This document shows positions 1 through 64,000 of a stretch of DNA of 64,000 bases, piece by piece. Where the stretch lies: contig CAJQTG010000003.1 in assembly GCA_905618925.1 (NCBI GenBank), positions 1 through 64,000 of the forward strand, read 5' to 3'. Made by a program: the position numbers and the translations under genes. Below the pieces are notes generated by a model that was not told the DNA's origin, did not search any database, and was given only the letters and a program-made list of their open reading frames with translations. This DNA comes from an uncultured Candidatus Thioglobus sp. (lineage in GTDB: Bacteria; Pseudomonadota; Gammaproteobacteria; PS1; Pseudothioglobaceae). Positions within the stretch are counted from its first letter, which is position 1. Every line of letters begins with the position of its first letter.

Positions 1-87
1 GTAACAAGAAGTGAAGCCCTGAAAAGAGAGTTCATTATAAAAAAAATGACTAAAAACGATAAGACTGAGCTAGTTGGCTTAATTTAA
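1..87 (+). CDS. C-terminal end of GIY-YIG nuclease family protein (truncated by window edge)
   Basis: Frame 1 reads VTRSEALKREFIIKKMTKNDKTELVGLI*, resembling the typical GIY-YIG C-terminus (S-x-EAL-x-RE-x-x-IKK). Only 28 aa visible. Confidence 0.6.
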   Translation, partial: VTRSEALKREFIIKKMTKNDKTELVGLI

Positions 88-90
88 GTT

Positions 91-618
91 TTAGTCCTGC
101 AAGATAGATAAGTCATTTAAGACCATTTCTGAATGTGTCTTAGGGTCTACTGATAGATAAATCTTAGCGATTGTGCCTTCTGGGTTTATGATGAAAGTAT
201 TTCGTTTAGCTGACTTGTAACCTAAGAAATTGCTTAATGAGTTGTATTTTTTTGCAACTTTTCCTTCTGAGTCAGCCAATAAAGAGAAAGGGAGATTGTT
301 TTTATCCGAAAATTTTTTGTGAGACTCGACGCTATCAAGACTTAGACCAAAAACTATCGACTTACTTGCTATGATTCTTTTAACTGCATCACGAAAATCA
401 CATGCCTGAGTTGTGCAGCCTGGAGTGTCGTCTTTGGGGTAAAAATACAAAACAACCCACTTACCCTTGTAATCACTCAATTGATGACTTAGACTATTTT
501 GATCATCAAGCATAAAGTTTGGCGCCTTATCTCCTAATTCAAGTGCTGCATTTGTCGCTAAAGAAAGCGCTAATAAAAGCAATGTGAAGAATGTTTTATT
601 GATAGATTTAATGGTCAT
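91..618 (-). CDS. Peroxiredoxin (PrxQ/Bcp-like) with N-terminal signal peptide
   Basis: PKDDTPGCTTQACDFRD peroxidatic Cys motif; hydrophobic leader TFFTLLLLALSLATNAAL suggests periplasmic export. Confidence 0.88.
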   Translation of the reverse strand: MTIKSINKTFFTLLLLALSLATNAALELGDKAPNFMLDDQNSLSHQLSDYKGKWVVLYFYPKDDTPGCTTQACDFRDAVKRIIASKSIVFGLSLDSVESHKKFSDKNNLPFSLLADSEGKVAKKYNSLSNFLGYKSAKRNTFIINPEGTIAKIYLSVDPKTHSEMVLNDLSILQD

Positions 619-680
619 ATTGAAATAGTACTTGAGTTTGGAGTGATTTTAAATTTAATACATTTTGTTAAAATTTAGAT

Positions 681-833
681 TTACTTATTTTTCTTAGAAT
701 TACGTATAGCACTTTGATACCAATTCATTGCTTTTAAAAGTTGTTTTTCATTAATATTATTTCTCTTACAATAAGATTTAGTATTATTTGCTAATGGTGG
801 TTTTAGAGATAATTGCTTGTGCATTTGATTCAT
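681..833 (-). CDS. Small hypothetical protein (50 aa), not in the ORF track
   Basis: Minus-strand ORF MNQMHKQLSLKPPLANNTKSYCKRNNINEKQLLKAMNWYQSAIRNSKKNK*; GGAAC upstream as a weak RBS. Confidence 0.4.
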   Translation of the reverse strand: MNQMHKQLSLKPPLANNTKSYCKRNNINEKQLLKAMNWYQSAIRNSKKNK

Positions 834-852
834 AGTTGTTCCAAGAAAAATA

Positions 853-890
853 CTTTAGTTGACCGATAAGGAGAGACCAATCAACTAAAG
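853..890. other. Perfect inverted repeat / stem-loop (10-bp arms, 18-nt loop)
   Basis: CTTTAGTTGA at 853-862 and TCAACTAAAG at 881-890. Confidence 0.5.
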
Positions 891-1235
891 CGGGTACCTC
901 TTATGTCAAACGGAGAGAGAATGACAAAAGTTTTGAGGTTCTTTAAAAAAACTTAAAATTCGTAAATATTGCCTTTAGCTATTAGAGACTTGCATAATGC
1001 TTATGTATAATCAATTTACAAATGAAGAGATTATTAGCGCTATGTTTAGTTGTAATTTAAAGGGGTTGTAATTACAGCAGCTCTAATAAACTAAAAACAA
1101 TATGGATATAATAATCACTATGTCAAACTTTCAAATGTTGAATACATGGAGTTTTGATGAAGACTTTATGAAGATTCTTCCAATTTTTTTGTTTTAAACT
1201 ACAATAACTTTTTTTATTAGAAATTATTATCTCAA

Positions 1236-1904
1236 ATGCAAACCATCTTAATAGTTGAGGACGATAAAACAATTGCGGAGAGCATCGCCTTCATTCTCGA
1301 GCAAGACTCTTTTAGTTGCAAATGGTTCGACACTGGTCAAGGTGCACTTGATTATATAAATAATAATGAAGTTGACCTGATTCTTCTTGACGTTGGATTG
1401 CCAGATATGAGCGGGTTTGACGTGCTTCGAAAGGTCCGTGAAAAATACAGCTTGCCTGTTATTATTATTTCAGCAAGAGATGATGAGTCAGACCAAGTAT
1501 TAGGCCTTGAAGGTCTTGGAGCTAACGCTTATGTAACAAAACCATTAAGCCCAAGACTCGTTGTTGCCCATGTGCGAGCTCAACTAAGAACAGGTCAATC
1601 AAATACTAGTATCGGCGCCTCAAAGTTTAGCATTAATCACGCTATGCAAAGAGTTGTGTTTAGTGAGATTGAGCTAACACTTACACCTGCAGAATTTAAA
1701 ATTTTATCTCATCTTATTAAAAACCCTAACAGGGTTCATTCAAGAGAGTTCTTGATGAGCATTATTTGGGATAGACCCCATGGCTCTGACATTAAAACAA
1801 TTAATACTCATATCAAGTCAATTCGAAAGAGACTTCATGAGGTAGACGAAAATAGCGATTTTATTGAAACTCATAGAGGAATTGGATATAGCTTAATTGA
1901 ATGA
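1236..1904 (+). CDS. Response regulator, OmpR/CreB-like
   Basis: Receiver domain (VEDDKT, LLDVGLPDMSG, TKPLSP) plus winged-helix C-terminus (RGIGYSLIE). Confidence 0.88.
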   Translation: MQTILIVEDDKTIAESIAFILEQDSFSCKWFDTGQGALDYINNNEVDLILLDVGLPDMSGFDVLRKVREKYSLPVIIISARDDESDQVLGLEGLGANAYVTKPLSPRLVVAHVRAQLRTGQSNTSIGASKFSINHAMQRVVFSEIELTLTPAEFKILSHLIKNPNRVHSREFLMSIIWDRPHGSDIKTINTHIKSIRKRLHEVDENSDFIETHRGIGYSLIE

Positions 1905-3361
1905 GACACTTTAAGCTAAATATTGGTACCAAACTTTTTCTTCTCTACTTCATCATAAGTTCAACATTACTTTGGATATTTGCCCATAGAACGGCCCTCG
2001 AGTCAGCAAAATCAGTCATGGTTGAAGTTTCAAGCCTAATGAGCCGAGTTGCCTCTCAAAACAACAAAGATGGTGAAATTGATTTAGAAACCTTTGAGAG
2101 CTTGATTGTTAATTATTTACGCTCCCAAAAAAATACAATAGATTCTAACAGCAATCAAAAACTTGAAAATCTTGCAATTTATGTCACCGATAAGGATGGC
2201 CTTCTTGTATTAGATTCCAGAGGACTTATACTTGGCAAGGACATGAGAACTCATAATGAAGTTGATTCTGCTCTAAGTGGCGGCCATGACATCACCAGAG
2301 TAGTTGTAGAGAAGGTTCATGGACCTAAAAAAGCTAGAGGAGTTGTAGTTGAGTACCTTTACAAGTCAAGATTTCTTAACGCTTCAAATCCTATTTATGG
2401 AAATAATGGCGAAATTTTAGGTGCAGTTGTTGTTGTTGCCCCACTAATGGATTTATTAGATCAAAACTATCTTTTACAATTTATCTTTTATATTTTTCTA
2501 ATTTCATTAATTTTTGGCGCGTTAGGGAGCTATAGAATTTCTAGAAACATAAGTCGGGTTGAAAAATACACCACTAGTCTTTTTAGCGGTGAAGATGTAG
2601 TTATTCCTGATCTTAACAATCAATTTAATAAACTTGCAAAAACTATTGAAAACGCAAGAGCCGAGGTTGAGCTAAAGGATGATGTTGAACAATATATTGA
2701 TACCCTGGCGCATGAATTAAGAACACCTATAACTGGCATTCAGCTGACTGCAGAGAATTTATTGACTCCAATGACTGATAAGCAAAGAAAAAGGTTTATT
2801 GAAAATATCTTAGATTCAAATAAGCATATGGATCTTCTGGTTAATAGGCTTCTTGACCTTTCAAGAATTGAAAGACGTGATACACTTAAGACCATTGAGT
2901 CATTAAATATTTTACAAGTCGTAAATAACGTTTTAAAGGCCCCTAGTCGGTCAAAAAACATCTCAGATAAAAATTTAAACATAGTTCTTGAAATCAGCAA
3001 TAAGTCCATACTTAAGGCTGAAAAAATACTACTAGAGCAGGCTATTGGTAATATTTTAAATAATGCTTTGGACTTTAGTCCAAAATCAGGAACTATTACT
3101 ATCAAGGCTTCTGAGACTAATACTGCTGTTTCAATTATAGTTCTTGATGATGGCCCAGGAATACCTCCTCACGTTCTCAGTAAATTATTTACTCGGTTTT
3201 TTTCCATTTCAAGGCCAGACACTGGAATTAGAGGGAACGGCTTAGGGCTGAGATTTGTTCGAAAGATAATGCAGCTTCATGGAGGCGATGTAACACTCCA
3301 AAACCGCTTTATACAGCAAGGTGCTGAAGCAAAACTTAGGTTTCCAATTAACACTAAGTAG
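1901..3361 (+). CDS. Sensor histidine kinase, CreC-like
   Basis: Two TM segments, H-box THELRTPITG-like AHELRTPITG, N-box, DDGPGIP and GNGLGL; overlaps the regulator by 4 nt; overall layout like CreC. Confidence 0.87.
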   Translation: MRHFKLNIGTKLFLLYFIISSTLLWIFAHRTALESAKSVMVEVSSLMSRVASQNNKDGEIDLETFESLIVNYLRSQKNTIDSNSNQKLENLAIYVTDKDGLLVLDSRGLILGKDMRTHNEVDSALSGGHDITRVVVEKVHGPKKARGVVVEYLYKSRFLNASNPIYGNNGEILGAVVVVAPLMDLLDQNYLLQFIFYIFLISLIFGALGSYRISRNISRVEKYTTSLFSGEDVVIPDLNNQFNKLAKTIENARAEVELKDDVEQYIDTLAHELRTPITGIQLTAENLLTPMTDKQRKRFIENILDSNKHMDLLVNRLLDLSRIERRDTLKTIESLNILQVVNNVLKAPSRSKNISDKNLNIVLEISNKSILKAEKILLEQAIGNILNNALDFSPKSGTITIKASETNTAVSIIVLDDGPGIPPHVLSKLFTRFFSISRPDTGIRGNGLGLRFVRKIMQLHGGDVTLQNRFIQQGAEAKLRFPINTK

Positions 3362-3362
3362 C

Positions 3363-4709
3363 TTATAGCTTGGGCTTTCTGTTTGGTTTTTTGTTCCAAA
3401 ATATGCGTTTTTTTGCCTTATTTGGTTTTTCTTGGTCATCTCTTTGGCTTTCATTGCTTTTAGCAGCGCGACTCTGAGAGTTATTTCTACTTCTATTTCT
3501 ATTTCTTCCTTGAGGCTCAGATTTTTTAGTTTTTTTAGATTTAACTGGAAGTAATGCGCGCGATTTTGGTAAATCATGATTAGGCACAAAGTCATCAATT
3601 AATTCACGCTCTAGCTCTTTTTGGATTAATCGCTCAATATCAAATAATTGCTTAGCTTCATCTGCGCTAACCAAAGAAATTGCTTCGCCGCCTCTTCCTG
3701 CCCTTCCAGTTCTGCCAATTCTATGAACATAGTCCTCAGGGACACTAGGCAAGTCAAAATTAATCACATGAGGGAGCTGGTCAATATCAATTCCACGCGC
3801 CGCAATATCAGTAGCCACGAGGACCCTCACTTTTCCAGCTTTAAAGTCAGCTAAAGCGCGAGTTCTAGCGCCTTGACTTTTATTGCCATGAATTGCAGTT
3901 GAGCTGATATTTTTCTTCTCAAGGTTTGTAGCAATTCTATTAGCGCCATGTTTGGTTCTACTAAACACAAGAACTTGTTGCCACTCTCCTTTGTTAATTA
4001 AATGAGTTAAAAGTGCTGTTTTTCGAGTTTTGTCTACTGGACAAATCCAGTGCTTAATTGCCTCAACTGTAGAGTTCCTAGGTGTCACTGAAATCTCAAC
4101 TGGGTCATGAACAAGGCCCTTTGCAAGCTTTCTAATATCCTCAGAAAAAGTTGCTGAGAACATTAATGTCTGTCGTTTTTTCGGTAATAATTTAATGATT
4201 CTTTTGATATCATGGATAAATCCCATATCAAGCATACGGTCAGCTTCATCCAAAACCAATATCTCTAGTTCATTAAAATTTACAGCATTTTGAGAATGAA
4301 GATCAAGTAATCTTCCAGGAGTAGCTACCAGAATGTCAACTCCTTTACGAAGCTTTTGCATTTGCGGGCCAATCCCAACGCCGCCAAAAACTACTGTTGA
4401 GCTTAATGGTAAATTTTGACCATAAGTTTTAACACTTTCAAGAATTTGTGCAGCGAGCTCTCTGGTTGGCGTTAATATTAAAGTGCGAGTGTGATTTGAT
4501 GAAGGCTTTCTTCCATTAGAAAGAATTTGTAAGATTGGCAAAGTGAAGCCTGCGGTCTTTCCTGTGCCGGTTTGAGCGGCAGCCATTAAGTCTTTTCTCT
4601 CTAAAACAATAGGAATAGATTTTTCCTGAATTGGCGTAGCTTCAGAGTAGCCCTGCGCATCAATAGCCTCAAGAATTTGTGGTGACAGTCCAAGTGTTGA
4701 AAAACTCAT
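3363..4709 (-). CDS. rhlE: DEAD-box ATP-dependent RNA helicase, RhlE-type
   Basis: [50 protein letters not shown]; basic low-complexity C-terminal tail. Confidence 0.92.
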
Positions 4710-4926
4710 GTGATAGCATCAAAAAAAATATGGTTGTATTTTACGGGCTTAGTTGAGCCATAACTTGTAATCTCAAATATGAGTGAAAATGATAAGCAAA
4801 AAAGATGCCTCTCTTTATCATTGAGCCTTGTGCTATTTAGTTATAATAAAATTGTATTTTCTTGATCTAGACAAAGGTAATTTATATGGTATTATTCGCG
4901 AGTTTTGTAACGAAATTTAATCAACT

Positions 4927-5688
4927 ATGAAAATAATTATTCCTATCAAGCGAGTTCTTGATCCCTATACCCAAGCCAGAGTTAATAAGCAAACTGAGCA
5001 AGTTGACCTTACTAATGCAAAAATGGCTATGAATCCTTTTTGCGAGATTGCAGTTGAAGAGGCATTAACCCTAAAAGAAAGTGGCGCCGCATCTGAAACT
5101 ATTGCAGTTAGTATTGGTACTGATAAGACAGTAGACACGCTAAGAACTGCTCTTGCAATGGGAGTTGATCGTGCAATCTTTATTAAAACTGAATCTGAGC
5201 TTGATTTACAACCCTTACATGTTGGTAAAATTTTGGCTAATATTATTAAGCGTGAAGAAGCTGAGCTCATAATAATGGGCAAACAAGCTGTAGACAATGA
5301 TAACAACCAAACGGGTCAAATTCTTTCGGGACTTTTGGACTATTCTTTGGGTACGTTTATTTCTAAATTCGATCTTAGTTCTGATGCGAGTAGTGTTGAA
5401 GTTAGCCGCGAAATTGATTCAGGAATTGAAATTAGAAAGCTCAACCTTCCAGCAATTGTAACGGTAGATTTACGGCTTAATGAGCCAAGATACGCCTCAC
5501 TTCCAAATATCATGAAGGCAAGATCTAAACCTTTAGAGACAATCGAACTAGATAGTCTTGGAATTGATACATCGCCACGAATTAAAGTTATCAGTGTTGT
5601 AGAGTCAGGTACTAAGGATAGAGCCTCTAAGCAGATCAGTTCTGCTGAAGAGTTGTTTTCAGAATTAAATCAAATGGGAGTTCTGTAA
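4927..5688 (+). CDS. etfB: Electron transfer flavoprotein beta subunit
   Basis: MKIIIPIKRVLDPYTQ start, ETF beta fold; 1-nt overlap with etfA. Confidence 0.93.
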   Translation: MKIIIPIKRVLDPYTQARVNKQTEQVDLTNAKMAMNPFCEIAVEEALTLKESGAASETIAVSIGTDKTVDTLRTALAMGVDRAIFIKTESELDLQPLHVGKILANIIKREEAELIIMGKQAVDNDNNQTGQILSGLLDYSLGTFISKFDLSSDASSVEVSREIDSGIEIRKLNLPAIVTVDLRLNEPRYASLPNIMKARSKPLETIELDSLGIDTSPRIKVISVVESGTKDRASKQISSAEELFSELNQMGVL

Positions 5689-6614
5689 TGTCAGCACTTA
5701 TATTAATTGAACTTAATGGATCAGAAGTAAATGCAAGCAGTAGAGCTGCTATTACTGCGGCTTCGCAGCTTTCAGATAGTATTGATGCGCTGGTTCTAAC
5801 TAATGACTCATCAAACTCAGAATCTGTATCTAAATTAGCTGGAATTAACTCAGTCAAAATGATTGTTGATGATTCGCTTGAACATGCTAATGTTGAAGTA
5901 GCAAGTAAGTTAATTGCAGAAGTAATGGGCGGTTATAAATACCTCGTTTCAGGTTCTTCAACTTACAGTAAAAATATTTTACCGCGTGTAGGCGCCCTTT
6001 TAGATGTTCAGCCTATATCCGATGTTTGTGAAATTAAGTCAAATAATACATTTGTAAGGCCTTTGTACGCTGGAAACATTATGGCAACAGTAGAGTCTTC
6101 TGACGAAACAATCATCATGACGGTTAGAGCAACTGCGTTTGAACACTCTGGTGACGGTGGATCAGCTGTAGTTGAAGTATTATCATTAATAATACCTGAG
6201 TCAAACTCAACCTTTATTTCACTCCAAGAATCTCAATCTGAGCGCCCTGAGTTAACTACAGCGGCAAGAATTGTCTCTGGAGGACGTGGTCTTGGATCAA
6301 AAGAAAATTTTGCCTTGATTGAGCAATTAGCGGACAAACTTGATGCAGCAGTTGGCGCTTCAAGAGCTGCAGTAGATGCGGGCTTTATCTCTAATGATTA
6401 TCAAGTTGGACAAACTGGAAAAGTAGTTGCGCCTCAGCTATACTTAGCTGTAGGAATATCTGGCGCGATTCAGCATCTTGCTGGTATGAAAGATTCACAG
6501 GTTATCGTTGTTATTAATAATGATCCTGATGCGCCTATGTCAAGAATGGCCGACTTAGTATGGCAGACAGACCTATTTGGTGCTTTAAAAGAATTAAACG
6601 AATATCAAGTTTAG
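5688..6614 (+). CDS. etfA: Electron transfer flavoprotein alpha subunit
   Basis: VSGGRGLGSKENF, GASRAAVDAGF, GQTGKVVAPQLYLAVGISGAIQHLAGM FAD-binding signature. Confidence 0.94.
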   Translation: MSALILIELNGSEVNASSRAAITAASQLSDSIDALVLTNDSSNSESVSKLAGINSVKMIVDDSLEHANVEVASKLIAEVMGGYKYLVSGSSTYSKNILPRVGALLDVQPISDVCEIKSNNTFVRPLYAGNIMATVESSDETIIMTVRATAFEHSGDGGSAVVEVLSLIIPESNSTFISLQESQSERPELTTAARIVSGGRGLGSKENFALIEQLADKLDAAVGASRAAVDAGFISNDYQVGQTGKVVAPQLYLAVGISGAIQHLAGMKDSQVIVVINNDPDAPMSRMADLVWQTDLFGALKELNEYQV

Positions 6615-6625
6615 GAAGCTAGTTA

Positions 6626-8245
6626 ATGGAAAGAGAGTCGATTGAATATGATGTTGTTGTTGTTGGTGGAGGTCCATCTGGACTTGCATCTGCTTGTAAG
6701 CTCAAACAACTTAATCCTAATCTATCAGTATGCCTTCTTGAAAAAGGCGCTGAAATTGGTTCTCACATACTTTCTGGAGCAGTTTTTGAACCTCAAACGC
6801 TCTTTGATTTATTTCCAGAAGATGCGAAGAATTGCCCAACACTTAAAACTCCTGTAGCTAAAGACGATCTGTACTGGCTTACTAGTAACAACAAAAGTAT
6901 AAAAATACCTTCTTGGTTAATGCCAAAAAGCCTTCATAACAAAGGAAATTTCATAATATCACTTGGTGAGTTATGTCAATGGATTTCTGAGAAAGCAATG
7001 GAGTTAGGTGTTGATATCTTTCCAGGTTTTCCCGCCCAAAAATACCTTACTGATGAAAGTGGAAGGGTTATTGGAATCGCAACGGGTGATATGGGAATTG
7101 ACAAAGAAAGAAATCAAAAAGGGACTTATACTCCTGGAATGGACATACTTGCTAAGCAAACAATTTTTGCAGAAGGTGCAAGAGGCCATTTAGGGAAGCG
7201 GCTAATAAAAGAATTTAATCTTGATGAGGGAAAAACACCTCAACATTTTGCTATAGGCTTTAAAGAAGTGTGGGAAGTTGACAATGATAAGCATAGTCCC
7301 GGTAATGTTGTGCATAGCATGGGATGGCCTCTTAAGGGCGGAACGTCTGGTGGCGGATTCTTGTATCACTTTGACAACAACAGGATCGCTGTTGGCTTAA
7401 TTGTTGATCTTAATTATAGTAACCCTAGCCATAGTCCTTTTCAAGAATTTCAGCAATTTAAGCAGCATCCATCCATTAAACAATACCTTGAATCTGGGAA
7501 GCGTGTTTCTTATGGTGCAAGAGCAATCACTAAAGGCGGCATTAACTCCCTTGTCAAGATGGAGTTTGATGGAGGCATGATTGTTGGCTGTGATGCTGGA
7601 ACTTTAAACCCTAGTAAAATCAAAGGAAGTCACTGCGCACTCCAATCTGGAATATTAGCTGCTGAGTATATCAACAAGGTGTTTTTAGAGGAAAACTGTG
7701 ATTTTGATGACTTATTTAAAAGCAGCGCTCTTTATAAAGAGCTCTATGAATCTAGAAACTTTAGCGCCGCAATGCACAAATTTGGTTTTTATCTTGGCGC
7801 AACTTATAACTTTATTGAATCAAATATTTTTCAAAACAAACTCCCGTTCACCATTAAAGATGAAAATAGAGACTGTGACTCATTAAATCTTAGTAAAGCT
7901 TCGCCTATAAAAGATTACCCCGCTCCAGACAATGTTTTGAGCTTTGATATTACCTCTTCTTTATTCTTATCTGGAACAAATCATGAGGAAGATCAGCCTG
8001 TCCATCTAAACCTTACTGATGCATCAATTCCTTTAACTCGCAATAAAAAGCTTTATGACGAGCCAGCTCAAAGGTATTGCCCTGCAGGTGTTTATGAAAT
8101 AATTGAAAAAGATGGTGAAGATTATTTCCAAATTAATGCGCAAAACTGTCTTCATTGTAAGACCTGCGACATCAAAGACCCCTCGCAAAATATTAATTGG
8201 GTGCCTCCTGAAGGTGGTGGTGGGCCAAATTATATTGGGATGTAA
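6626..8245 (+). CDS. Electron transfer flavoprotein-ubiquinone oxidoreductase
   Basis: FAD motif VVVGGGPSGLASA, C-terminal 4Fe-4S ligands CPAGVYE...CLHCKTCDIKDP. Confidence 0.94.
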   Translation: MERESIEYDVVVVGGGPSGLASACKLKQLNPNLSVCLLEKGAEIGSHILSGAVFEPQTLFDLFPEDAKNCPTLKTPVAKDDLYWLTSNNKSIKIPSWLMPKSLHNKGNFIISLGELCQWISEKAMELGVDIFPGFPAQKYLTDESGRVIGIATGDMGIDKERNQKGTYTPGMDILAKQTIFAEGARGHLGKRLIKEFNLDEGKTPQHFAIGFKEVWEVDNDKHSPGNVVHSMGWPLKGGTSGGGFLYHFDNNRIAVGLIVDLNYSNPSHSPFQEFQQFKQHPSIKQYLESGKRVSYGARAITKGGINSLVKMEFDGGMIVGCDAGTLNPSKIKGSHCALQSGILAAEYINKVFLEENCDFDDLFKSSALYKELYESRNFSAAMHKFGFYLGATYNFIESNIFQNKLPFTIKDENRDCDSLNLSKASPIKDYPAPDNVLSFDITSSLFLSGTNHEEDQPVHLNLTDASIPLTRNKKLYDEPAQRYCPAGVYEIIEKDGEDYFQINAQNCLHCKTCDIKDPSQNINWVPPEGGGGPNYIGM

Positions 8246-8248
8246 AAC

Positions 8249-9211
8249 CTAACTACATTGATTTGCAGTAATTACCACAGTATTAACTATCTCATCCACG
8301 CTACAACCTCTAGATAAATCATTAACTGGTTTTGCAAGTCCCTGAAGAATTGGTCCTATTGCTTTGGCGCCTGAGAACCTCTGAACCAGCTTGTAACCTA
8401 TATTTGCAGCATCAAGATTTGGAAAAATTAAGACGTTCGCAGGCGGCGTAAATGGTGTCTCAGGATATTTAATCTTTAAGATTTCTTGGTCTAGCGCGGC
8501 GTCAAGCTGAATGTTGCCTATTATTTGAGCATTTGGAAGCTTAGATTTTAGGATATCGGTTGCATTTTTAACTTTATCAACCTCTGAATGTTTGGCACTT
8601 TGATTTGTTGAAAATGAAAGCATAGCCAACTTAGGCTCTTCCTCTAAAAACAATTTTGCAGTTTCATAAGCACTATTAGCAATTTCTGCAAGCTCTTCAG
8701 AGTTTGGATTAATATTCATTGCACAATCTGAAAAAATCATATTTTCACCATACATTTTGTGATTCTGATCAAACGCCATTAAAAACAAGCTCGATACAAG
8801 TTTGCTGTCTTCATAAACGCCAATAATTCGTAGTGCATTACTAAGTACCTCTTGACTTGGAGTTATAGCTCCCGTGACAACGCCATCAACATCACCTCTA
8901 TATAAGGCAATCATTGCAAATACATTTGGATTTGATAGCATTTCAAGAGCAACTTCTAAAGTAATACCTTTATGTCTTCTTCTTTCAAATAAGGTTTGGG
9001 CATACTCGGCCTTCAAATCTTCGTTTTCACGGTTTATTGTCTCTATACCAAGAGAAGTGTCTGCATTTGTATCAAAAAGAACAATTTGAGCAATTTTTTG
9101 ACTTGTAAGGATTTGCGCCGCCTCTAGGACTCGAGAGTCACTAGATTCAGGTAATAAGATTCGTGGGAATTTAGCTTTAGCCTTGTTGGATAAATCTTCT
9201 AATAACGCCAT
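8249..9211 (-). CDS. pta: Phosphate acetyltransferase (short PTA_PTB type)
   Basis: ILLPESSDSRVLEAA N-terminus, SSLFLMAF, FSDCAMNINPN, ANVLIFPNLDAANIGYKL, GPILQGLAKPVNDLSRG. Confidence 0.9.
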   Translation of the reverse strand: MALLEDLSNKAKAKFPRILLPESSDSRVLEAAQILTSQKIAQIVLFDTNADTSLGIETINRENEDLKAEYAQTLFERRRHKGITLEVALEMLSNPNVFAMIALYRGDVDGVVTGAITPSQEVLSNALRIIGVYEDSKLVSSLFLMAFDQNHKMYGENMIFSDCAMNINPNSEELAEIANSAYETAKLFLEEEPKLAMLSFSTNQSAKHSEVDKVKNATDILKSKLPNAQIIGNIQLDAALDQEILKIKYPETPFTPPANVLIFPNLDAANIGYKLVQRFSGAKAIGPILQGLAKPVNDLSRGCSVDEIVNTVVITANQCS

Positions 9212-9296
9212 TATTTTGCCTTAATTAAGTTCATCATAGTTTACCCGAAAATGCCTTAATTCAATTAAGGCTTAAACTCTAAAACTTAATACTCAA

Positions 9297-12206
9297 TTAG
9301 TTAGGACTATACTGGTTTGCAATTTTAAGACGTTGAATTTTTCCAGATGGACCTTTGGGTAATGGCTCATCAACAAAAATTATTTGACTGGGCGTCTTAT
9401 ATTCTCCAAGATCTGCTTTACAAAGAGCAAGCAATTCCTCTTCATTAGCAATCAAATTATCTTTCAAAAAAACACAAGCTGAAATTTCTTCACCATAGTT
9501 TTCATCTTTAATGCCAAATGTACACGCCTCCAATACGGCATTATGCTTATAAAGCGTGTCATCAATCTCTCTAGGTGATATGTTTTCCCCGCCTTTAATA
9601 ATTAACTCTTTCTTTCTGCCAGTTATAAAAAAGAAGCCGTCCTCATCTTCAACTCCAAGATCACCAGTCAAAAAATAACCATCTTTATTAAAAGCTTTTG
9701 TTGTTGCCTCTTCGTTCTTGAAGTATTCTAAAAGAACATTATCACCCTTAATAACAAGCTCTCCAGCGTTTCCAAAAACTAGGTAATTTCCAGAGTTATC
9801 TATAATTTTAACTTCATTGCCATAAGGTCTTCCTGCAGAGCCATGCTTACATTGATCCATAGGGTTTGAAAGGATTTGAGCTGACGTTTCAGTAAGGCCC
9901 ATTGTTTCAATAATTTTAACATTAAACACTTTTTCAAACTTCTTATGGATCTCCGGAGAAAGAGGTGCTGATGCAGATCTACCAAAGCGAAGATTTTTAA
10001 GATTTAATGAACTTACATCAAAATTATCATTAAGCAAATAATTAATAATTGTAGGAACAACACTAAACCAAGTGCATTTATATTTATCAATAATATTCCA
10101 AAAATTACTAACGCTAAACTTGCTAACAATAACAACACAGCTATTACTTACTAAGGCGCATGCAATGGAAACCATTTCAGCGTTAATATGATAAAGAGGC
10201 AGCACGCAAAAAGACACATCGTCTTTTTTAATTTCATGTGCTAAAGCGGTATTTTTTCCACCAGCTAAAACATTTTTATGTGAAAGGAGAACCCCTTTTG
10301 GTACGCCAGTTGTTCCTGAGGTATAAATCAATACTGCTGGCGTATCTGACAATAAAGTCTTGGTAGTTGAATTAGAAATCTTCTGACTACTAATTTCAAA
10401 GTCATTCGCTTTTTCATGACATGTTACTTGGACATTTGAAGCTTTAAGAGTATCACTGAACTTATCAATATAGATCTTAGAGGCAAGTATTAGCTTGCAC
10501 TCTGAGTGTTCTATTGTGTACTTAATTTGTTTAGCTCCTGCCAGCACATTTAATGGCACAATTGTTATGCCATGATACATTGCCGCAATAAAAAGAAGTG
10601 AAGATGCATAGCCATTATCAAGCATAAATCCAACTTTATCACGCGTATGAATATTGTTTTGCTGAAAAAAGATACCTAGCTTCAAAATATCTTTTTTAAG
10701 TTGGCCATATGAAATATGAAGGTCTAAATCTGCATCAATCAAATAGTTTTTATTTGGCGTAGTTTCTGCAAATTGATTAACCAGCTCTGTAATAGTAGAA
10801 GGCGTTAATGAATATTTTTCCCAGTAACTAGAAAAGATATCATCTTCAGAGGGCTCATCAGCTTTAATGGTCTTAACTATTTTGGTTATATTTAGGTAGT
10901 GCTTATAGTTTAAGTTTTCATCTGTAATATTATTACCCCATGTTCCACAGCCCATCGATAATGAAAATGGAAGCCCATTATCAAAGTTACCGCCAGTTGC
11001 AAAACAATGTGCTTGATTTACTATAATTCTACAGACAGGCAGCTCATTTCCAAGCCTCAAAATATTGTCTTTATTTTCACTATGGATACTGCAAGAATGT
11101 CCTTTACCTTGGTTCTCAAGAATGGTCGTTGCAATTTCAACGGCATGATCAAAATTTTTGGCTCTATAAACTGCTAAAACAGGTGAAAGTTTTTCCATTG
11201 AAAATGGGTGGTCATTACCAACATTTTCTTCTTCAACCATAAGGAATTTAGAGTTCACATGTTGCCCACTAAGACCTGCTATGGAGGCAATTTCATTAGA
11301 TTTTTTTGCAATTATATTTCGGTTTATGACGCCTTCTTTGCTCCACATATTTTTTTCAAGGATGACTTTTTCCTTTGAATTTAACAATGAACCACCCTCT
11401 TTTTTAAGTGATTTAATTAGTCCATCATAAATACTATCAAGAACAATAATACTGTTCTCAGAAGAGCAACTTGTTGCATTATCAAAAGTCTTTGAAGTCA
11501 TAATTTTGTGAGATGCGTCATCTAAATTGGCGCTATCGTCTACTATTGCAGGAACGTTGCCAACTCCAACACCTAGCGTTGGGGTACCGCTTTGTAATGC
11601 TCTTTGAATATTATTTTGTGATCCAGTTGCCACAATTAAATCAACAAGTTTTGATAATTCGCTCGTATCATCTTTGCTTATTGGTTCAGGCAATGATTGA
11701 ACGATATTTTTAGGTGCCCCAATACGCTGAAGGGCTTTTTGCATCAGTTCGACTACTTTACTGCAAATAAATGCACCTTTTGGTGATGGCGCCAATATGA
11801 TTGCATTTCTACATTTAAGTGCATTAATTGTTTTATTTAAGGGAGTTGCAATAGGGTTTGTTGAGGGCACAATTGCGCCAACCACCCCTACCGGCCTGGC
11901 AATCTCAGTTAGGCCTTTTTTAATATCTTGATTAATAACTCCAACAGTTTTAACGCTTTTTAAATCTCTAAGGAGTCCAATAGTTTTTCGTCGATTTTTT
12001 CTCATCTTGTCTTCAACATTTCCAAGACCAGTATGTTTTACTGCCATCTCAGAAAGTTCTTGATTATTTTCAGGCTGAATTACTTCCCAGGCAACTGCCA
12101 GGATTAATTCATCAATCTGTTCTTGAGAGTAATCATTAATAATTGATTGTGCTTTTTTTGCCTCAATGACAATACTTTCTATGGATGATTTTTGTTTAAT
12201 AGTCAT
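9297..12206 (-). CDS. Fusion protein: N-terminal CoA-acylating aldehyde dehydrogenase (sulfoacetaldehyde dehydrogenase/EutE-like) plus C-terminal AMP-forming acyl-CoA ligase
   Basis: N-half: PVGVVGAIVPSTNPIATP, FDNATSCSSENSIIV with catalytic Cys. C-half: VLIYTSGTTGVPKGVLLSHKN, TMGLTETSAQ, YFLTGDLG, GRKKELIIKGGENISPREID, PKGPSGKIQR. Continuous 969-aa ORF; junction near aa 450-470. Confidence 0.9.
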   Translation of the reverse strand: MTIKQKSSIESIVIEAKKAQSIINDYSQEQIDELILAVAWEVIQPENNQELSEMAVKHTGLGNVEDKMRKNRRKTIGLLRDLKSVKTVGVINQDIKKGLTEIARPVGVVGAIVPSTNPIATPLNKTINALKCRNAIILAPSPKGAFICSKVVELMQKALQRIGAPKNIVQSLPEPISKDDTSELSKLVDLIVATGSQNNIQRALQSGTPTLGVGVGNVPAIVDDSANLDDASHKIMTSKTFDNATSCSSENSIIVLDSIYDGLIKSLKKEGGSLLNSKEKVILEKNMWSKEGVINRNIIAKKSNEIASIAGLSGQHVNSKFLMVEEENVGNDHPFSMEKLSPVLAVYRAKNFDHAVEIATTILENQGKGHSCSIHSENKDNILRLGNELPVCRIIVNQAHCFATGGNFDNGLPFSLSMGCGTWGNNITDENLNYKHYLNITKIVKTIKADEPSEDDIFSSYWEKYSLTPSTITELVNQFAETTPNKNYLIDADLDLHISYGQLKKDILKLGIFFQQNNIHTRDKVGFMLDNGYASSLLFIAAMYHGITIVPLNVLAGAKQIKYTIEHSECKLILASKIYIDKFSDTLKASNVQVTCHEKANDFEISSQKISNSTTKTLLSDTPAVLIYTSGTTGVPKGVLLSHKNVLAGGKNTALAHEIKKDDVSFCVLPLYHINAEMVSIACALVSNSCVVIVSKFSVSNFWNIIDKYKCTWFSVVPTIINYLLNDNFDVSSLNLKNLRFGRSASAPLSPEIHKKFEKVFNVKIIETMGLTETSAQILSNPMDQCKHGSAGRPYGNEVKIIDNSGNYLVFGNAGELVIKGDNVLLEYFKNEEATTKAFNKDGYFLTGDLGVEDEDGFFFITGRKKELIIKGGENISPREIDDTLYKHNAVLEACTFGIKDENYGEEISACVFLKDNLIANEEELLALCKADLGEYKTPSQIIFVDEPLPKGPSGKIQRLKIANQYSPN

Positions 12207-12231
12207 TACTTATTTATATGTGTTATAGGAA

Positions 12232-12264
12232 TTTACTGGAGAGCTTTAATAGCCCTCCAGTAAA
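12232..12264. other. Stem-loop between tctC and fusion gene
   Basis: TTTACTGGAG (12232-12241) pairs with CTCCAGTAAA (12255-12264); no strong T-tract, so possible attenuator or processing site rather than a classical terminator. Confidence 0.45.
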
Positions 12265-12286
12265 AAATATTTCAGCAAATTTTACT

Positions 12287-13246
12287 TTACTTCAGGCCCG
12301 CTAGGAGTTCGGTAAGATAAGCCTGTCTTTCATTCCACATGGTAATAACTTCGTCTCTAGACATCACTCTTGATGGTGAGTTAGTAGACTTCATTTTTCC
12401 TTGTGTTTTCTTATCATTAAACATTGCAGGAACTTTGCTCGCAAGGTAATCTACAACATCTTGAGGTGTTCCAGAAGGAACCATTAGCCCACGGAAATTG
12501 ACACTTGAATCGTCAACGTCAACACCGCTTTCCATAAGTGTAGGAACATCAGGTAAATACGCATGTCTTGTAAGGTCTGCAACAGCTAGTATTTTAAGAT
12601 CAGCTGCGCTTCTTGCAGAGTCAGAAAGATTATTAAAACCAGCAACTGTTTCACCAGCCTTAACCATTCTAAGAGCATCTACACCACCCGAAGCAGGAAT
12701 ATAAGTTAGATTTGCACCAGATGCTTTTGCAAACTGCAAGAAAGCAATATGATGTCCAACAAATTTTCCAGCGCCACTAATTGTAACAGCACCTGGATTT
12801 GCTTCAGCGTGAGCAAGCAGTTCCCCTACCGTATTAAATGGACTATCTTTACCAACAATTAAGACTGCAGGATCTGCACCCCAATTTCCAAGAGGTTCAA
12901 GGTTGTTGATGTTGTACTTAGTATCAAAAACAATAGACTGTGCTATAAAGTGTGGAACATTATAAGCACCAAGCATGTAGCCATCTTGTGAAGCCTCACC
13001 TGCAAACCAATTCCAACCTGTTCTTCCACCAGCACCTGGCTTATTTAGGATGTAGATTGGCTGACCAATAAGCGCCTCTTTACCTGAGGCAAGTGTTGCA
13101 ATTCTAGCTTGGAAATCTGTCGCTCCACCAGGTCCATAAGCTACCATTACGCCAATTGGCTTTTCAGGGTAATCAGCCTGAGCTGGCAATAACATCATAG
13201 ATGCTACAGCCAACAAGGCCACTTTAGTTATATTAATAATTTTCAT
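12287..13246 (-). CDS. Tripartite tricarboxylate transporter substrate-binding protein (TctC family)
   Basis: Signal peptide, YPEKPIGVMVAYGPGGATDFQAR, ILNKPGAGGRTGWNW. Confidence 0.9.
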   Translation of the reverse strand: MKIINITKVALLAVASMMLLPAQADYPEKPIGVMVAYGPGGATDFQARIATLASGKEALIGQPIYILNKPGAGGRTGWNWFAGEASQDGYMLGAYNVPHFIAQSIVFDTKYNINNLEPLGNWGADPAVLIVGKDSPFNTVGELLAHAEANPGAVTISGAGKFVGHHIAFLQFAKASGANLTYIPASGGVDALRMVKAGETVAGFNNLSDSARSAADLKILAVADLTRHAYLPDVPTLMESGVDVDDSSVNFRGLMVPSGTPQDVVDYLASKVPAMFNDKKTQGKMKSTNSPSRVMSRDEVITMWNERQAYLTELLAGLK

Positions 13247-13262
13247 TTTTTCTCCTTTTTTG

Positions 13263-13694
13263 TTAAAACAAACCTTCTGGTGTATGAACTTTTAAAAGTA
13301 GTGTAAACAATCCATATAGTGCAAAAGTAAACACAAATGCGACACCCAATTTTATGAGTAACACACGCCAAAAGTCTTTTGATTCCGTAGGCTTGGTGTA
13401 GTACATTACAAGCGTAAAGAATACGATCATTGAGGCTAAGTAGAAGCCCAGTATTTTTAGTAGTAAGATAAATGCTGAAGCGATTGCTATGCCTGGCATT
13501 AAATCTTTGAAATTAGTTGATTTGTCAGCCTCACCCTTCTCAAACCAAAGCATTATCGTTAAGATAGCAATAGTTGCAGATATGAGTCTTGGAAATAGAT
13601 AGTTCTCTGAATCACCTAAAATAAATGATGAATAAACTAGAATGGCACTAACTAGTGTAACAATAACGGTTGATATTTTTATTTGACTATTCAT
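13263..13694 (-). CDS. Tripartite tricarboxylate transporter small membrane subunit (TctB family)
   Basis: About 143 aa with 4 predicted TM segments, between tctC and tctA homologs. Confidence 0.85.
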   Translation of the reverse strand: MNSQIKISTVIVTLVSAILVYSSFILGDSENYLFPRLISATIAILTIMLWFEKGEADKSTNFKDLMPGIAIASAFILLLKILGFYLASMIVFFTLVMYYTKPTESKDFWRVLLIKLGVAFVFTFALYGLFTLLLKVHTPEGLF

Positions 13695-15184
13695 GCTTTG
13701 ATTTTTTTAGATTTTCTACTGGAATATACTCCGTACACAATGGAAGCAATACATAGCGAAATTAAAACAATATTTATTGTTCCTGACGTAAAGTGTTGAA
13801 AAGAGCTTCCTTTTGCGTTTCCTATAAGGTTACCAAGTAGAAATTTTTCCTCTGTCATTGTTCCTAGTATTAAGCCTAATACAACTGGAACTGGGCTAAA
13901 TCCAGCTTTACTTCCAAAATACATTAGAGTTCCCAATGTAAACATAATCAAAACATCAGAATAGTTATTTTGAATGCTATAAGTTCCAAATACAGCTAGT
14001 AATAAAATACCAACTGCCATATAGTTATCAGGCACTTTCATAATCCATTTACTATGTCTACTAAGGAATAAACCAATAATCAACATTAGAATTTGTGCGA
14101 TTATTAGTGAATCAATAAAAGTCCATATAACTTCAGGGTTTTTAGTAAATATATCGTGCCCTGGGAATATCCCATGAATTAATAATCCGCCTAGTAGAAC
14201 TGCAGCAGTAGGACTGCCGGGAATACTTAAAGTAAGAAGTGGAATTAGAGAAGGGCCAACCATAGAATTGTTAGCACTCTCAGCAGCAATAATTGCTTCA
14301 GGCTCTCCTTTTCCATAATTTTCCCTATTTGAGCTTACTTTTTTAGATTGGTCATAAGCAACAATGCCTGCAATCTGTCCACCCGCACCTGGAATAATTC
14401 CAATTATTGAGCCAATAATAGATCCAATTGATAAAGCTTTAAGTTTGCTAAAAACAAGTTTAAAAGATTGAATCAATGTTGCATCACCAGTAGCTGAAAA
14501 AACTCGGTTCTTCTTAGCATAAAAATTCTCTAAAAGATTCCAGACTTGAGGCATTGCGAATAAACCAATTAACCCAACCACAATATGAACGCCACTTTCA
14601 AGATGATCTGTAAAAACAAACCTTTCAACTGCATTTGTAGGGTGCTCTCCAATTGTTGCAAGCATTAATCCAAATAGTCCTGATAATAAGCCTTTAATGA
14701 CTGATTTTGAGTCCAGAGTCGCAATAATTGTGATACCTAGAATTGCAACCCAAAACATCTCTGTGGACATAAACTTTAATGACAATGCAGCAAGTGGTGG
14801 AGTAAAAAATATGAGAATAAATACTCCAAAAATACCACCAACAAATGAACTAATAAAACAATAATGTAGGGCATTCTTAGCTTTACCGTTCTGCGCCATT
14901 TTATGTCCATCCAATGCAGTTGCAATGTTTGCAGGAGCGCCAGGAACGTTGACAAGTATTGCACTAATTGCACCTCCAGCAACAGTTGCTGTGTACATAG
15001 CGCCAAGTAATATCAGCCCACTTTCGGGCTTCATATGAAATGTAAATGGAATAAGAAGTGCAACAGACATTGTTGGACTTAATCCTGGAAGTGCTCCAAG
15101 AATAATACCGGCAAAAGTCCCTCCTACCAGAAGAGCAATATGATAAACAGTGAAGACATTATCAAAGTAGTTTAAAAATTCCAT
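13691..15184 (-). CDS. Tripartite tricarboxylate transporter large permease (TctA family)
   Basis: GTFAGIILGALPGLSPTMSVALLIPFTF and IPGAGGQIAGIVAYDQSKK motifs. Confidence 0.93.
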   Translation of the reverse strand: MEFLNYFDNVFTVYHIALLVGGTFAGIILGALPGLSPTMSVALLIPFTFHMKPESGLILLGAMYTATVAGGAISAILVNVPGAPANIATALDGHKMAQNGKAKNALHYCFISSFVGGIFGVFILIFFTPPLAALSLKFMSTEMFWVAILGITIIATLDSKSVIKGLLSGLFGLMLATIGEHPTNAVERFVFTDHLESGVHIVVGLIGLFAMPQVWNLLENFYAKKNRVFSATGDATLIQSFKLVFSKLKALSIGSIIGSIIGIIPGAGGQIAGIVAYDQSKKVSSNRENYGKGEPEAIIAAESANNSMVGPSLIPLLTLSIPGSPTAAVLLGGLLIHGIFPGHDIFTKNPEVIWTFIDSLIIAQILMLIIGLFLSRHSKWIMKVPDNYMAVGILLLAVFGTYSIQNNYSDVLIMFTLGTLMYFGSKAGFSPVPVVLGLILGTMTEEKFLLGNLIGNAKGSSFQHFTSGTINIVLISLCIASIVYGVYSSRKSKKIKA

Positions 15185-15217
15185 TGCATATCCAATTTAA
15201 TAAAAACATACATTTAT

Positions 15218-15255
15218 TCATATATATGTCTAATGAAACTCATATATATGTGTAA
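15218..15255. promoter_or_regulatory. Two phased 16-bp repeats with CATATATATG palindromic cores; candidate operator for the adjacent GntR regulator
   Basis: TCATATATATGTCTAA (15218-15233) and TCATATATATGTGTAA (15240-15255), 22 bp apart, in the divergent tctA/gntR intergenic region. Confidence 0.6.
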
Positions 15256-15379
15256 AACATCGTACACCGGACGTATATAAAAGTCAATAAAAAATATTTA
15301 ATGCTAAAAAGTGTAAAACTAAATGAGTATACTGATTGACCTATTGTCATCATAATTTAACAAAATTAGTCTTATTAAA

Positions 15380-16102
15380 ATGAATAAAAAGCTATACCAA
15401 ACTGTTATAGATTATATAAATATTCAAATAAGCAGTGGTAAGCTGACCATTGGTGATTTAATTCCATCTGAGTCGCAACTTTCTAAATTACTTAACGTAA
15501 GTGTTGGTACTGTCAGAAAAGCTATTGACAAACTTGAGCATAATAAAGTTCTTTATCGTCATCATGGTAAGGGAACTTATATATCTGACTATGGATTTGA
15601 TAATAGTATTTTTAATTTCTTTAGTTATGGAAACCAGACTGGGTCATCAATTCGAATATACAAAACCACACCTATCAGAAAAAAAGTTAAAGCGACCTCT
15701 GAGATTTCATTTCAATTAGGTATAAATCAAGCTGATGATGTTATTTATCTAGAGAGAAGAGGATATATTGATAAAAAAAATCCTATTATTATTGAAAAAT
15801 CTTGGTGGGTTGCTGACGTTGTAGAAGGACTTCAAAAGCCTTCACTTCATATACCTGATCTTCTTTATGCTGTTATTTTTAAAGAGTTTGATACTCAAAT
15901 TAACTCTTCTCAAGAAGTTTTGACTGCAGGCATTGCAGATGATGAAACTGCAAAAATTCTTCATATCAATAAAGGCGATCCAGTTGTAATATTAAATCGT
16001 CACTCCTATGCAAAAGATAAAGGGCTCGTTGAGTTCCGAATTACAACAGGAAGAGCGGATATGTTCAGTTATACCACTACAATTGGAACACCTCAGCCTT
16101 AA
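15380..16102 (+). CDS. GntR/HutC-family transcriptional regulator
   Basis: N-terminal wHTH (LIPSESQLSKLLNVSVGTVRKAIDKLEHNKVLYRHHGKGTYI) plus UTRA domain. Confidence 0.92.
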   Translation: MNKKLYQTVIDYINIQISSGKLTIGDLIPSESQLSKLLNVSVGTVRKAIDKLEHNKVLYRHHGKGTYISDYGFDNSIFNFFSYGNQTGSSIRIYKTTPIRKKVKATSEISFQLGINQADDVIYLERRGYIDKKNPIIIEKSWWVADVVEGLQKPSLHIPDLLYAVIFKEFDTQINSSQEVLTAGIADDETAKILHINKGDPVVILNRHSYAKDKGLVEFRITTGRADMFSYTTTIGTPQP

Positions 16103-16173
16103 TTTAATCTAGCTATCTAGTTATTTTTTAGTTTTTTTGCCATTTAATCGACTTCCAGTTAAACTTATCAACT

Positions 16174-16899
16174 ATGTCAAATGACTTCAAAAAAGAACGC
16201 ACTGATCTTGCAGCAGCTTTTCGCTGGGCTGCAAGGCTAAACATGCATGAAGCCGTTGCAAATCATTTCAGTTTAGCAGTTTCAGAAGATGGTTCAAAAT
16301 TTCTTCTAAACCCTATTGGAATGCACTTCTCACAGATTTGTGCAAGCGACCTTATCCTAGTTGATTCAAAAGATGAATCTACAATGTCTAAGCCAAATGC
16401 TCCAGATCCAACAGCCTGGGCAATACACGGCGCTTTGCATAGAAATAATCCGCAAGCAAGATGCATCCTTCACGTCCATCCTAAGTACGCAACCATCTTG
16501 TCTTGTTTAGAAGATAAAACCATGAAGCCGATTGATCAAAACACTATGCGCTTTTATGAAAAAGTATCGATAGATTATGAATATAGTGGTATGGGTCTTG
16601 GCAAAGAAGCGGAGAGATTAAGCACTATATTAGGGGATAACTCGGTAATGTTAATGGGTAACCATGGTGTTCTAACTGCTGCAAAAACAGTTGCTAAAGC
16701 GTTTGATGACCTTTTTTATTTTGAGAGATCCTGTGAAACACTGATTGGGGCCTACCAAACAGGAAAAGCATTACACCAAGTCTCACGCGAGATTGCTATA
16801 AAAACTGCAGCGCAATGGCAAAAATATGACGCATCGGATATGCATTTTGATGCTTTGAAAAGAATTTTAGATAAGGAAGAAGCAGACTATAAAAATTAG
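16174..16899 (+). CDS. Class II aldolase/adducin family protein
   Basis: NHFSLAVSEDG, HGALHRNNPQARCILHVHPKYATILS, LMGNHGVLTAAKTVAKAFDDLFYFE. Confidence 0.88.
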   Translation: MSNDFKKERTDLAAAFRWAARLNMHEAVANHFSLAVSEDGSKFLLNPIGMHFSQICASDLILVDSKDESTMSKPNAPDPTAWAIHGALHRNNPQARCILHVHPKYATILSCLEDKTMKPIDQNTMRFYEKVSIDYEYSGMGLGKEAERLSTILGDNSVMLMGNHGVLTAAKTVAKAFDDLFYFERSCETLIGAYQTGKALHQVSREIAIKTAAQWQKYDASDMHFDALKRILDKEEADYKN

Positions 16900-16939
16900 A
16901 TTTGCTTAATAGTGTTATTTTTTTTGATAAGGAGCTTTA

Positions 16940-18187
16940 ATGCCAAGTAATAATATCTCATTAGACGTCGATTACGTCAAAGCACAATTCCCAGCCTTTA
17001 ATGATCCAAAAAGTTCAAAATGGTCATTCTTTGAAAATGCTGGTGGAAGCTATGTTCCTACCAACGTTATTGAGCACTTAAATCATTTTATGACGTCTAC
17101 AAAAGTTCAGCCATACGCTGAATTTGATACCTCCGCCATTGCTGGTGACAATATGGATCAAGCCACCAAGCTTTTTGCTGAAATGATTAATGCAAAGACA
17201 GATGAAATAATTATAGGCGGCTCGACAACGATGAATATGTACGTATTATCCAATGCAATGAAAAGTCTCCTTAAGCCAGGGGATGAGGTCATCGTTACGA
17301 ACCAGGATCATGAGGCTAACGTTGGTGCATGGCGAAGACTTGCTGAGCATGGCGCCGTAATAAAAGAATGGCAAATTAATACAGACACTGCAGAACTTGA
17401 GATCGATGACCTTAAAGCACTTCTATCAGATAAAACCAAAATTGTTGCTGTTACGCACTGCTCGAATATAGTTGGGTCAATTAATGATTTAAAATCAATT
17501 GCTAAGTTAGTTCATGAGTACGACGCTTATATAGTTGGTGATGGCGTATCCTATGCGCCTCACGGTTTTCCAGACGTAAAGGACCTTGATGTCGATTTTT
17601 ACGCATTTAGTCTTTACAAGACGTTTGGTCCCCATCTTGGGCTTCTTTATGGAAAAAAAGAAATCCTAAGCAAGCTTCCCAATCAAAATCACGAATTCCT
17701 AGAAGGAGACGTTCCTTACACACTTAACCCTGGCGGACCCAACCATGAAGAGCTATCTTGTCTAATAGGTGTTTATGAGTACTTTAATAACTTATATGAG
17801 CATCATTTTCCCGGCAAAGAGGCCTCAACTAGAGAAAAAATTGAAGCTGTTAATGAGTTAATTGCTGTTCACGAAATGGAGATTGCAAACCCACTTCTTG
17901 ATTACATTAACTCTCGAGATGATATTAATCTTATCGGAAAAAACAAAATAGAGAATAAAGATAGAGCACCAACGATTGCCTTTACGATTAAAAACAAATC
18001 CTCAAAAGATGTAAGTAGTGAGCTTGTAAAAAATGGCATAGCAACTAGAAATGATAATTTCTATGCATGGCGATGTTTAAAGGCACTTGGAATTAGTACC
18101 GATGATGGCGTTGTTAGAACAAGTATGGTTCATTACAATACTCATGAGGATGTTAATAAACTGATAAGTGCTTTAAAAAATATTTAG
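16940..18187 (+). CDS. Aminotransferase class V (cysteine desulfurase-like)
   Basis: FFENAGGSYVP, GDEVIVTNQDHEANVGAWRR, DGVSYAPHG, FYAFSLYKTFGPHLGLLYGKKE (PLP Lys). Confidence 0.88.
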   Translation: MPSNNISLDVDYVKAQFPAFNDPKSSKWSFFENAGGSYVPTNVIEHLNHFMTSTKVQPYAEFDTSAIAGDNMDQATKLFAEMINAKTDEIIIGGSTTMNMYVLSNAMKSLLKPGDEVIVTNQDHEANVGAWRRLAEHGAVIKEWQINTDTAELEIDDLKALLSDKTKIVAVTHCSNIVGSINDLKSIAKLVHEYDAYIVGDGVSYAPHGFPDVKDLDVDFYAFSLYKTFGPHLGLLYGKKEILSKLPNQNHEFLEGDVPYTLNPGGPNHEELSCLIGVYEYFNNLYEHHFPGKEASTREKIEAVNELIAVHEMEIANPLLDYINSRDDINLIGKNKIENKDRAPTIAFTIKNKSSKDVSSELVKNGIATRNDNFYAWRCLKALGISTDDGVVRTSMVHYNTHEDVNKLISALKNI

Positions 18188-18254
18188 AGTATTTAGGTTG
18201 AGAAAATAAAGAATATTTAGCTTCCTTCAATACTTTTAATTAAATCTTTCAAAG

Positions 18255-19088
18255 TCAGTCCTCTTCATAGAGTGTTGGAAACATTTTGCCACCTAAATCA
18301 TCACCATTTTGATAACCATTTGCCCCCATCATTGCTCTTTCTTCTTGAGCCCAATCACCTCGATACTCAATCATAGAGCCTTCTTTAGCCATTCTTAAGG
18401 TATATCGATGAATATCTTTTTTTGGCATTACTTGATTTAAGCTTCCGTGCAGCGTTCGCATATCAAAAAAGACACAATCACCCAATTCTAGATCCCACTG
18501 CAGAAACTCATAGTCATCTTTATTATTAAGAATATCTGGCGTAATATCATAAGTTTTGCCGTTGACACTTCCAGCCTCTCCATCTACAAGATGCCCTTCA
18601 TTGAATCGAGTCCTAATGAACAGCTTATCCCAAAGATGGGAGCCTTTAATCCAAGCAATCCCCTCTTCCTTTGATACAGGCTCTAATGGCAGCCAAAGAA
18701 CACACATTGAACCCTCAAAATCAAAGTAGGAGATGTCATGATGAAATGGAGCACCAGACTTTGATCCCGCTTCTCTAAAAAACCAGTTGTCCATTACTAA
18801 GTTTATTTTTTTAGCTTCCAAGAGCTCGGATGCTATTTTTGCTGTTGGTGAGTTAAAAACGAAGTCTTTAAAGTCCTTATAAAGACCCCAGGTCCAGAAA
18901 TCTTCAAAGTAACCAGGCGCATTTATATCTTTGGTGTGCCTTTCAAACCTTGGGCTGGGGTTTTTGATATCTTCATCAATACCTCTTCTTAGCTTGTCTA
19001 TCCATTGTTTATCAAATTTACCCTTTATCAAGGCCGCACCATCAAGCTTAAATTGTTTAATTTCTTCTGCAGTAAGTAAGTTTTTCAT
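18255..19088 (-). CDS. Phytanoyl-CoA dioxygenase family Fe(II)/2OG oxygenase
   Basis: APFHHDISYF HxD motif, MRTLHGSLNQ distal His, downstream RYTLRM. Confidence 0.82.
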   Translation of the reverse strand: MKNLLTAEEIKQFKLDGAALIKGKFDKQWIDKLRRGIDEDIKNPSPRFERHTKDINAPGYFEDFWTWGLYKDFKDFVFNSPTAKIASELLEAKKINLVMDNWFFREAGSKSGAPFHHDISYFDFEGSMCVLWLPLEPVSKEEGIAWIKGSHLWDKLFIRTRFNEGHLVDGEAGSVNGKTYDITPDILNNKDDYEFLQWDLELGDCVFFDMRTLHGSLNQVMPKKDIHRYTLRMAKEGSMIEYRGDWAQEERAMMGANGYQNGDDLGGKMFPTLYEED

Positions 19089-19173
19089 TGAGAGGAGTAT
19101 TTTAAATTATTAGCAAAAAAAAACTCCTAATATTATTAATACCAAGAGTTATTGAAATAGGTTTGAAGCGATA

Positions 19174-19365
19174 TTAGATCGCGCAGCTCATATCATTGCC
19201 ACAGCACATTGGTGATTTGATTTTCCCATGACCATTTGGACACTCAGAAATCTGAACTTCGCCGCCATCATCAAGCTTAAGTACGCCATCTACAAGCGGT
19301 TCATCACACTTAGCGCAGGTTGCATTGACGCCCATTCCACAATTACTACATTCATAAGTTGCCAT
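19174..19365 (-). CDS. Small Cys-rich zinc-ribbon-like protein (63 aa)
   Basis: CSNCGMGVNATCAKC plus CPNGHG and CCGNDMSC. Confidence 0.7.
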   Translation of the reverse strand: MATYECSNCGMGVNATCAKCDEPLVDGVLKLDDGGEVQISECPNGHGKIKSPMCCGNDMSCAI

Positions 19366-19470
19366 AATTTTCTCCGATTAAGTAAGACGATATAGTAACA
19401 GAATTGGAGTAATTAATTTTCAATTTATTGAGTAGAATTTTTGATTATTTTTGCCCAAAGGTATATTATT

Positions 19471-19860
19471 ATGGGCACTATGAAAAAAATACTTTTAATC
19501 CTATTTATATCTCTTTCTGTCAACCTCTCTTATGCTGGAGGAGATGATAGAGACCAGGTGCTTCCATTAAACTCTCTGAATGATGATTATGATGAAACCC
19601 AAAATTTCCTTCAAGATGATGATTCAGAATTAGTTCTCTCAGATGAAAGTGAGGCCTCAGAAATAGCTCAGCCAAAACTGATTAATCAAACGATAAATGA
19701 AGTCAGTCAGAATACTAATGGTATAGAAACAATTAGCTCTGTTAAGTCTCTAGCTTCCAGGTATCTTAAATCAGATCAGGGCATACTTATTATGCTAATT
19801 CTATTTGTTGTAGGGCTGATTCTTTTATTTAATTTTTTCGTTAGAGAGAAGAATAACTAA
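19471..19860 (+). CDS. Hypothetical exported/membrane-anchored acidic protein
   Basis: Signal sequence KKILLILFISLSVNLSYA, Asp/Glu-rich middle, C-terminal TM helix. Track start 19441 is TTG; ATG 19471 with AAAGG upstream is preferred. Confidence 0.6.
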   Translation: MGTMKKILLILFISLSVNLSYAGGDDRDQVLPLNSLNDDYDETQNFLQDDDSELVLSDESEASEIAQPKLINQTINEVSQNTNGIETISSVKSLASRYLKSDQGILIMLILFVVGLILLFNFFVREKNN

Positions 19861-20777
19861 TCTATTTTTGAAAAATGCACGGCAATTTTGGCTGCTAGAT
19901 CTGCATTATTTTTAATCAACTTGATGTTGGCATCTAAGCTCTTACCTTTAGTTATTTCATTGACTTTTGATAACAAATAAGGCGTTATTTTTTTGCCTGT
20001 AATATTTTCATTATCAGCTTCAATAATGGCTAGATTTATGGCTTCATTCATAACGCTTGATTCAAGCTCAAATGCTACTGGAATAGGATTTGTAACTAAA
20101 ACGCCGCCATCAATAGTAAGGTCCCACTTAGTTTTTAATATGCCTGCAATATCAATTGCTGCATCAATCCTATAGTCAACATTAAACCCAGATTTTGTTG
20201 AATAAAAAGCTGGAAGCTCAGAGGTTTTATAACCAATAACAGGAACGCCCTTAGTTTCAAGATATTCAAGGGTTAGCCCTATATCAAGTATAGACTTTAC
20301 TCCAGCACAAACAACGCACACGTTTGTTCTTGAAAGTTCATCAAGATCTGCAGAGATATCAAGTGTTGTCTCAGCACCTCTATGAACGCCTCCTATTCCA
20401 CCTGTTGCAAATACCGCAATATTTGCAAGGTTTGCAATAATCATAGTCGATGCAACTGTTGTGGAGCCGGATAATTTTTGTGAAACAGAAACGGCTAGAT
20501 CTCTCCTGGAAATCTTTTTAATCTCATCATTCGTTGCTAAAAATTCAATTTCTTCTTTAGTAAGGCCTATTTTTAGGCGCCCTTTAATAATTGCAATCGT
20601 AGCTGGAACTGCTTTATTGGATCGAACTGTCTTTTCAACCATCAATGCAGTTTCTATATTTTTAGGGTAAGGCATCCCGTGAGAAATAATAGTAGACTCA
20701 AGTGCAACAATTGGTAGATTGTTTTTTAGTGCATTTATAACGTCAGGGTGAAAATCTATGTAATCATCTAGCTTCAT
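19857..20777 (-). CDS. psuG: Pseudouridine-5'-phosphate glycosidase
   Basis: VALESTIISHGMPYPKN, FATGGIGGVHRGAETTLDISADL, DIGLTLEYLETKGVPVIGY. Confidence 0.95.
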   Translation of the reverse strand: MKLDDYIDFHPDVINALKNNLPIVALESTIISHGMPYPKNIETALMVEKTVRSNKAVPATIAIIKGRLKIGLTKEEIEFLATNDEIKKISRRDLAVSVSQKLSGSTTVASTMIIANLANIAVFATGGIGGVHRGAETTLDISADLDELSRTNVCVVCAGVKSILDIGLTLEYLETKGVPVIGYKTSELPAFYSTKSGFNVDYRIDAAIDIAGILKTKWDLTIDGGVLVTNPIPVAFELESSVMNEAINLAIIEADNENITGKKITPYLLSKVNEITKGKSLDANIKLIKNNADLAAKIAVHFSKID

Positions 20778-21712
20778 TTCTTATGTTCCTTTAATAAATG
20801 TTCAATATTTTCTACTGATAATTCATTGCTAATCGTATTCTTGCTTTTAAGGGCTATCAATGCTGCAGTAGAGGCATATTTTACTGTTTCTTGAATGCAA
20901 CTTAACTTTAAAAATCCATAAACTATTCCAGCAACAAAAGCATCTCCTGCCCCATTTGCACTGACTACATCAATTTTTTCTTGGATATATTTGCCATAAT
21001 CTTTTCCATCAAAATAAAAAACGCCATCTTCACCTAAGGTTATAAATATTTGCTTACAGCCTCTATCAAATAGATTTTTTGCTGCCTTAAGCATACTTGA
21101 TTCATCTGTAATTTTGATGCCAGTTATGAGCTCTGACTCTAGTCTATTTGGCTTAACAGTATGAAATTTACCGATAAGATGAATTATCTTTGAAGATTTC
21201 GCAATTGACACAGTGTCCAAAAATAAGGGGATATGACTAAATTCTTCAGTAACGTACTCAATTACATCAATTGGAACATTTGTATCAATTACGATAACAG
21301 AGCTTTGATTTAAGGCACTACTATGACTCTCAATATCATCAACGCTCATCTCATTAATAATTCTCATATCTGAGATTGACACCAGCATATCATTATTATC
21401 ATCCAGTACTGATAGGTATTGACTGGTTGGCAATGAAGGATGTCTATTTATATATGAAGTATCAACATTCGCTTTTTGAGTGGATTCAATTAAAAAATTT
21501 CCCATAGCATCAGATCCAACATATGAAAATATTTTAGTTGGTATGGATAATCTAGCAATATTTTCAGCAATATTTCTTCCAACCCCACCAGATGACATAG
21601 AGATTTCACCTGGATTTGAATCGTTTAATAAAAGAGCGTTATCACTTGAGCCCTGAAGGTCTATGTTTGCCCCACCAATGACGCAAACATACTGCTTAGT
21701 CTTAGATATCAT
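20774..21712 (-). CDS. psuK: PfkB-family carbohydrate kinase, probable pseudouridine kinase
   Basis: IGGANIDLQGSS, GGVGRNIAENIARL, NGAGDAFVAGIVYG; 4-nt overlap with psuG. Confidence 0.88.
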   Translation of the reverse strand: MISKTKQYVCVIGGANIDLQGSSDNALLLNDSNPGEISMSSGGVGRNIAENIARLSIPTKIFSYVGSDAMGNFLIESTQKANVDTSYINRHPSLPTSQYLSVLDDNNDMLVSISDMRIINEMSVDDIESHSSALNQSSVIVIDTNVPIDVIEYVTEEFSHIPLFLDTVSIAKSSKIIHLIGKFHTVKPNRLESELITGIKITDESSMLKAAKNLFDRGCKQIFITLGEDGVFYFDGKDYGKYIQEKIDVVSANGAGDAFVAGIVYGFLKLSCIQETVKYASTAALIALKSKNTISNELSVENIEHLLKEHKK

Positions 21713-24700
21713 GCTTTAAATAGATTGTTTTTTATCTTTTTAATCCAATTAGTTATGTCTAAGTTTAAAGAATAAAGACAAGGAAGAAGTATCAAAGTAA
21801 CAAAAGTACCAAACAGTAAACCATATCCTAACGCCATAACCATAGGCTGCAAAAATGCATCTTTACCCCCAAAGCCATATATGAGTGGTAAGACTCCTGC
21901 AAGCGTTGTAAGGGTCGTTAATATCACCGCCCTTAATCTATCCTTAGCGCCCATCGCAATCCACTGGATTGATGAATCATTCGTGTCTTGACTTTTCTTA
22001 ATGAAATTAAGGTGACTTATCATTACTAATGAATCATTTACCACAACTCCCACTAAAGCTAAGACCCCCATTAAAACGAAGAAGCTGAACGACTCAGAGT
22101 GAAAAAAGAAGGCCCAAACAACACCAATTAAAGCAAAAGGAATGCTAAGAATAACTAACAACGGCTGAGAGTATGAATTAAAAAGAAGCGCTATTAGCAT
22201 GTATATTCCGAATACGGCAAAACCAAGCGCCAAAGAAAAATCACTTAAAGTTTCTCTAGCTTCTCTAGAGCTTCCACCTTCTATTGCTCGAACCTCAGGA
22301 AAATTATTAATTAAATCAAGCTCATCAAGCGCTCTTTTTGAAACAGATTGAGCCGTAGTTATTGAGTCTTCAACCGCTGCACTTACTTTAACAACACGCT
22401 CACCATTTAAATGTTTGTAGTTTGGATCACCTGGAGTCTCAACAACACTTGAAAATTGAGACATTGGAATCATTCTTCCCTGATTATTCCTAATAGAGGT
22501 CTTGGTAATATAATCATCAGAATAATTGCTATCACCAAGATACATTTTAACGCTTAGCTTGGTGTTATTAAAATCAACATCAGAAACATCCATCCCAGAG
22601 TATATGGTTCTTAAGTGGCTGTATACCTGCTGGTATTGAATTCCTAACCGTGCCATTGACTCGTAATCTAACAAAACTTCAATTCGATTTTTACTTAAAT
22701 CATCATCTCGATCAATATCGCTGACTCCGTCATAGCTACTAAGAATTTTTTCAAGTTGGTCAACAGCTGCTTGGCGCTGAACATCATTACTTCCAATTAA
22801 GCTTAGCTCGATATCCAGTGCTCCGCCTGGACCTCCCCTATTTGTCCTAAAATTAATCCTTGAAACGCCTTCAATATCTGTTGTTTCTGCTTTTAGAATC
22901 TCGATAATTTCTTTGGCAGAGATTGAACGATCACCCGCTGGCGTCAAGGTAATAGCAATTGAGGCACGATTAGAGGCTCTTGAGCCAATTGTACTTGTAA
23001 AAAAATCTAAATTTGAGCCCACTTTATCGATAATAATATTATCGATTTTAATTATGGATTGCTCTGTTGTTTCAACTGGAGTCCCTAGAGGCGTTTGAAT
23101 GCGCATATTTATCGAGTTTGTGCCGCTTGATGGGAACTGGATATAGGTAATTTCTTTTATACCGATATAAGCACTAAAAGCAAGAAGCGCAATAAACAGA
23201 CTCAGGACAATAAAGCGCCATCTAAGTACGACAATTAACATTTTTTCAAACCATCTTTCAACTGGTTTAAACCATATTTTTTGTTTCTTATCTGCACTAC
23301 CAGACATGTGGGCAGGCAAAGCAATACTAACCTCAAGCAATGAGAACGTTAAAGCGCAGATAACAGTAATAGGCAAAATATATATAAATTTACCAATCGT
23401 GCCGCTCATTATTAGGACGGTTGATATGGCAAGGACTGTAGTTAAAATAGTCGTAATAACAGGCATGATTACCCGTTTAAAGCCGTCAACAATATTTTGA
23501 TAGACGTCACCACCCTTCTCTTTATAGTGGTGAATGCTCTCAGCTATTATGATGCTGTCATCAACAACTAAGCCCAGCACTAAGACCATTCCAATTAATG
23601 AGATTAAATTAATTGTTTCACCTGCAAAGCCAAGAAAAGCAACTGTTCCTAAAAGAGTCACAGGGATACTCACAGCAACCCAAAATGCAGTTTTTAATGA
23701 TAAAAATAAACCTAAAACTACCATAATGAGGACCAGCCCCACTAAGGCATTATTAGTTACAATTTTTAATCGATTGGATACTGGCTTTGACCTGTCATCG
23801 GTAACAATTAAATTAAGGCTTGAAGGGTACGATTCTTTGAGAACATCTAGAGACTCCCTTACTTTTTCAGTGGTTCTAATAACGTCTGCTTTTTCTGTTT
23901 TTGTGACCTTAAGGATGAAACCCTTAGTGCCATTAATTCGAGTAATGGTATTGAAACCAATTTCACCTTCCTCAATCGATGCAATGTCTTTTAATATAAT
24001 TGTTGGTCCATCATAGCTAGACTTTACAACTACATCTTCCAAAGATTCCATATTTTGATATTCGGAGATAATAATTATATTTTTTTGGTTCCTTCCTTGA
24101 TTATTGTCACCAATGGCAGAGCGAATATTTTGATCAGCAATAGCGGTCCTTACCTGATCAAAAGAGAGCTGATATTGTAAAAGCTTTTCTGGATTAACTC
24201 TAATTTGCACTTCTCTTTCAGAGTCTCCACCAATATTAACGCTCGCAACACCATCAATTAAAGAAAGGTTTTTCTCAATATTATTGGCAATGGCTTTAGC
24301 GGTCTCGACATTAATGTCATCCCCACCTATAACTATTGTAAGGATGGGCCACTCAGTACTCGTCCTGTCAACTACCAACGGGTCATTTGCGTCTTCAGGC
24401 AAGTCTTCTATTTCATTTACAGCCTCAGAAATACTAGTCTTCACCTCTTGAATGTCATCAACCCCTTCATCAATTTCAATATTTATACGAGATGACCCTT
24501 CAGATGAGGTTGATGTCAGCTCCTTGATTCCATAAATTCCCTTTATTTTGCTTTCAATTACGTTAGTGATATTCTTCTCAACATCTCTTGGAGAGGCACT
24601 TGGGTATGAAGTATTTATTGAAAGGCGATCAAATTCGATGACGGGATAGGTATCACGTTGTATTTTTTGCAGTGTCACAAAACCGAGTATGACAATTGAT

Positions 24701-24759
24701 AAAGTAAATAGCAGTGCTAACTTTTTTTGACGTGCAAAGAAATTTAAAAACGAATCCAT
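21709..24759 (-). CDS. RND-superfamily efflux pump inner membrane protein (AcrB/MMPL-like)
   Basis: 1016 aa, N-terminal TM, RDTYPVIEFDRLSINTSYPSASPRDVE, TM4 GMVLVLGLVVDDSIIIAE, GVVVNDSLVMISHLN. Confidence 0.93.
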   Translation of the reverse strand: MDSFLNFFARQKKLALLFTLSIVILGFVTLQKIQRDTYPVIEFDRLSINTSYPSASPRDVEKNITNVIESKIKGIYGIKELTSTSSEGSSRINIEIDEGVDDIQEVKTSISEAVNEIEDLPEDANDPLVVDRTSTEWPILTIVIGGDDINVETAKAIANNIEKNLSLIDGVASVNIGGDSEREVQIRVNPEKLLQYQLSFDQVRTAIADQNIRSAIGDNNQGRNQKNIIIISEYQNMESLEDVVVKSSYDGPTIILKDIASIEEGEIGFNTITRINGTKGFILKVTKTEKADVIRTTEKVRESLDVLKESYPSSLNLIVTDDRSKPVSNRLKIVTNNALVGLVLIMVVLGLFLSLKTAFWVAVSIPVTLLGTVAFLGFAGETINLISLIGMVLVLGLVVDDSIIIAESIHHYKEKGGDVYQNIVDGFKRVIMPVITTILTTVLAISTVLIMSGTIGKFIYILPITVICALTFSLLEVSIALPAHMSGSADKKQKIWFKPVERWFEKMLIVVLRWRFIVLSLFIALLAFSAYIGIKEITYIQFPSSGTNSINMRIQTPLGTPVETTEQSIIKIDNIIIDKVGSNLDFFTSTIGSRASNRASIAITLTPAGDRSISAKEIIEILKAETTDIEGVSRINFRTNRGGPGGALDIELSLIGSNDVQRQAAVDQLEKILSSYDGVSDIDRDDDLSKNRIEVLLDYESMARLGIQYQQVYSHLRTIYSGMDVSDVDFNNTKLSVKMYLGDSNYSDDYITKTSIRNNQGRMIPMSQFSSVVETPGDPNYKHLNGERVVKVSAAVEDSITTAQSVSKRALDELDLINNFPEVRAIEGGSSREARETLSDFSLALGFAVFGIYMLIALLFNSYSQPLLVILSIPFALIGVVWAFFFHSESFSFFVLMGVLALVGVVVNDSLVMISHLNFIKKSQDTNDSSIQWIAMGAKDRLRAVILTTLTTLAGVLPLIYGFGGKDAFLQPMVMALGYGLLFGTFVTLILLPCLYSLNLDITNWIKKIKNNLFKA

Positions 24760-24935
24760 AATTTACTTCTGCCTTAATAGAATGCGATTATTATATACAC
24801 GGAGCATAAAGAAATAGTGGAGACTTAGTGAACTTCTAACCCTTTTTTATTGGCTTTTTAGGGGAATAAAATCGATAATTTATAACTTGTTACTTTAAAA
24901 TTTGACTAGTATAAGTTAATTAAAATTAAGCCTAA

Positions 24936-26426
24936 ATGAAAAGCGTATTTGTAATTCTAGGAAACCAACTCTTTGAGCCAAAATTACTTCAAGATCATAA
25001 CTGTAGTAAGGTCTTCATGGCTGAGGATTTTGATCTTTGCAGCTATGAAAAGCATCACAAGCTAAAGCTTTACTTGTTTCTATGTGCAATGCGAGAATAC
25101 AAAGATGAACTTGAATCTTTAAACATATCTGTTGAATACTTTTCCTTAAATGAACGGGTCAAAAACCAATCGTATCTTGAGCTCCTTGTTGATTACGTTT
25201 TGGATAATCAAATAGAGCAGGTAAATTTATTTGAAATTGAGGATAAAGCTTTTGAGACAGAATTGCTTGAAGGCCTGTCTAAAAATAATATTAACTTTAA
25301 AACTCACCAGTCGCCAATGTTTCTCTTCTCTAGGGAAGAGCTGCATTCTCTAATGAAGGATAAGAAGGTCCTTAGAATGGGAAATTTCTACCAGCACGGA
25401 AGGAAAAAATTCAATGTCTTGGTGGATGAAAATAACAAGCCTTTGGGCGGTAAATGGTCCTTTGATGCAGAGAATAGAAAAAAAATCCCTGCCAATACCT
25501 TTATTCCTGAGCTACCAAATAACAAGCAATCGTTACATCACGATGATATTTGTAACCTCATAAGGCAGTATTTTAATGACCACCCTGGAAGTCTTGATAA
25601 CCCATGGTTTCCAGTAAATCGTCGTGACGCTGAGATTCAATTTGAAGATTTTTTAAAGCTAAGAATGGCTAATTTTGGCATTTATGAAGATGCAATGCTA
25701 GAAGGTAAAAACTTCTTATTTCATAGCTGCATCAGCGCCTCAATGAATATTGGGCTTTTATCTCCTCAGAAAGTCATTCAAACTTTACTAGATATCGCGG
25801 ATGAGTATCAAATTCCAATGAATTCACTAGAGGGCTTTATTCGTCAAGTTTTAGGGTGGCGTGAGTTTATAAGAGGCGTTTATCAAACAAAAGGTGACTA
25901 TCAGTTTAATAAAAACTATTGGGGGCATACTAGCAAGCTAACTTCAAGCTGGTACGAGGGCACAACAGGTATAGCTCCTTTGGATGATTCTATTAATACT
26001 GCGATACAAGATGGATACAATCATCATATCCCTAGGCTTATGGTTATAAGCAACCTGATGAATCTTTGTGAGATAGATCCCAAAGAAATATATAGGTGGT
26101 TTATGGAAATGTATATTGATTCCTCAGAATGGGTTATGGTTCCAAACGTGTTCGGCATGGCAACTTATTCTGATGGGGGATTAATGTCAACTAAGCCCTA
26201 TACATGCGGCTCAAATTATTTACTTAAAATGAGCAATTATAAGAAAGGTGAGTGGTGTAATACAGTTGATGGACTTTACTGGAGATTCATTCAAAAGAAC
26301 AGAAAGTTCTATGAATCCAATCCTAGATTATCCCTTCAAGCAAAACTTTTAGACAGAATGTCACAAGAGAGGAAAGAGCTTATCTTTGGCGAAGCAGAAA
26401 AATTTATTGAGACGCATACCCGATGA
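24936..26426 (+). CDS. Cryptochrome/photolyase family protein (deoxyribodipyrimidine photolyase-related, FeS-BCP clade relative)
   Basis: [12 protein letters not shown] start, [50 protein letters not shown]. Confidence 0.9.
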
Positions 26427-26542
26427 AACTAGAAAAGATTTGTAAAACTTGTAACAAACCCTTTACCTGGAGAAAAAAATGGCGTAAAGACTGGGAGAAT
26501 GTCCTCTATTGCAGTGAAAAATGCCGAAGAAATAAGTTGTAA
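26423..26542 (+). CDS. DUF2256-type Cys-rich microprotein (39 aa), not in the ORF track
   Basis: [42 protein letters not shown] overlaps photolyase stop (ATGA); C-x2-C...C-x3-C pattern as in DUF2256. Confidence 0.88.
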
Positions 26543-26569
26543 TCCTTAGGCCCTATTAATAAATAGATA

Positions 26570-26599
26570 AAAAAAAGCCCTCAATGAAGAGGGCTTTTT
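26570..26599. terminator. Bidirectional Rho-independent terminator
   Basis: A-tract, GCCCTC-AATGAA-GAGGGC, TTTTT; serves photolyase/DUF2256 (+) and proteorhodopsin (-). Confidence 0.85.
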
Positions 26600-26615
26600 A
26601 TGAACTTATTGAAAG

Positions 26616-27347
26616 TTAAGCTTGCTTCTTACTGACAGATTCGCTTGCTTTCACTGCAACATTCCAAATAATTAAACCAAATAAGATTTTGTTAACAAAA
26701 TCTGCAAGGTTATAAACAATGTTTAAGGTTCCTGCGTCTACACTTCCCATCATATATCCGAAGACATATCCGAGAGGATAAATAGCCCAGCCTACTAAAA
26801 CAATAATTCTAAGAGCATTGAATGCAGACTTTACGCTTGCATTTGCCTCAGCTGCTTTACTAGCCTCACCACCGAATATTTCCCAGATGATGACTGCCCA
26901 ACCTATCATGCCTATGACGAATCCCATAGAAGCGGATATTAAGTGCGCCTCACCTGCGAATCCACCAATTAGCATTACCATAGTTCCTGCTAATAGTCTC
27001 CAAAAAGAATTAGTTGACACTTTAGCGCCTACTGCTTTCAAGATGATGAAAAATTCAATCATTAATAATGGCACTGTAATTAACCAGTCGATATATCTAT
27101 AGACAATTGGAGAATCAGGAGTTCCTGCGATTACAGAAGCTACCCAGTAATCTCTCATATAGTAGTAGTGAATAGCGGCAACCAAAGTTACCAATCCTGC
27201 AACTGTCATTGACAGTCTCCACTCTTTATTTACTGCCATACCTTCATAAAAGAAAAATACTGTAGCAGCAACCATCGCTACAGACACTATCCAGAATGAA
27301 ACGCCAACAAAATCACCAGCTTGTAAAAATAAACTCATGTCGCTCAT
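26616..27347 (-). CDS. Proteorhodopsin, proton-pump type, green-tuned
   Basis: YRYIDWLITVPLLMIEFFII carries D97/T101/E108 equivalents with Leu at the 105 tuning site; AIHYYYMRDYW includes the His75 equivalent; Schiff-base Lys in NLADFVNKILFGLIIW. Confidence 0.97.
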   Translation of the reverse strand: MSDMSLFLQAGDFVGVSFWIVSVAMVAATVFFFYEGMAVNKEWRLSMTVAGLVTLVAAIHYYYMRDYWVASVIAGTPDSPIVYRYIDWLITVPLLMIEFFIILKAVGAKVSTNSFWRLLAGTMVMLIGGFAGEAHLISASMGFVIGMIGWAVIIWEIFGGEASKAAEANASVKSAFNALRIIVLVGWAIYPLGYVFGYMMGSVDAGTLNIVYNLADFVNKILFGLIIWNVAVKASESVSKKQA

Positions 27348-27518
27348 AAGAACTCCCTAAATAAATTAAATTAACGATAACTAACCATTAGCCATCAGTG
27401 AAAAAATATACCTTGAAAGATTATTAATTACCCCGGAATTAACAATGGTTTTTTTTGACACTTTGTAATGGTTTAGTTTGACACTTTAATTAAGTTATTT
27501 AAGATAAGGATTAATGAG

Positions 27519-27545
27519 AAAGGGCCCTGCTAGGGCCCTTTTTTG
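27519..27545 (-). terminator. Rho-independent terminator-like hairpin between ushA-like gene and proteorhodopsin
   Basis: AAAGGGCCC-TGCTA-GGGCCCTTTTTT. Confidence 0.75.
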
Positions 27546-27546
27546 A

Positions 27547-29187
27547 TTACTTAACTTGTGTAATCCGATTATCAGTGAAACCCGAGTAACCTGGATTTGC
27601 CTTAATATAATCGACAACAACATCTGCTAAATCTGGACCAAAGTCATAGATATCTGTTGCAGACCTGAACATTTTATAACCATCTCCACCAGCACGAATA
27701 AAGTTATTAGAGACCATGCCATACGTTCCGTATAGATTTAATGCACTAAAAGTGCCATTACTCTCTTCAATTTCAATTGAAGTCACCCTTTCATTTGCAG
27801 GTTTTGACGCATCAAACGAGAACCGCATTCCAGAAACCTGAGGGAATCGGCCCGAACCATCCTCAACCTGGCTCACACCATTTTCAATTGCTGCTAACAG
27901 TTGCTTGCCAGTAACTTTAAAAGTTGACATTGTGTTTTGGAAAGGAAGAATAGTCATAATCTCGCCAAGTGTAACCTGCCCAGCATCAAGAGAGGCTCTA
28001 ATGCCACCTGAATTTGCAAGCGCTATCGAATAACCCTTTTCCATTCCAGCTGCTTTCATTGCATCTGTAATCATATTACCCATATCGCATTCTTGAATAC
28101 GACAAACAGCTCTATCGCCATTTAAAGAAGTAGAAACGTTTCCAACAAGAGTTTCTTTAAGATCTGTTATTGGCTTTTCTAATTCATCAAGGCGCGCTAC
28201 AATTTGACTATTTTCATTAACTGAACCATCAATTGTAATCGGCTCACCTGATGCAGACATAATCTCACCATCATCATTAAAGACAACTGAAAGCTCACCT
28301 AAGTACTTACCATAGGCGTATGCCTGAACAATTTGAGTGCCATTAACAACAGTTGGGTAAGGCCCCTTTGCCCTATCACTTACATTTGATAAATAAGCAT
28401 TATCATGCCCACCAACAATCACATCAACACCTGTTGTGTTGGCTGCAATTTCTTTGTCAATTTCATATGAAGAATGTGACATAAGTATGATTATGCCAAC
28501 TCCAGCTGCCGTCAAAGAGTCGACCTCAGCTTGGACCGCAGTAATAGCATCAGTGAATATAATATTATCACCAGGACTAGATATATCAACAACGTCCTCC
28601 GTAACAAGGCCTATAAGTCCAATTTTATGACCACTTCTCTCTATAACAGTTGATTTTTGAAGCCTACCTTTAAGTTCTGGCTCCATATCAACATCTGCAT
28701 TTGCCATAAGCACTGGAAAGTTAACTGCATCCATAAATGCTCTTAATGTTTCAGGGCCATCATCAAACTCATGGTTTCCAACAGTCATTCCATCGTAGCC
28801 AAGTTTATTCATCATTTCAGCGGCTACTTTTCCTTTATATAGATTGTAGAAAAGGGTTCCCTGAAATTGATCACCACCGTCTAAAAGAATTGTGTTTTCA
28901 TGACGTGCACGAGCATCTTCAATTGCTGTAATCAATCGCGCCGATCCACCAAAACACTTGCCCTCTGCATTGTTCTCTGCAGAGCAATTATTATCGTATT
29001 TACTGATTGGTCTAAAACGAGCATGAAAGTCATTTGTATGAAGTATTGTTAGGTTTAAAACCTTATGACTAGCTGCTATTGAAGATTGACTAAAGAAGCC
29101 CAATGCAACAACAAAGCTTAAAAGTATTCCTGGAATTATTTTTTGCAACCCAGTTGATTGCGTTTTGTGTATTTGTCTCAAAATCAC
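27547..29187 (-). CDS. 5'-nucleotidase/2',3'-cyclic phosphodiesterase family metallophosphatase (UshA-like), exported
   Basis: ILHTNDFHARF, LLDGGDQFQGTLF, VGNHEFDDGPE, GGHDNAYL, ANSGGIRASLDAGQVTLGEIMTILPF, IRAGGDGY. Confidence 0.93.
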   Translation of the reverse strand: MILRQIHKTQSTGLQKIIPGILLSFVVALGFFSQSSIAASHKVLNLTILHTNDFHARFRPISKYDNNCSAENNAEGKCFGGSARLITAIEDARARHENTILLDGGDQFQGTLFYNLYKGKVAAEMMNKLGYDGMTVGNHEFDDGPETLRAFMDAVNFPVLMANADVDMEPELKGRLQKSTVIERSGHKIGLIGLVTEDVVDISSPGDNIIFTDAITAVQAEVDSLTAAGVGIIILMSHSSYEIDKEIAANTTGVDVIVGGHDNAYLSNVSDRAKGPYPTVVNGTQIVQAYAYGKYLGELSVVFNDDGEIMSASGEPITIDGSVNENSQIVARLDELEKPITDLKETLVGNVSTSLNGDRAVCRIQECDMGNMITDAMKAAGMEKGYSIALANSGGIRASLDAGQVTLGEIMTILPFQNTMSTFKVTGKQLLAAIENGVSQVEDGSGRFPQVSGMRFSFDASKPANERVTSIEIEESNGTFSALNLYGTYGMVSNNFIRAGGDGYKMFRSATDIYDFGPDLADVVVDYIKANPGYSGFTDNRITQVK

Positions 29188-29370
29188 TCCCCTATATAAT
29201 TAAAAAAATTGAAAAAACTAAGAATTAGTTTGGTTATATTGTAGACCTATTTTTAGACAACTCAAAAATTATTATTGTTAAAAAAAACTTAAAGCTTACT
29301 GACTTTAAAATTAAGGCCTAGGTGTAGATCAAAATGAAATATAATTCTTTTTATTTGAAGATAAACTACG

Positions 29371-29604
29371 ATGCGATTTGCAGTCTATGAACAACAGCTA
29401 AAATGGTTCGCCCTATTCCTTGGAATTCTAAGCACTATAGCAATCATCAACGACCTATATCCATACACAATGTTCATTGGCCTTCCTTTCTGCTTAATTT
29501 GGGTCTACTGCGCTTGGCTGCACACTGAGAAACAATTGAAATGGATTAATATAATTTTTACAGGGCTTTATTCATACGGCATTGTGAGCCATTACTTTTG
29601 GTAA
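29371..29604 (+). CDS. Small hydrophobic membrane protein (77 aa)
   Basis: Two to three predicted TM segments; conserved-looking ORF not antisense to another gene. Confidence 0.5.
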   Translation: MRFAVYEQQLKWFALFLGILSTIAIINDLYPYTMFIGLPFCLIWVYCAWLHTEKQLKWINIIFTGLYSYGIVSHYFW

Positions 29605-29609
29605 TAACC

Positions 29610-29782
29610 TTATATAGCGTTATCTTCTTTCATTAAAATTGGACTTCCATCTGGTGTACTTAAGGGAATAATTTTCCCTTTTATCGTACACATAGTGTTG
29701 AACCACTTTGTTTGTTGTTACCCAGATTAACTTCCAGATCTACCAAAACTAACTCAGCATCTAAAACCTCTAAGACCTTCAT
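29610..29782 (-). pseudogene. Frameshifted small ORF (about 56 aa when repaired)
   Basis: AAAAAGGAG RBS then MKVLEVLDAELVLVDLEVNLGNNKQSGSTLC, stop shortly after; removing one TG of TGTGT near 29688-29692 gives ...STLCTIKGKIIPLSTPDGSPILMKEDNAI*. Total length is 3n+2. Confidence 0.45.
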
Positions 29783-29985
29783 TTTTTTTCTCCTTTTTAG
29801 CAAGTATGTTGTTTAAATTTAGCGACATTAATTATTCATTTCTTTGGGTAGTGAGCAATTTACTAAATTTAGCTTATGGTTAATACTTAAGCATCAAACA
29901 AATTTTTGACTTTTAATAGAATCAAATTGAAATATAATCCTTTCATTGAAGCTTAATTAAAAGTCAACAATTAAGAGCACTTAAA

Positions 29986-31134
29986 ATGATGAACAGTGAA
30001 GGAATAGATCAAAAATTACAAGGGCGTATAAAGCTTTGTAAGTCATCACCTCAAAAAAGACGAAGTCTGCCTTTTGAGTGCTATTGGGAGGACTCAGTCT
30101 TTATCCAAGAGCAAAAGCTTATTTTTGCCAACCAGTGGCTTGGACTGGGAAGAGCAGATAGATTAGAGCTTGCTGGTGAATATGAAGTTTTTGAGATGTG
30201 TGGGCAATCCTTACTTTTGATTCGTGATCAAGACAAAATTTTGCGATTATATGCAAATACTTGTCGACATAGAGGATCAAAACTATTCGGTGGTACCGGT
30301 CATTGTCAAGCTATTAGCTGTCCTTTTCACGGCTGGACATACTCACTAGATGGCAATTTAAAACATGCTAAAACAATGTCAGAAAACCCTAATTTTGACT
30401 TTTCTGAGCACTCCTTAATTGAATATAACTTAAAAGAAATACAGGGGTTTCTGTTTACTTTCCTGGGAAATAAACCAACAGATCTAGATGCTCAACTGGG
30501 TGATTTTTCACAATTGCATCAGCCTTGGTCATTGAATGAATTAATTACAACTAGGCGTGAGGTGTTTGAGGTGCAGTGTAATTGGAAGGCATTTTTAGAT
30601 GTTTTTAATGAATACTATCATTTGAATAATGTTCATCCAACCAGTATTGATAACCTTTACTGTAAGCCTGAAGAAGCAGATAAAACAACAGGAGATTATG
30701 CTAGTCAGTTTGGACTTACTACAGGCACGGGAGCATTACTAGAAGCGCAGCAACTTAGCGCTTTGCCAAAAATGGAAAACTTAGACACGCCTTGGAGTCT
30801 TGGAGCTCGATATAGTTGGGTTTTTCCAAATATGACTTTTGCAGCAAGCCAAGAAGCAGTTTGGGTTTACGAGGCTAATCCTATTACCTCAGAGCGATGT
30901 CAGGTTAGACAAAGCATCTGCTTTCCAAAAAATACATTAGGACTTCCTGATTTTGAAGAAAAATCCCAAGCTTACTATCAGCGCCTTGATGATGCTCTAG
31001 ATGAAGATATTGCCGCACTCGAAAATCAACAGAAGGGTCTTTATAATTCACCCTCTCTCCAGGGACAATTCTCAACATTAATGGAAGCAAATGTCGCAAC
31101 ATTTGCTCACTGGTATGCCAATAAAATTATTTAA
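29986..31134 (+). CDS. Rieske 2Fe-2S aromatic ring-hydroxylating oxygenase family alpha subunit
   Basis: CRHRGSKLFGGTGHCQAISCPFHGW Rieske motif; catalytic-domain NEYYHLNNVHP. Confidence 0.9.
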   Translation: MMNSEGIDQKLQGRIKLCKSSPQKRRSLPFECYWEDSVFIQEQKLIFANQWLGLGRADRLELAGEYEVFEMCGQSLLLIRDQDKILRLYANTCRHRGSKLFGGTGHCQAISCPFHGWTYSLDGNLKHAKTMSENPNFDFSEHSLIEYNLKEIQGFLFTFLGNKPTDLDAQLGDFSQLHQPWSLNELITTRREVFEVQCNWKAFLDVFNEYYHLNNVHPTSIDNLYCKPEEADKTTGDYASQFGLTTGTGALLEAQQLSALPKMENLDTPWSLGARYSWVFPNMTFAASQEAVWVYEANPITSERCQVRQSICFPKNTLGLPDFEEKSQAYYQRLDDALDEDIAALENQQKGLYNSPSLQGQFSTLMEANVATFAHWYANKII

Positions 31135-31173
31135 AATTAATTAATGCTGATTTATTAGAAATACGAGAAGCTT

Positions 31174-31803
31174 ATGTCAGAGAAAAGAAGTTTAAAAAAT
31201 GTGTATTCAATAAAAACACCTGAAGATTCTATAAATCTATATAGATCCTGGGCTTCTTCATATGATGCCGATTTTGCTAGACAAAACGACTATCAATCAC
31301 CTTTAGAAATTGCTAAGTATTTTGATAAATATTCTAATAATGAAGACACACCAATCTTAGATGTTGGAGCAGGTACAGGCCTCATTGGAGAGTGCTTAAA
31401 TTTAAATTCAAGGAAAATAGACGCTATTGATATTTCTCCTGAAATGTTAAACATTGCCAAATTAAAAAATTGCTATTCAAAGATAATTGAGGCAGACCTT
31501 ACTAAAAGATTACTGATAGGTGATAATCATTATGGTGCAGTTGTAAGTGCGGGCACTTTTACCCATGGCCATGTCGGGCCAGATGCATTAGATGAGCTTT
31601 TACGAATTACCAGGCCTGGCGGCCTATTTGTTCTCACAATTCATTATAAGTTATTCAAAAAAGCTGGATTTGATACAAAAATTCTAGAACTTGAAGGAAG
31701 CATAACCAAGCCCAGTTTTCATGAAGTAAGAGTCTATGGGAATAACCCAGACAAAGATCATGGTAACGACAAAGTAATTATCACAGTTTTTAGAAAAAAA
31801 TAA
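31174..31803 (+). CDS. Class I SAM-dependent methyltransferase
   Basis: ILDVGAGTGLIGECL, IDAIDISPEML, LLRITRPGGLFVLTIH. Confidence 0.88.
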   Translation: MSEKRSLKNVYSIKTPEDSINLYRSWASSYDADFARQNDYQSPLEIAKYFDKYSNNEDTPILDVGAGTGLIGECLNLNSRKIDAIDISPEMLNIAKLKNCYSKIIEADLTKRLLIGDNHYGAVVSAGTFTHGHVGPDALDELLRITRPGGLFVLTIHYKLFKKAGFDTKILELEGSITKPSFHEVRVYGNNPDKDHGNDKVIITVFRKK

Positions 31804-31873
31804 AGTTGAGCTTTTAAAACTTGAGACAAGTGTTTTGTCCACAACTTTTTGCCTTAAATCTTTTTAACACCTC

Positions 31874-32881
31874 TTATATATAGTCAGTAGAAACAGCGAG
31901 TATTGCAATAGCTAATAAGGCAATAGTTTGTAAGACCATAAGTAGGATTGATTTACCGCCTAACTCCATCATTGATTTAAGAGAGGTGGAAACGCCTAAG
32001 CCTGCTATGGCGAACACTAAAAACCATTGTGAGACACTTGAAAGAAATCCTGAGAACACCATTGGGATAAAACCACTACTATTTATAAGTAAACACAAGG
32101 CAAAACCAAGGGCAAACCAAGGAAAGGCTTTAGAGCTGATTGTTCTGGATTCATCATCACCTTTCATTAGCAATGCAATCAAGATAACAACGATTGGAAG
32201 CATTGAGATTCTGAGTAACTTAATAAAAGTAGCTACATCGCCTGTCTCATTAGATACTGCATAACCAGCTCCAACAACTTGAGCAACATCATGAATGGTT
32301 GATCCAATAAGAATACCAATTTCAACGTCACTAAACTCTGCCACTTTGAATAAAATAGGATACGTAATCATTGCAAAGGTCGATAAGGCGGTGACACAAA
32401 CAACAATAAATAAAGTATCACGATGTCTATCTTTCCAGTTGGGTAGTACTGAGGCCACAGCTAGCGCAGCAGCAGCGCCACAAATAGCTACAGCGCAAGC
32501 GGTTAGAAGACCAAAGAGGTATTTTCTTCCCATCAATTTTGCTAATATCCAGCTAATAGCAATTGATGATATAACTAGAATTGGAACTAACAATAGTACA
32601 TTTGTTCCAAGCCCTAAAATTTGATCAAACGTAACTCTAAAACCCAATAACGCAACACCAAAACGTAAGATCTTCTTACTTGAAAACTCAATACCTGGTG
32701 CACAGCGCTCATCGTTTGCGAGAAAATTAAAGGCAATACCTATAAGAAGTGCAAATAGCATCACTGGTGCTTTATAGTGGATACTTAGAAATCCAGCTGC
32801 CGCAGCAATTGTGCCAACCACTACTAAGCCAGGGAAGAGTATTTGTAGTCGATTTTGAAAGTTGAGGAATAATGAATTCAT
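31874..32881 (-). CDS. YeiH family putative sulfate exporter
   Basis: Multi-TM; CAPGIEFSSKKILRFGVALLGFRVTF, CAVAICGAAAALAVASV, GSTIHDVAQVVGAGYAVS. Confidence 0.9.
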   Translation of the reverse strand: MNSLFLNFQNRLQILFPGLVVVGTIAAAAGFLSIHYKAPVMLFALLIGIAFNFLANDERCAPGIEFSSKKILRFGVALLGFRVTFDQILGLGTNVLLLVPILVISSIAISWILAKLMGRKYLFGLLTACAVAICGAAAALAVASVLPNWKDRHRDTLFIVVCVTALSTFAMITYPILFKVAEFSDVEIGILIGSTIHDVAQVVGAGYAVSNETGDVATFIKLLRISMLPIVVILIALLMKGDDESRTISSKAFPWFALGFALCLLINSSGFIPMVFSGFLSSVSQWFLVFAIAGLGVSTSLKSMMELGGKSILLMVLQTIALLAIAILAVSTDYI

Positions 32882-33059
32882 TTAGAACGACTTTTAAGGT
32901 AATTGATACGGCGAGTCATTTTAAATCAATATGTGCCTATTATGCTAAATCATATAAAAACTAAATATGATAAATGACATGAACTTACTTTTGACTCATA
33001 ATGTTGTTCTTTGGCTCAGATTACTATGATGGATAATTTTAATTTCTTGTCATAAAAAA

Positions 33060-34244
33060 TCATGGGACTGACAATGACATTATTAAACGATCTAAAAAAC
33101 TACCACCTTTTTGTAATTGCACAAGGCTGATAAATTCATTTGCTTTATGAGCTTGGTCTATATTACCGGGACCACAAACAAGCGTAGGGATTCCAAGACG
33201 TTTTTGAAATAACCCACCTTCAGTACCAAATATAACTTTACTATGAGTATCATTATTAAGAAGCTCTTTAATATAAGCTACAAACTCAATACCTGGGGCA
33301 GTTAAAAGCCCGGGATATTTGGCCAGCGTTTCAAAACTAAAGCCAGTTTCAGGGTCAATTAAGTGCATCTCAGATTCAAGATCTTCTTTGGCATAAGTCT
33401 CAATTTTATCTAGTAAATGCTGCGGATCTTCTTCATAAAGATGTCGAATTTCAAAATCAAATTGACAAAAATTGGGCACTATATTTAGCGCAGTTCCACC
33501 CTTAACGACACCCGTATGAAGCGTTGAATATGGCACCTCATAATCCATATCAAAAGGCCCATTTTGTGCTTTTTCGCGCGCTAATTTTCGAATATAAACG
33601 ATGAGTTCTGAAGCAAAATCTACCGCATTAACGCCAAAAGGCGCTTGTCCAGAGTGGCAGGCGTGGCCCTTTACTTTTACTCGACTAGCGTGTTTACCTT
33701 TGTGGCCAATAACGACCTCCATACTTGTTGGCTCACCAATAATGCAGCAACTTGGTTTGATAGGTTGATGTTCAAGTAAGTCCAACATTCTTTGGACGCC
33801 TACACACCCTATTTCCTCATCATATGAAAATGCTAAATGAATTGGTTGCGTTAGCTCTATAGATACCATTTCTGGAATTCGACTAAGTACTAAAGCAATA
33901 AAACCTTTCATATCTGCACTGCCGCGTCCATAAAGATTGCCATCAGATTCTTTCAAAGAAAATGGATCACTATTCCATTCTTGTCCTTCAACAGGAACAA
34001 CATCAGTGTGGCCTGACAGCATAACTCCACCAACATCTTTTCTTCCAATTGTAGCGTAGAGGTTGGCTTTTTTACCACTCTCGTCATATATCAATGTTGA
34101 TTCAATGTTGTAACTTGCAAGATATGATTTAATAAAATTAATTAAATTAAGATTGGAGTTGTAGCTGGTCGTATCAAATCCAACTAATTTTTTTAACAAT
34201 TCAATCGCTTTAGTGTTTTTTCCCAATACTTCAATTGGAGGCAT
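33060..34244 (-). CDS. argE: Acetylornithine deacetylase/M20 family
   Basis: GHTDVVPVEGQEW, GRGSADMKGFIAL, DEEIGCVG, FGTEGGLF. Track start 34280 probably too long; ATG 34244 follows the DUF1028 stop with GGAGA upstream. Confidence 0.87.
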   Translation of the reverse strand: MPPIEVLGKNTKAIELLKKLVGFDTTSYNSNLNLINFIKSYLASYNIESTLIYDESGKKANLYATIGRKDVGGVMLSGHTDVVPVEGQEWNSDPFSLKESDGNLYGRGSADMKGFIALVLSRIPEMVSIELTQPIHLAFSYDEEIGCVGVQRMLDLLEHQPIKPSCCIIGEPTSMEVVIGHKGKHASRVKVKGHACHSGQAPFGVNAVDFASELIVYIRKLAREKAQNGPFDMDYEVPYSTLHTGVVKGGTALNIVPNFCQFDFEIRHLYEEDPQHLLDKIETYAKEDLESEMHLIDPETGFSFETLAKYPGLLTAPGIEFVAYIKELLNNDTHSKVIFGTEGGLFQKRLGIPTLVCGPGNIDQAHKANEFISLVQLQKGGSFLDRLIMSLSVP

Positions 34245-34245
34245 T

Positions 34246-34923
34246 CTAGAGATCTCCAGAAACACCATAACTTGGTGCACCCGTGGGATCTTCAGCGCGT
34301 GTATTATAATCTATCATTTGTTCTTCGTAGTTTTGCCAAAGCTTCATAAGCTTATCAATAGGATTGTCCTCAGACCAATCTACTCTTAAATCAACTAGTG
34401 GCCAAGGATGTTTGTGAGCAACCTTGATTCCGGCAGAGTGGACAGGACCCTCTTCACCACCAGCATCTAAGCCAGCCTTTAGAGCTAACAATAATCGCTC
34501 AGCAAGGTGTAGGTTAGAGTTTTTAGCAAAATTATCAACTATAGCCTTTGGAATCTCAGTACTAATTAGCAAATTACCAGCCGCAATACAATGATTGCCC
34601 TTTGCTACTGCATGCGTACCAAGAGTTTTTGAGCCAGAAAAGCTTGAACTCTGACCTTTGTGATCAATAACCATTAATTGCCGATAATCGATGAATTTAC
34701 GATCATTAGTTATAATTTTAATTGCTTGCTCGGAACTTGATCCTTTTTCAATTAAATCCAGAAGGATATTGCCCAGACTTGGGTCTGTAATATTTTGCGT
34801 GCTTGAAGCGCCAACACCTGCCTTAACCCAAGGGCAACGACTTGCTACACAGATACTTGATGAAGTAATAGCAACACCAACCATGCCTGTTTTTTCACAA
34901 AACCCTGCAACTGAAAAAGTCAT
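34246..34923 (-). CDS. DUF1028 domain-containing protein (Ntn-hydrolase-like)
   Basis: MTFSVAGFCEKTGMVGVAITSSSICVASRCPWVKAGVGASSTQN; GLDAGGEEGPVHSAG. Confidence 0.88.
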   Translation of the reverse strand: MTFSVAGFCEKTGMVGVAITSSSICVASRCPWVKAGVGASSTQNITDPSLGNILLDLIEKGSSSEQAIKIITNDRKFIDYRQLMVIDHKGQSSSFSGSKTLGTHAVAKGNHCIAAGNLLISTEIPKAIVDNFAKNSNLHLAERLLLALKAGLDAGGEEGPVHSAGIKVAHKHPWPLVDLRVDWSEDNPIDKLMKLWQNYEEQMIDYNTRAEDPTGAPSYGVSGDL

Positions 34924-34951
34924 ACCACGCTCTCCTTAAAATTCTATATAT

Positions 34952-35365
34952 TTAATCATCCTCTGGAATCATCGCTTCAACGTCGATTTCCATCATCATC
35001 TCTGGCACTGCTAAGCCTTTAACAATTAATCCCGTTGAACAAACATGAATGCCTTTAAGCCAACGACCAACTACCGAGTATACATCTTCACGATACTCTC
35101 GCTCTGTGATATATATGGTTACTTTGCATACATGCTCTAACTTAGACCCTGACTCTTCAAGGAGTGTTTTAACACAACTCATTGCATTTTCAGTTTGCGC
35201 AGCAGCATCACCAATACCGGTAATATTACCCTCTAAGTCAAAACAAGTTTGTCCTCTTAAAAATACGCGATTTCCAGCTCTTACTGCCATACAAAGGTCA
35301 TTATCCATGCCTTTGCCTGGATACATTTGCTCGGTATTAAATTTTCTTATTCTTTGATGTGTCAT
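34952..35365 (-). CDS. RidA/YjgF family protein
   Basis: RVFLRGQTCFDLEGN, AAAQTENAMSCVKTLLEESGSKLEHVCKVTIYI. Confidence 0.88.
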   Translation of the reverse strand: MTHQRIRKFNTEQMYPGKGMDNDLCMAVRAGNRVFLRGQTCFDLEGNITGIGDAAAQTENAMSCVKTLLEESGSKLEHVCKVTIYITEREYREDVYSVVGRWLKGIHVCSTGLIVKGLAVPEMMMEIDVEAMIPEDD

Positions 35366-35394
35366 TGTATCTCCATAATAAATCCATAAATATT

Positions 35395-36663
35395 TTATCC
35401 CTTTGATGCTCTTATTGAAGCATCAAAGTCAAGATAATTAGTACGCAATTTAATTTGATCAGCTAAAAACTTAGCATCCTGCCAAACGCCCCATATAAAA
35501 GCTGAACCTCGACGTGACTGCCATGGAAGTCCAAGAAAATAAATACCCGATTCTGTCGATATACCTCGCTCATGCTTTGGCCTTCCATTTTCATCAAGCG
35601 CATCAACTTTTAACCAGCTAAAGTCAACATCAAAACCCGTTGCCCAAACTATTGAATTTATTCCAGCCTCCTCAAGATCAATCTCAAGAATAGGATTTGT
35701 AACGCACTCTGGGTCAGGCAAGACTTCTCTAGCTTCGGGCTCGAGCGGAAAGTCAAGACCATTACGAATTACGTAATCATCTGCTTGATCAAGTAGAGAT
35801 AGAGTATAAGCATTTCCTCCAGCAATATTTTTTGTAAGGTCAGGCGCAAAATACATCACATTATTTTTAAATAATTGGGTTCTCCCAAGAAGACTAATTC
35901 CGCGTTCAGCAAGACCTCGAAAATCAACCGTCTGACCACCATGTGCCCCACTAACAGCAATCGTAATGTGCTCAGTTCCTGGGTCTTTAGTGACAGCCTC
36001 CCATTTGCCTAAGACACCTAGCCACCAGACAAAATCACGTCCACGATAACTACGAGGGGGTAAGTCGTGAGGACCAACGGAAAGATAAACTGATTTACCA
36101 GAACGCAAAAGCTCATCGGCGATTTGTGCTCCTGATGATCCAGCTCCAACAACTAAAACCCCGCCATCTGGTAATTGCTCAGGGTTTTGATACTGACTTG
36201 AATGAATTTGCGTAATTTTATTTTTTTCAAATTCAAACTTAGGAATTAAAGGGCGCTGAAAAGGCCCAGTAGCAGCGACCACATTATTGGCATCAAAAAT
36301 ACCATCAGAAGTTTCAACACGAAAACCTGGACGCCCATTATTTCTTCGCACTTCTTTGACCTCAACGCCACAACGTATAGGGGCTTTAATCATCTCAGCA
36401 TAGGCAACAAAGTAATCTACAACTTGTTCTTTTGAAGGATATCCATTGGGATCAAAATCAGCAAATTTCATATTTGGAAACCGGTCATGCCAAGCTGGAC
36501 CATTAGCAACTAAAGAGTCCCACCTTTCTGAGCGCCAACGCTCTGCAATCCGATTGCGCTCTAAAACTAGATGAGGTATTTTGCAATTACTCAAGTGCTC
36601 ACTCATAGCAATGCCAGCCTGACCACCCCCAACAATGAGCGTGTCTATTTTCTCAATCAACAC
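35395..36663 (-). CDS. Flavin-containing monooxygenase/FAD-NAD(P) oxidoreductase
   Basis: TLIVGGGQAGIAMS, RFPNMKFADFD, VLVVGAGSSGAQIADEL, SIVWATGFDVDFSWL. Confidence 0.9.
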   Translation of the reverse strand: MLIEKIDTLIVGGGQAGIAMSEHLSNCKIPHLVLERNRIAERWRSERWDSLVANGPAWHDRFPNMKFADFDPNGYPSKEQVVDYFVAYAEMIKAPIRCGVEVKEVRRNNGRPGFRVETSDGIFDANNVVAATGPFQRPLIPKFEFEKNKITQIHSSQYQNPEQLPDGGVLVVGAGSSGAQIADELLRSGKSVYLSVGPHDLPPRSYRGRDFVWWLGVLGKWEAVTKDPGTEHITIAVSGAHGGQTVDFRGLAERGISLLGRTQLFKNNVMYFAPDLTKNIAGGNAYTLSLLDQADDYVIRNGLDFPLEPEAREVLPDPECVTNPILEIDLEEAGINSIVWATGFDVDFSWLKVDALDENGRPKHERGISTESGIYFLGLPWQSRRGSAFIWGVWQDAKFLADQIKLRTNYLDFDASIRASKG

Positions 36664-36838
36664 TTGTAGCTCGAATTATAAACTCCATACACACCTCATT
36701 TTTCATTCAACCTAATAGATTTCACATTTTTTTTGACTTTCAATTAAGTATATAGACCAAACTAAAGAAAATAAAATATTAAAAATTTTTCATTTTCATA
36801 ACTATAATATTGTTATTACTTAAAATAATTAATTAGCC

Positions 36839-37789
36839 ATGCTTCGAATCACTTTTAGGCAATTACACTACTTTACCATCGTGGCTGAAGAGTTAAATAT
36901 AGCAGCCGCAGCTCGAAAGTTATTTATCTCGCAACCTGCAATAACAAATGCACTGAAATTACTCGAAGAAAACCTTGGCTCTCAATTACTTGTTCGCCAC
37001 CATGCTCGAGGCGTAACTCTTACCAGCGCAGGTAAGGACTTTCTAGTGCGTGCTATAGATTTATTAGCTCAAGCAAATGAACTAGAATTAAGCACTATTG
37101 ATTCAGGCCCATTATTACGTGGCAGATTGGAGGTTGGTTGTTATAGCAGTATTGCACCAATGTATATGCCTCGCTTAATCACAGAATTCTTAAACCTACA
37201 CCCGCAGGTTGATCTGCGTTTACATGAATCAAACCAAGGAGATTTGATAGCTAGTCTAATGCAGGGTGAACTTGATTATGTCATTACACCTAGTAATAAT
37301 TTAGGTCGAAATTTAATACAGAAACCCTTACTAAAACGACACCCCCACATCATATTAGGCTCCGACCATCCATTGACTTCAAAAACCAAAATTCATTTGA
37401 GCGAGCTAGTTGACTACCCCATGGTTTTATTGAACTTTGATTCCAGTCGAAACTATTTTATCGGCCTCTTTCGGTCCCATGGATTAGAGCCTTGGGTAAG
37501 ATATTGGTCACCATCTTTTGAAACTGTAAGAGGTATCGTTGCAAATGGGCTAGGTTATTCTATTTTAGTTACACGACCTAAATCAGATTTTGACTACAAT
37601 GGTCGCCCTTTATTTCTCCGACCTATTGCAGATGATGTTAATACAGATGATATTAGCCTAATAAGTGCTGAAACACGCCGTGCCACAAACTTGATGACAG
37701 CTTTTCAAGAATTTTCTGTAGAACACTTCAAAAAACTAGACAATGCTGAAAAATTATCTACAGATAACCATCACGAGAAAGGTCACTGA
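36839..37789 (+). CDS. LysR-family transcriptional regulator
   Basis: N-terminal HTH FTIVAEELNIAAAARKLFISQPAITNALKLLEENLGSQLLVRHHARGVTLTSAG. Confidence 0.92.
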   Translation: MLRITFRQLHYFTIVAEELNIAAAARKLFISQPAITNALKLLEENLGSQLLVRHHARGVTLTSAGKDFLVRAIDLLAQANELELSTIDSGPLLRGRLEVGCYSSIAPMYMPRLITEFLNLHPQVDLRLHESNQGDLIASLMQGELDYVITPSNNLGRNLIQKPLLKRHPHIILGSDHPLTSKTKIHLSELVDYPMVLLNFDSSRNYFIGLFRSHGLEPWVRYWSPSFETVRGIVANGLGYSILVTRPKSDFDYNGRPLFLRPIADDVNTDDISLISAETRRATNLMTAFQEFSVEHFKKLDNAEKLSTDNHHEKGH

Positions 37790-39146
37790 TAGTCTCAACA
37801 ATACTCTCCCTGAGTATTGCTACTAATTTATCTACCTCCTCTCTTGTCATTATTAAAGGTGGTGATAAAACGTTCATATGTGCTAAAGGTCGAACAATAA
37901 GTCCTCGCTTCTGACAATGGTCCGCTATTCGACTTCCCACTGCAGCATCCTCATGAATTAGTGACTTAGTCTTTTTATCAGCAACATTTTCGATACACAT
38001 CATGAATTTACTACCTCGAACTTCACCTACAATTTCAAGATTTTCTAATGTTTTTAACTGCTTTTCAAAATATACACCAACATCATTAACATGCTCACAG
38101 AGATTTTCCCTTTCCATAATTTCAATATTTTTTAATCCTGCTGCGCAGCAAACTGGATGACCTGAGTATGTAAAGCCATGAGTAAATAAAGCACCTTTGG
38201 CTTGAGGGATACTAATAACATCATAAATCTCATCCGAAAGTATTGTTGCACTTAAAGGAAGATAGCCTGAAGTTAGTCCTTTGGCACAAGTGATAATGTC
38301 TGGTTGTAAATCAAACTCATCTTTGGAAGCAAACATGTGGCCTAATCTCCCAAATGCAGTAACTACCTCATCAGAAACATAGAGTACCTCATATTTATTA
38401 CATACCTCTTGGGTTCGACGATGGTAACCGGGAGGTGGAACAATAACTCCACCTGCTCCCATAATGGGCTCAGCAAAAAATAAAGCAACATTATCTTGTC
38501 CTAGTTCTAGTATCTTATCTTCCAATTCCTGAACCTTGGTATCACAAAAATCCTCCAAGCTCATACCTTTAGCCCGTCGATAGGGGTTTGGACAGCTAAT
38601 ATGATGCACCATTTGCTTATCAATATCAAAACCAATGTGGTCAAACTCAACACCTGTAATTGACATTGCCATATAGGTAGAGCCATGGTAGCCATCAATT
38701 CGACTGATAATTTTTTTCTTGGTTGTTTTCCCTAACTGATTAAAATAAAAGTGAGCAATCCTTACAGCCGAATCATTTGCAACAGAGCCACCACAACCAT
38801 AAAACACATGATTTAAATTACCTGGTGCTAATTCAGCTAGTTTTGCAGCTAAAGCAGCAGCAGGAGGAGTGGTGTGATGACCAAAGGTTGAAAAGTATGG
38901 AATTCTCTTTGCTTGAGTGGCAATAGCATCCGCCATCTCCGCACGTCCATAGCCAATATTGACGCACCAAAGACCGCCAATACCATCTATATATTGCTTC
39001 CCTTCATTATCAGTTAGGGTTATTCCAGAAGCATCAGTTAGTACCATGGAGCCATCATCTTTAAAGGTTGAAAAATCAGTCCATGGATGAATAAAATGAT
39101 CCTTATCTTTCTGCCATATGTTTTTTTTATTTTTGTTCATAATCAA
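37758..39146 (-). CDS. Class III aminotransferase (polyamine/putrescine:pyruvate SpuC-like)
   Basis: GGLWCVNIGYGRAEMADA, FYGCGGSVANDSAVRIAHFY, DEVVTAFGRLGHMFAS, ITCAKGLTSGYLPL; polyamine gene neighbourhood. Confidence 0.87.
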   Translation of the reverse strand: MIMNKNKKNIWQKDKDHFIHPWTDFSTFKDDGSMVLTDASGITLTDNEGKQYIDGIGGLWCVNIGYGRAEMADAIATQAKRIPYFSTFGHHTTPPAAALAAKLAELAPGNLNHVFYGCGGSVANDSAVRIAHFYFNQLGKTTKKKIISRIDGYHGSTYMAMSITGVEFDHIGFDIDKQMVHHISCPNPYRRAKGMSLEDFCDTKVQELEDKILELGQDNVALFFAEPIMGAGGVIVPPPGYHRRTQEVCNKYEVLYVSDEVVTAFGRLGHMFASKDEFDLQPDIITCAKGLTSGYLPLSATILSDEIYDVISIPQAKGALFTHGFTYSGHPVCCAAGLKNIEIMERENLCEHVNDVGVYFEKQLKTLENLEIVGEVRGSKFMMCIENVADKKTKSLIHEDAAVGSRIADHCQKRGLIVRPLAHMNVLSPPLIMTREEVDKLVAILRESIVETISDLSRDGYL

Positions 39147-39164
39147 TCCTCGTAATAGTATTTA

Positions 39165-40649
39165 TTAGTATTCTATCCAACAGGTCTTTAAGCCACTGTA
39201 TTTATCAAATGAATGGAGAGATAAGTCACGTCCATTTCCTGATTGTTTAAAGCCACCAAATGGTGTTAGAGGGCTTAACTTATCACAAGCATTAACCGAT
39301 ACCGTTCCTGCAACTAGTGCGTCAGATACTCGTAAAGCCTGGGAAAGATCATCTGTCCAAACGGACGCTGCCAAACCGTAGATAGAGTTATTTGCCATTT
39401 CAATAGCCTCAGACTCTCCACTGAAGCTCATTACCGAAGCCACAGGTCCAAAAATCTCCTCTTGGGCAATAACATGATGAGGTTGAACTTCAATAATTGT
39501 TGGCTCAAGGTAGCAGTTACTTTCGTTAATATTGAGTCGCTTACCTCCGCAATAAAGTTTACCTTGAGCAATTCCTTTTTCAACGTAGTCCATCACTTTA
39601 TTCGCATGCTCAACAGTTACAAGAGCACCAGCTTTTGATGCTGGGTTTAGTGGATAACTTGGATGCCAATCTTGCGCATGTTTTTTTAAAAGTGTTAAAA
39701 ATTCATTCTTGATACTCGCTTCTACTAAAATTCTTGAGTTAGCACTACAGACTTCACCTTGATTAAAGAATATACCAAAAGCGGAAGCTGCAGCAGCAGC
39801 ATCTAAGTTTTTACAATTAGCAAAGATTAAATTAGGACTCTTGCCACCACATTCTAGCCAAATTTGTTTCATATTTGATTGGCCTGAATACTGCAAGAAA
39901 TATTTACCAACCTCGGTAGAGCCTGTAAAGGCAACACAATCAACATCCATATGAAGTCCTAACGCCTTCCCAGCATCGTGTCCAAGCCCTGTCACAACAT
40001 TAAGAACGCCATCCGGCAAGCCTGCTTTAGTTGCCAATTGGGCTAATCGAATCGCAGTAAATGAGGATTGTTCTGCTGGCTTTAATACTACTGAGTTTCC
40101 AACTGCCAAAGCGGGGGCACATTTCCAAATAGCCATGTCCAAAGGGAAGTTCCATGGCACAACTGCTCCAACAACGCCTAGCGGTTCCCGCCTGATCATA
40201 GCCAAACTACCACGGCCAGTTGGGGCAACTTCATCATATAGTTTATCAATTGCCTCAGCATGCCAGCGAAGAATCGCAGCAGCACCTGGAACATCAATTG
40301 TTAAAGCGTCAGTAATTGGCTTACCGGTATTAAGACTTTCTAGTAAAGCAAGCTCCTCAGTATTATTATCTATCAAATTGGCTAGTTCTATCAATGTTGC
40401 TTTTCTGTCTGAAGGGGAGGCATTGGCCCATACTCCAGAGTTAAAAGCAGCTCTACCTGCAGAAACTGCAGCATTCACATCTGATAAAGATCCTGCTGCA
40501 GTCTTAGTCATAACTTTACCAGTGGCAGGATTGATTGAATCAAACGTCGAGCCATTTTTAGCATCAACTGCTTTACCATTAATCCAGAAGTGATTAGGAA
40601 GATCAATCTCTAAAACTTTTGCCTCCCATTGTTTCTGACTGATATTCAT
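39165..40649 (-). CDS. NAD(P)-dependent aldehyde dehydrogenase (aminoaldehyde/gamma-Glu-GABA-aldehyde type)
   Basis: GVVGAVVPWNFPLDMAIWK, WLECGGKSPNLIFANCK, FFNQGEVCSANSR, PFGGFKQSGNGRD. Confidence 0.9.
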   Translation of the reverse strand: MNISQKQWEAKVLEIDLPNHFWINGKAVDAKNGSTFDSINPATGKVMTKTAAGSLSDVNAAVSAGRAAFNSGVWANASPSDRKATLIELANLIDNNTEELALLESLNTGKPITDALTIDVPGAAAILRWHAEAIDKLYDEVAPTGRGSLAMIRREPLGVVGAVVPWNFPLDMAIWKCAPALAVGNSVVLKPAEQSSFTAIRLAQLATKAGLPDGVLNVVTGLGHDAGKALGLHMDVDCVAFTGSTEVGKYFLQYSGQSNMKQIWLECGGKSPNLIFANCKNLDAAAAASAFGIFFNQGEVCSANSRILVEASIKNEFLTLLKKHAQDWHPSYPLNPASKAGALVTVEHANKVMDYVEKGIAQGKLYCGGKRLNINESNCYLEPTIIEVQPHHVIAQEEIFGPVASVMSFSGESEAIEMANNSIYGLAASVWTDDLSQALRVSDALVAGTVSVNACDKLSPLTPFGGFKQSGNGRDLSLHSFDKYSGLKTCWIEY

Positions 40650-40748
40650 TTTCTATTACTCCTATTTTAAATTAGTTATTAAGCACAACTTATGCCTGAA
40701 AGTTCCTATATCTATATTATGTTAAAAAGTCATAATAAACAATTCTAT

Positions 40749-41777
40749 CTACCCTTCAAAACCTTGAAGAACATTAACAACATTAATACCTATCTCCTCA
40801 ACTGCATAACCACCTTCCATAACAAACAAGGTTGGTAAGCCAAGTTTGGCAATCCTTTGGCCATAATCACTAAAATCATCACACTGTAATCGAAAAAAAG
40901 AAATTGGGTCATTTTCATAAGTATCTACCCCCAACGAAACAATTAGAGCATCCGCTTGATAGTCTTTAATTTTTAAGAGCGCGATATCTAAAGCCTGAGA
41001 CCAGACAGTATAGGATGTTTTTGGCGGCATTGAATAATTGAAATTGTAGCCCAAACCTTTACCCTCTCCCAATTCATCATTACCGCCAAGAAAGTAAGGA
41101 AAAGCATCCATGGGATCGCCATGAAGAGAGCAAAACATAACATCATCACGGTCATAGAAAATAGACTGGGTGCCATTGCCATGATGAAAATCAACATCCA
41201 ATATCGCTACTTTTTTGGCGCCGTTGTCAAGCAAAAACTGTGCTGAAACCGCTGCATTATTAACAAAACAATAGCCACCAAACATGTCAGCTGCAGCATG
41301 GTGTCCAGGAGGTCTACACAGTGAAAATGCAGAGGCACTTCCTTTATTAATCCTTTCTGCGCCAGTCAATGCAACATCAGCAGCAAGATAAGATGCTTCC
41401 CAAGTGCCCTTTGAAATTGATGTTTCTGATGCCAAACAATAATACCCAATGCGTCCATCAATTTCTCTCGGCGGCACATTTCTAGTTAATCTTTTTGATG
41501 GCGATGTCGTTGCAATCGCCTCCCCTAGATAGCCTGCACCCTTCCAATCAATCCAACAATTTTCCAAAAAATCTAAGTAACCTTCACTATGGATCCTCAA
41601 GAGAGGTTCTTTACCAAAACGTTTAGGCAAAATGATTTCTCCAAAATGACGTTTTGTTATCTCGTCAATAACAAATTCTACACGCACTGGGCACTCAAAA
41701 GGTGGCACCAACTCACCACCAAATAACTCTGTTTTGGAGTCTCTTAAAATGTGTTCCTTACTATAAATAGTTTTCAT
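40749..41777 (-). CDS. Histone deacetylase family, probable acetylpolyamine amidohydrolase
   Basis: CRPPGHHAAADMFGGYCFVNNAAV, VAILDVDFHHGNGTQSIFY, SLGVDTYENDP. Confidence 0.88.
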   Translation of the reverse strand: MKTIYSKEHILRDSKTELFGGELVPPFECPVRVEFVIDEITKRHFGEIILPKRFGKEPLLRIHSEGYLDFLENCWIDWKGAGYLGEAIATTSPSKRLTRNVPPREIDGRIGYYCLASETSISKGTWEASYLAADVALTGAERINKGSASAFSLCRPPGHHAAADMFGGYCFVNNAAVSAQFLLDNGAKKVAILDVDFHHGNGTQSIFYDRDDVMFCSLHGDPMDAFPYFLGGNDELGEGKGLGYNFNYSMPPKTSYTVWSQALDIALLKIKDYQADALIVSLGVDTYENDPISFFRLQCDDFSDYGQRIAKLGLPTLFVMEGGYAVEEIGINVVNVLQGFEG

Positions 41778-41789
41778 AGATAATTTTCC

Positions 41790-43016
41790 TCAGTTAATTA
41801 CAGAGCTTTCTAAAACTGCATTTAGCAAAACATTTGCCCCTGCTTGAGCATTTTCAGGTGAAATACTTTCGGCTTCATTATGACTTAGACCACCTTTACA
41901 AGGAATAAAAATCATCCCTACTGGTGCAACATATGAAATTTGGCAAGCATCATGTCCAGCACCAGAAACTATATTTTGATAACTGTAACCTAATTTTTCA
42001 GTTGCGATTTTCACTTTTGAAATACAGCTCTTATTAAATGATATTGCTGGCGAGTACCAAATATTATTTAACTCACTTTTCAGATTCTCTCTGGCACATA
42101 CTTCATCAATCAAACTCTTAAATTTTTGCTGCATTATTTTTAAAATTGCGTCCTCAGGATGCCTTAAATCTACAGTAAAAAGCACCTTGTTTGCAACAGA
42201 ATTTATTGACGCTGGTTGAGACTCAATGCCTCCAACAGTATATAAAGAGCTCTTTTGTTCTTTAATTATTTCTTGCAACCCCTTAACAATCTGAATCATT
42301 CCAGAAACAGGATCTTTACGATAGTTCATGGGGGTAGTTCCTGCATGAGCACTTTGACCATTAAGAGTAACATGACTCCAGGAAATTCCTTGAGCACCCG
42401 TAACAACACCAATAGTTTTATTTTCTAACTCCAGTACTGGCCCTTGCTCAATATGCAACTCATAATATGCCTCAATTGGAAAAGATTTACAAGCTTCGCT
42501 TCCTAGTTGATCACTATTATGTAACGCCTGTTCAACGCTAACACCGTTGTTATCTTTGTGCAAAAAAATTTCTGATTGCTTAAAAACTCCAGAAAATACT
42601 CCAGAACCCATCATGGCAGGGGAAAATCTTACGCCTTCTTCATTTGTCCAAACGACAACTTCCAACGGATGTTCAGTTTTAATATTATTTTCTTCCAATA
42701 CTCGCAACACTTCAATTGCACCAAGTACGCCTAAAACACCATCAAATCTTCCACCACAAGGCTGAGTGTCCAAATGACTTCCCATAAGGACTGGTGCTTT
42801 GCCATTATTACCTTCACGCCTTATAAATAGATTACCCATGGAGTCTAATCGATGACTACAATTTAATTGAGCAGCCCAACTCTTTAGTAAGTTACGACCC
42901 TCTATGTCAGCATCAGTCAAGGCCAATCTACAAGATCCACCATTGTCTCCAGGGCCAATTTCTGCCATTTTTGTCAAAGATTGCCAGAGACGATTTTTAT
43001 TTACTTTTAGATTCAT
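41790..43016 (-). CDS. Zn-dependent amidase/hydantoinase (M20; N-carbamoyl-amino acid hydrolase/allantoate amidohydrolase family)
   Basis: MGSHLDTQPCGGRFDGVLGVLGAIEVL, WTNEEGVRFSPAMMGSGVF, ELHIEQGPVLE, SGAGHDA. Confidence 0.88.
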   Translation of the reverse strand: MNLKVNKNRLWQSLTKMAEIGPGDNGGSCRLALTDADIEGRNLLKSWAAQLNCSHRLDSMGNLFIRREGNNGKAPVLMGSHLDTQPCGGRFDGVLGVLGAIEVLRVLEENNIKTEHPLEVVVWTNEEGVRFSPAMMGSGVFSGVFKQSEIFLHKDNNGVSVEQALHNSDQLGSEACKSFPIEAYYELHIEQGPVLELENKTIGVVTGAQGISWSHVTLNGQSAHAGTTPMNYRKDPVSGMIQIVKGLQEIIKEQKSSLYTVGGIESQPASINSVANKVLFTVDLRHPEDAILKIMQQKFKSLIDEVCARENLKSELNNIWYSPAISFNKSCISKVKIATEKLGYSYQNIVSGAGHDACQISYVAPVGMIFIPCKGGLSHNEAESISPENAQAGANVLLNAVLESSVIN

Positions 43017-43238
43017 TATTATTTATTGTTGACTTTTTTTTCTTAGCTAGTCTAGTGCCGACTAAAAAGTTAAAATTGATCAAAAAAAATACTCAAATTT
43101 ATTAGATACATAAATGTCCCACCAACACTCAAAACACTAAAGAGAGCATCAGTGGGTCACAATTAAACAACGATCATTTGCCTGTCTCATGAGCCATTTA
43201 AACCAGCACATCAAGAAATGATCGTTTTTAACCTAAAG

Positions 43239-44282
43239 TTACTTCATCATTTCAGTCCAAATACCCGAGTAGAGCTTATTGACTTCAGCCGAGCACATTT
43301 CGATAAAACGACCGTTAGGAAGATGCTCTGCAGGAATTTGAACCTCAGGTGCAGTTGCTAAAATTTCAAGCATAAACTCACTTGAACCTTTAATGCCGTT
43401 TGCATACATTGCAAAATTAGACGCTATAGCAGCACTTTCAGGCTCCATCATAAAGTTCTGGAACAGCTTAGCATTCTCAACATTTTGCGCATCTTTTAAA
43501 ACGACAACACTATCCATCCATAAGACATAGCCTTCTTTAGGGTAGCCGTAATGAACAGAAGGAGTTTCTTGTCTTGTGCGCATTGCATCACCATTCCAAT
43601 AGACAGAAGCTGCAATATCACCACTAGCAAATGGCTCTTTGATTCCATAGGTCATCGAAACCCACTTTGGTTTTGCAGCCATTAGAACATCACGTGCTTT
43701 TTTCAACGCAGCTTTATCATCAGTACAAGGCTCACTTCCAACGTAGTAAAGCGCCATACCAATAATATCCCCCATTTCAGGAGCTACATTAATTTTTCCC
43801 ACTAATTCTTCTGGCGGATCAAAGGCAATAGCTGATGTGTTAATGTCACCTGAATACACATCAGTATTAACCACCATACCCACACTACCCCACTGATATG
43901 GAACTGAGTAATGTCTGCCTGGGTCCCAGTCTGGGTTAGTCCACTCAGGTAATACATTTTTGAAATTACTCATCTGATCCGGACGGGTTTTAAGCAACAA
44001 GCCCTCACTAATCCAAATTGGCATATAGTTTGCTGAAGGAATGGCAATGTCAAACCCGTGTCCACCCGCTTTAACTTTCGCTAAAGCAGTATCATTTGAA
44101 TCATAGTCTGTAATTGTCACCGTAACATTATAAGTTTCCTCAAACTTAGTTACAAGCTCTGGGCTGGTGTAATCACCCCAGTTATAAATATTTAACTCTC
44201 CCGCTGCAGATACGCTTTGACTTACAAAAAGCATACTTGCCGCAACAGAGCTAATAATAATTGAGTTTTTTAATTGTCTCAT
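43239..44282 (-). CDS. Polyamine ABC transporter substrate-binding protein (PotD/PotF family)
   Basis: Signal peptide; LNIYNWGDYTSPELVTKFEETYNV; VPYQWGSVGMVVNTDVY. Confidence 0.9.
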   Translation of the reverse strand: MRQLKNSIIISSVAASMLFVSQSVSAAGELNIYNWGDYTSPELVTKFEETYNVTVTITDYDSNDTALAKVKAGGHGFDIAIPSANYMPIWISEGLLLKTRPDQMSNFKNVLPEWTNPDWDPGRHYSVPYQWGSVGMVVNTDVYSGDINTSAIAFDPPEELVGKINVAPEMGDIIGMALYYVGSEPCTDDKAALKKARDVLMAAKPKWVSMTYGIKEPFASGDIAASVYWNGDAMRTRQETPSVHYGYPKEGYVLWMDSVVVLKDAQNVENAKLFQNFMMEPESAAIASNFAMYANGIKGSSEFMLEILATAPEVQIPAEHLPNGRFIEMCSAEVNKLYSGIWTEMMK

Positions 44283-44361
44283 GATTTATTTCTCCTTTTT
44301 TCTACTAATAAAATGAACAACCAACAAACCGTTTAAAATAAAAATTATCAGTTATTCTCCC

Positions 44362-44393
44362 TTTCTCACTTTCTCACTTTCTCACTTTCTCAC
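44362..44393. repeat. Four perfect tandem copies of an 8-bp unit (TTTCTCAC)
   Basis: (TTTCTCAC)x4 directly seen, lying 2 bp from the potI-like stop codon, between potI- and potF-like genes. Confidence 0.95.
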
Positions 44394-44395
44394 AT

Positions 44396-45220
44396 CTACT
44401 TTTTGCTGCTGATTAGGAACGTCATTCCTACCAATAAGATTGAAACTACAAAAAGAACGCTTGAAATCGCATTAATCTCGGGTGTAACCTCCCGCCTTAA
44501 CTCACCCAGCATATAGGTTGGTAAAGTATCTTTGCCGGGTGTTTTTACAAATTCAGTTATAACTACGTCATCTAACGAAATGACAAACGCCAACATCGCG
44601 CCAGCTAAAATTCCGGGGAACAGTAATGGAAAAGTCACTCGCTTAAAAGTACGCCATGGGCTGGCATATAAATCAGCAGCCGCATTCTCTAGGGATAGGT
44701 TCATGTTTTCAAGTCTCGCACGAATAGGCAAGTAGGAAAACGGAATACAAAAAGCTGTATGGGCCAAGACTAAATATGCAGTGCCTTGATAACCTGTAGC
44801 AGCTTTGATAGAAGCAAAGAAAATCAACAGAGCAACAGCTGTGACTATTTCAGGCACCATTATGGGTTGATTGATAACTGCATAAATCAATCCCTGACCT
44901 CGATACTTTGGCACGCGAGTTGTAGCTAGTGCCGCCATTGTTGCCAGAATAGTACTGTAGACAGAAGCTTGTAAAGCAAGACCAAGTGAGCGAAGGGTTA
45001 CTTCTTGAACTCTTTCATTATTCCATGCTGCTTCGTACCACTGCCATGAGAAGCCATGCCAGACAGTGAGCAATGTTGAGTCATTAAAAGAGTAGAAAAG
45101 TAATGGAACCATTGGTGCGTATAAGCAAAGTATACAAATGAGTGCTAGTACTGGAAAACTTGGCACATACTCCACATTAAAGCGGTCCCTGTTGCGTTTT
45201 TTTAAAAAATTAATGTGCAT
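44396..45220 (-). CDS. Polyamine ABC transporter permease (PotC/PotI family)
   Basis: Six TM; EAAADLYASPWRTFKRVTFPLLFPGILAGAMLAFVISLDDVVITEF. Confidence 0.92.
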   Translation of the reverse strand: MHINFLKKRNRDRFNVEYVPSFPVLALICILCLYAPMVPLLFYSFNDSTLLTVWHGFSWQWYEAAWNNERVQEVTLRSLGLALQASVYSTILATMAALATTRVPKYRGQGLIYAVINQPIMVPEIVTAVALLIFFASIKAATGYQGTAYLVLAHTAFCIPFSYLPIRARLENMNLSLENAAADLYASPWRTFKRVTFPLLFPGILAGAMLAFVISLDDVVITEFVKTPGKDTLPTYMLGELRREVTPEINAISSVLFVVSILLVGMTFLISSKK

Positions 45221-46160
45221 GGTTAACTCCCGAGCGACTTGTACTTCGCACGTAAAAAAGCATTGCTACCATAACAATAACTAGCAGAGTGATTGATAAT
45301 GCTGCGCCCAAAGGCCAATTTCTACCTTGGCCAAACTGCAATTCAATCAAATTTCCAAGCATCAAACTCTTACCTCCACCCAACAATCTTGGGGTGACAT
45401 ATGCACCAATAGATGGAATAAACACCAAAATAGAGCCTGCCACCAAGCCTGGTTTTACAAGTGGAATAATAACCCGTCTCAATACTTGGAGCCTTGATGC
45501 ATATAAGTCATATGCAGCTTCAAGTAAGCTAAAATCAAGTCGCTCAATTGTTGCGTAAAGAGGTAGCACCATTAATGGCAAATAAACGTAAGCCATTCCG
45601 ATTGTCACAGCTGTTTCGGTGTACAAGAGTCTTAGAGGCTCTTCAATCAAACCTAAGGATTGAAGAAATTTATTCACAAATCCAGAATGACTTAGGATTT
45701 GCATGATTGCAAAAGTACGGATTAATAAGTTTGTCCAAAATGGAACAGTCACTAGGAATAGCCAAAAACTTCTCTGACTTCTTGGGCGTGTTGCAATAAA
45801 GTACGCAGTTGGAAAACCAAAAACAATACAAAGTAGAGTGGTCACGAGAGAGAGTTTTATCGAGCGCCAAAAAATCGACAAATGTGCATCGGCTGGTAAT
45901 AGCGTTCCATCAAAAATATCGTGCCGCATAAAAACTTCAAACCATCCTTGAAGCGAACCTTGCCAAACAACACCACCCCATTCATCAGCTGTTAAAAATG
46001 AGTAAAACAGCATAATAAATAGCGGCCCAGAAGCTGCAATAGTCAAAACAATAAGTGCGGGTGCACTCAGGAAATAATTACGAATCGTTCTTTGCTTTGC
46101 CTTTAAGCGCTCAAGCTTTGATTCAGGAAATTCAACAACTGATTGAATGTTTTGATCCAT
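45210..46160 (-). CDS. Polyamine ABC transporter permease (PotB/PotH family)
   Basis: Multi-TM; EAAYDLYASRLQVLRRVIIPLVKPGLVAGSILVFIPSIGAYVTPRLLGGG. Confidence 0.92.
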   Translation of the reverse strand: MDQNIQSVVEFPESKLERLKAKQRTIRNYFLSAPALIVLTIAASGPLFIMLFYSFLTADEWGGVVWQGSLQGWFEVFMRHDIFDGTLLPADAHLSIFWRSIKLSLVTTLLCIVFGFPTAYFIATRPRSQRSFWLFLVTVPFWTNLLIRTFAIMQILSHSGFVNKFLQSLGLIEEPLRLLYTETAVTIGMAYVYLPLMVLPLYATIERLDFSLLEAAYDLYASRLQVLRRVIIPLVKPGLVAGSILVFIPSIGAYVTPRLLGGGKSLMLGNLIELQFGQGRNWPLGAALSITLLVIVMVAMLFYVRSTSRSGVNHAH

Positions 46161-47296
46161 TATCTTGAGTCGTCAATCACTTGAATATCTTCTGCTTTGA
46201 AAATAACTCCAACTCTTTCACCAGCAACATACTGCTTACTCTGATTGCTTGCATTTTGCATACGCACATGAAAGCTTTGTGCCTTACCAGAACTAGAATC
46301 CAGCTCAATTGAATAATGCGTATCGGTGCCAAAAAAACTAACATCAACTATTTCTCCAGTCAATAACGCAGAATCAGCATCTTTGACCAAGCTCACTTTT
46401 TCTGGGCGGATTGCAATAGATATACTTTTATTTAAGGCCATGTCTTTTTTGCATGGCACTTTTAGGATTTGGTCATGATTAAAGTTTAAAAAGATAACTT
46501 CATCATTATTATTAGATTTAGAGGCGGAAGAAATTTCTAAAAAATTAGTATCTCCAACGAAGCTTGCAACAAAATGGTCTTGAGGTTTGTTGTAAATTTC
46601 ATGCGGCGTGCCTACTTGCAACAGCTTACCCTCATTAATAACAGCAATACGATCAGACATAGTTAATGCCTCTTCTTGATCATGAGTTACAAAGATGAAG
46701 GTAATTCCAGTTGCGTGCTGCAAGCGCTTGAGTTCAATCTGCATTTCTTTACGCAGTTTATAATCAAGAGCTGCCAATGATTCGTCAAGAAGCAATACTT
46801 TTGGCTCGGGTGCAAGCGCCCGCGCTAATGCTACACGTTGTTGCTGTCCACCAGATAGTTCATCAATATGCCGGTCTTTTAACTCTTCCATATGGACTAG
46901 AGAAAGCATTTTACTGACCGTTTTCTTAATTTCTTGTTTTGGTTTATTTAACATCTCCAGGCCAAAGCTGATGTTTTCGGCTACAGTCATGTGAGGAAAT
47001 AAAGCGTAGCTTTGGAATACGGTATTAACAGAACGTAAATTAGGTGGCAAGTGAGAAATGTCCTCGCCATGAAGTAAGATTGAGCCTTGTGTAGGATTCT
47101 CAAAACCAGCTATTATTCGCAACAAGGTGGTTTTTCCACAGCCTGATGGCCCCAAAAGCGTAAAAAATTCATTATCAAGAATATTAAGTGTGGCATTGTT
47201 TAGGGCAAGAAATGCACTTTCTCCCTTACCATAAACCTTGCTAACGCCTTCGACTTTGATTGCAATACTATCTTGCTTCATTGTTCCCCTATACAA
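46160..47296 (-). CDS. Polyamine ABC transporter ATP-binding protein (PotA/PotG family)
   Basis: GPSGCGKTTLLRIIAGFE, ELSGGQQQRVALARALA, VLLLDESLAALD, TOBE-like C-terminus. Confidence 0.92.
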   Translation of the reverse strand: MYRGTMKQDSIAIKVEGVSKVYGKGESAFLALNNATLNILDNEFFTLLGPSGCGKTTLLRIIAGFENPTQGSILLHGEDISHLPPNLRSVNTVFQSYALFPHMTVAENISFGLEMLNKPKQEIKKTVSKMLSLVHMEELKDRHIDELSGGQQQRVALARALAPEPKVLLLDESLAALDYKLRKEMQIELKRLQHATGITFIFVTHDQEEALTMSDRIAVINEGKLLQVGTPHEIYNKPQDHFVASFVGDTNFLEISSASKSNNNDEVIFLNFNHDQILKVPCKKDMALNKSISIAIRPEKVSLVKDADSALLTGEIVDVSFFGTDTHYSIELDSSSGKAQSFHVRMQNASNQSKQYVAGERVGVIFKAEDIQVIDDSR

Positions 47297-47310
47297 AAAA
47301 ATCAGAATAA

Positions 47311-47338
47311 AAATATGTTAAAAAAAATATGTTAAAAA
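47311..47338. repeat. 14-bp perfect tandem duplication AAATATGTTAAAAA
   Basis: Two abutting copies (47311-47324, 47325-47338) just upstream of the potG-like start. Confidence 0.85.
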
Positions 47339-47545
47339 ATAAAAATATACCAATCTGACCTACTATCAAACCTAGTATACATACTCTCATTAGCACAATA
47401 AAATATTAATTACTTACTATTTAGCAAAATTAATTCTATCTTATTACAAGTTTTGAAAAATAGACTAATTTAATCTTCATATTCTAAATCTATTACAACA
47501 ACAATTAGCTTGTAAGTTGGGGTGTAAATTCTTAATCATAAATAG

Positions 47546-47647
47546 GATAGTCGATTTATGAATCCTACAGTTCTTAAAATCCTTACAGAAATGCCACGAA
47601 CTCATACAGGCAAGCCCGCTAAAGCAGAATTAAAAAAAATAGTTTGA
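47546..47647 (+). pseudogene. Remnant of adenylate-forming (acyl-CoA synthetase) C-terminus
   Basis: Open frame after TAG reads DSRFMNPTVLKILTEMPRTHTGKPAKAELKKIV*; P-R-T-x-T-G-K matches the A10 motif of AMP-forming ligases, with no upstream domain. Confidence 0.45.
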
Positions 47648-47649
47648 TT

Positions 47650-48513
47650 TTAAGTAGAACCATGGTTTCTTGAATACTTATTCAATGAGGGAGAAGCCCA
47701 TTGCTTTAAAGCGCTAGACTTTGGTTTATATATTTCAACCTTTAAAGGGAAACACTTTGCAGAGTCACTTGAATGACTCGAGCTACAATCACCACCTGGA
47801 CAGGCAGATAAAGCGCCAAGCAGGTCAATTTCTGCAAAAAATTCAATAAAATCATTTGGCCTCACTGGGCTTGCCTTCATAAAATACTGGTGCGTTTTTT
47901 TTGTAAATCCTGTGCACATAAATACATTAAGAACATCATGGACTTTCGCTTCTATCTCAGAAATTGCTTTGTCCTGTTGATTTGATAGAGCTCTGCATAA
48001 ATTAGAGTGGCAGCAGTAATGATAATCCTCATCATTTAGAGCTTTATGTGTATATGGATCACACCTCGTGCCTATAACATCGTGGACGCTTCCACCATCT
48101 TCATCAAACCCATACCAATCAAGAGTATCGTGAGTAATTGTAGCAATAGGCCTAAGAAAAGGAAGGTTTGAATAAAGTCTATCCCCAGTACTTACATGAG
48201 TGCCATAGAGCGCTCTAGTTTTTCCACTAAAAAAATGTTCGTTAATATTATTTTTATTCCACAAGTTTAAATCTCCAACTTGAGGGCCATCAATACTGAC
48301 AATTCGAAAAAAATGACCGGCAGGGACTTCAAAAGTTTTTGCATCTCTTGGAGGAATTATTATCGACTCAACAAGCTCCATTTTATCTCTTGCATCCTCA
48401 TATAGGGCTGAGTCATATTTTGGTAAATTATCAATTGGATAGGAGATAACAGGTTTGGAAGCGCGGCGCTCTTTGGCATCAGAAGGCTCCAGATTTAGAT
48501 TAATTATTTTCAT
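47650..48513 (-). CDS. DUF1989 (urea carboxylase-associated) family protein
   Basis: FEVPAGHFFRIVSIDGPQVGDLNLWN; THDTLDWYG; CHSNLCRAL; GDCSSSH. Confidence 0.87.
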   Translation of the reverse strand: MKIINLNLEPSDAKERRASKPVISYPIDNLPKYDSALYEDARDKMELVESIIIPPRDAKTFEVPAGHFFRIVSIDGPQVGDLNLWNKNNINEHFFSGKTRALYGTHVSTGDRLYSNLPFLRPIATITHDTLDWYGFDEDGGSVHDVIGTRCDPYTHKALNDEDYHYCCHSNLCRALSNQQDKAISEIEAKVHDVLNVFMCTGFTKKTHQYFMKASPVRPNDFIEFFAEIDLLGALSACPGGDCSSSHSSDSAKCFPLKVEIYKPKSSALKQWASPSLNKYSRNHGST

Positions 48514-48521
48514 AGTTAGAT

Positions 48522-48638
48522 TTAATATTTAAAGTGATGTTGCCGCTCTTTCGGCTGGATCATAAGGCTAGATAAGGCGCTTGTGTTCCTCTGAGCAAGG
48601 TGGGGTGAAGATACAAATGTGTTTTCGTTAAAAGTCAT
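48522..48638 (-). CDS. Small ORF (38 aa) packed between M24 and DUF1989 genes, not in the ORF track
   Basis: MTFNENTFVSSPHLAQRNTSALSSLMIQPKERQHHFKY*; starts 4 nt after M24 stop and ends 9 nt before the DUF1989 start. Confidence 0.4.
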   Translation of the reverse strand: MTFNENTFVSSPHLAQRNTSALSSLMIQPKERQHHFKY

Positions 48639-48641
48639 GAT

Positions 48642-49793
48642 TTATCTTACCGCCAAATCTAGTGTTGTTTTACTCAATCTTTCAGCTCCATTAGGGCCGA
48701 CAATTACCGAATGGCCAGGGCACATTGCGAGCCGGTTGTCTCTATTCATTATGATCATATGTAAGAAAAAAACCATATTTTCTTCAATCAGCATTGGATT
48801 ATTCTCATATATCATTGGGTAATCAACCCAAATTGGTGCGTATGCACAGCCCATAGTATAGCCACAAGCATTCAAGCGATGATCTTTGAAGCCACCCGCA
48901 TCCATTACATTCGCATGTGCAGCAAACACATCACCCAAAGTATTACCTGGCTTTAAAACATCTTCACATGCTAGAAGCGCATCAGTAGCGACCTCATGCA
49001 TAACTTTGTGCTCTTGACTAACCTCTCCAATTAAAACTGTTCTCATCATGGCGGCATGGTAACGACGGTAGCAGCCAGCCCATTCTAGAGTGATTTGATC
49101 GACCTTACTAAGGTGTCTTGGACCGGCATGATATCTACAAAGCAGTGCATGTTCGCCCGAGCCTATAATAAATTCATTACCTGCGTAAGTTCCACCACCT
49201 TTAAAGACAGCTCCCTGCATCGCAGCTAAAATATCACCTTCAAATGCTCCAGCTTGGGTTAGCTCAATCCCTGCTTTGTAAGCTTCATCAGCTAGCTCTC
49301 CGGCAGTTCTGATATATTCAAGCTCCCTATCACTTTTAATATAGCGTAATTTATTTACCACATTTGATGCATCATCAAGAGTGCAAAAGCCTTTTAGGGC
49401 AGTTTCTAAAAGTCGATAGTTATGAGCAGTTAACCCAACACTATCATACTCGACACCTAATTTTTTATTTTCACAGTGCAGCTCTTTTAACAGAAGCTTT
49501 AAGTTCTGAGCTGGGTTCATGCCGGCCTCATCTTTCCAAACTCTAATATCATCAAGTATTGAAGTTAGCTCCGCTTGAGCTAGGTCAGGAGCACGCGTAA
49601 GTAGAACCGTTTTTCCATCTGCGCCTAAGTATAGGCACTGAAACATAGCGTACCCAAAGCTATCATAACCACTAAGGTAATACATACTCTCTTGGCGAAA
49701 CATTAAAATACCATCAAGATTTTTTTTATTTAGCTCTAATATTAAATTTGCTTGTCTTTTTTTAAACTCTTTGTTGGTGAAATGAATCGCCAT
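48642..49793 (-). CDS. M24 family peptidase/hydrolase (Xaa-Pro peptidase or ectoine hydrolase DoeA-like)
   Basis: RQESMYYLSGYDSFGYAMFQ; ERYIKSDRELEYIRTAGELADEAY-like region; YRRYHAAMMRTVLIG. Confidence 0.85.
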   Translation of the reverse strand: MAIHFTNKEFKKRQANLILELNKKNLDGILMFRQESMYYLSGYDSFGYAMFQCLYLGADGKTVLLTRAPDLAQAELTSILDDIRVWKDEAGMNPAQNLKLLLKELHCENKKLGVEYDSVGLTAHNYRLLETALKGFCTLDDASNVVNKLRYIKSDRELEYIRTAGELADEAYKAGIELTQAGAFEGDILAAMQGAVFKGGGTYAGNEFIIGSGEHALLCRYHAGPRHLSKVDQITLEWAGCYRRYHAAMMRTVLIGEVSQEHKVMHEVATDALLACEDVLKPGNTLGDVFAAHANVMDAGGFKDHRLNACGYTMGCAYAPIWVDYPMIYENNPMLIEENMVFFLHMIIMNRDNRLAMCPGHSVIVGPNGAERLSKTTLDLAVR

Positions 49794-49831
49794 AATTTAC
49801 CTTCAATTTGTAGAATTTTATGAATTCATAT

Positions 49832-52800
49832 TTAAGATGTTGGAGGACTTCCAAAGCCCCCTCCCCCAGGTGTCTTTAAAACAAAAAGATCACCCTTAGT
49901 AACTTCAATCTGGCCTTTAGTTTTTAATTCAGTAATACTGTTATCGGAATGTATTACATAGTTTTTACCAACAACTCCAGAACCTCCACCTGACATACCG
50001 TAGGGTGGGACGACTCTATGACCTGTAATTATATTAACAGTCATTGACTCCAGAAAGCGCATTCTGCGGTCAACACCATCACCACCATTCTTTAGCCCCT
50101 TACCCCCAGAATTTTTTCTAATACTAAAGGACTCAAGTCTTACAGGGAATCTCCACTCTAGAACTTCAGGATCAGTTAATCTAGAATTAGTCATATGGGT
50201 ATGAACTGCACTGCAGCCATCTTGATTTGCGCTTGCTCCAGAGCCTCCACAAATAGTTTCATAGTTTTGTACTCTGTCATTTCCCCAGATAAAGTTATTC
50301 ATAGTTCCCTGGGATGCCGCGACTACGCCTAGAGCCCCAAGCAAGGCATCAACAATATATTGTGATGTCTCAACATTACCTGCAATAACTGCTGCTGGGT
50401 ATTCTGGATTAATCATTGAGTGTTTTGGAATAATTAAATTTAAAGGTTTGAGGCACCCTGCATTCAGTGGTATGTCGTCATCTACTAGGCAGCGAAAAAC
50501 ATAAAGAACTGCTGCATAACAAATAGCACTAGGGGCATTATAATTTCCTGGATGTTGATCACTTGTTCCAGTGAAATCAATTGCAGCACTGCGATTTTTT
50601 TTGTCGACACTTATTGCAACTGAAACTTGGTTGCCATCATCCATCTTATATGTAAAACTTGAGTCCTTTAGAACAGCTAGTAATCTACGAATAGATTCTT
50701 CAGCATTATCTTGAACATGCTGCATATAGGCATGAACAACCTCAAGACCATAGTTCTTAATGACTTTTATGAGCTCCTGAGAGCCTTTTTCTGCTGAGGC
50801 TACTTGCGCTTTTAAGTCTGCAATATTTTGCTGTATGTTTCGTGCTGGAAATTCTCCTGAACTCAATAAATCATTTATTTCTTTTTCAAGGAAAACTCCT
50901 TTAGAAACTAAAGTAAAGTTATCAATTAAAACCCCCTCTTCTTTAACATGACTTGAATTTGCAGGGGCAGAGCCAGGAACTGTTCCCCCAATATCTGCAT
51001 GGTGGCCACGCGTTGCAACATAAAAAATTACTTTTTCACTATTTTTATCATAAACCGGCTTTATCAGTGTAATGTCAGGCAAATGTGTTCCCCCATTGTA
51101 AGGAGCATTGATCAAAAACGCATCTCCTGGGCACATAGTGTCGAAGTTTTCACGAATAATTGTTTTAATAGACTCACTCATTGATCCTAGATGAACTGGA
51201 ATATGGGGAGCATTGGCAACAAGGTCGCCCGTTGGAGAAAATAAAGCACAAGAAAAATCCAAACGCTCTTTGATATTTACAGAAGAGGCAGTATTTTCAA
51301 GAACAGTTCCCATTTGCTCTGCTACATTCATGAATAAGTTATTAAAAATCTCCAACATTACTGGATCTACATTGGTACCAATAGCGCTCGCTCTTTTTAT
51401 TTTCTTAATTCGTTGCAAAATTAAGTCGTTAGTCTCATTAATACTTGCCTGCCAGCCTGGCTCAATTACAATTGTTGAGGTCGACTCGATAATGATCGCA
51501 GGTCCAAATAGAATATCATCAAGCGCAATATCGCTTCGATTGTAAAAAATTGTTTTTTGTGCCTTACTATCAATAAAAACATTTTTTGAAGCTAAAGACA
51601 GAGTTTTGGATTTTTGAGTTGTTTCCTCTAAATCAAACTGTTTACTTTGGCATGAAACTTCAACTTGAATTGACTCAACGATAAGTTTTTTTTCTGGAGA
51701 TATAAATCCAAAGCGTGCCCTATGTATATCTTCAAAGCTCAATTTCATCTCTTTTTGATCATCAAATATTACCGCTAAAGCACTGTCAGAATCTTTATAG
51801 CGAAGGTAAACACGTTTTATGTAATGAAACAATTCTTTATCTAGGTTTTGAGAAATTAACTCCTCTTTTCCCTTTTTTTTCAGGGTTTTAAAGCTATCAC
51901 CAAGAGAGTTGATAACTTCCTTATTTAAAGCTAATTCAATCGCTAAATCGTTAATTGTTTTACTGTCTGCAAGTCCTATGCCGTAAGCTGACAATACTCC
52001 AGCATATGGGTGAAGGTGAATTTTTTTTATTCCCAGGCTGTCAGCTACCAAGCAAGCATGTTGGCCGCCAGCACCGCCAAAACAGGATAAAGCGTAATTG
52101 CTTACGTCATAGCCCCTCTGAACAGATATTTTTTTAATAGCATTCGCCATGCTTTCAACTGCAATCGATAAAAATCCTTGTGCAACTTCTACTGGAGTAA
52201 CTGGTTTATTTGTTGATTTAGAGATTTCATTTGCTAGAGTAATAAATTTTTCTTCGACAATTTTTGAGTCAAGCTTTTGATTTGCATTTGGTCCAAAGAC
52301 TTGAGGAAAAAAATCTGGGTCTAATTTTCCTATCATCACATTGCAATCTGTAACAGTTAAAGGCCCTCCATTTCTATAACAAGCTGGACCAGGGTTTGCA
52401 CCTGCAGAATCTGGGCCAACCCGATATCTTGAGCCGTCAAAGTGAAGAATTGAACCACCTCCAGCAGCAACAGTATTTATTAACATCATTGGCGACCTTA
52501 ACCTTACTCCGGCAACCTCAGTCTCAAGTGTTCTCTCATAATCGCCGTTATAGTGACAGACGTCGGTTGAGGTTCCACCCATATCAAAACCAATAAGTTT
52601 TTTTAGCCCTATCTTCTCACCAGTTTTAACCATGCCAACTACCCCGCCAGCTGGGCCTGAGAGAATCGCATCCTTTCCTTGAAAATAATTTGCATCTGTT
52701 AAGCCTCCATTAGACTGCATAAACATCAATTTTCCAGAGTCTAGTTGAGTTGATCCAAGGGCATTTTTAACCTGAGAAACATAACGACGTAAAATTGGAG

Positions 52801-53467
52801 AGAGATAAGCATCTACAACAGTAGTATCACCTCTTGGAATAATTTTCATTAGGGGGCTCACCCTATGACTTACTGAAATTTGCTTAAACCCAATATTTTT
52901 TGCAATAACACTTATTTTTTGCTCGTGATCTTTATATCGATAACCATGAAGTAAAACAATTGCTATTGAATTGAATCCTTCATTAAAAGCTTTTTTCAGA
53001 CTTTTTTCAGTCTTTTGTGTATTTAGTTTTGTGAGTATTTTTCCATTGATACCGACCCTTTCTTCAATTTCAACAATTTTTGAATAAAGCATATCTGGAA
53101 GCTTAATATCCAATGAGAATAATTTTGGTCTTTGTTGATAACCAATACGTAAGACGTCTCCAAACCCACTTGTAATTGCTAGTAAAGTATTTTCGCCTTT
53201 ACGCTCTAAAAGGGCATTAGTGGCAACAGTTGTTCCCATTTTTATTGCGTCAATTTTATGCATTGGAATTGTTTCGCTGTCTTTCAAACTTAACAGATCT
53301 CGCATTCCCTGAATCGCAGCATCTGGATATTGCCTTGAATTCTCAGATAATAACTTATGAGTTAAGATTTTCCCCGATGGATTTCTTCCAATAACATCAG
53401 TAAATGTACCTCCCCTATCTATCCAAAATTGCCATTTAGAATCTTTAGTAATTTCTTTGGTATTCAT
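49832..53467 (-). CDS. Fused HyuA-HyuB hydantoinase/5-oxoprolinase-type protein
   Basis: N-terminal FWIDRGGTFTDVIGRNPSG, DMGGTSTDVC; C-terminal half INAPYNGGTHLPDITLIKPV, TRGHHADIGGTVPGSAPANS, KTPGGGGFGSP; 1211 aa. Confidence 0.92.
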   Translation of the reverse strand: MNTKEITKDSKWQFWIDRGGTFTDVIGRNPSGKILTHKLLSENSRQYPDAAIQGMRDLLSLKDSETIPMHKIDAIKMGTTVATNALLERKGENTLLAITSGFGDVLRIGYQQRPKLFSLDIKLPDMLYSKIVEIEERVGINGKILTKLNTQKTEKSLKKAFNEGFNSIAIVLLHGYRYKDHEQKISVIAKNIGFKQISVSHRVSPLMKIIPRGDTTVVDAYLSPILRRYVSQVKNALGSTQLDSGKLMFMQSNGGLTDANYFQGKDAILSGPAGGVVGMVKTGEKIGLKKLIGFDMGGTSTDVCHYNGDYERTLETEVAGVRLRSPMMLINTVAAGGGSILHFDGSRYRVGPDSAGANPGPACYRNGGPLTVTDCNVMIGKLDPDFFPQVFGPNANQKLDSKIVEEKFITLANEISKSTNKPVTPVEVAQGFLSIAVESMANAIKKISVQRGYDVSNYALSCFGGAGGQHACLVADSLGIKKIHLHPYAGVLSAYGIGLADSKTINDLAIELALNKEVINSLGDSFKTLKKKGKEELISQNLDKELFHYIKRVYLRYKDSDSALAVIFDDQKEMKLSFEDIHRARFGFISPEKKLIVESIQVEVSCQSKQFDLEETTQKSKTLSLASKNVFIDSKAQKTIFYNRSDIALDDILFGPAIIIESTSTIVIEPGWQASINETNDLILQRIKKIKRASAIGTNVDPVMLEIFNNLFMNVAEQMGTVLENTASSVNIKERLDFSCALFSPTGDLVANAPHIPVHLGSMSESIKTIIRENFDTMCPGDAFLINAPYNGGTHLPDITLIKPVYDKNSEKVIFYVATRGHHADIGGTVPGSAPANSSHVKEEGVLIDNFTLVSKGVFLEKEINDLLSSGEFPARNIQQNIADLKAQVASAEKGSQELIKVIKNYGLEVVHAYMQHVQDNAEESIRRLLAVLKDSSFTYKMDDGNQVSVAISVDKKNRSAAIDFTGTSDQHPGNYNAPSAICYAAVLYVFRCLVDDDIPLNAGCLKPLNLIIPKHSMINPEYPAAVIAGNVETSQYIVDALLGALGVVAASQGTMNNFIWGNDRVQNYETICGGSGASANQDGCSAVHTHMTNSRLTDPEVLEWRFPVRLESFSIRKNSGGKGLKNGGDGVDRRMRFLESMTVNIITGHRVVPPYGMSGGGSGVVGKNYVIHSDNSITELKTKGQIEVTKGDLFVLKTPGGGGFGSPPTS

Positions 53468-53728
53468 TAGTTATATTTATACATAAATTATATATAAATT
53501 ATATATAAGATTTTTTTTTGAGTAGATACTGATAAATAATTATTAAAGAAAAGTCATTTTTTATAATTCTTAAATAATAACAATGTGAATTATCAGAGAG
53601 GACTTTAACTTTTACTATGTAAGAATAAATATAACTCAATCTAATGGGCTATTAATATTAAATAATAATATTGCATATCTTTATGATTCATTGTAATCTT
53701 TTGAGTAACATTAACAAACAAACAAACT

Positions 53729-54439
53729 ATGCAAATTTGTATTCTCCATATTGGGACAAAAGATTTAAAGCATAAAAGCATCCACAAGCCATCTCCAGAA
53801 AGATTTATAAACTTGCTCGATCCATTTCTAAATAACTCAAGCTGGGTAACCATTAATTGCATTAAAGATGACCTGCCAATACAGGTTAAAAGCTTTGATG
53901 CATATTTAATAACTGGTGGTAAATACTCGGTGTTTGAAAGTCTTGAATGGCAAGACAACTTATTTAACTTTATTCATAAAATTTATAATGCTAATATCCC
54001 ATTAATAGGGGTCTGTTATGGTCATCAAGCTATTGCACATGCTTTAGGTGGAAATGTTGAACGATTTAATAATGGATGGGGCATTGGTTTAACAACACTC
54101 GATGTAGTAGAAAGGGCTGAGTGGATGGAGCCAATGGTTGAAACAGTAAATTTATTGTCTATGCACCAAGATCAAGTTACAAAAAATCCACCCTTGGCAA
54201 CTCATTTTTTAAGTAGTAACTTTTGTTGTAACTCTGGTTTTTATATTGACAATAAAGTTCTAGCAATCCAGCAACATCCAGAATTCACTCCTGAGCTTTG
54301 TCGAGATCTTATTACTAAGAGAAAAGATCGAATTGGTGATAACTATACTGAAGCGCTTGAATCCTTAAACACCAAACATCAAGGAAAAATTATAGGCAAA
54401 TGGATGGCTAAATTTTTAACACTGCATAAAAGTAATTGA
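53729..54439 (+). CDS. Class I glutamine amidotransferase
   Basis: PLIGVCYGHQAIAHALGG nucleophile elbow and AIQQHPEF. Confidence 0.88.
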   Translation: MQICILHIGTKDLKHKSIHKPSPERFINLLDPFLNNSSWVTINCIKDDLPIQVKSFDAYLITGGKYSVFESLEWQDNLFNFIHKIYNANIPLIGVCYGHQAIAHALGGNVERFNNGWGIGLTTLDVVERAEWMEPMVETVNLLSMHQDQVTKNPPLATHFLSSNFCCNSGFYIDNKVLAIQQHPEFTPELCRDLITKRKDRIGDNYTEALESLNTKHQGKIIGKWMAKFLTLHKSN

Positions 54440-54489
54440 AAATTAACTATAAGCTTCCTAGTTAGATGTCCAGGCTAATTTATCCTTAA

Positions 54490-55437
54490 CTAGATAGTGT
54501 TTATATTGAGTTTTTGCGTAATAACTTTCAAAGATTCTCTAAAACTAGCTAAAAATAAACCTTCAGTAGGAGATTCATTAAGCCATGGTGGCATTGAAAG
54601 GTAAAAATCAGTGCAATCAATAAACTCATCAACATAGCGCCAAGTTAAAAGATTATTATGTTGGCAAACTAATTCAGCAATTAATACATTGTTAATTGAT
54701 AGTGCATTTAAGTCTGGAATCATTGCCATGGATAATGTTGAAAAAGGAGATTCTAAAATCTTTTGATAACGAATTTTATGTTTATATAGGAGTGCCCTAT
54801 GGGTCTCATATGATGGATCAGTTCTTGATGCCATAATCATTTTTTCATTATGAATATCATAGACTGACAAAGTTGATTTAGCGGCCAATCGATGCTTTTT
54901 AGGCATTACACAGACTTCTCGTGCTGATAATAATTTTTTGCTTATAATACTAGCGTGTTGAATTTCTCTTATGCTTAAGGCAAAGTCAACATTGCCGCTT
55001 CTTATAGCCTGACTCATGTTTGCAATTGGAAGAGAGTTTACATAAAAAAGCATGTCTGGCTTTTTGTTATGCATAGTTGAAATAACCCTTGGTAAAATTT
55101 CATTAACAACTGAGAGGCTGGCTGAAAATCTCAGCGGGCTTAGTATCAACCCCTCACCTCGTCCAAAATTAAGTTGCATTTGAATTTTATCTAACTGCAT
55201 CAATAATTGCTCTACATCATCCCGCAAACTATTGGCTCTATCTGTAGGGAAAATTAAACCATTACGCCTTACAAAAAGTGGAACCCCTACTGATTCTTCA
55301 AGTTTTTTAATTAATTGGCTAACCGCAGGCTGAGAAACACCCAGCTTCTTTGCAGCTGCTGAAACACTTCCATGAGACACCACCTCAGAAAAGGCTTCAA
55401 TATATTTAAAACGGTTAATTTTTGGATTTTCATTCAT
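54490..55437 (-). CDS. LysR-family transcriptional regulator
   Basis: FSEVVSHGSVSAAAKKLGVSQPAVSQLIKKLEESVGVPLFVRRNG. Confidence 0.92.
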   Translation of the reverse strand: MNENPKINRFKYIEAFSEVVSHGSVSAAAKKLGVSQPAVSQLIKKLEESVGVPLFVRRNGLIFPTDRANSLRDDVEQLLMQLDKIQMQLNFGRGEGLILSPLRFSASLSVVNEILPRVISTMHNKKPDMLFYVNSLPIANMSQAIRSGNVDFALSIREIQHASIISKKLLSAREVCVMPKKHRLAAKSTLSVYDIHNEKMIMASRTDPSYETHRALLYKHKIRYQKILESPFSTLSMAMIPDLNALSINNVLIAELVCQHNNLLTWRYVDEFIDCTDFYLSMPPWLNESPTEGLFLASFRESLKVITQKLNINTI

Positions 55438-55583
55438 ATTACTGCAAAAAAATTAGTTATATATAGTTTAATACCTTTTTGAGCCATAACTTAATCTTAT
55501 ATGTTAAAAATTACATTTAATAAGGTTGTAACCATCCAGTTGAGTAGGTTAATCTATGTAAATTACTATTAATTATCAATTAA

Positions 55584-56468
55584 ATGACCACAATACAAGT
55601 CAATGGAGAAAATTATCCATCCACTATTGTCGAGAATAACTCTGAATCTTTAGATGGGAAAATACAGACTCCCTTGCTTCTTAGCTTTCCCCATAGTGGT
55701 GAGAATTATCCTGATGACTTTGGCACTAATCCTGAACTGGAATTTAATGTTCTTGACTTTCCAAATGATAAATATGTAAACGAGCTTTACATAGAGCGTA
55801 AGAATTTAAACTTGACATCAGTTCATGCAAACTTTCCAAGGTCGTATATTGATGTTAATCGTCACCAACACAATATAGATGTAAATATGCTCAAGGATGG
55901 TGAAAGCTGGTATGGTCGAATTCATCCAGCAGGGCTTGAAACTGGAACCACTCTATTTTGGTCTAAAACAAAAGAAATATTCGAAATCTATTCACGCAAA
56001 CTGAGTCATAACGAATTAAAGCAGCGATTGGCTAAATGCTTTGTACCCTATCATCAGCTCATGACTTATCACACCCAAAAAATGCACCAAAACCATGGTA
56101 AGGCATTTATCCTTGACTGCCATTCAATGACTCAATTTGATAGCAAAAAACGTGGTCGTAAGGAACGACCTCAAATTGATATAGGAGATAGAAATGGTCA
56201 AGGCTGTAGCTTAGAATACTCAGAGTGCGTAGCAGACACCTTCAGCAGCCTAGGATACGATGTAACAATTAATGGTCGCTTCGTTGGAGGGGAAATAATT
56301 TTGCGATATGGTTGGCCAGAGATTAACCAACATATACTTCAAATCGAGATTCGACGAGACTTGTATATGGATGAGGATACTAGAGAAAGAAATGAGCATT
56401 TTACAAAAATGCAGCATGATTGTAGTTCTGCACTTAGAGAAATAAAAGTTTTTGTGGATCAAGCATGA
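55584..56468 (+). CDS. N-formylglutamate amidohydrolase family
   Basis: LLLSFPHSGENYPDDF, ARSYIDVNR-like FPRSYIDVNRH, FILDCHSM, GRFVGGEIILRYGWPEINQHILQIEIRRDLYMDE. Confidence 0.9.
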   Translation: MTTIQVNGENYPSTIVENNSESLDGKIQTPLLLSFPHSGENYPDDFGTNPELEFNVLDFPNDKYVNELYIERKNLNLTSVHANFPRSYIDVNRHQHNIDVNMLKDGESWYGRIHPAGLETGTTLFWSKTKEIFEIYSRKLSHNELKQRLAKCFVPYHQLMTYHTQKMHQNHGKAFILDCHSMTQFDSKKRGRKERPQIDIGDRNGQGCSLEYSECVADTFSSLGYDVTINGRFVGGEIILRYGWPEINQHILQIEIRRDLYMDEDTRERNEHFTKMQHDCSSALREIKVFVDQA

Positions 56469-56500
56469 TTGACAACGTTAAACTTCTTTTTATATAAATT

Positions 56501-57352
56501 TTGGTTTATCTAAACGGAAGTTATATTCAAAAAAATAAGGCATTTATCTCCGTAATGGATCGAGGCTTCCTTTTTGGTGATGGTATTTATGAAGTTTTCC
56601 CAGTCTACAACAACTTTATATTTGGCTTAGATTCCCACCTAAACCGTCTTCAGAAAGGTTTAGACACAATTAATATTCAAAATCCTCATTCTAAAGATGA
56701 GTGGGTAAAATTAATTAACAAAATAATTTTAATTAATAAAGATAGTGATAACCAAGCAATCTACTTACAAATTTCTCGTGGATGTGACGAGGATAGAAAG
56801 CATACACATGCTAAACTGATTCCGACTGTTTATATCCAATCTAGTAATATTAGGCCCTCTTCAAAGGATCACTTGCTAAATGGTAGAGCCGCGCTTTGTC
56901 GTGATGACATAAGGTGGTCAAAATGCAATACCAAAGCAACATCTCTCTTAGCCAATACAATGTACGCTCAAGAAGCAAAAGAAAATGGCGCCGAAGAGAC
57001 AATTCTTTGTCGTAATGGCGTAATCACTGAGGGTTCAAGTTCAAATGTCTTTATTGTTAAAAATAATTACATATACACCCACCCAAAAGGAACCTTAATA
57101 TTACCAGGAATAACAAGAGAGTTCATTATTGAGTGTGCTAAACAATGTGAAATACAGCTTCATGAAGAATCTTTTAGTGAAGAAGAATTATTTAATGCAG
57201 ATGAAGTATGGGTAAGCAGTTCTACTCGTGAAGTGATACCCATTACCAGTATAAATGGTAAACAAATAAAGGATGGACTAGTGGGCCCAGTTTGGTCATT
57301 AATTTATGATCAATACCAAATTTTAAAAACTTCAAGTGATAACTTACTATAA
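56501..57352 (+). CDS. Aminotransferase class IV (D-amino acid aminotransferase-like), TTG start
   Basis: VYLNGSYIQKNKAFISVMDRGFLFGDGIYEVFPVYN; EGSSSNVFIVKNN; DEVWVSSSTREVIPIT. Confidence 0.88.
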   Translation: MVYLNGSYIQKNKAFISVMDRGFLFGDGIYEVFPVYNNFIFGLDSHLNRLQKGLDTINIQNPHSKDEWVKLINKIILINKDSDNQAIYLQISRGCDEDRKHTHAKLIPTVYIQSSNIRPSSKDHLLNGRAALCRDDIRWSKCNTKATSLLANTMYAQEAKENGAEETILCRNGVITEGSSSNVFIVKNNYIYTHPKGTLILPGITREFIIECAKQCEIQLHEESFSEEELFNADEVWVSSSTREVIPITSINGKQIKDGLVGPVWSLIYDQYQILKTSSDNLL

Positions 57353-57471
57353 CTACAACTTATACCTATAAAGCTTGAATTAATAAGATTGTGCTAAACT
57401 AGAAATATACCTATGATGAATTGTAATGTTTTTTAAATGACTTGCTAAAAAATAAAAAGGAGAAAAATACT

Positions 57472-59070
57472 ATGAAATATATTAACTTTAAAACTGCCTG
57501 TTTTGTTGCGATCAGCGCCAGCATGATGGGCTCTGTGTCCGCAGATACACTGCGAATGGCATTTTCAGTCGCACCGTCGACGATAGATCCATTTAAGAGC
57601 AGTGCCTCTGGAACCGCTTCATTGAATGAGCATCTTTATGAAGCACTTGTTTCGCGTACCAATGACAAACTTTTGGCTACATCTTACGGCTGGACTGACG
57701 ATACAACTCTTGTAGTTAATCTCAGAGAAGGTGTTAAATTCCATAATGGTGCTGACTTTACAGCTCAGGATGTGGTTTATAGCTCATGTCGAATGATGTA
57801 CAGAGTTGGTGGTAAGAAAAACATGCTCACAAGTGCGATGGGTCCAGTGACTGATGTGGTAGCGATTGATGACTATACCGTCGCATTCAAAACTGTAGGT
57901 CTTTACCCAATACTCATTCAAAAACTTAAATCTTTATCTATATTAGATAGTGGTGATGCCGATCTAGGGTCAACACTTAAGTTTGATAATACTGGTGACT
58001 GTGGCATAACACGTTACCCAACTAAAGATGAGTTTGCGACCGGGAAATATGCAAACGGAACGGGTAAGTACAAATACGAGTCTTTCTCCAATACCGGCGA
58101 CGCCGTTTTGGTTCGTAACGATGACTATTGGGGCAATCCAGGTAACTGGGAACGCGTAGAAATTAGTTCGGTAGGAAATTCTGGTGCACGTATGGCTGGA
58201 CTGCTTGCTGGAGATTATGATTTGATTGAGAACCCTACTGGTGAAGATTTACTGGCTTTGGAAGGTAACTCTGCCTATAGCTTCTCAACCGAACCTTCAT
58301 GGCGCACCATCTTCTTAGTATTAGATGTTGGTAGTGATGTCGCACCAGGCGTGACAGCTGCAGACGGAACAAACCCACTAAAAGATATAAGAGTGAGACA
58401 GGCGCTTTCATTATCTATCAATAGAGATGCAATTGTAGATAAACTGATGGGTGGTAATGCAACCGTTGCTAGCCAGTTTGCACCTAGCTATCAAAATGGT
58501 GCTGATTCGTCAATGCCAGACTTAGCTTACGATGCTGATAAGGCAAGACAATTACTCGCTGATGCAGGTTACTCTGATAGTATTACTATCAATCTCAGAA
58601 TGCCAACTAATAAGTATCAAAATGGTAAACGAGTTGGTCAAGCTATTGCTCAATACTGGTCTCGTATCGGCATTGAGGTCAATCTAGTTGCCGAGCCTTG
58701 GTCTGTATTTAGAAAGGGTCGTTCAGCTCGTGAGCTGGGTGTGTTTATGTACGGATGGGGTCACCCTCAAGGTCCTGCACAGATGATTTCATATGCATTT
58801 GGAACTAGGAATAAACCTCTTAATCTAGGTGGTAGTAACTACTCTAACTACTCTAGTCCAGACTTTGATGCGGCAATGACGGCTTGGGCAGTAGAAACGG
58901 ACGAAGCTAAGGCCTTTGAATATAATCAAGCGGCCATGCGTGTAGCTGTTGAGGATCTACCAGGAATACCTCTATACTACCAGCATAGTATCTGGGCTCA
59001 CACAAGCGATATAAGCGTTAGTGGTCGACCAGACGAGCGTACCTTTGCTGACATGGCGAGTAAAAATTAG
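57472..59070 (+). CDS. Peptide/nickel-type ABC transporter substrate-binding protein (DppA/SBP_bac_5)
   Basis: Signal peptide; VAPSTIDPFKSS; KDIRVRQALSLSINRDAI. ATG 57472 with AAGGAG RBS preferred to track start 57442. Confidence 0.92.
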   Translation: MKYINFKTACFVAISASMMGSVSADTLRMAFSVAPSTIDPFKSSASGTASLNEHLYEALVSRTNDKLLATSYGWTDDTTLVVNLREGVKFHNGADFTAQDVVYSSCRMMYRVGGKKNMLTSAMGPVTDVVAIDDYTVAFKTVGLYPILIQKLKSLSILDSGDADLGSTLKFDNTGDCGITRYPTKDEFATGKYANGTGKYKYESFSNTGDAVLVRNDDYWGNPGNWERVEISSVGNSGARMAGLLAGDYDLIENPTGEDLLALEGNSAYSFSTEPSWRTIFLVLDVGSDVAPGVTAADGTNPLKDIRVRQALSLSINRDAIVDKLMGGNATVASQFAPSYQNGADSSMPDLAYDADKARQLLADAGYSDSITINLRMPTNKYQNGKRVGQAIAQYWSRIGIEVNLVAEPWSVFRKGRSARELGVFMYGWGHPQGPAQMISYAFGTRNKPLNLGGSNYSNYSSPDFDAAMTAWAVETDEAKAFEYNQAAMRVAVEDLPGIPLYYQHSIWAHTSDISVSGRPDERTFADMASKN

Positions 59071-59096
59071 AAACCTGTAAAGGCACTAAAAATTAG

Positions 59097-59142
59097 CCCC
59101 TCACACAAGTAGTTTGATACACTTGTGTGAGGGGTTTTTTTT
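59097..59142 (+). terminator. Strong Rho-independent terminator after substrate-binding protein gene
   Basis: Perfect 14-bp stem CCCCTCACACAAGT / ACTTGTGTGAGGGG followed by T8. Confidence 0.93.
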
Positions 59143-59285
59143 ATGAACTTCTTGTATCTAAAGCTTAATATAAAAAATTATAACTACCCTTTTATAAGAT
59201 TAACGCATAATGGACTCCTCCACCCAGCCAGAACGTTTTTAGAGCCTAATTATTATGAAAACTACAAAATAGAGATGCACAATTC

Positions 59286-60254
59286 ATGATTAATTTCATT
59301 TTAAAACGTCTTTGGCACAGCGGCATACTAGCAATCACCATGTCGTTAATCGTTTTTTTTGGCATGTACGTGGTTGGTGACCCAGTTGAAATGTTATCGG
59401 ATGACGAGTTTACCGAACAGGACAAAATCGACTTAGCCATTGAACTTGGACTTGATAAGCCACTTTATGAGCAATACTTTACCTTTACAGGTGATATGCT
59501 TCAAGGAGACTTTGGCACCTCATTTGTCTACAATAGACCAGTACTTGATCTCATTATTGAGCGCCTTCCAGCCACATTAGAAATCTCTCTCTTAGCGATG
59601 GTTATTGGCCTTTCTATTGGTATCCCTCTCGGAATATTTTCCGGTATAAAAAACAATTCTAGAGCTTCGAAAATAATAAGCTTTTTCACAACTGTAGGCT
59701 ACTCGACGCCCAATTTTTGGCAAGCCATAATTTTGATTATGGTATTTGCGGTTTTTTTGCAATGGCTTCCAGCCTCTGGTAGAGGTCTTACCAACTCAAT
59801 GTTTGGTGTCGAGTGGTCCTTGCTATCCATTGATGGCTTACGGCACATGGCTCTCCCAGCGGTTAACCTCGCGATTTACAAAATTTGCATGCAGCAAAGG
59901 CTTGCTAAGTCTGGAACTCAAGAAATTTTGTATCAAGAATACATGACATATGCCCGAGCCAAAGGCATAAGCAGATATCGAATCATTAGACGACACTTAT
60001 TGCGTAATATTTTAATTCCAATTGTTACCATTACTGGCCTTGAAGTTGGAGGGCTTATAGCATTCTCTACCGTGACCGAGTCAATCTTTTCTTGGCCAGG
60101 TATTGGTAAATTATTACTAGATTCCATCCATATGATTGATAGGCCAGTTGTTGTTGCTTATCTCATCTTGATTACTCTGATGTTTGTCTTTATTAATTTT
60201 GTTGTGGATGTTATGTATGCAATTTTAGACCCACGTATTCGGCACCAAAAATAA
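59286..60254 (+). CDS. ABC transporter permease (DppB family)
   Basis: Multi-TM; GDFGTSFVYNRPV; EYMTYARAKGISRYRIIRRHLLRNILIPIVTITGLEVGGLI. Confidence 0.92.
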   Translation: MINFILKRLWHSGILAITMSLIVFFGMYVVGDPVEMLSDDEFTEQDKIDLAIELGLDKPLYEQYFTFTGDMLQGDFGTSFVYNRPVLDLIIERLPATLEISLLAMVIGLSIGIPLGIFSGIKNNSRASKIISFFTTVGYSTPNFWQAIILIMVFAVFLQWLPASGRGLTNSMFGVEWSLLSIDGLRHMALPAVNLAIYKICMQQRLAKSGTQEILYQEYMTYARAKGISRYRIIRRHLLRNILIPIVTITGLEVGGLIAFSTVTESIFSWPGIGKLLLDSIHMIDRPVVVAYLILITLMFVFINFVVDVMYAILDPRIRHQK

Positions 60255-60260
60255 CTACCT

Positions 60261-61166
60261 ATGATTGATTACAAAAAAAAATTAGCAACATTAAGCATTG
60301 AAATAAAATCCATTTTCTCTGGCCATCCAATAGCAATTGCTGGCTTGATTGGCTTTATTGTGTTTGTCTTAACCGCACTTTTAGCTCCATGGATTGCACC
60401 ACAAAATCCCTACGACTTGATGATTTTAGACATTATGGATGGATTATTACCTCCATTATCTAAGCTTGGTAATGGAACCACCTCTTGGCTTGGCACCGAT
60501 GCTCTTGGTCGTGACATATTATCCGCAGTTATGTACGGATTACGACTAAGTCTTTTTGTTGCGTTTGTAGCTGTTAGTATCGGCACAACAATTGGTGTGT
60601 TTCTTGGTCTGTTAGCTGCAACTAAAGGTGGCTGGGTAGAGAGTGTCATTATGCGTGCCGTTGATTTAAAAGTAAGCTTTCCTGGGATTCTATTAGCGCT
60701 CATGCTGCTAGCAGTATTTGGAACCGGAGTTGATAAAATTATTTACGCTCTCATTATCGGTGTCTGGGCTAGCAAAGCAAGGCTTACTAGATCCTCCGCC
60801 CTATCAGAGATGCAAAAGGAATATATTGATGCAGCAAAAATATCCGGTATCCCTAACTGGCGAATTATGCTTAAATTTTTGCTACCTAATAGTATTGCTC
60901 CTGTATTAGTAATGGTTCCAATGGCTCTATCTGGAGCTATTGGTGCAGAAGCTACGCTGTCATTTCTGGGTGTGGGTGTTCCAATCACCGAACCCTCATT
61001 GGGATTATTGATCGCCAATGGTAATGACTACCTTCTTTCAGGAAAATGGTGGATTAGTATCTTTCCTGGTGTTGTTCTAGTGTCTCTGGTTTTGTGTATT
61101 AATGTTGTTGCAGACAGAATTCGTGAACATAATAATCCCTATTTAAAATCAATGGATAAGCAGTGA
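60261..61166 (+). CDS. ABC transporter permease (DppC family)
   Basis: LGTDALGRDILSAVMYGLRLSLFV; EYIDAAKISGIPNWRIMLKFLLPNSIAPVLVM. Confidence 0.92.
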   Translation: MIDYKKKLATLSIEIKSIFSGHPIAIAGLIGFIVFVLTALLAPWIAPQNPYDLMILDIMDGLLPPLSKLGNGTTSWLGTDALGRDILSAVMYGLRLSLFVAFVAVSIGTTIGVFLGLLAATKGGWVESVIMRAVDLKVSFPGILLALMLLAVFGTGVDKIIYALIIGVWASKARLTRSSALSEMQKEYIDAAKISGIPNWRIMLKFLLPNSIAPVLVMVPMALSGAIGAEATLSFLGVGVPITEPSLGLLIANGNDYLLSGKWWISIFPGVVLVSLVLCINVVADRIREHNNPYLKSMDKQ

Positions 61167-62890
61167 ATAATATTCCACTCCTTAAAATAAATAACTTAAC
61201 AGTCACCTACCCTTTGAATTCTGAAGGAAGTGATGTACTCAAGGCCCTTGATAATATCTCTCTTAATGTAAATTCAGGGCAAATCATAGGAATAGTAGGT
61301 GAAAGTGGTGCTGGAAAATCAACTATTGGAAAAGCCATCTTAGGGCTTCTTGATCCTCCAGCAAAAATTGTATCTGGCGAAATTACATTGACAGATACAG
61401 CAATGATTGGCTTAAGTGAATCGCAATATGAGTCTTTTCGTGGAAACCAAATTGGATATATATACCAAAATCCAATGACAGCGCTTAATCCGGTCTTAAA
61501 AATTGGTGAACAAGTCATCGAGGCAATACTAGCCAATACTGCGATGACTGGAAAAGAGGCTTATAATTATGCTATTCAGCTGCTGGAAAGAGCTGACGTA
61601 AGTTTTGCCAAAGATCGACTTCAAAAATACCCTCATCAACTGTCAGGCGGCTTATGTCAACGTATTGTTTTTGCAATTGCAATTGCTGCAAAACCTAAGC
61701 TGATTATCGCTGATGAGCCAACAACTGCGTTGGATGTAACCGTTCAAAGTTCTGTTCTTCAAACCCTTATTAAACTTAGCCAAGAAGAAGATATTGCTAT
61801 TATTCTAATTACTCATGACATAGGAGTTGTATCAGAAACCTGTGATTATGTGTATGTACTTAGAAATGGAAAACATATCGAACAAGGAGAAACTGTTCAG
61901 GTTTTAGAAAAGCCGACACAAGAATATACAAGATCTTTAATGGCATCCGTGCCACTTATAGAGAAGCGACTTCATCGATTTGCTCTGCCTAATGAAGACA
62001 AGATGGAGGGTATGACTAGCCACCTTGGCTACTTAGAAGAAGAAAGAAAAGAGAATTTATATTTAAACAAAACGATTCTAAAAGTCACTAATATTTCAAA
62101 AATTTTTTATACGTCTTCCACTTTATTCAAAAGAAAAGAAGCCTTTAAAGCAGTTAAAAATGTAAGTTTCTCTGTGAATCGTGGGGAAACTGTAGGAATC
62201 GTTGGAGAGTCTGGATCTGGAAAATCAACCATTGGAAGAATGATATTAGGATTAGAAGATATAACTGAAGGTAGCATAATTTATAATGGTAGAGACCTTA
62301 AAAGCATTACTAGTCCCGAAGATCGTCTTGCACATTGTCTTTCAATTCAATGTATCTTTCAAGACCCCTACTCTTCACTTAATCCTCGTATGACTGCAGG
62401 AGAAAATATCACTTATGGTTTGAAAGTACATAAACTGATTGACTCTAAGAATGCAAAATCTTTAGCTCAAGACCTCATGACTCTTGTTGGGCTGCAGCGT
62501 CATGATGCAGATAAATTACCACATGCTTTTTCGGGTGGCGAACGCCAGAGAATTGGAATTGCAAGAGCATTAGGGTATCGACCAGATTTTATTTTCTGTG
62601 ATGAGCCAACCTCTGCATTGGATGTTTCTGTTCAAGCTAATTTACTTAATTTATTAAAAGACTTACAAGAACAATTTTCATTAACTCTACTTTTTGTTAG
62701 TCATGATTTAGCAGTCATTCGGCAGATGTGTGACCAAGTTATTGTGATGAAAGATGGAGAGGCTCTAGAAAATGGAAGTAACGATAGTATTTTTGAGCAT
62801 CCAAAACATCTTTATACTAAGTCATTACTTAAGGCTATGCCTAAATTTAAGGGCATTGCAAAACAAGTAGGTTTTAATGATAGTAAATAA
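61163..62890 (+). CDS. Fused dipeptide ABC transporter ATP-binding protein (DppD-DppF)
   Basis: Two Walker A (GESGAGKST, GESGSGKST), two signature motifs (LSGGLCQR, FSGGERQR), two Walker B regions. Confidence 0.93.
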   Translation: MNNIPLLKINNLTVTYPLNSEGSDVLKALDNISLNVNSGQIIGIVGESGAGKSTIGKAILGLLDPPAKIVSGEITLTDTAMIGLSESQYESFRGNQIGYIYQNPMTALNPVLKIGEQVIEAILANTAMTGKEAYNYAIQLLERADVSFAKDRLQKYPHQLSGGLCQRIVFAIAIAAKPKLIIADEPTTALDVTVQSSVLQTLIKLSQEEDIAIILITHDIGVVSETCDYVYVLRNGKHIEQGETVQVLEKPTQEYTRSLMASVPLIEKRLHRFALPNEDKMEGMTSHLGYLEEERKENLYLNKTILKVTNISKIFYTSSTLFKRKEAFKAVKNVSFSVNRGETVGIVGESGSGKSTIGRMILGLEDITEGSIIYNGRDLKSITSPEDRLAHCLSIQCIFQDPYSSLNPRMTAGENITYGLKVHKLIDSKNAKSLAQDLMTLVGLQRHDADKLPHAFSGGERQRIGIARALGYRPDFIFCDEPTSALDVSVQANLLNLLKDLQEQFSLTLLFVSHDLAVIRQMCDQVIVMKDGEALENGSNDSIFEHPKHLYTKSLLKAMPKFKGIAKQVGFNDSK

Positions 62891-62910
62891 TTAATCGTTT
62901 AATAAAAATT

Positions 62911-63351
62911 ATGGCTACTCAAAAAAACTATTACTTCGCCTATGGGTCAAACTTATCAAAGGCGCAAATGTCTCTTCGTTGTCCAGACTCAGATTATCTA
63001 ATTTCGGGCAGGTTATCGGGCTATTCTTGGTTGATTAATAATAGGGGTTATGCGAGCATAAAGCTTTCACCGAATGCCTTTGTTTTGGGGGAAATATTCA
63101 CCTTAAGTGAACAAGATATTTCATATTTAGACCTCTATGAACATGTAGCTGAAGGCATGTATAGTAAGTATATTTTGAACATTGAAACGGAAGAAGGTGT
63201 TTATGATTGTTTGGTTTATGTTGCCTCCAGTAATGATATTGGCAAACCTCAAACTGAGTATATTGAAAGAATGAATATAGGCATTAAAAGTGCCAACCTT
63301 CCTGATGATTATGTCCACCAATGCATTAGGCCCTTCATACCAGAAAATTAA
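62911..63351 (+). CDS. Gamma-glutamylcyclotransferase family protein
   Basis: YYFAYGSNLSKAQMSLRCPDS; LDLYEHVAEGMYSKY. Confidence 0.87.
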   Translation: MATQKNYYFAYGSNLSKAQMSLRCPDSDYLISGRLSGYSWLINNRGYASIKLSPNAFVLGEIFTLSEQDISYLDLYEHVAEGMYSKYILNIETEEGVYDCLVYVASSNDIGKPQTEYIERMNIGIKSANLPDDYVHQCIRPFIPEN

Positions 63352-63424
63352 TGTATTAATTTTCAAACATTTTTCTTAAAGCCAACTTCATTGTCTTCTT
63401 AATTAAACACCCATCAATTAAACT

Positions 63425-63592
63425 TTAACTCTCTTCTTTAAGAGCCTTATCTAACCTCTTTAAAGAGCCTGGATTCCAGTCAGAATTATGAATATCTGAT
63501 TCTTCAGACCTTGCATTAGTCGCTTTTATTGCTTTTTCTTGTAATGATAGTTCTTTCTTCTTTGTTTTTGGCTCTACATTTTGTTTTTTCAT
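63425..63592 (-). CDS. Small charged hypothetical protein (55 aa), not in the ORF track
   Basis: MKKQNVEPKTKKKELSLQEKAIKATNARSEESDIHNSDWNPGSLKRLDKALKEES*; GGAGAG RBS upstream. Confidence 0.55.
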   Translation of the reverse strand: MKKQNVEPKTKKKELSLQEKAIKATNARSEESDIHNSDWNPGSLKRLDKALKEES

Positions 63593-63822
63593 AGTTCTCT
63601 CCGTTAGTTGAAGTAAAGCTATTTCAAGTTAATTGTACTCTTTTTATTATTACTGAAACTATTAGAGCATGTTTAGTAGCTTTGGTCTTAAATCAACATC
63701 AAGAAGCGTTACATAAAAAATAGTTTTTAGAATTATCATATTCCATGTTTTTATCCTTTATATAATGTCTTCTAATTAACCTAGAAATATATTTTTCTGT
63801 TTCTAATATTGGATGAAATCAA

Positions 63823-64000
63823 ATGGCCTATGTAGTAACAGATGGTTGTATCAAATGTAAGCACTTAGATTGTGTTGAAGTGTGCCCAGTAGATTGTTTT
63901 TACGAAGGTGAAAACACACTAGTTATCAACCCAGATGAATGTATTGATTGCGATGTATGTGTGCCAGAATGTCCAGTTGAGGCAATATTGCCTGATACTG
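63823..64000 (+). CDS. fdxA: Ferredoxin, 7Fe/8Fe FdxA-type (truncated by window end)
   Basis: [59 protein letters not shown]... Confidence 0.92.

Follow-up and report, generated by a model that had tools for sequence, protein, structure and literature searches.

A predicted sulfoacetate operon with a fused SauS-SauT enzyme, operators common to sulfite-oxidation genes and exchange between Pseudothioglobus species

The genes tctA-tctB-tctC-fusion-pta, which occupy positions 8249-15184 on the minus strand of a contig from an uncultured Candidatus Thioglobus, very probably form an operon for the import and activation of sulfoacetate that depends on an xsc gene located elsewhere, shares its operator with other genes and is exchanged as an allele (a probability of about 0.8 is given to this reading). 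The stretch analysed, hereafter the window, comprises 64,000 nucleotides (contig C3) of a 1.25 Mb assembly that is 70% complete, and its closest named relatives are MAGs of the SUP05 cluster and of Pseudothioglobus, with 94-99% identity in the fusion. The original prediction, made from the letters of the window, had proposed the import and assimilation of sulfoacetate or a related carboxylate; a SauS score above the cut-off and the co-occurrence with xsc lend support to sulfoacetate. Three points go beyond that prediction and are the most surprising, namely the operator in common with sulfite oxidation, the swapping of alleles and the regulator-enzyme chimeras.

The predicted route begins in the periplasm, where TctC would capture sulfoacetate for import by TctAB. 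The ligase half of the fusion would convert it to sulfoacetyl-CoA, with ATP split into AMP and PPi, and the SauS half would reduce this to sulfoacetaldehyde; the fusion perhaps hands over the labile thioester between its halves. Xsc, encoded at another locus and common to taurine degradation, would then yield acetyl phosphate and sulfite, of which the former would pass through the operon's Pta to acetyl-CoA and the latter would either leave the cell or be oxidised by AprBA-Sat, or by SoeABC in one relative. In a literature search no paper tied Thioglobus or Pseudothioglobus to sulfoacetate. The route would extend sulfoacetate use to Pseudothioglobus, a genus known from ocean metagenomes.

The operon and its fused enzyme

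All five ORFs were confirmed in the order and at the coordinates first proposed. The large membrane subunit gene tctA (13691-15184, 497 aa; PF01970, 439 bits) overlaps by 4 bp the small membrane subunit gene tctB (13263-13694, 143 aa; PF07331, 48 bits), which is followed after 16 bp by tctC (12287-13246, 319 aa; PF03401, 109 bits), encoding the periplasmic substrate-binding protein of a TTT transporter. The three genes stand together and all three profiles exceed their cut-offs. The complete SauS-SauT fusion ORF (9297-12206, 969 aa) begins 80 bp further on, and another 85 bp separate it from pta (8249-9211, 320 aa), a phosphate acetyltransferase gene that matches TIGR00651 with 338 bits against a cut-off of 311.

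The N-terminal half of the fusion (aa 6-465; 10812-12191, minus strand) is an acylating sulfoacetaldehyde dehydrogenase of the SauS family, which covers positions 3-462 of the 464 in model NF047625 and scores 694 bits against a curated cut-off of 600. Its catalytic Cys247, in KTFDNATSCSSENS, aligns with the conserved cysteine of the solved acylating dehydrogenases 5j78 and 8cei. The C-terminal half (aa 469-967; 9306-10802) is a SauT-like domain, assigned as an AMP-forming sulfoacetate-CoA ligase, in which the AMP-binding profiles PF00501 and PF13193 extend over aa 478-956 and both the ATP-binding motif YTSGTTG (aa 628) and the catalytic Lys956 are present. No curated SauT model matched this half, and its nearest PDB relatives are oxalate-CoA ligases. 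The fusion recurs as an uninterrupted ORF of 967-986 aa, 68-99% identical, in 11 further genomes from the genus and a sister genus, and hence it is real and not a sequencing error.

Two samples were searched, which may overlap, with 369 genomes from the class and 399 from the phylum, and within them SauS-SauT fusions were confined to Thioglobaceae; none of the 20 above-cut-off SauS proteins outside the family was fused, their open frames measuring 472-541 aa. In 14 of these 20 outside genomes tctABC lies directly 5' of unfused sauS-sauT, and relatives of TctC adjoin sauS in other families. The gammaproteobacterium G113 (L075) carries unfused sauS and sauT that overlap by 4 bp (ATGA), whose separate proteins are 56% (dehydrogenase) and 51% (ligase) identical to the halves of the fusion; an overlapping pair of this type is a plausible ancestor of the fusion. 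Like the operon with its Xsc, the G113 cluster tctABC-sauS-sauT-xsc-pta unites all five functions, with xsc and pta adjacent to the other genes, but it keeps sauS and sauT separate, includes xsc and has no adjoining GntR gene. In G011 a SauS-like gene (38% identical, 435 bits and thus below the cut-off, beside a broken acetolactate-synthase-like gene) was considered as a second sulfoacetate locus and rejected.

The gap between tctC and the fusion holds a predicted RNA hairpin (12232-12264, minus strand; z = -4.5), which recurred in all seven relatives folded, its stem sequence having diverged in the more distant ones. It probably sets the ratio of TctC to enzyme, with more binding protein than enzyme.

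The sauSTU genes of Cupriavidus necator H16 were reportedly described by Weinitschke and colleagues in 2010. The two systems are alike in SauS, an AMP-forming SauT, a divergent regulator gene and an Xsc encoded elsewhere (partly after PMC12625764), whereas the window has a TTT transporter in place of the MFS protein SauU, a fused SauS and SauT, and pta within the operon. In Bilophila wadsworthia, whose TTT transporter is named SauXYZ, a TTT transporter likewise accompanies SauS, but the ligase SauCD is ADP-forming where that of the window is AMP-forming, and the isethionate route stands where Xsc is inferred here (PMC12625764). Hybrid clusters of sauST with a TTT transporter are known from Arctic sponge symbionts, again with SauS and an AMP-forming SauT; a fusion is unmentioned there, while the present locus belongs to Pseudothioglobus, carries pta in the operon and has operators common to sat-aprMBA (PMC12625764). 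The combination of TTT and SauST is therefore known already, and the fusion is the variant, within the searches made. A single polypeptide of this kind would be convenient for biochemistry.

xsc in trans and the identity of the substrate

The absence of xsc from the window, noted in the original prediction, was confirmed, and a profile search of the whole assembly did not find it either. The only sizeable match to the xsc model, at 314 bits, was rejected as a biosynthetic acetolactate synthase adjoining ilvN. Of the two explanations offered at the outset, that xsc is encoded elsewhere or that the substrate differs, the former is borne out in the relatives. A gene for Xsc (1004-1023 bits, cut-off 676) is present in each of the 11 other genomes with a full fusion, among them G006 (one contig, 99% complete), G010 (97%) and G002 (91%), and also in two more whose fusion is truncated at a contig end. 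Complete or near-complete carriers of the locus do have xsc, so that the genomic refutation named with the original prediction, carriers that lack it, did not materialise. Genomes outside the family have xsc in 20/20 cases when SauS scores above the cut-off, in 0/8 when its homologues are weaker and in 1/35 when there is none (Fisher p = 1.6e-15, a value that ignores the relatedness between genomes). Above-cut-off SauS thus predicts xsc across the phylum. That xsc is not adjacent in the window holds true, but there is nothing unusual in it, as many genomes with SauS keep xsc elsewhere.

A comparison of neighbourhoods places xsc 10-13 kb from the operon, on the side of the transporter genes, in G008, G022 and G027, as well as in G017, where a contig end cuts the fusion; the glyoxylate-shunt genes for isocitrate lyase and malate synthase G lie between. 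In the subclade of the window xsc is farther away; G024 carries it on the contig of the operon at a distance of 105 kb. In G001, G026 and G042 pta adjoins or is near xsc with no sau operon between them, which suggests that the operon is placed between xsc and its pta.

The SauS score, the co-occurrence with xsc (11/11 and 20/20), the kinship of the ligase with oxalate-CoA ligases and the unfused clusters together lead to the sulfoacetate reading. A different small acid (malonate, oxalate, succinate or glycolate, for example) could in principle be converted to its CoA ester and semialdehyde, with Pta serving an unrelated step. Acylating aldehyde dehydrogenases and AMP-forming ligases belong to promiscuous superfamilies, the closest structures solved belong to acetaldehyde, succinate-semialdehyde and oxalate/malonate enzymes, and TTT transporters carry many carboxylates. 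Against this stand the presence of xsc with SauS above the cut-off and its absence with sub-cut-off relatives, the linkage of pta to xsc in relatives, and an operator common to the sulfite-oxidation genes; a different acid is considered unlikely.

Just as improbable is the loss of xsc in the lineage of the window, which would leave the operon a relic or put it to another use. The entire 12-kb taurine/xsc block (xsc-ald-tpa-mocR-tau) is missing from the assembly, and the site adjoining glcB differs in content on contig C26. However, gaps are to be expected in an assembly that is 70% complete and fragmented relative to the xsc neighbourhood of G024, with contig C31 ending inside that region before xsc and C26 containing an inverted junction, and an xsc of this genome may lie in such a gap. 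Against a relic, too, stand the intact operon and its recent exchange as a unit. The junction on C26 (L098:1-7633) lies in an aceK-like gene by malate synthase G (glcB), and beyond it stand TRAP-transporter genes where relatives, including G024, have xsc; it resembles a chimera from assembly or amplification, or else a rearrangement. The reduction of sulfoacetaldehyde to isethionate instead of cleavage by Xsc, at least in this genome, has the Bilophila wadsworthia precedent (PMC12625764) and the unseen xsc in its favour, but is highly improbable given that every other carrier has xsc, that pta in the operon fits acetyl phosphate best and that the sulfite-oxidation genes of relatives bear the same operator.

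A predicted regulator and operators common to sulfite oxidation

The sau unit includes a divergent gene that the original prediction had left out, a SauR-like gntR (15380-16102, plus strand; PF00392, 61 bits; PF07702, 78 bits) encoding a GntR-UTRA regulator, for which we infer repression and an effector. It adjoins the operon wherever the contig extends that far. Alignment of the 195-bp gntR-tctA gap across relatives revealed the palindrome ACTCATATATATGAGT, which is present in the window as operator 1 (ACTCATATATATGTGT, 15238-15253) and, 22 bp from it, operator 2 (ATTCATATATATGTCT, 15216-15231). The consensus occurs at every related sau locus examined with 0-2 mismatches, mostly paired, and the pair is conserved in relatives. 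A weak, operator-like third site lies directly upstream of the fusion (12208-12223) with 3 mismatches in the window and 2 in G010. In the unrelated genome G126, a GntR protein with 47-48% identity stands beside an unfused tctABC-sauST-xsc cluster; the palindrome is found there too, as is a 2-mismatch site in the gap corresponding to that of the third.

A scan of 10 whole genomes placed operators with 0-1 mismatch exclusively at the sau or the sat operon, against a chance expectation of about 0.03 per genome; in the six genomes with both loci assembled, such sites occur only before these two. The second location is the promoter in front of sat-aprM-aprB-aprA, with the genes for ATP sulfurylase and APS reductase. 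Sulfite-handling genes were among those to be sought beyond the window according to the original prediction, and sat-aprMBA, with the sau operon's predicted operator, is indeed present in most relatives; sat was not found in the 70% complete assembly of the window. The operator stands upstream of sat in 17/21 Thioglobaceae with the gene, for example at L161:6669, L162:6487, L163:6165, L164:6378, L165:6521 and L166:6049, where genes for an AzlC-like permease and a SulP transporter are divergent. The exceptions are G010 and G042, which have the operon and no sat site, and G028 and G032, which have neither the site nor a GntR ortholog; in G026 the sat operator is present, yet no GntR relative was found.

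ACTCATATATATGAGT hence seems to be an operator common to the sau operon and the sulfite-oxidation genes, to which GntR-UTRA would bind in both places, coupling uptake to sulfite disposal. Such a candidate switch would join organosulfonate uptake to sulfite oxidation. Control of xsc by this regulator is improbable, since the loci read had no operator near the xsc-tpa block, except for one 3-mismatch site in G042. SoeABC was rejected as the general sulfite oxidase, being found in G001 and partly in G026, both without the fusion. In G001, which lacks sat, SoeABC-like sulfite dehydrogenase genes lie between pta and xsc (L086:4395-8986, plus strand) and may provide an alternative route of sulfite oxidation.

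Probable exchange of the operon, and regulator-enzyme chimeras

The window and G024 are 99.4% identical over a block at about 9.0-16.5 kb (99.2-99.8% per gene), with flanks at 88-96% and other shared regions of the two genomes at 92-94%. At 4-fold sites 0-3% differ inside the tract and 14-20% outside, and the borders of the tract fall close to the limits of the sau operon and gntR. The operon is patchily distributed on an ETF-QO tree, its presence changing at least 3 times on supported branches and 5 times by parsimony; G024, for example, has it and its sister species G016 does not. The tract and this distribution are taken to mean that the entire operon and its regulator were recently exchanged by homologous recombination between Pseudothioglobus species, through which the sulfoacetate trait would move as one allele. 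Contamination between the assemblies is a possible source of the identity, but it would not leave the edges of the tract within contigs in each assembly.

Five Pseudothioglobus genomes that lack the sau operon encode a 315-aa protein in which the first 69 residues of GntR are fused to a class II aldolase (L206:1501-2448 and L210:1501-2448, plus strand; L207:760-1707, L208:760-1707 and L209:760-1707, minus strand). The helix-turn-helix (HTH) part is 68-77% identical to GntR with a conserved recognition helix, and the aldolase is the counterpart of a separate gene of the window (16174-16899, plus strand), a class II aldolase/adducin family member matching the PRK07490 profile. Opposite the chimeric gene stands pta, and the operator recurs in the gap between the two. 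Likewise, the DNA-binding domain of GntR is fused to Pta in G018 (405 aa; L205:1501-2718, plus strand), and a second HTH-Pta case (L214:1-1188, minus strand) lies on the short contig C46 of G042, probably a contaminant. In the HTH part of the chimeras pN is well below pS, and dN/dS is mostly 0.09-0.20 (one pair 0.31; some comparisons are saturated), which indicates purifying selection. The chimeras of each type group together in a weakly supported HTH tree. AlphaFold models were poor, owing to shallow alignments, and confident for the chimera HTH alone. A literature search found no matching paper on such chimeras.

A tentative explanation, put at slightly under even odds, is that a single operator set (the sau operon or pta, together with sat-aprMBA) is served by interchangeable regulators whose alleles are swapped by recombination: GntR-UTRA where the sulfoacetate operon is present, and HTH-aldolase (five genomes) or HTH-Pta (one or two) where the operon is missing. 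In the chimeras the enzyme domain would mediate dimerisation and sense a metabolite, which would place sulfite oxidation and the use of acetyl phosphate under the direct control of a metabolic enzyme. If this is true, these proteins would be natural cases in which an enzyme stands in for a ligand-sensing domain.

In the subclade of the window, the aldolase downstream of gntR is followed by a class V aminotransferase gene (TIGR01976, cysteine desulfurase-like; the two span 16174-18187, plus strand), and the pair possibly represents another sulfonate step. Elsewhere in the window, a polyamine-type block (37758-47296, minus strand) includes a class III aminotransferase (PRK07036), a PuuC-like aldehyde dehydrogenase and a PotABCD-like ABC transporter, and a 1211-aa ORF (49832-53467, minus strand) combines in one the alpha and beta subunits of a caprolactamase/acetophenone-carboxylase-like enzyme of the hydantoinase/oxoprolinase type.

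Follow-up and report, generated by a model that had tools for sequence, protein, structure and literature searches.

A predicted SauS-SauT fusion enzyme for sulfoacetate use in the marine SUP05-cluster genus Pseudothioglobus

In a stretch of 64,000 nucleotides from an uncultured Candidatus Thioglobus sp. (hereafter the window), we find a gene (9297..12206, minus strand, ATG start, with full-length orthologues elsewhere) whose 969-amino-acid product unites in one polypeptide the two activities named SauS and SauT. Its domain content, residues, single origin, selection, gene context and co-occurrence with Xsc can all be read in the genomes; from these we predict, with good confidence, a SauT-SauS enzyme for sulfoacetate use, in which substrate, direction and cofactor are what we infer. 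The sulfoacetate pathway is already known and the novelty is the fused form. We regard it as a variant of that pathway because SauS and SauT, fused here, are separate in the systems described so far. We found no report of a SauS-SauT fusion in the open-licence literature (most subscription papers lie outside it).

The earlier note, made from the letters of the window, had seen an N-terminal acylating aldehyde dehydrogenase joined to a complete C-terminal AMP-forming ligase in one 969-aa frame, and this description is borne out by the Pfam domains, by NF047625 and by the intact motifs. The domain search that it proposed recovers all three expected domains: Aldedh (aa 5-403), AMP-binding (478-829) and AMP-binding_C (880-956). 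The N-terminal half (10812..12206, minus strand, aa 1-465), a predicted CoA-acylating sulfoacetaldehyde dehydrogenase, scores 694 bits against NF047625, the NCBI equivalog for SauS (cut-off 600), over positions 3-462 of the 464 of the profile. The catalytic cysteine that the note had placed in TSCSSENS is C247 (codon 11466-11468, minus strand), invariant in relatives. The C-terminal half, a SauT-like AMP-forming ligase (9300..10799, minus strand, aa 470-969, start approximate), keeps the core motifs of such ligases, including the P-loop YTSGTTGVPKG (aa 628-638; 10293-10325, minus strand) and the C-terminal catalytic lysine K956 (codon 9339-9341, minus strand). In the alignment, C247, the P-loop and K956 are invariant or nearly so across fused and separate relatives. 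Among the matches listed for this half, no ligase model reaches its cut-off, and none is a SauT model of the profile libraries used. The junction (aa 459-474; 10785..10832, minus strand) corresponds to the end of separate SauS and the start of separate SauT; since the former aligns to about fused residue 468 and the latter to about 471, the join added practically no linker. The protein does not belong with AdhE: Pfam finds no C-terminal iron alcohol dehydrogenase domain, and the AdhE score is 393 against a cut-off of 951.

Could such a frame be an assembly chimera, or a frameshift merging two neighbouring genes? The idea is not absurd, as in relatives sauS and sauT frequently share a few bases or nearly abut (overlaps of 1-4 bases in loci L136, L147 and L148; spacers of 15-21 bases in L163 and L164), so that a small error could merge them. 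We nevertheless consider it already refuted. Of the 29 genomes of the genus (Pseudothioglobus, SUP05 cluster), 11 carry the fused frame at full length (about 970 aa), and two more (G017 and G007) carry ends of it at contig ends. One fusion-bearing genome (G006) is a single contig of 1.71 Mb, and the public records of the fusion come from SUP05-cluster MAGs, from Candidatus Pseudothioglobus aerophilus and from single-cell genomes. Besides the eleven full-length copies within the genus, one further relative has the fusion, and the open reading frame is thus no assembly join. The same intact frame recurs in a dozen genomes of these different kinds, down to the 68% identity of the most distant carrier (L161). 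Both halves of the fusion are under purifying selection, with dN/dS of 0.06-0.15 per half (unsaturated pairs), and this selection spans the junction (0.07-0.42 over aa 446-490, a region of few sites). The join at aa 450-470 that the note itself had named as a possible artefact is therefore ruled out.

Outside the genus, the dehydrogenase and the ligase are separate proteins, as the note had stated for described sulfoacetate catabolism. In two even samples, one from the class (369 genomes) and one from the phylum (399 genomes), each SauS outside the genus that passes the cut-off is encoded in a frame of normal length (472-541 aa), and all sampled SauS outside the fused clade are unfused. No such SauS occurs in three genomes from other genera of the family. 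Some long frames were considered as further fusions and rejected: that of L206 has no second domain, those of L177 and L174 run over other genes and seem to be long by chance, and AdhE frames were excluded by length and score. Unfused SauS typically stands in the gene order tctA-tctB-tctC-sauS-sauT; in L136 this is followed immediately by xsc and pta, and in L132 by xsc. Phylogenies of the two halves, which the note had suggested, place the SauS half among sauS, and the SauT half among sauT, of sauS-sauT pairs. In the ligase tree, 39 rows (the fused proteins and ligases of sauS genomes) stand apart from 8 paralogues with a support of 94. The fused rows form one clade in both trees (SH-aLRT 100 each), which indicates that the fused form arose once. 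The simplest history would be that, in an ancestor of the lineage, one event removed the stop/start separating two adjacent genes. The two trees disagree on the nearest unfused relatives; as both placements have support below 95, we make no claim of separate origins for the halves.

The genes around the fusion point to an import and conversion unit. Upstream, on the same minus strand, lie a tctC-type solute-binding protein (12287..13246, identified by domain search and synteny, a putative sulfoacetate receptor) and, by domain search, a tctB-type small membrane subunit (13263..13694) and a tctA-type large membrane subunit (13691..15184). A GntR/UTRA regulator (15380..16102, plus strand; domain search and synteny) is divergently oriented. 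Downstream by 85 nt is pta, encoding phosphate acetyltransferase (8249..9211, minus strand), the sole Pta match of the genome; pta follows the fusion in every congener whose contig extends there. More generally, each genome with any Pta match has one, and in fusion genomes it adjoins the fusion. The block formed by regulator, tctA-tctB-tctC, fusion and pta is kept in congeners. Beyond the regulator, class-II aldolase-like and class-V aminotransferase-like genes (window 16174-18187) flank it; the pair adjoins the regulator in one sub-clade only and lies away from the block in one sub-clade. Elsewhere in the window (37758-40649), a class-III aminotransferase adjoins an ordinary aldehyde dehydrogenase.

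Between regulator and tctA lies the palindrome ACTCATATATATGAGT (15239..15252, no strand, one mismatch here), directly after a promoter-like TTGACT-17-TACGAT (15259-15287, minus strand). Across loci, this takes the form TTGAC(A/T)-17-hexamer with the palindrome right behind. ACTCATATATATGAGT is kept within one mismatch at the fusion loci that span the regulator-tctA interval and at two unfused loci, L163 and L132; in the Xsc loci none was seen. One such match in a 64-kb window is not rare by chance; the argument lies in its conserved position, which makes the site a probable GntR operator, common to sauST clusters whether fused or not. A 14-bp RNA hairpin without a U-tract also lies between tctC and the fusion (12232..12264, minus strand; z -5.7).

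Xsc cleaves sulfoacetaldehyde with phosphate, giving acetyl phosphate and sulfite. In the class sample (369 genomes), it is present in 16/16 SauS carriers other than G000, against 4/352 of the remaining genomes (Fisher p ~1e-24, a guide and not an exact probability since genomes are not independent), and 11/11 further carriers, fused or unfused, L161 among them, have it as well. We relied on the class sample because the association within the genus is, alone, weak: of the 16 genomes that lack the fusion, 9 have Xsc too (p = 0.04). Xsc exceeds its cut-off in 12 of the 13 fusion-bearing genomes of the genus, the exception being the window's own assembly (70% complete), where no match reaches it. 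The best match there, an acetolactate-synthase-like frame, was rejected, being under the cut-off and followed by a small regulatory-subunit-like ORF. In G024, the nearest genome, whose fusion is 99% identical, Xsc lies about 103 kb off on the same contig, and by this synteny would be placed off the left end of the contig that holds the window; in four genomes of the genus, fusion and Xsc are 10-12 kb apart. The Xsc clusters of the genus (L122, L123 and others) contain a MocR-type regulator, a class-III aminotransferase and alanine dehydrogenase, and isocitrate lyase, AceK and malate synthase are encoded close by. This content is in keeping with taurine use and with growth on two-carbon units, and the clusters probably serve taurine.

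We propose sulfoacetate as substrate because of the tripartite importer upstream, the sole Pta downstream and the co-occurrence of SauS and Xsc in the class sample. The TctABC-type transporter would import sulfoacetate; the C-terminal half would convert it with ATP and (presumably free) CoA, via the acyl-AMP, to sulfoacetyl-CoA; the N-terminal half would take the acyl group onto C247 and reduce it to sulfoacetaldehyde at the expense of NAD(P)H; Xsc, whose gene would lie elsewhere on the chromosome, would then yield sulfite and acetyl phosphate, which the neighbouring Pta would turn into acetyl-CoA. A substrate shared by the two halves, another point on which the note had hung its reading, is favoured by the gene context, by the Xsc co-occurrence and by both halves branching among sauS-sauT pairs in the trees. 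One may object that the true substrate is some other small dianionic acid (malonate, oxalate, sulfopropionate or phosphonoacetate), which would give a different semialdehyde. The closest solved ligases are indeed oxalate-CoA ligases, then 4-coumarate and malonyl-CoA ligases, the closest solved dehydrogenases include the succinyl-CoA reductase SucD, and the matches listed hold no SauT model by which to score the ligase half. We nonetheless judge this improbable, as the SauS half exceeds an equivalog cut-off, the co-occurrence of SauS and Xsc is near-perfect, and Xsc or Pta adjoins several of the unfused clusters.

As to direction, the order from carboxylate to acyl-CoA to aldehyde that the note had inferred is supported, and remains our inference. 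An AMP-forming ligase with removal of pyrophosphate favours acyl-CoA formation. The reverse, from sulfoacetaldehyde to sulfoacetate for export with gain of ATP, is on record for the SqwD/SqwKL route (PMC12890257), but seems very improbable here, given an AMP-forming ligase, a binding-protein importer as neighbour, and Pta and Xsc as a sink for the aldehyde.

For the sulfoacetate enzyme that we favour, the benefit of joining may lie in equal dosage and possibly in the proximity of the two sites. An AlphaFold2 model (52 rows; mean pLDDT 85.6) shows two domains that look credible, and their mutual arrangement does not, as pTM is 0.57. Its Foldseek matches are oxalate-CoA ligases, MatB and other adenylate-forming enzymes on one side, and acetylating aldehyde dehydrogenase and SucD on the other. 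That the protein might be a carrier-free one-chain carboxylate reductase, channelling sulfoacetyl-CoA between its sites with a kinetic advantage at trace sulfoacetate, is an idea that we hold tentatively and think rather doubtful. The note had likened it to carboxylic acid reductases; the likeness stands for the logic (one polypeptide that spends ATP and NAD(P)H to turn a carboxylate into an aldehyde) and goes no further, the fusion having neither a phosphopantetheine carrier domain, as the note had pointed out, nor an SDR-type reductase, and instead an aldehyde dehydrogenase fold with cysteine catalysis.

Several known systems can be set beside this one. Cupriavidus necator H16 is summarised in PMC12625764 as having separate SauS and SauT, the MFS transporter SauU and a route via sulfoacetyl-CoA. 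The same two reactions are predicted here, with a SauS half that scores as the equivalog and a ligase half that groups with sauS-adjacent ligases; one protein and a TctABC-type transporter set our system apart from C. necator as summarised there. The TTT-associated sauST clusters of sponge symbionts resemble it in transporter type and gene content, but are described as sauS and sauT with no mention of a fusion (PMC12625764). Bilophila wadsworthia shares SauS-type reduction of sulfoacetyl-CoA and a TTT transporter (SauXYZ), and differs in its ADP-forming two-subunit ligase SauCD and in using isethionate and a glycyl radical enzyme in place of Xsc (PMC12890257). An engineered route for glycolate reduction follows the same logic, an AMP-forming ligase (acetyl-CoA synthetase) and then an acylating aldehyde dehydrogenase (PduP), with two separate enzymes and a different substrate (PMC6298115). 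There is also a second, separate SauS-like dehydrogenase (L128:9598-12986, G011:C5), 38% identical to the fusion and under the SauS cut-off. It is flanked by TRAP-transporter-like ORFs, by an AP-endonuclease-like TIM barrel and by a TPP enzyme whose ORF is without the C-terminal domain; L153, an alphaproteobacterial-phylum locus, resembles it, and this type of locus is possibly another C2 or sulfonate route.

The fusion offers a natural carboxylate-to-aldehyde enzyme in one chain and free of a carrier domain, which can be compared with two-enzyme engineered routes (PMC6298115). It may serve as a one-gene marker for the sulfoacetate trait, and indicates sulfoacetate as a source of carbon and energy for part of this marine SUP05-cluster genus.
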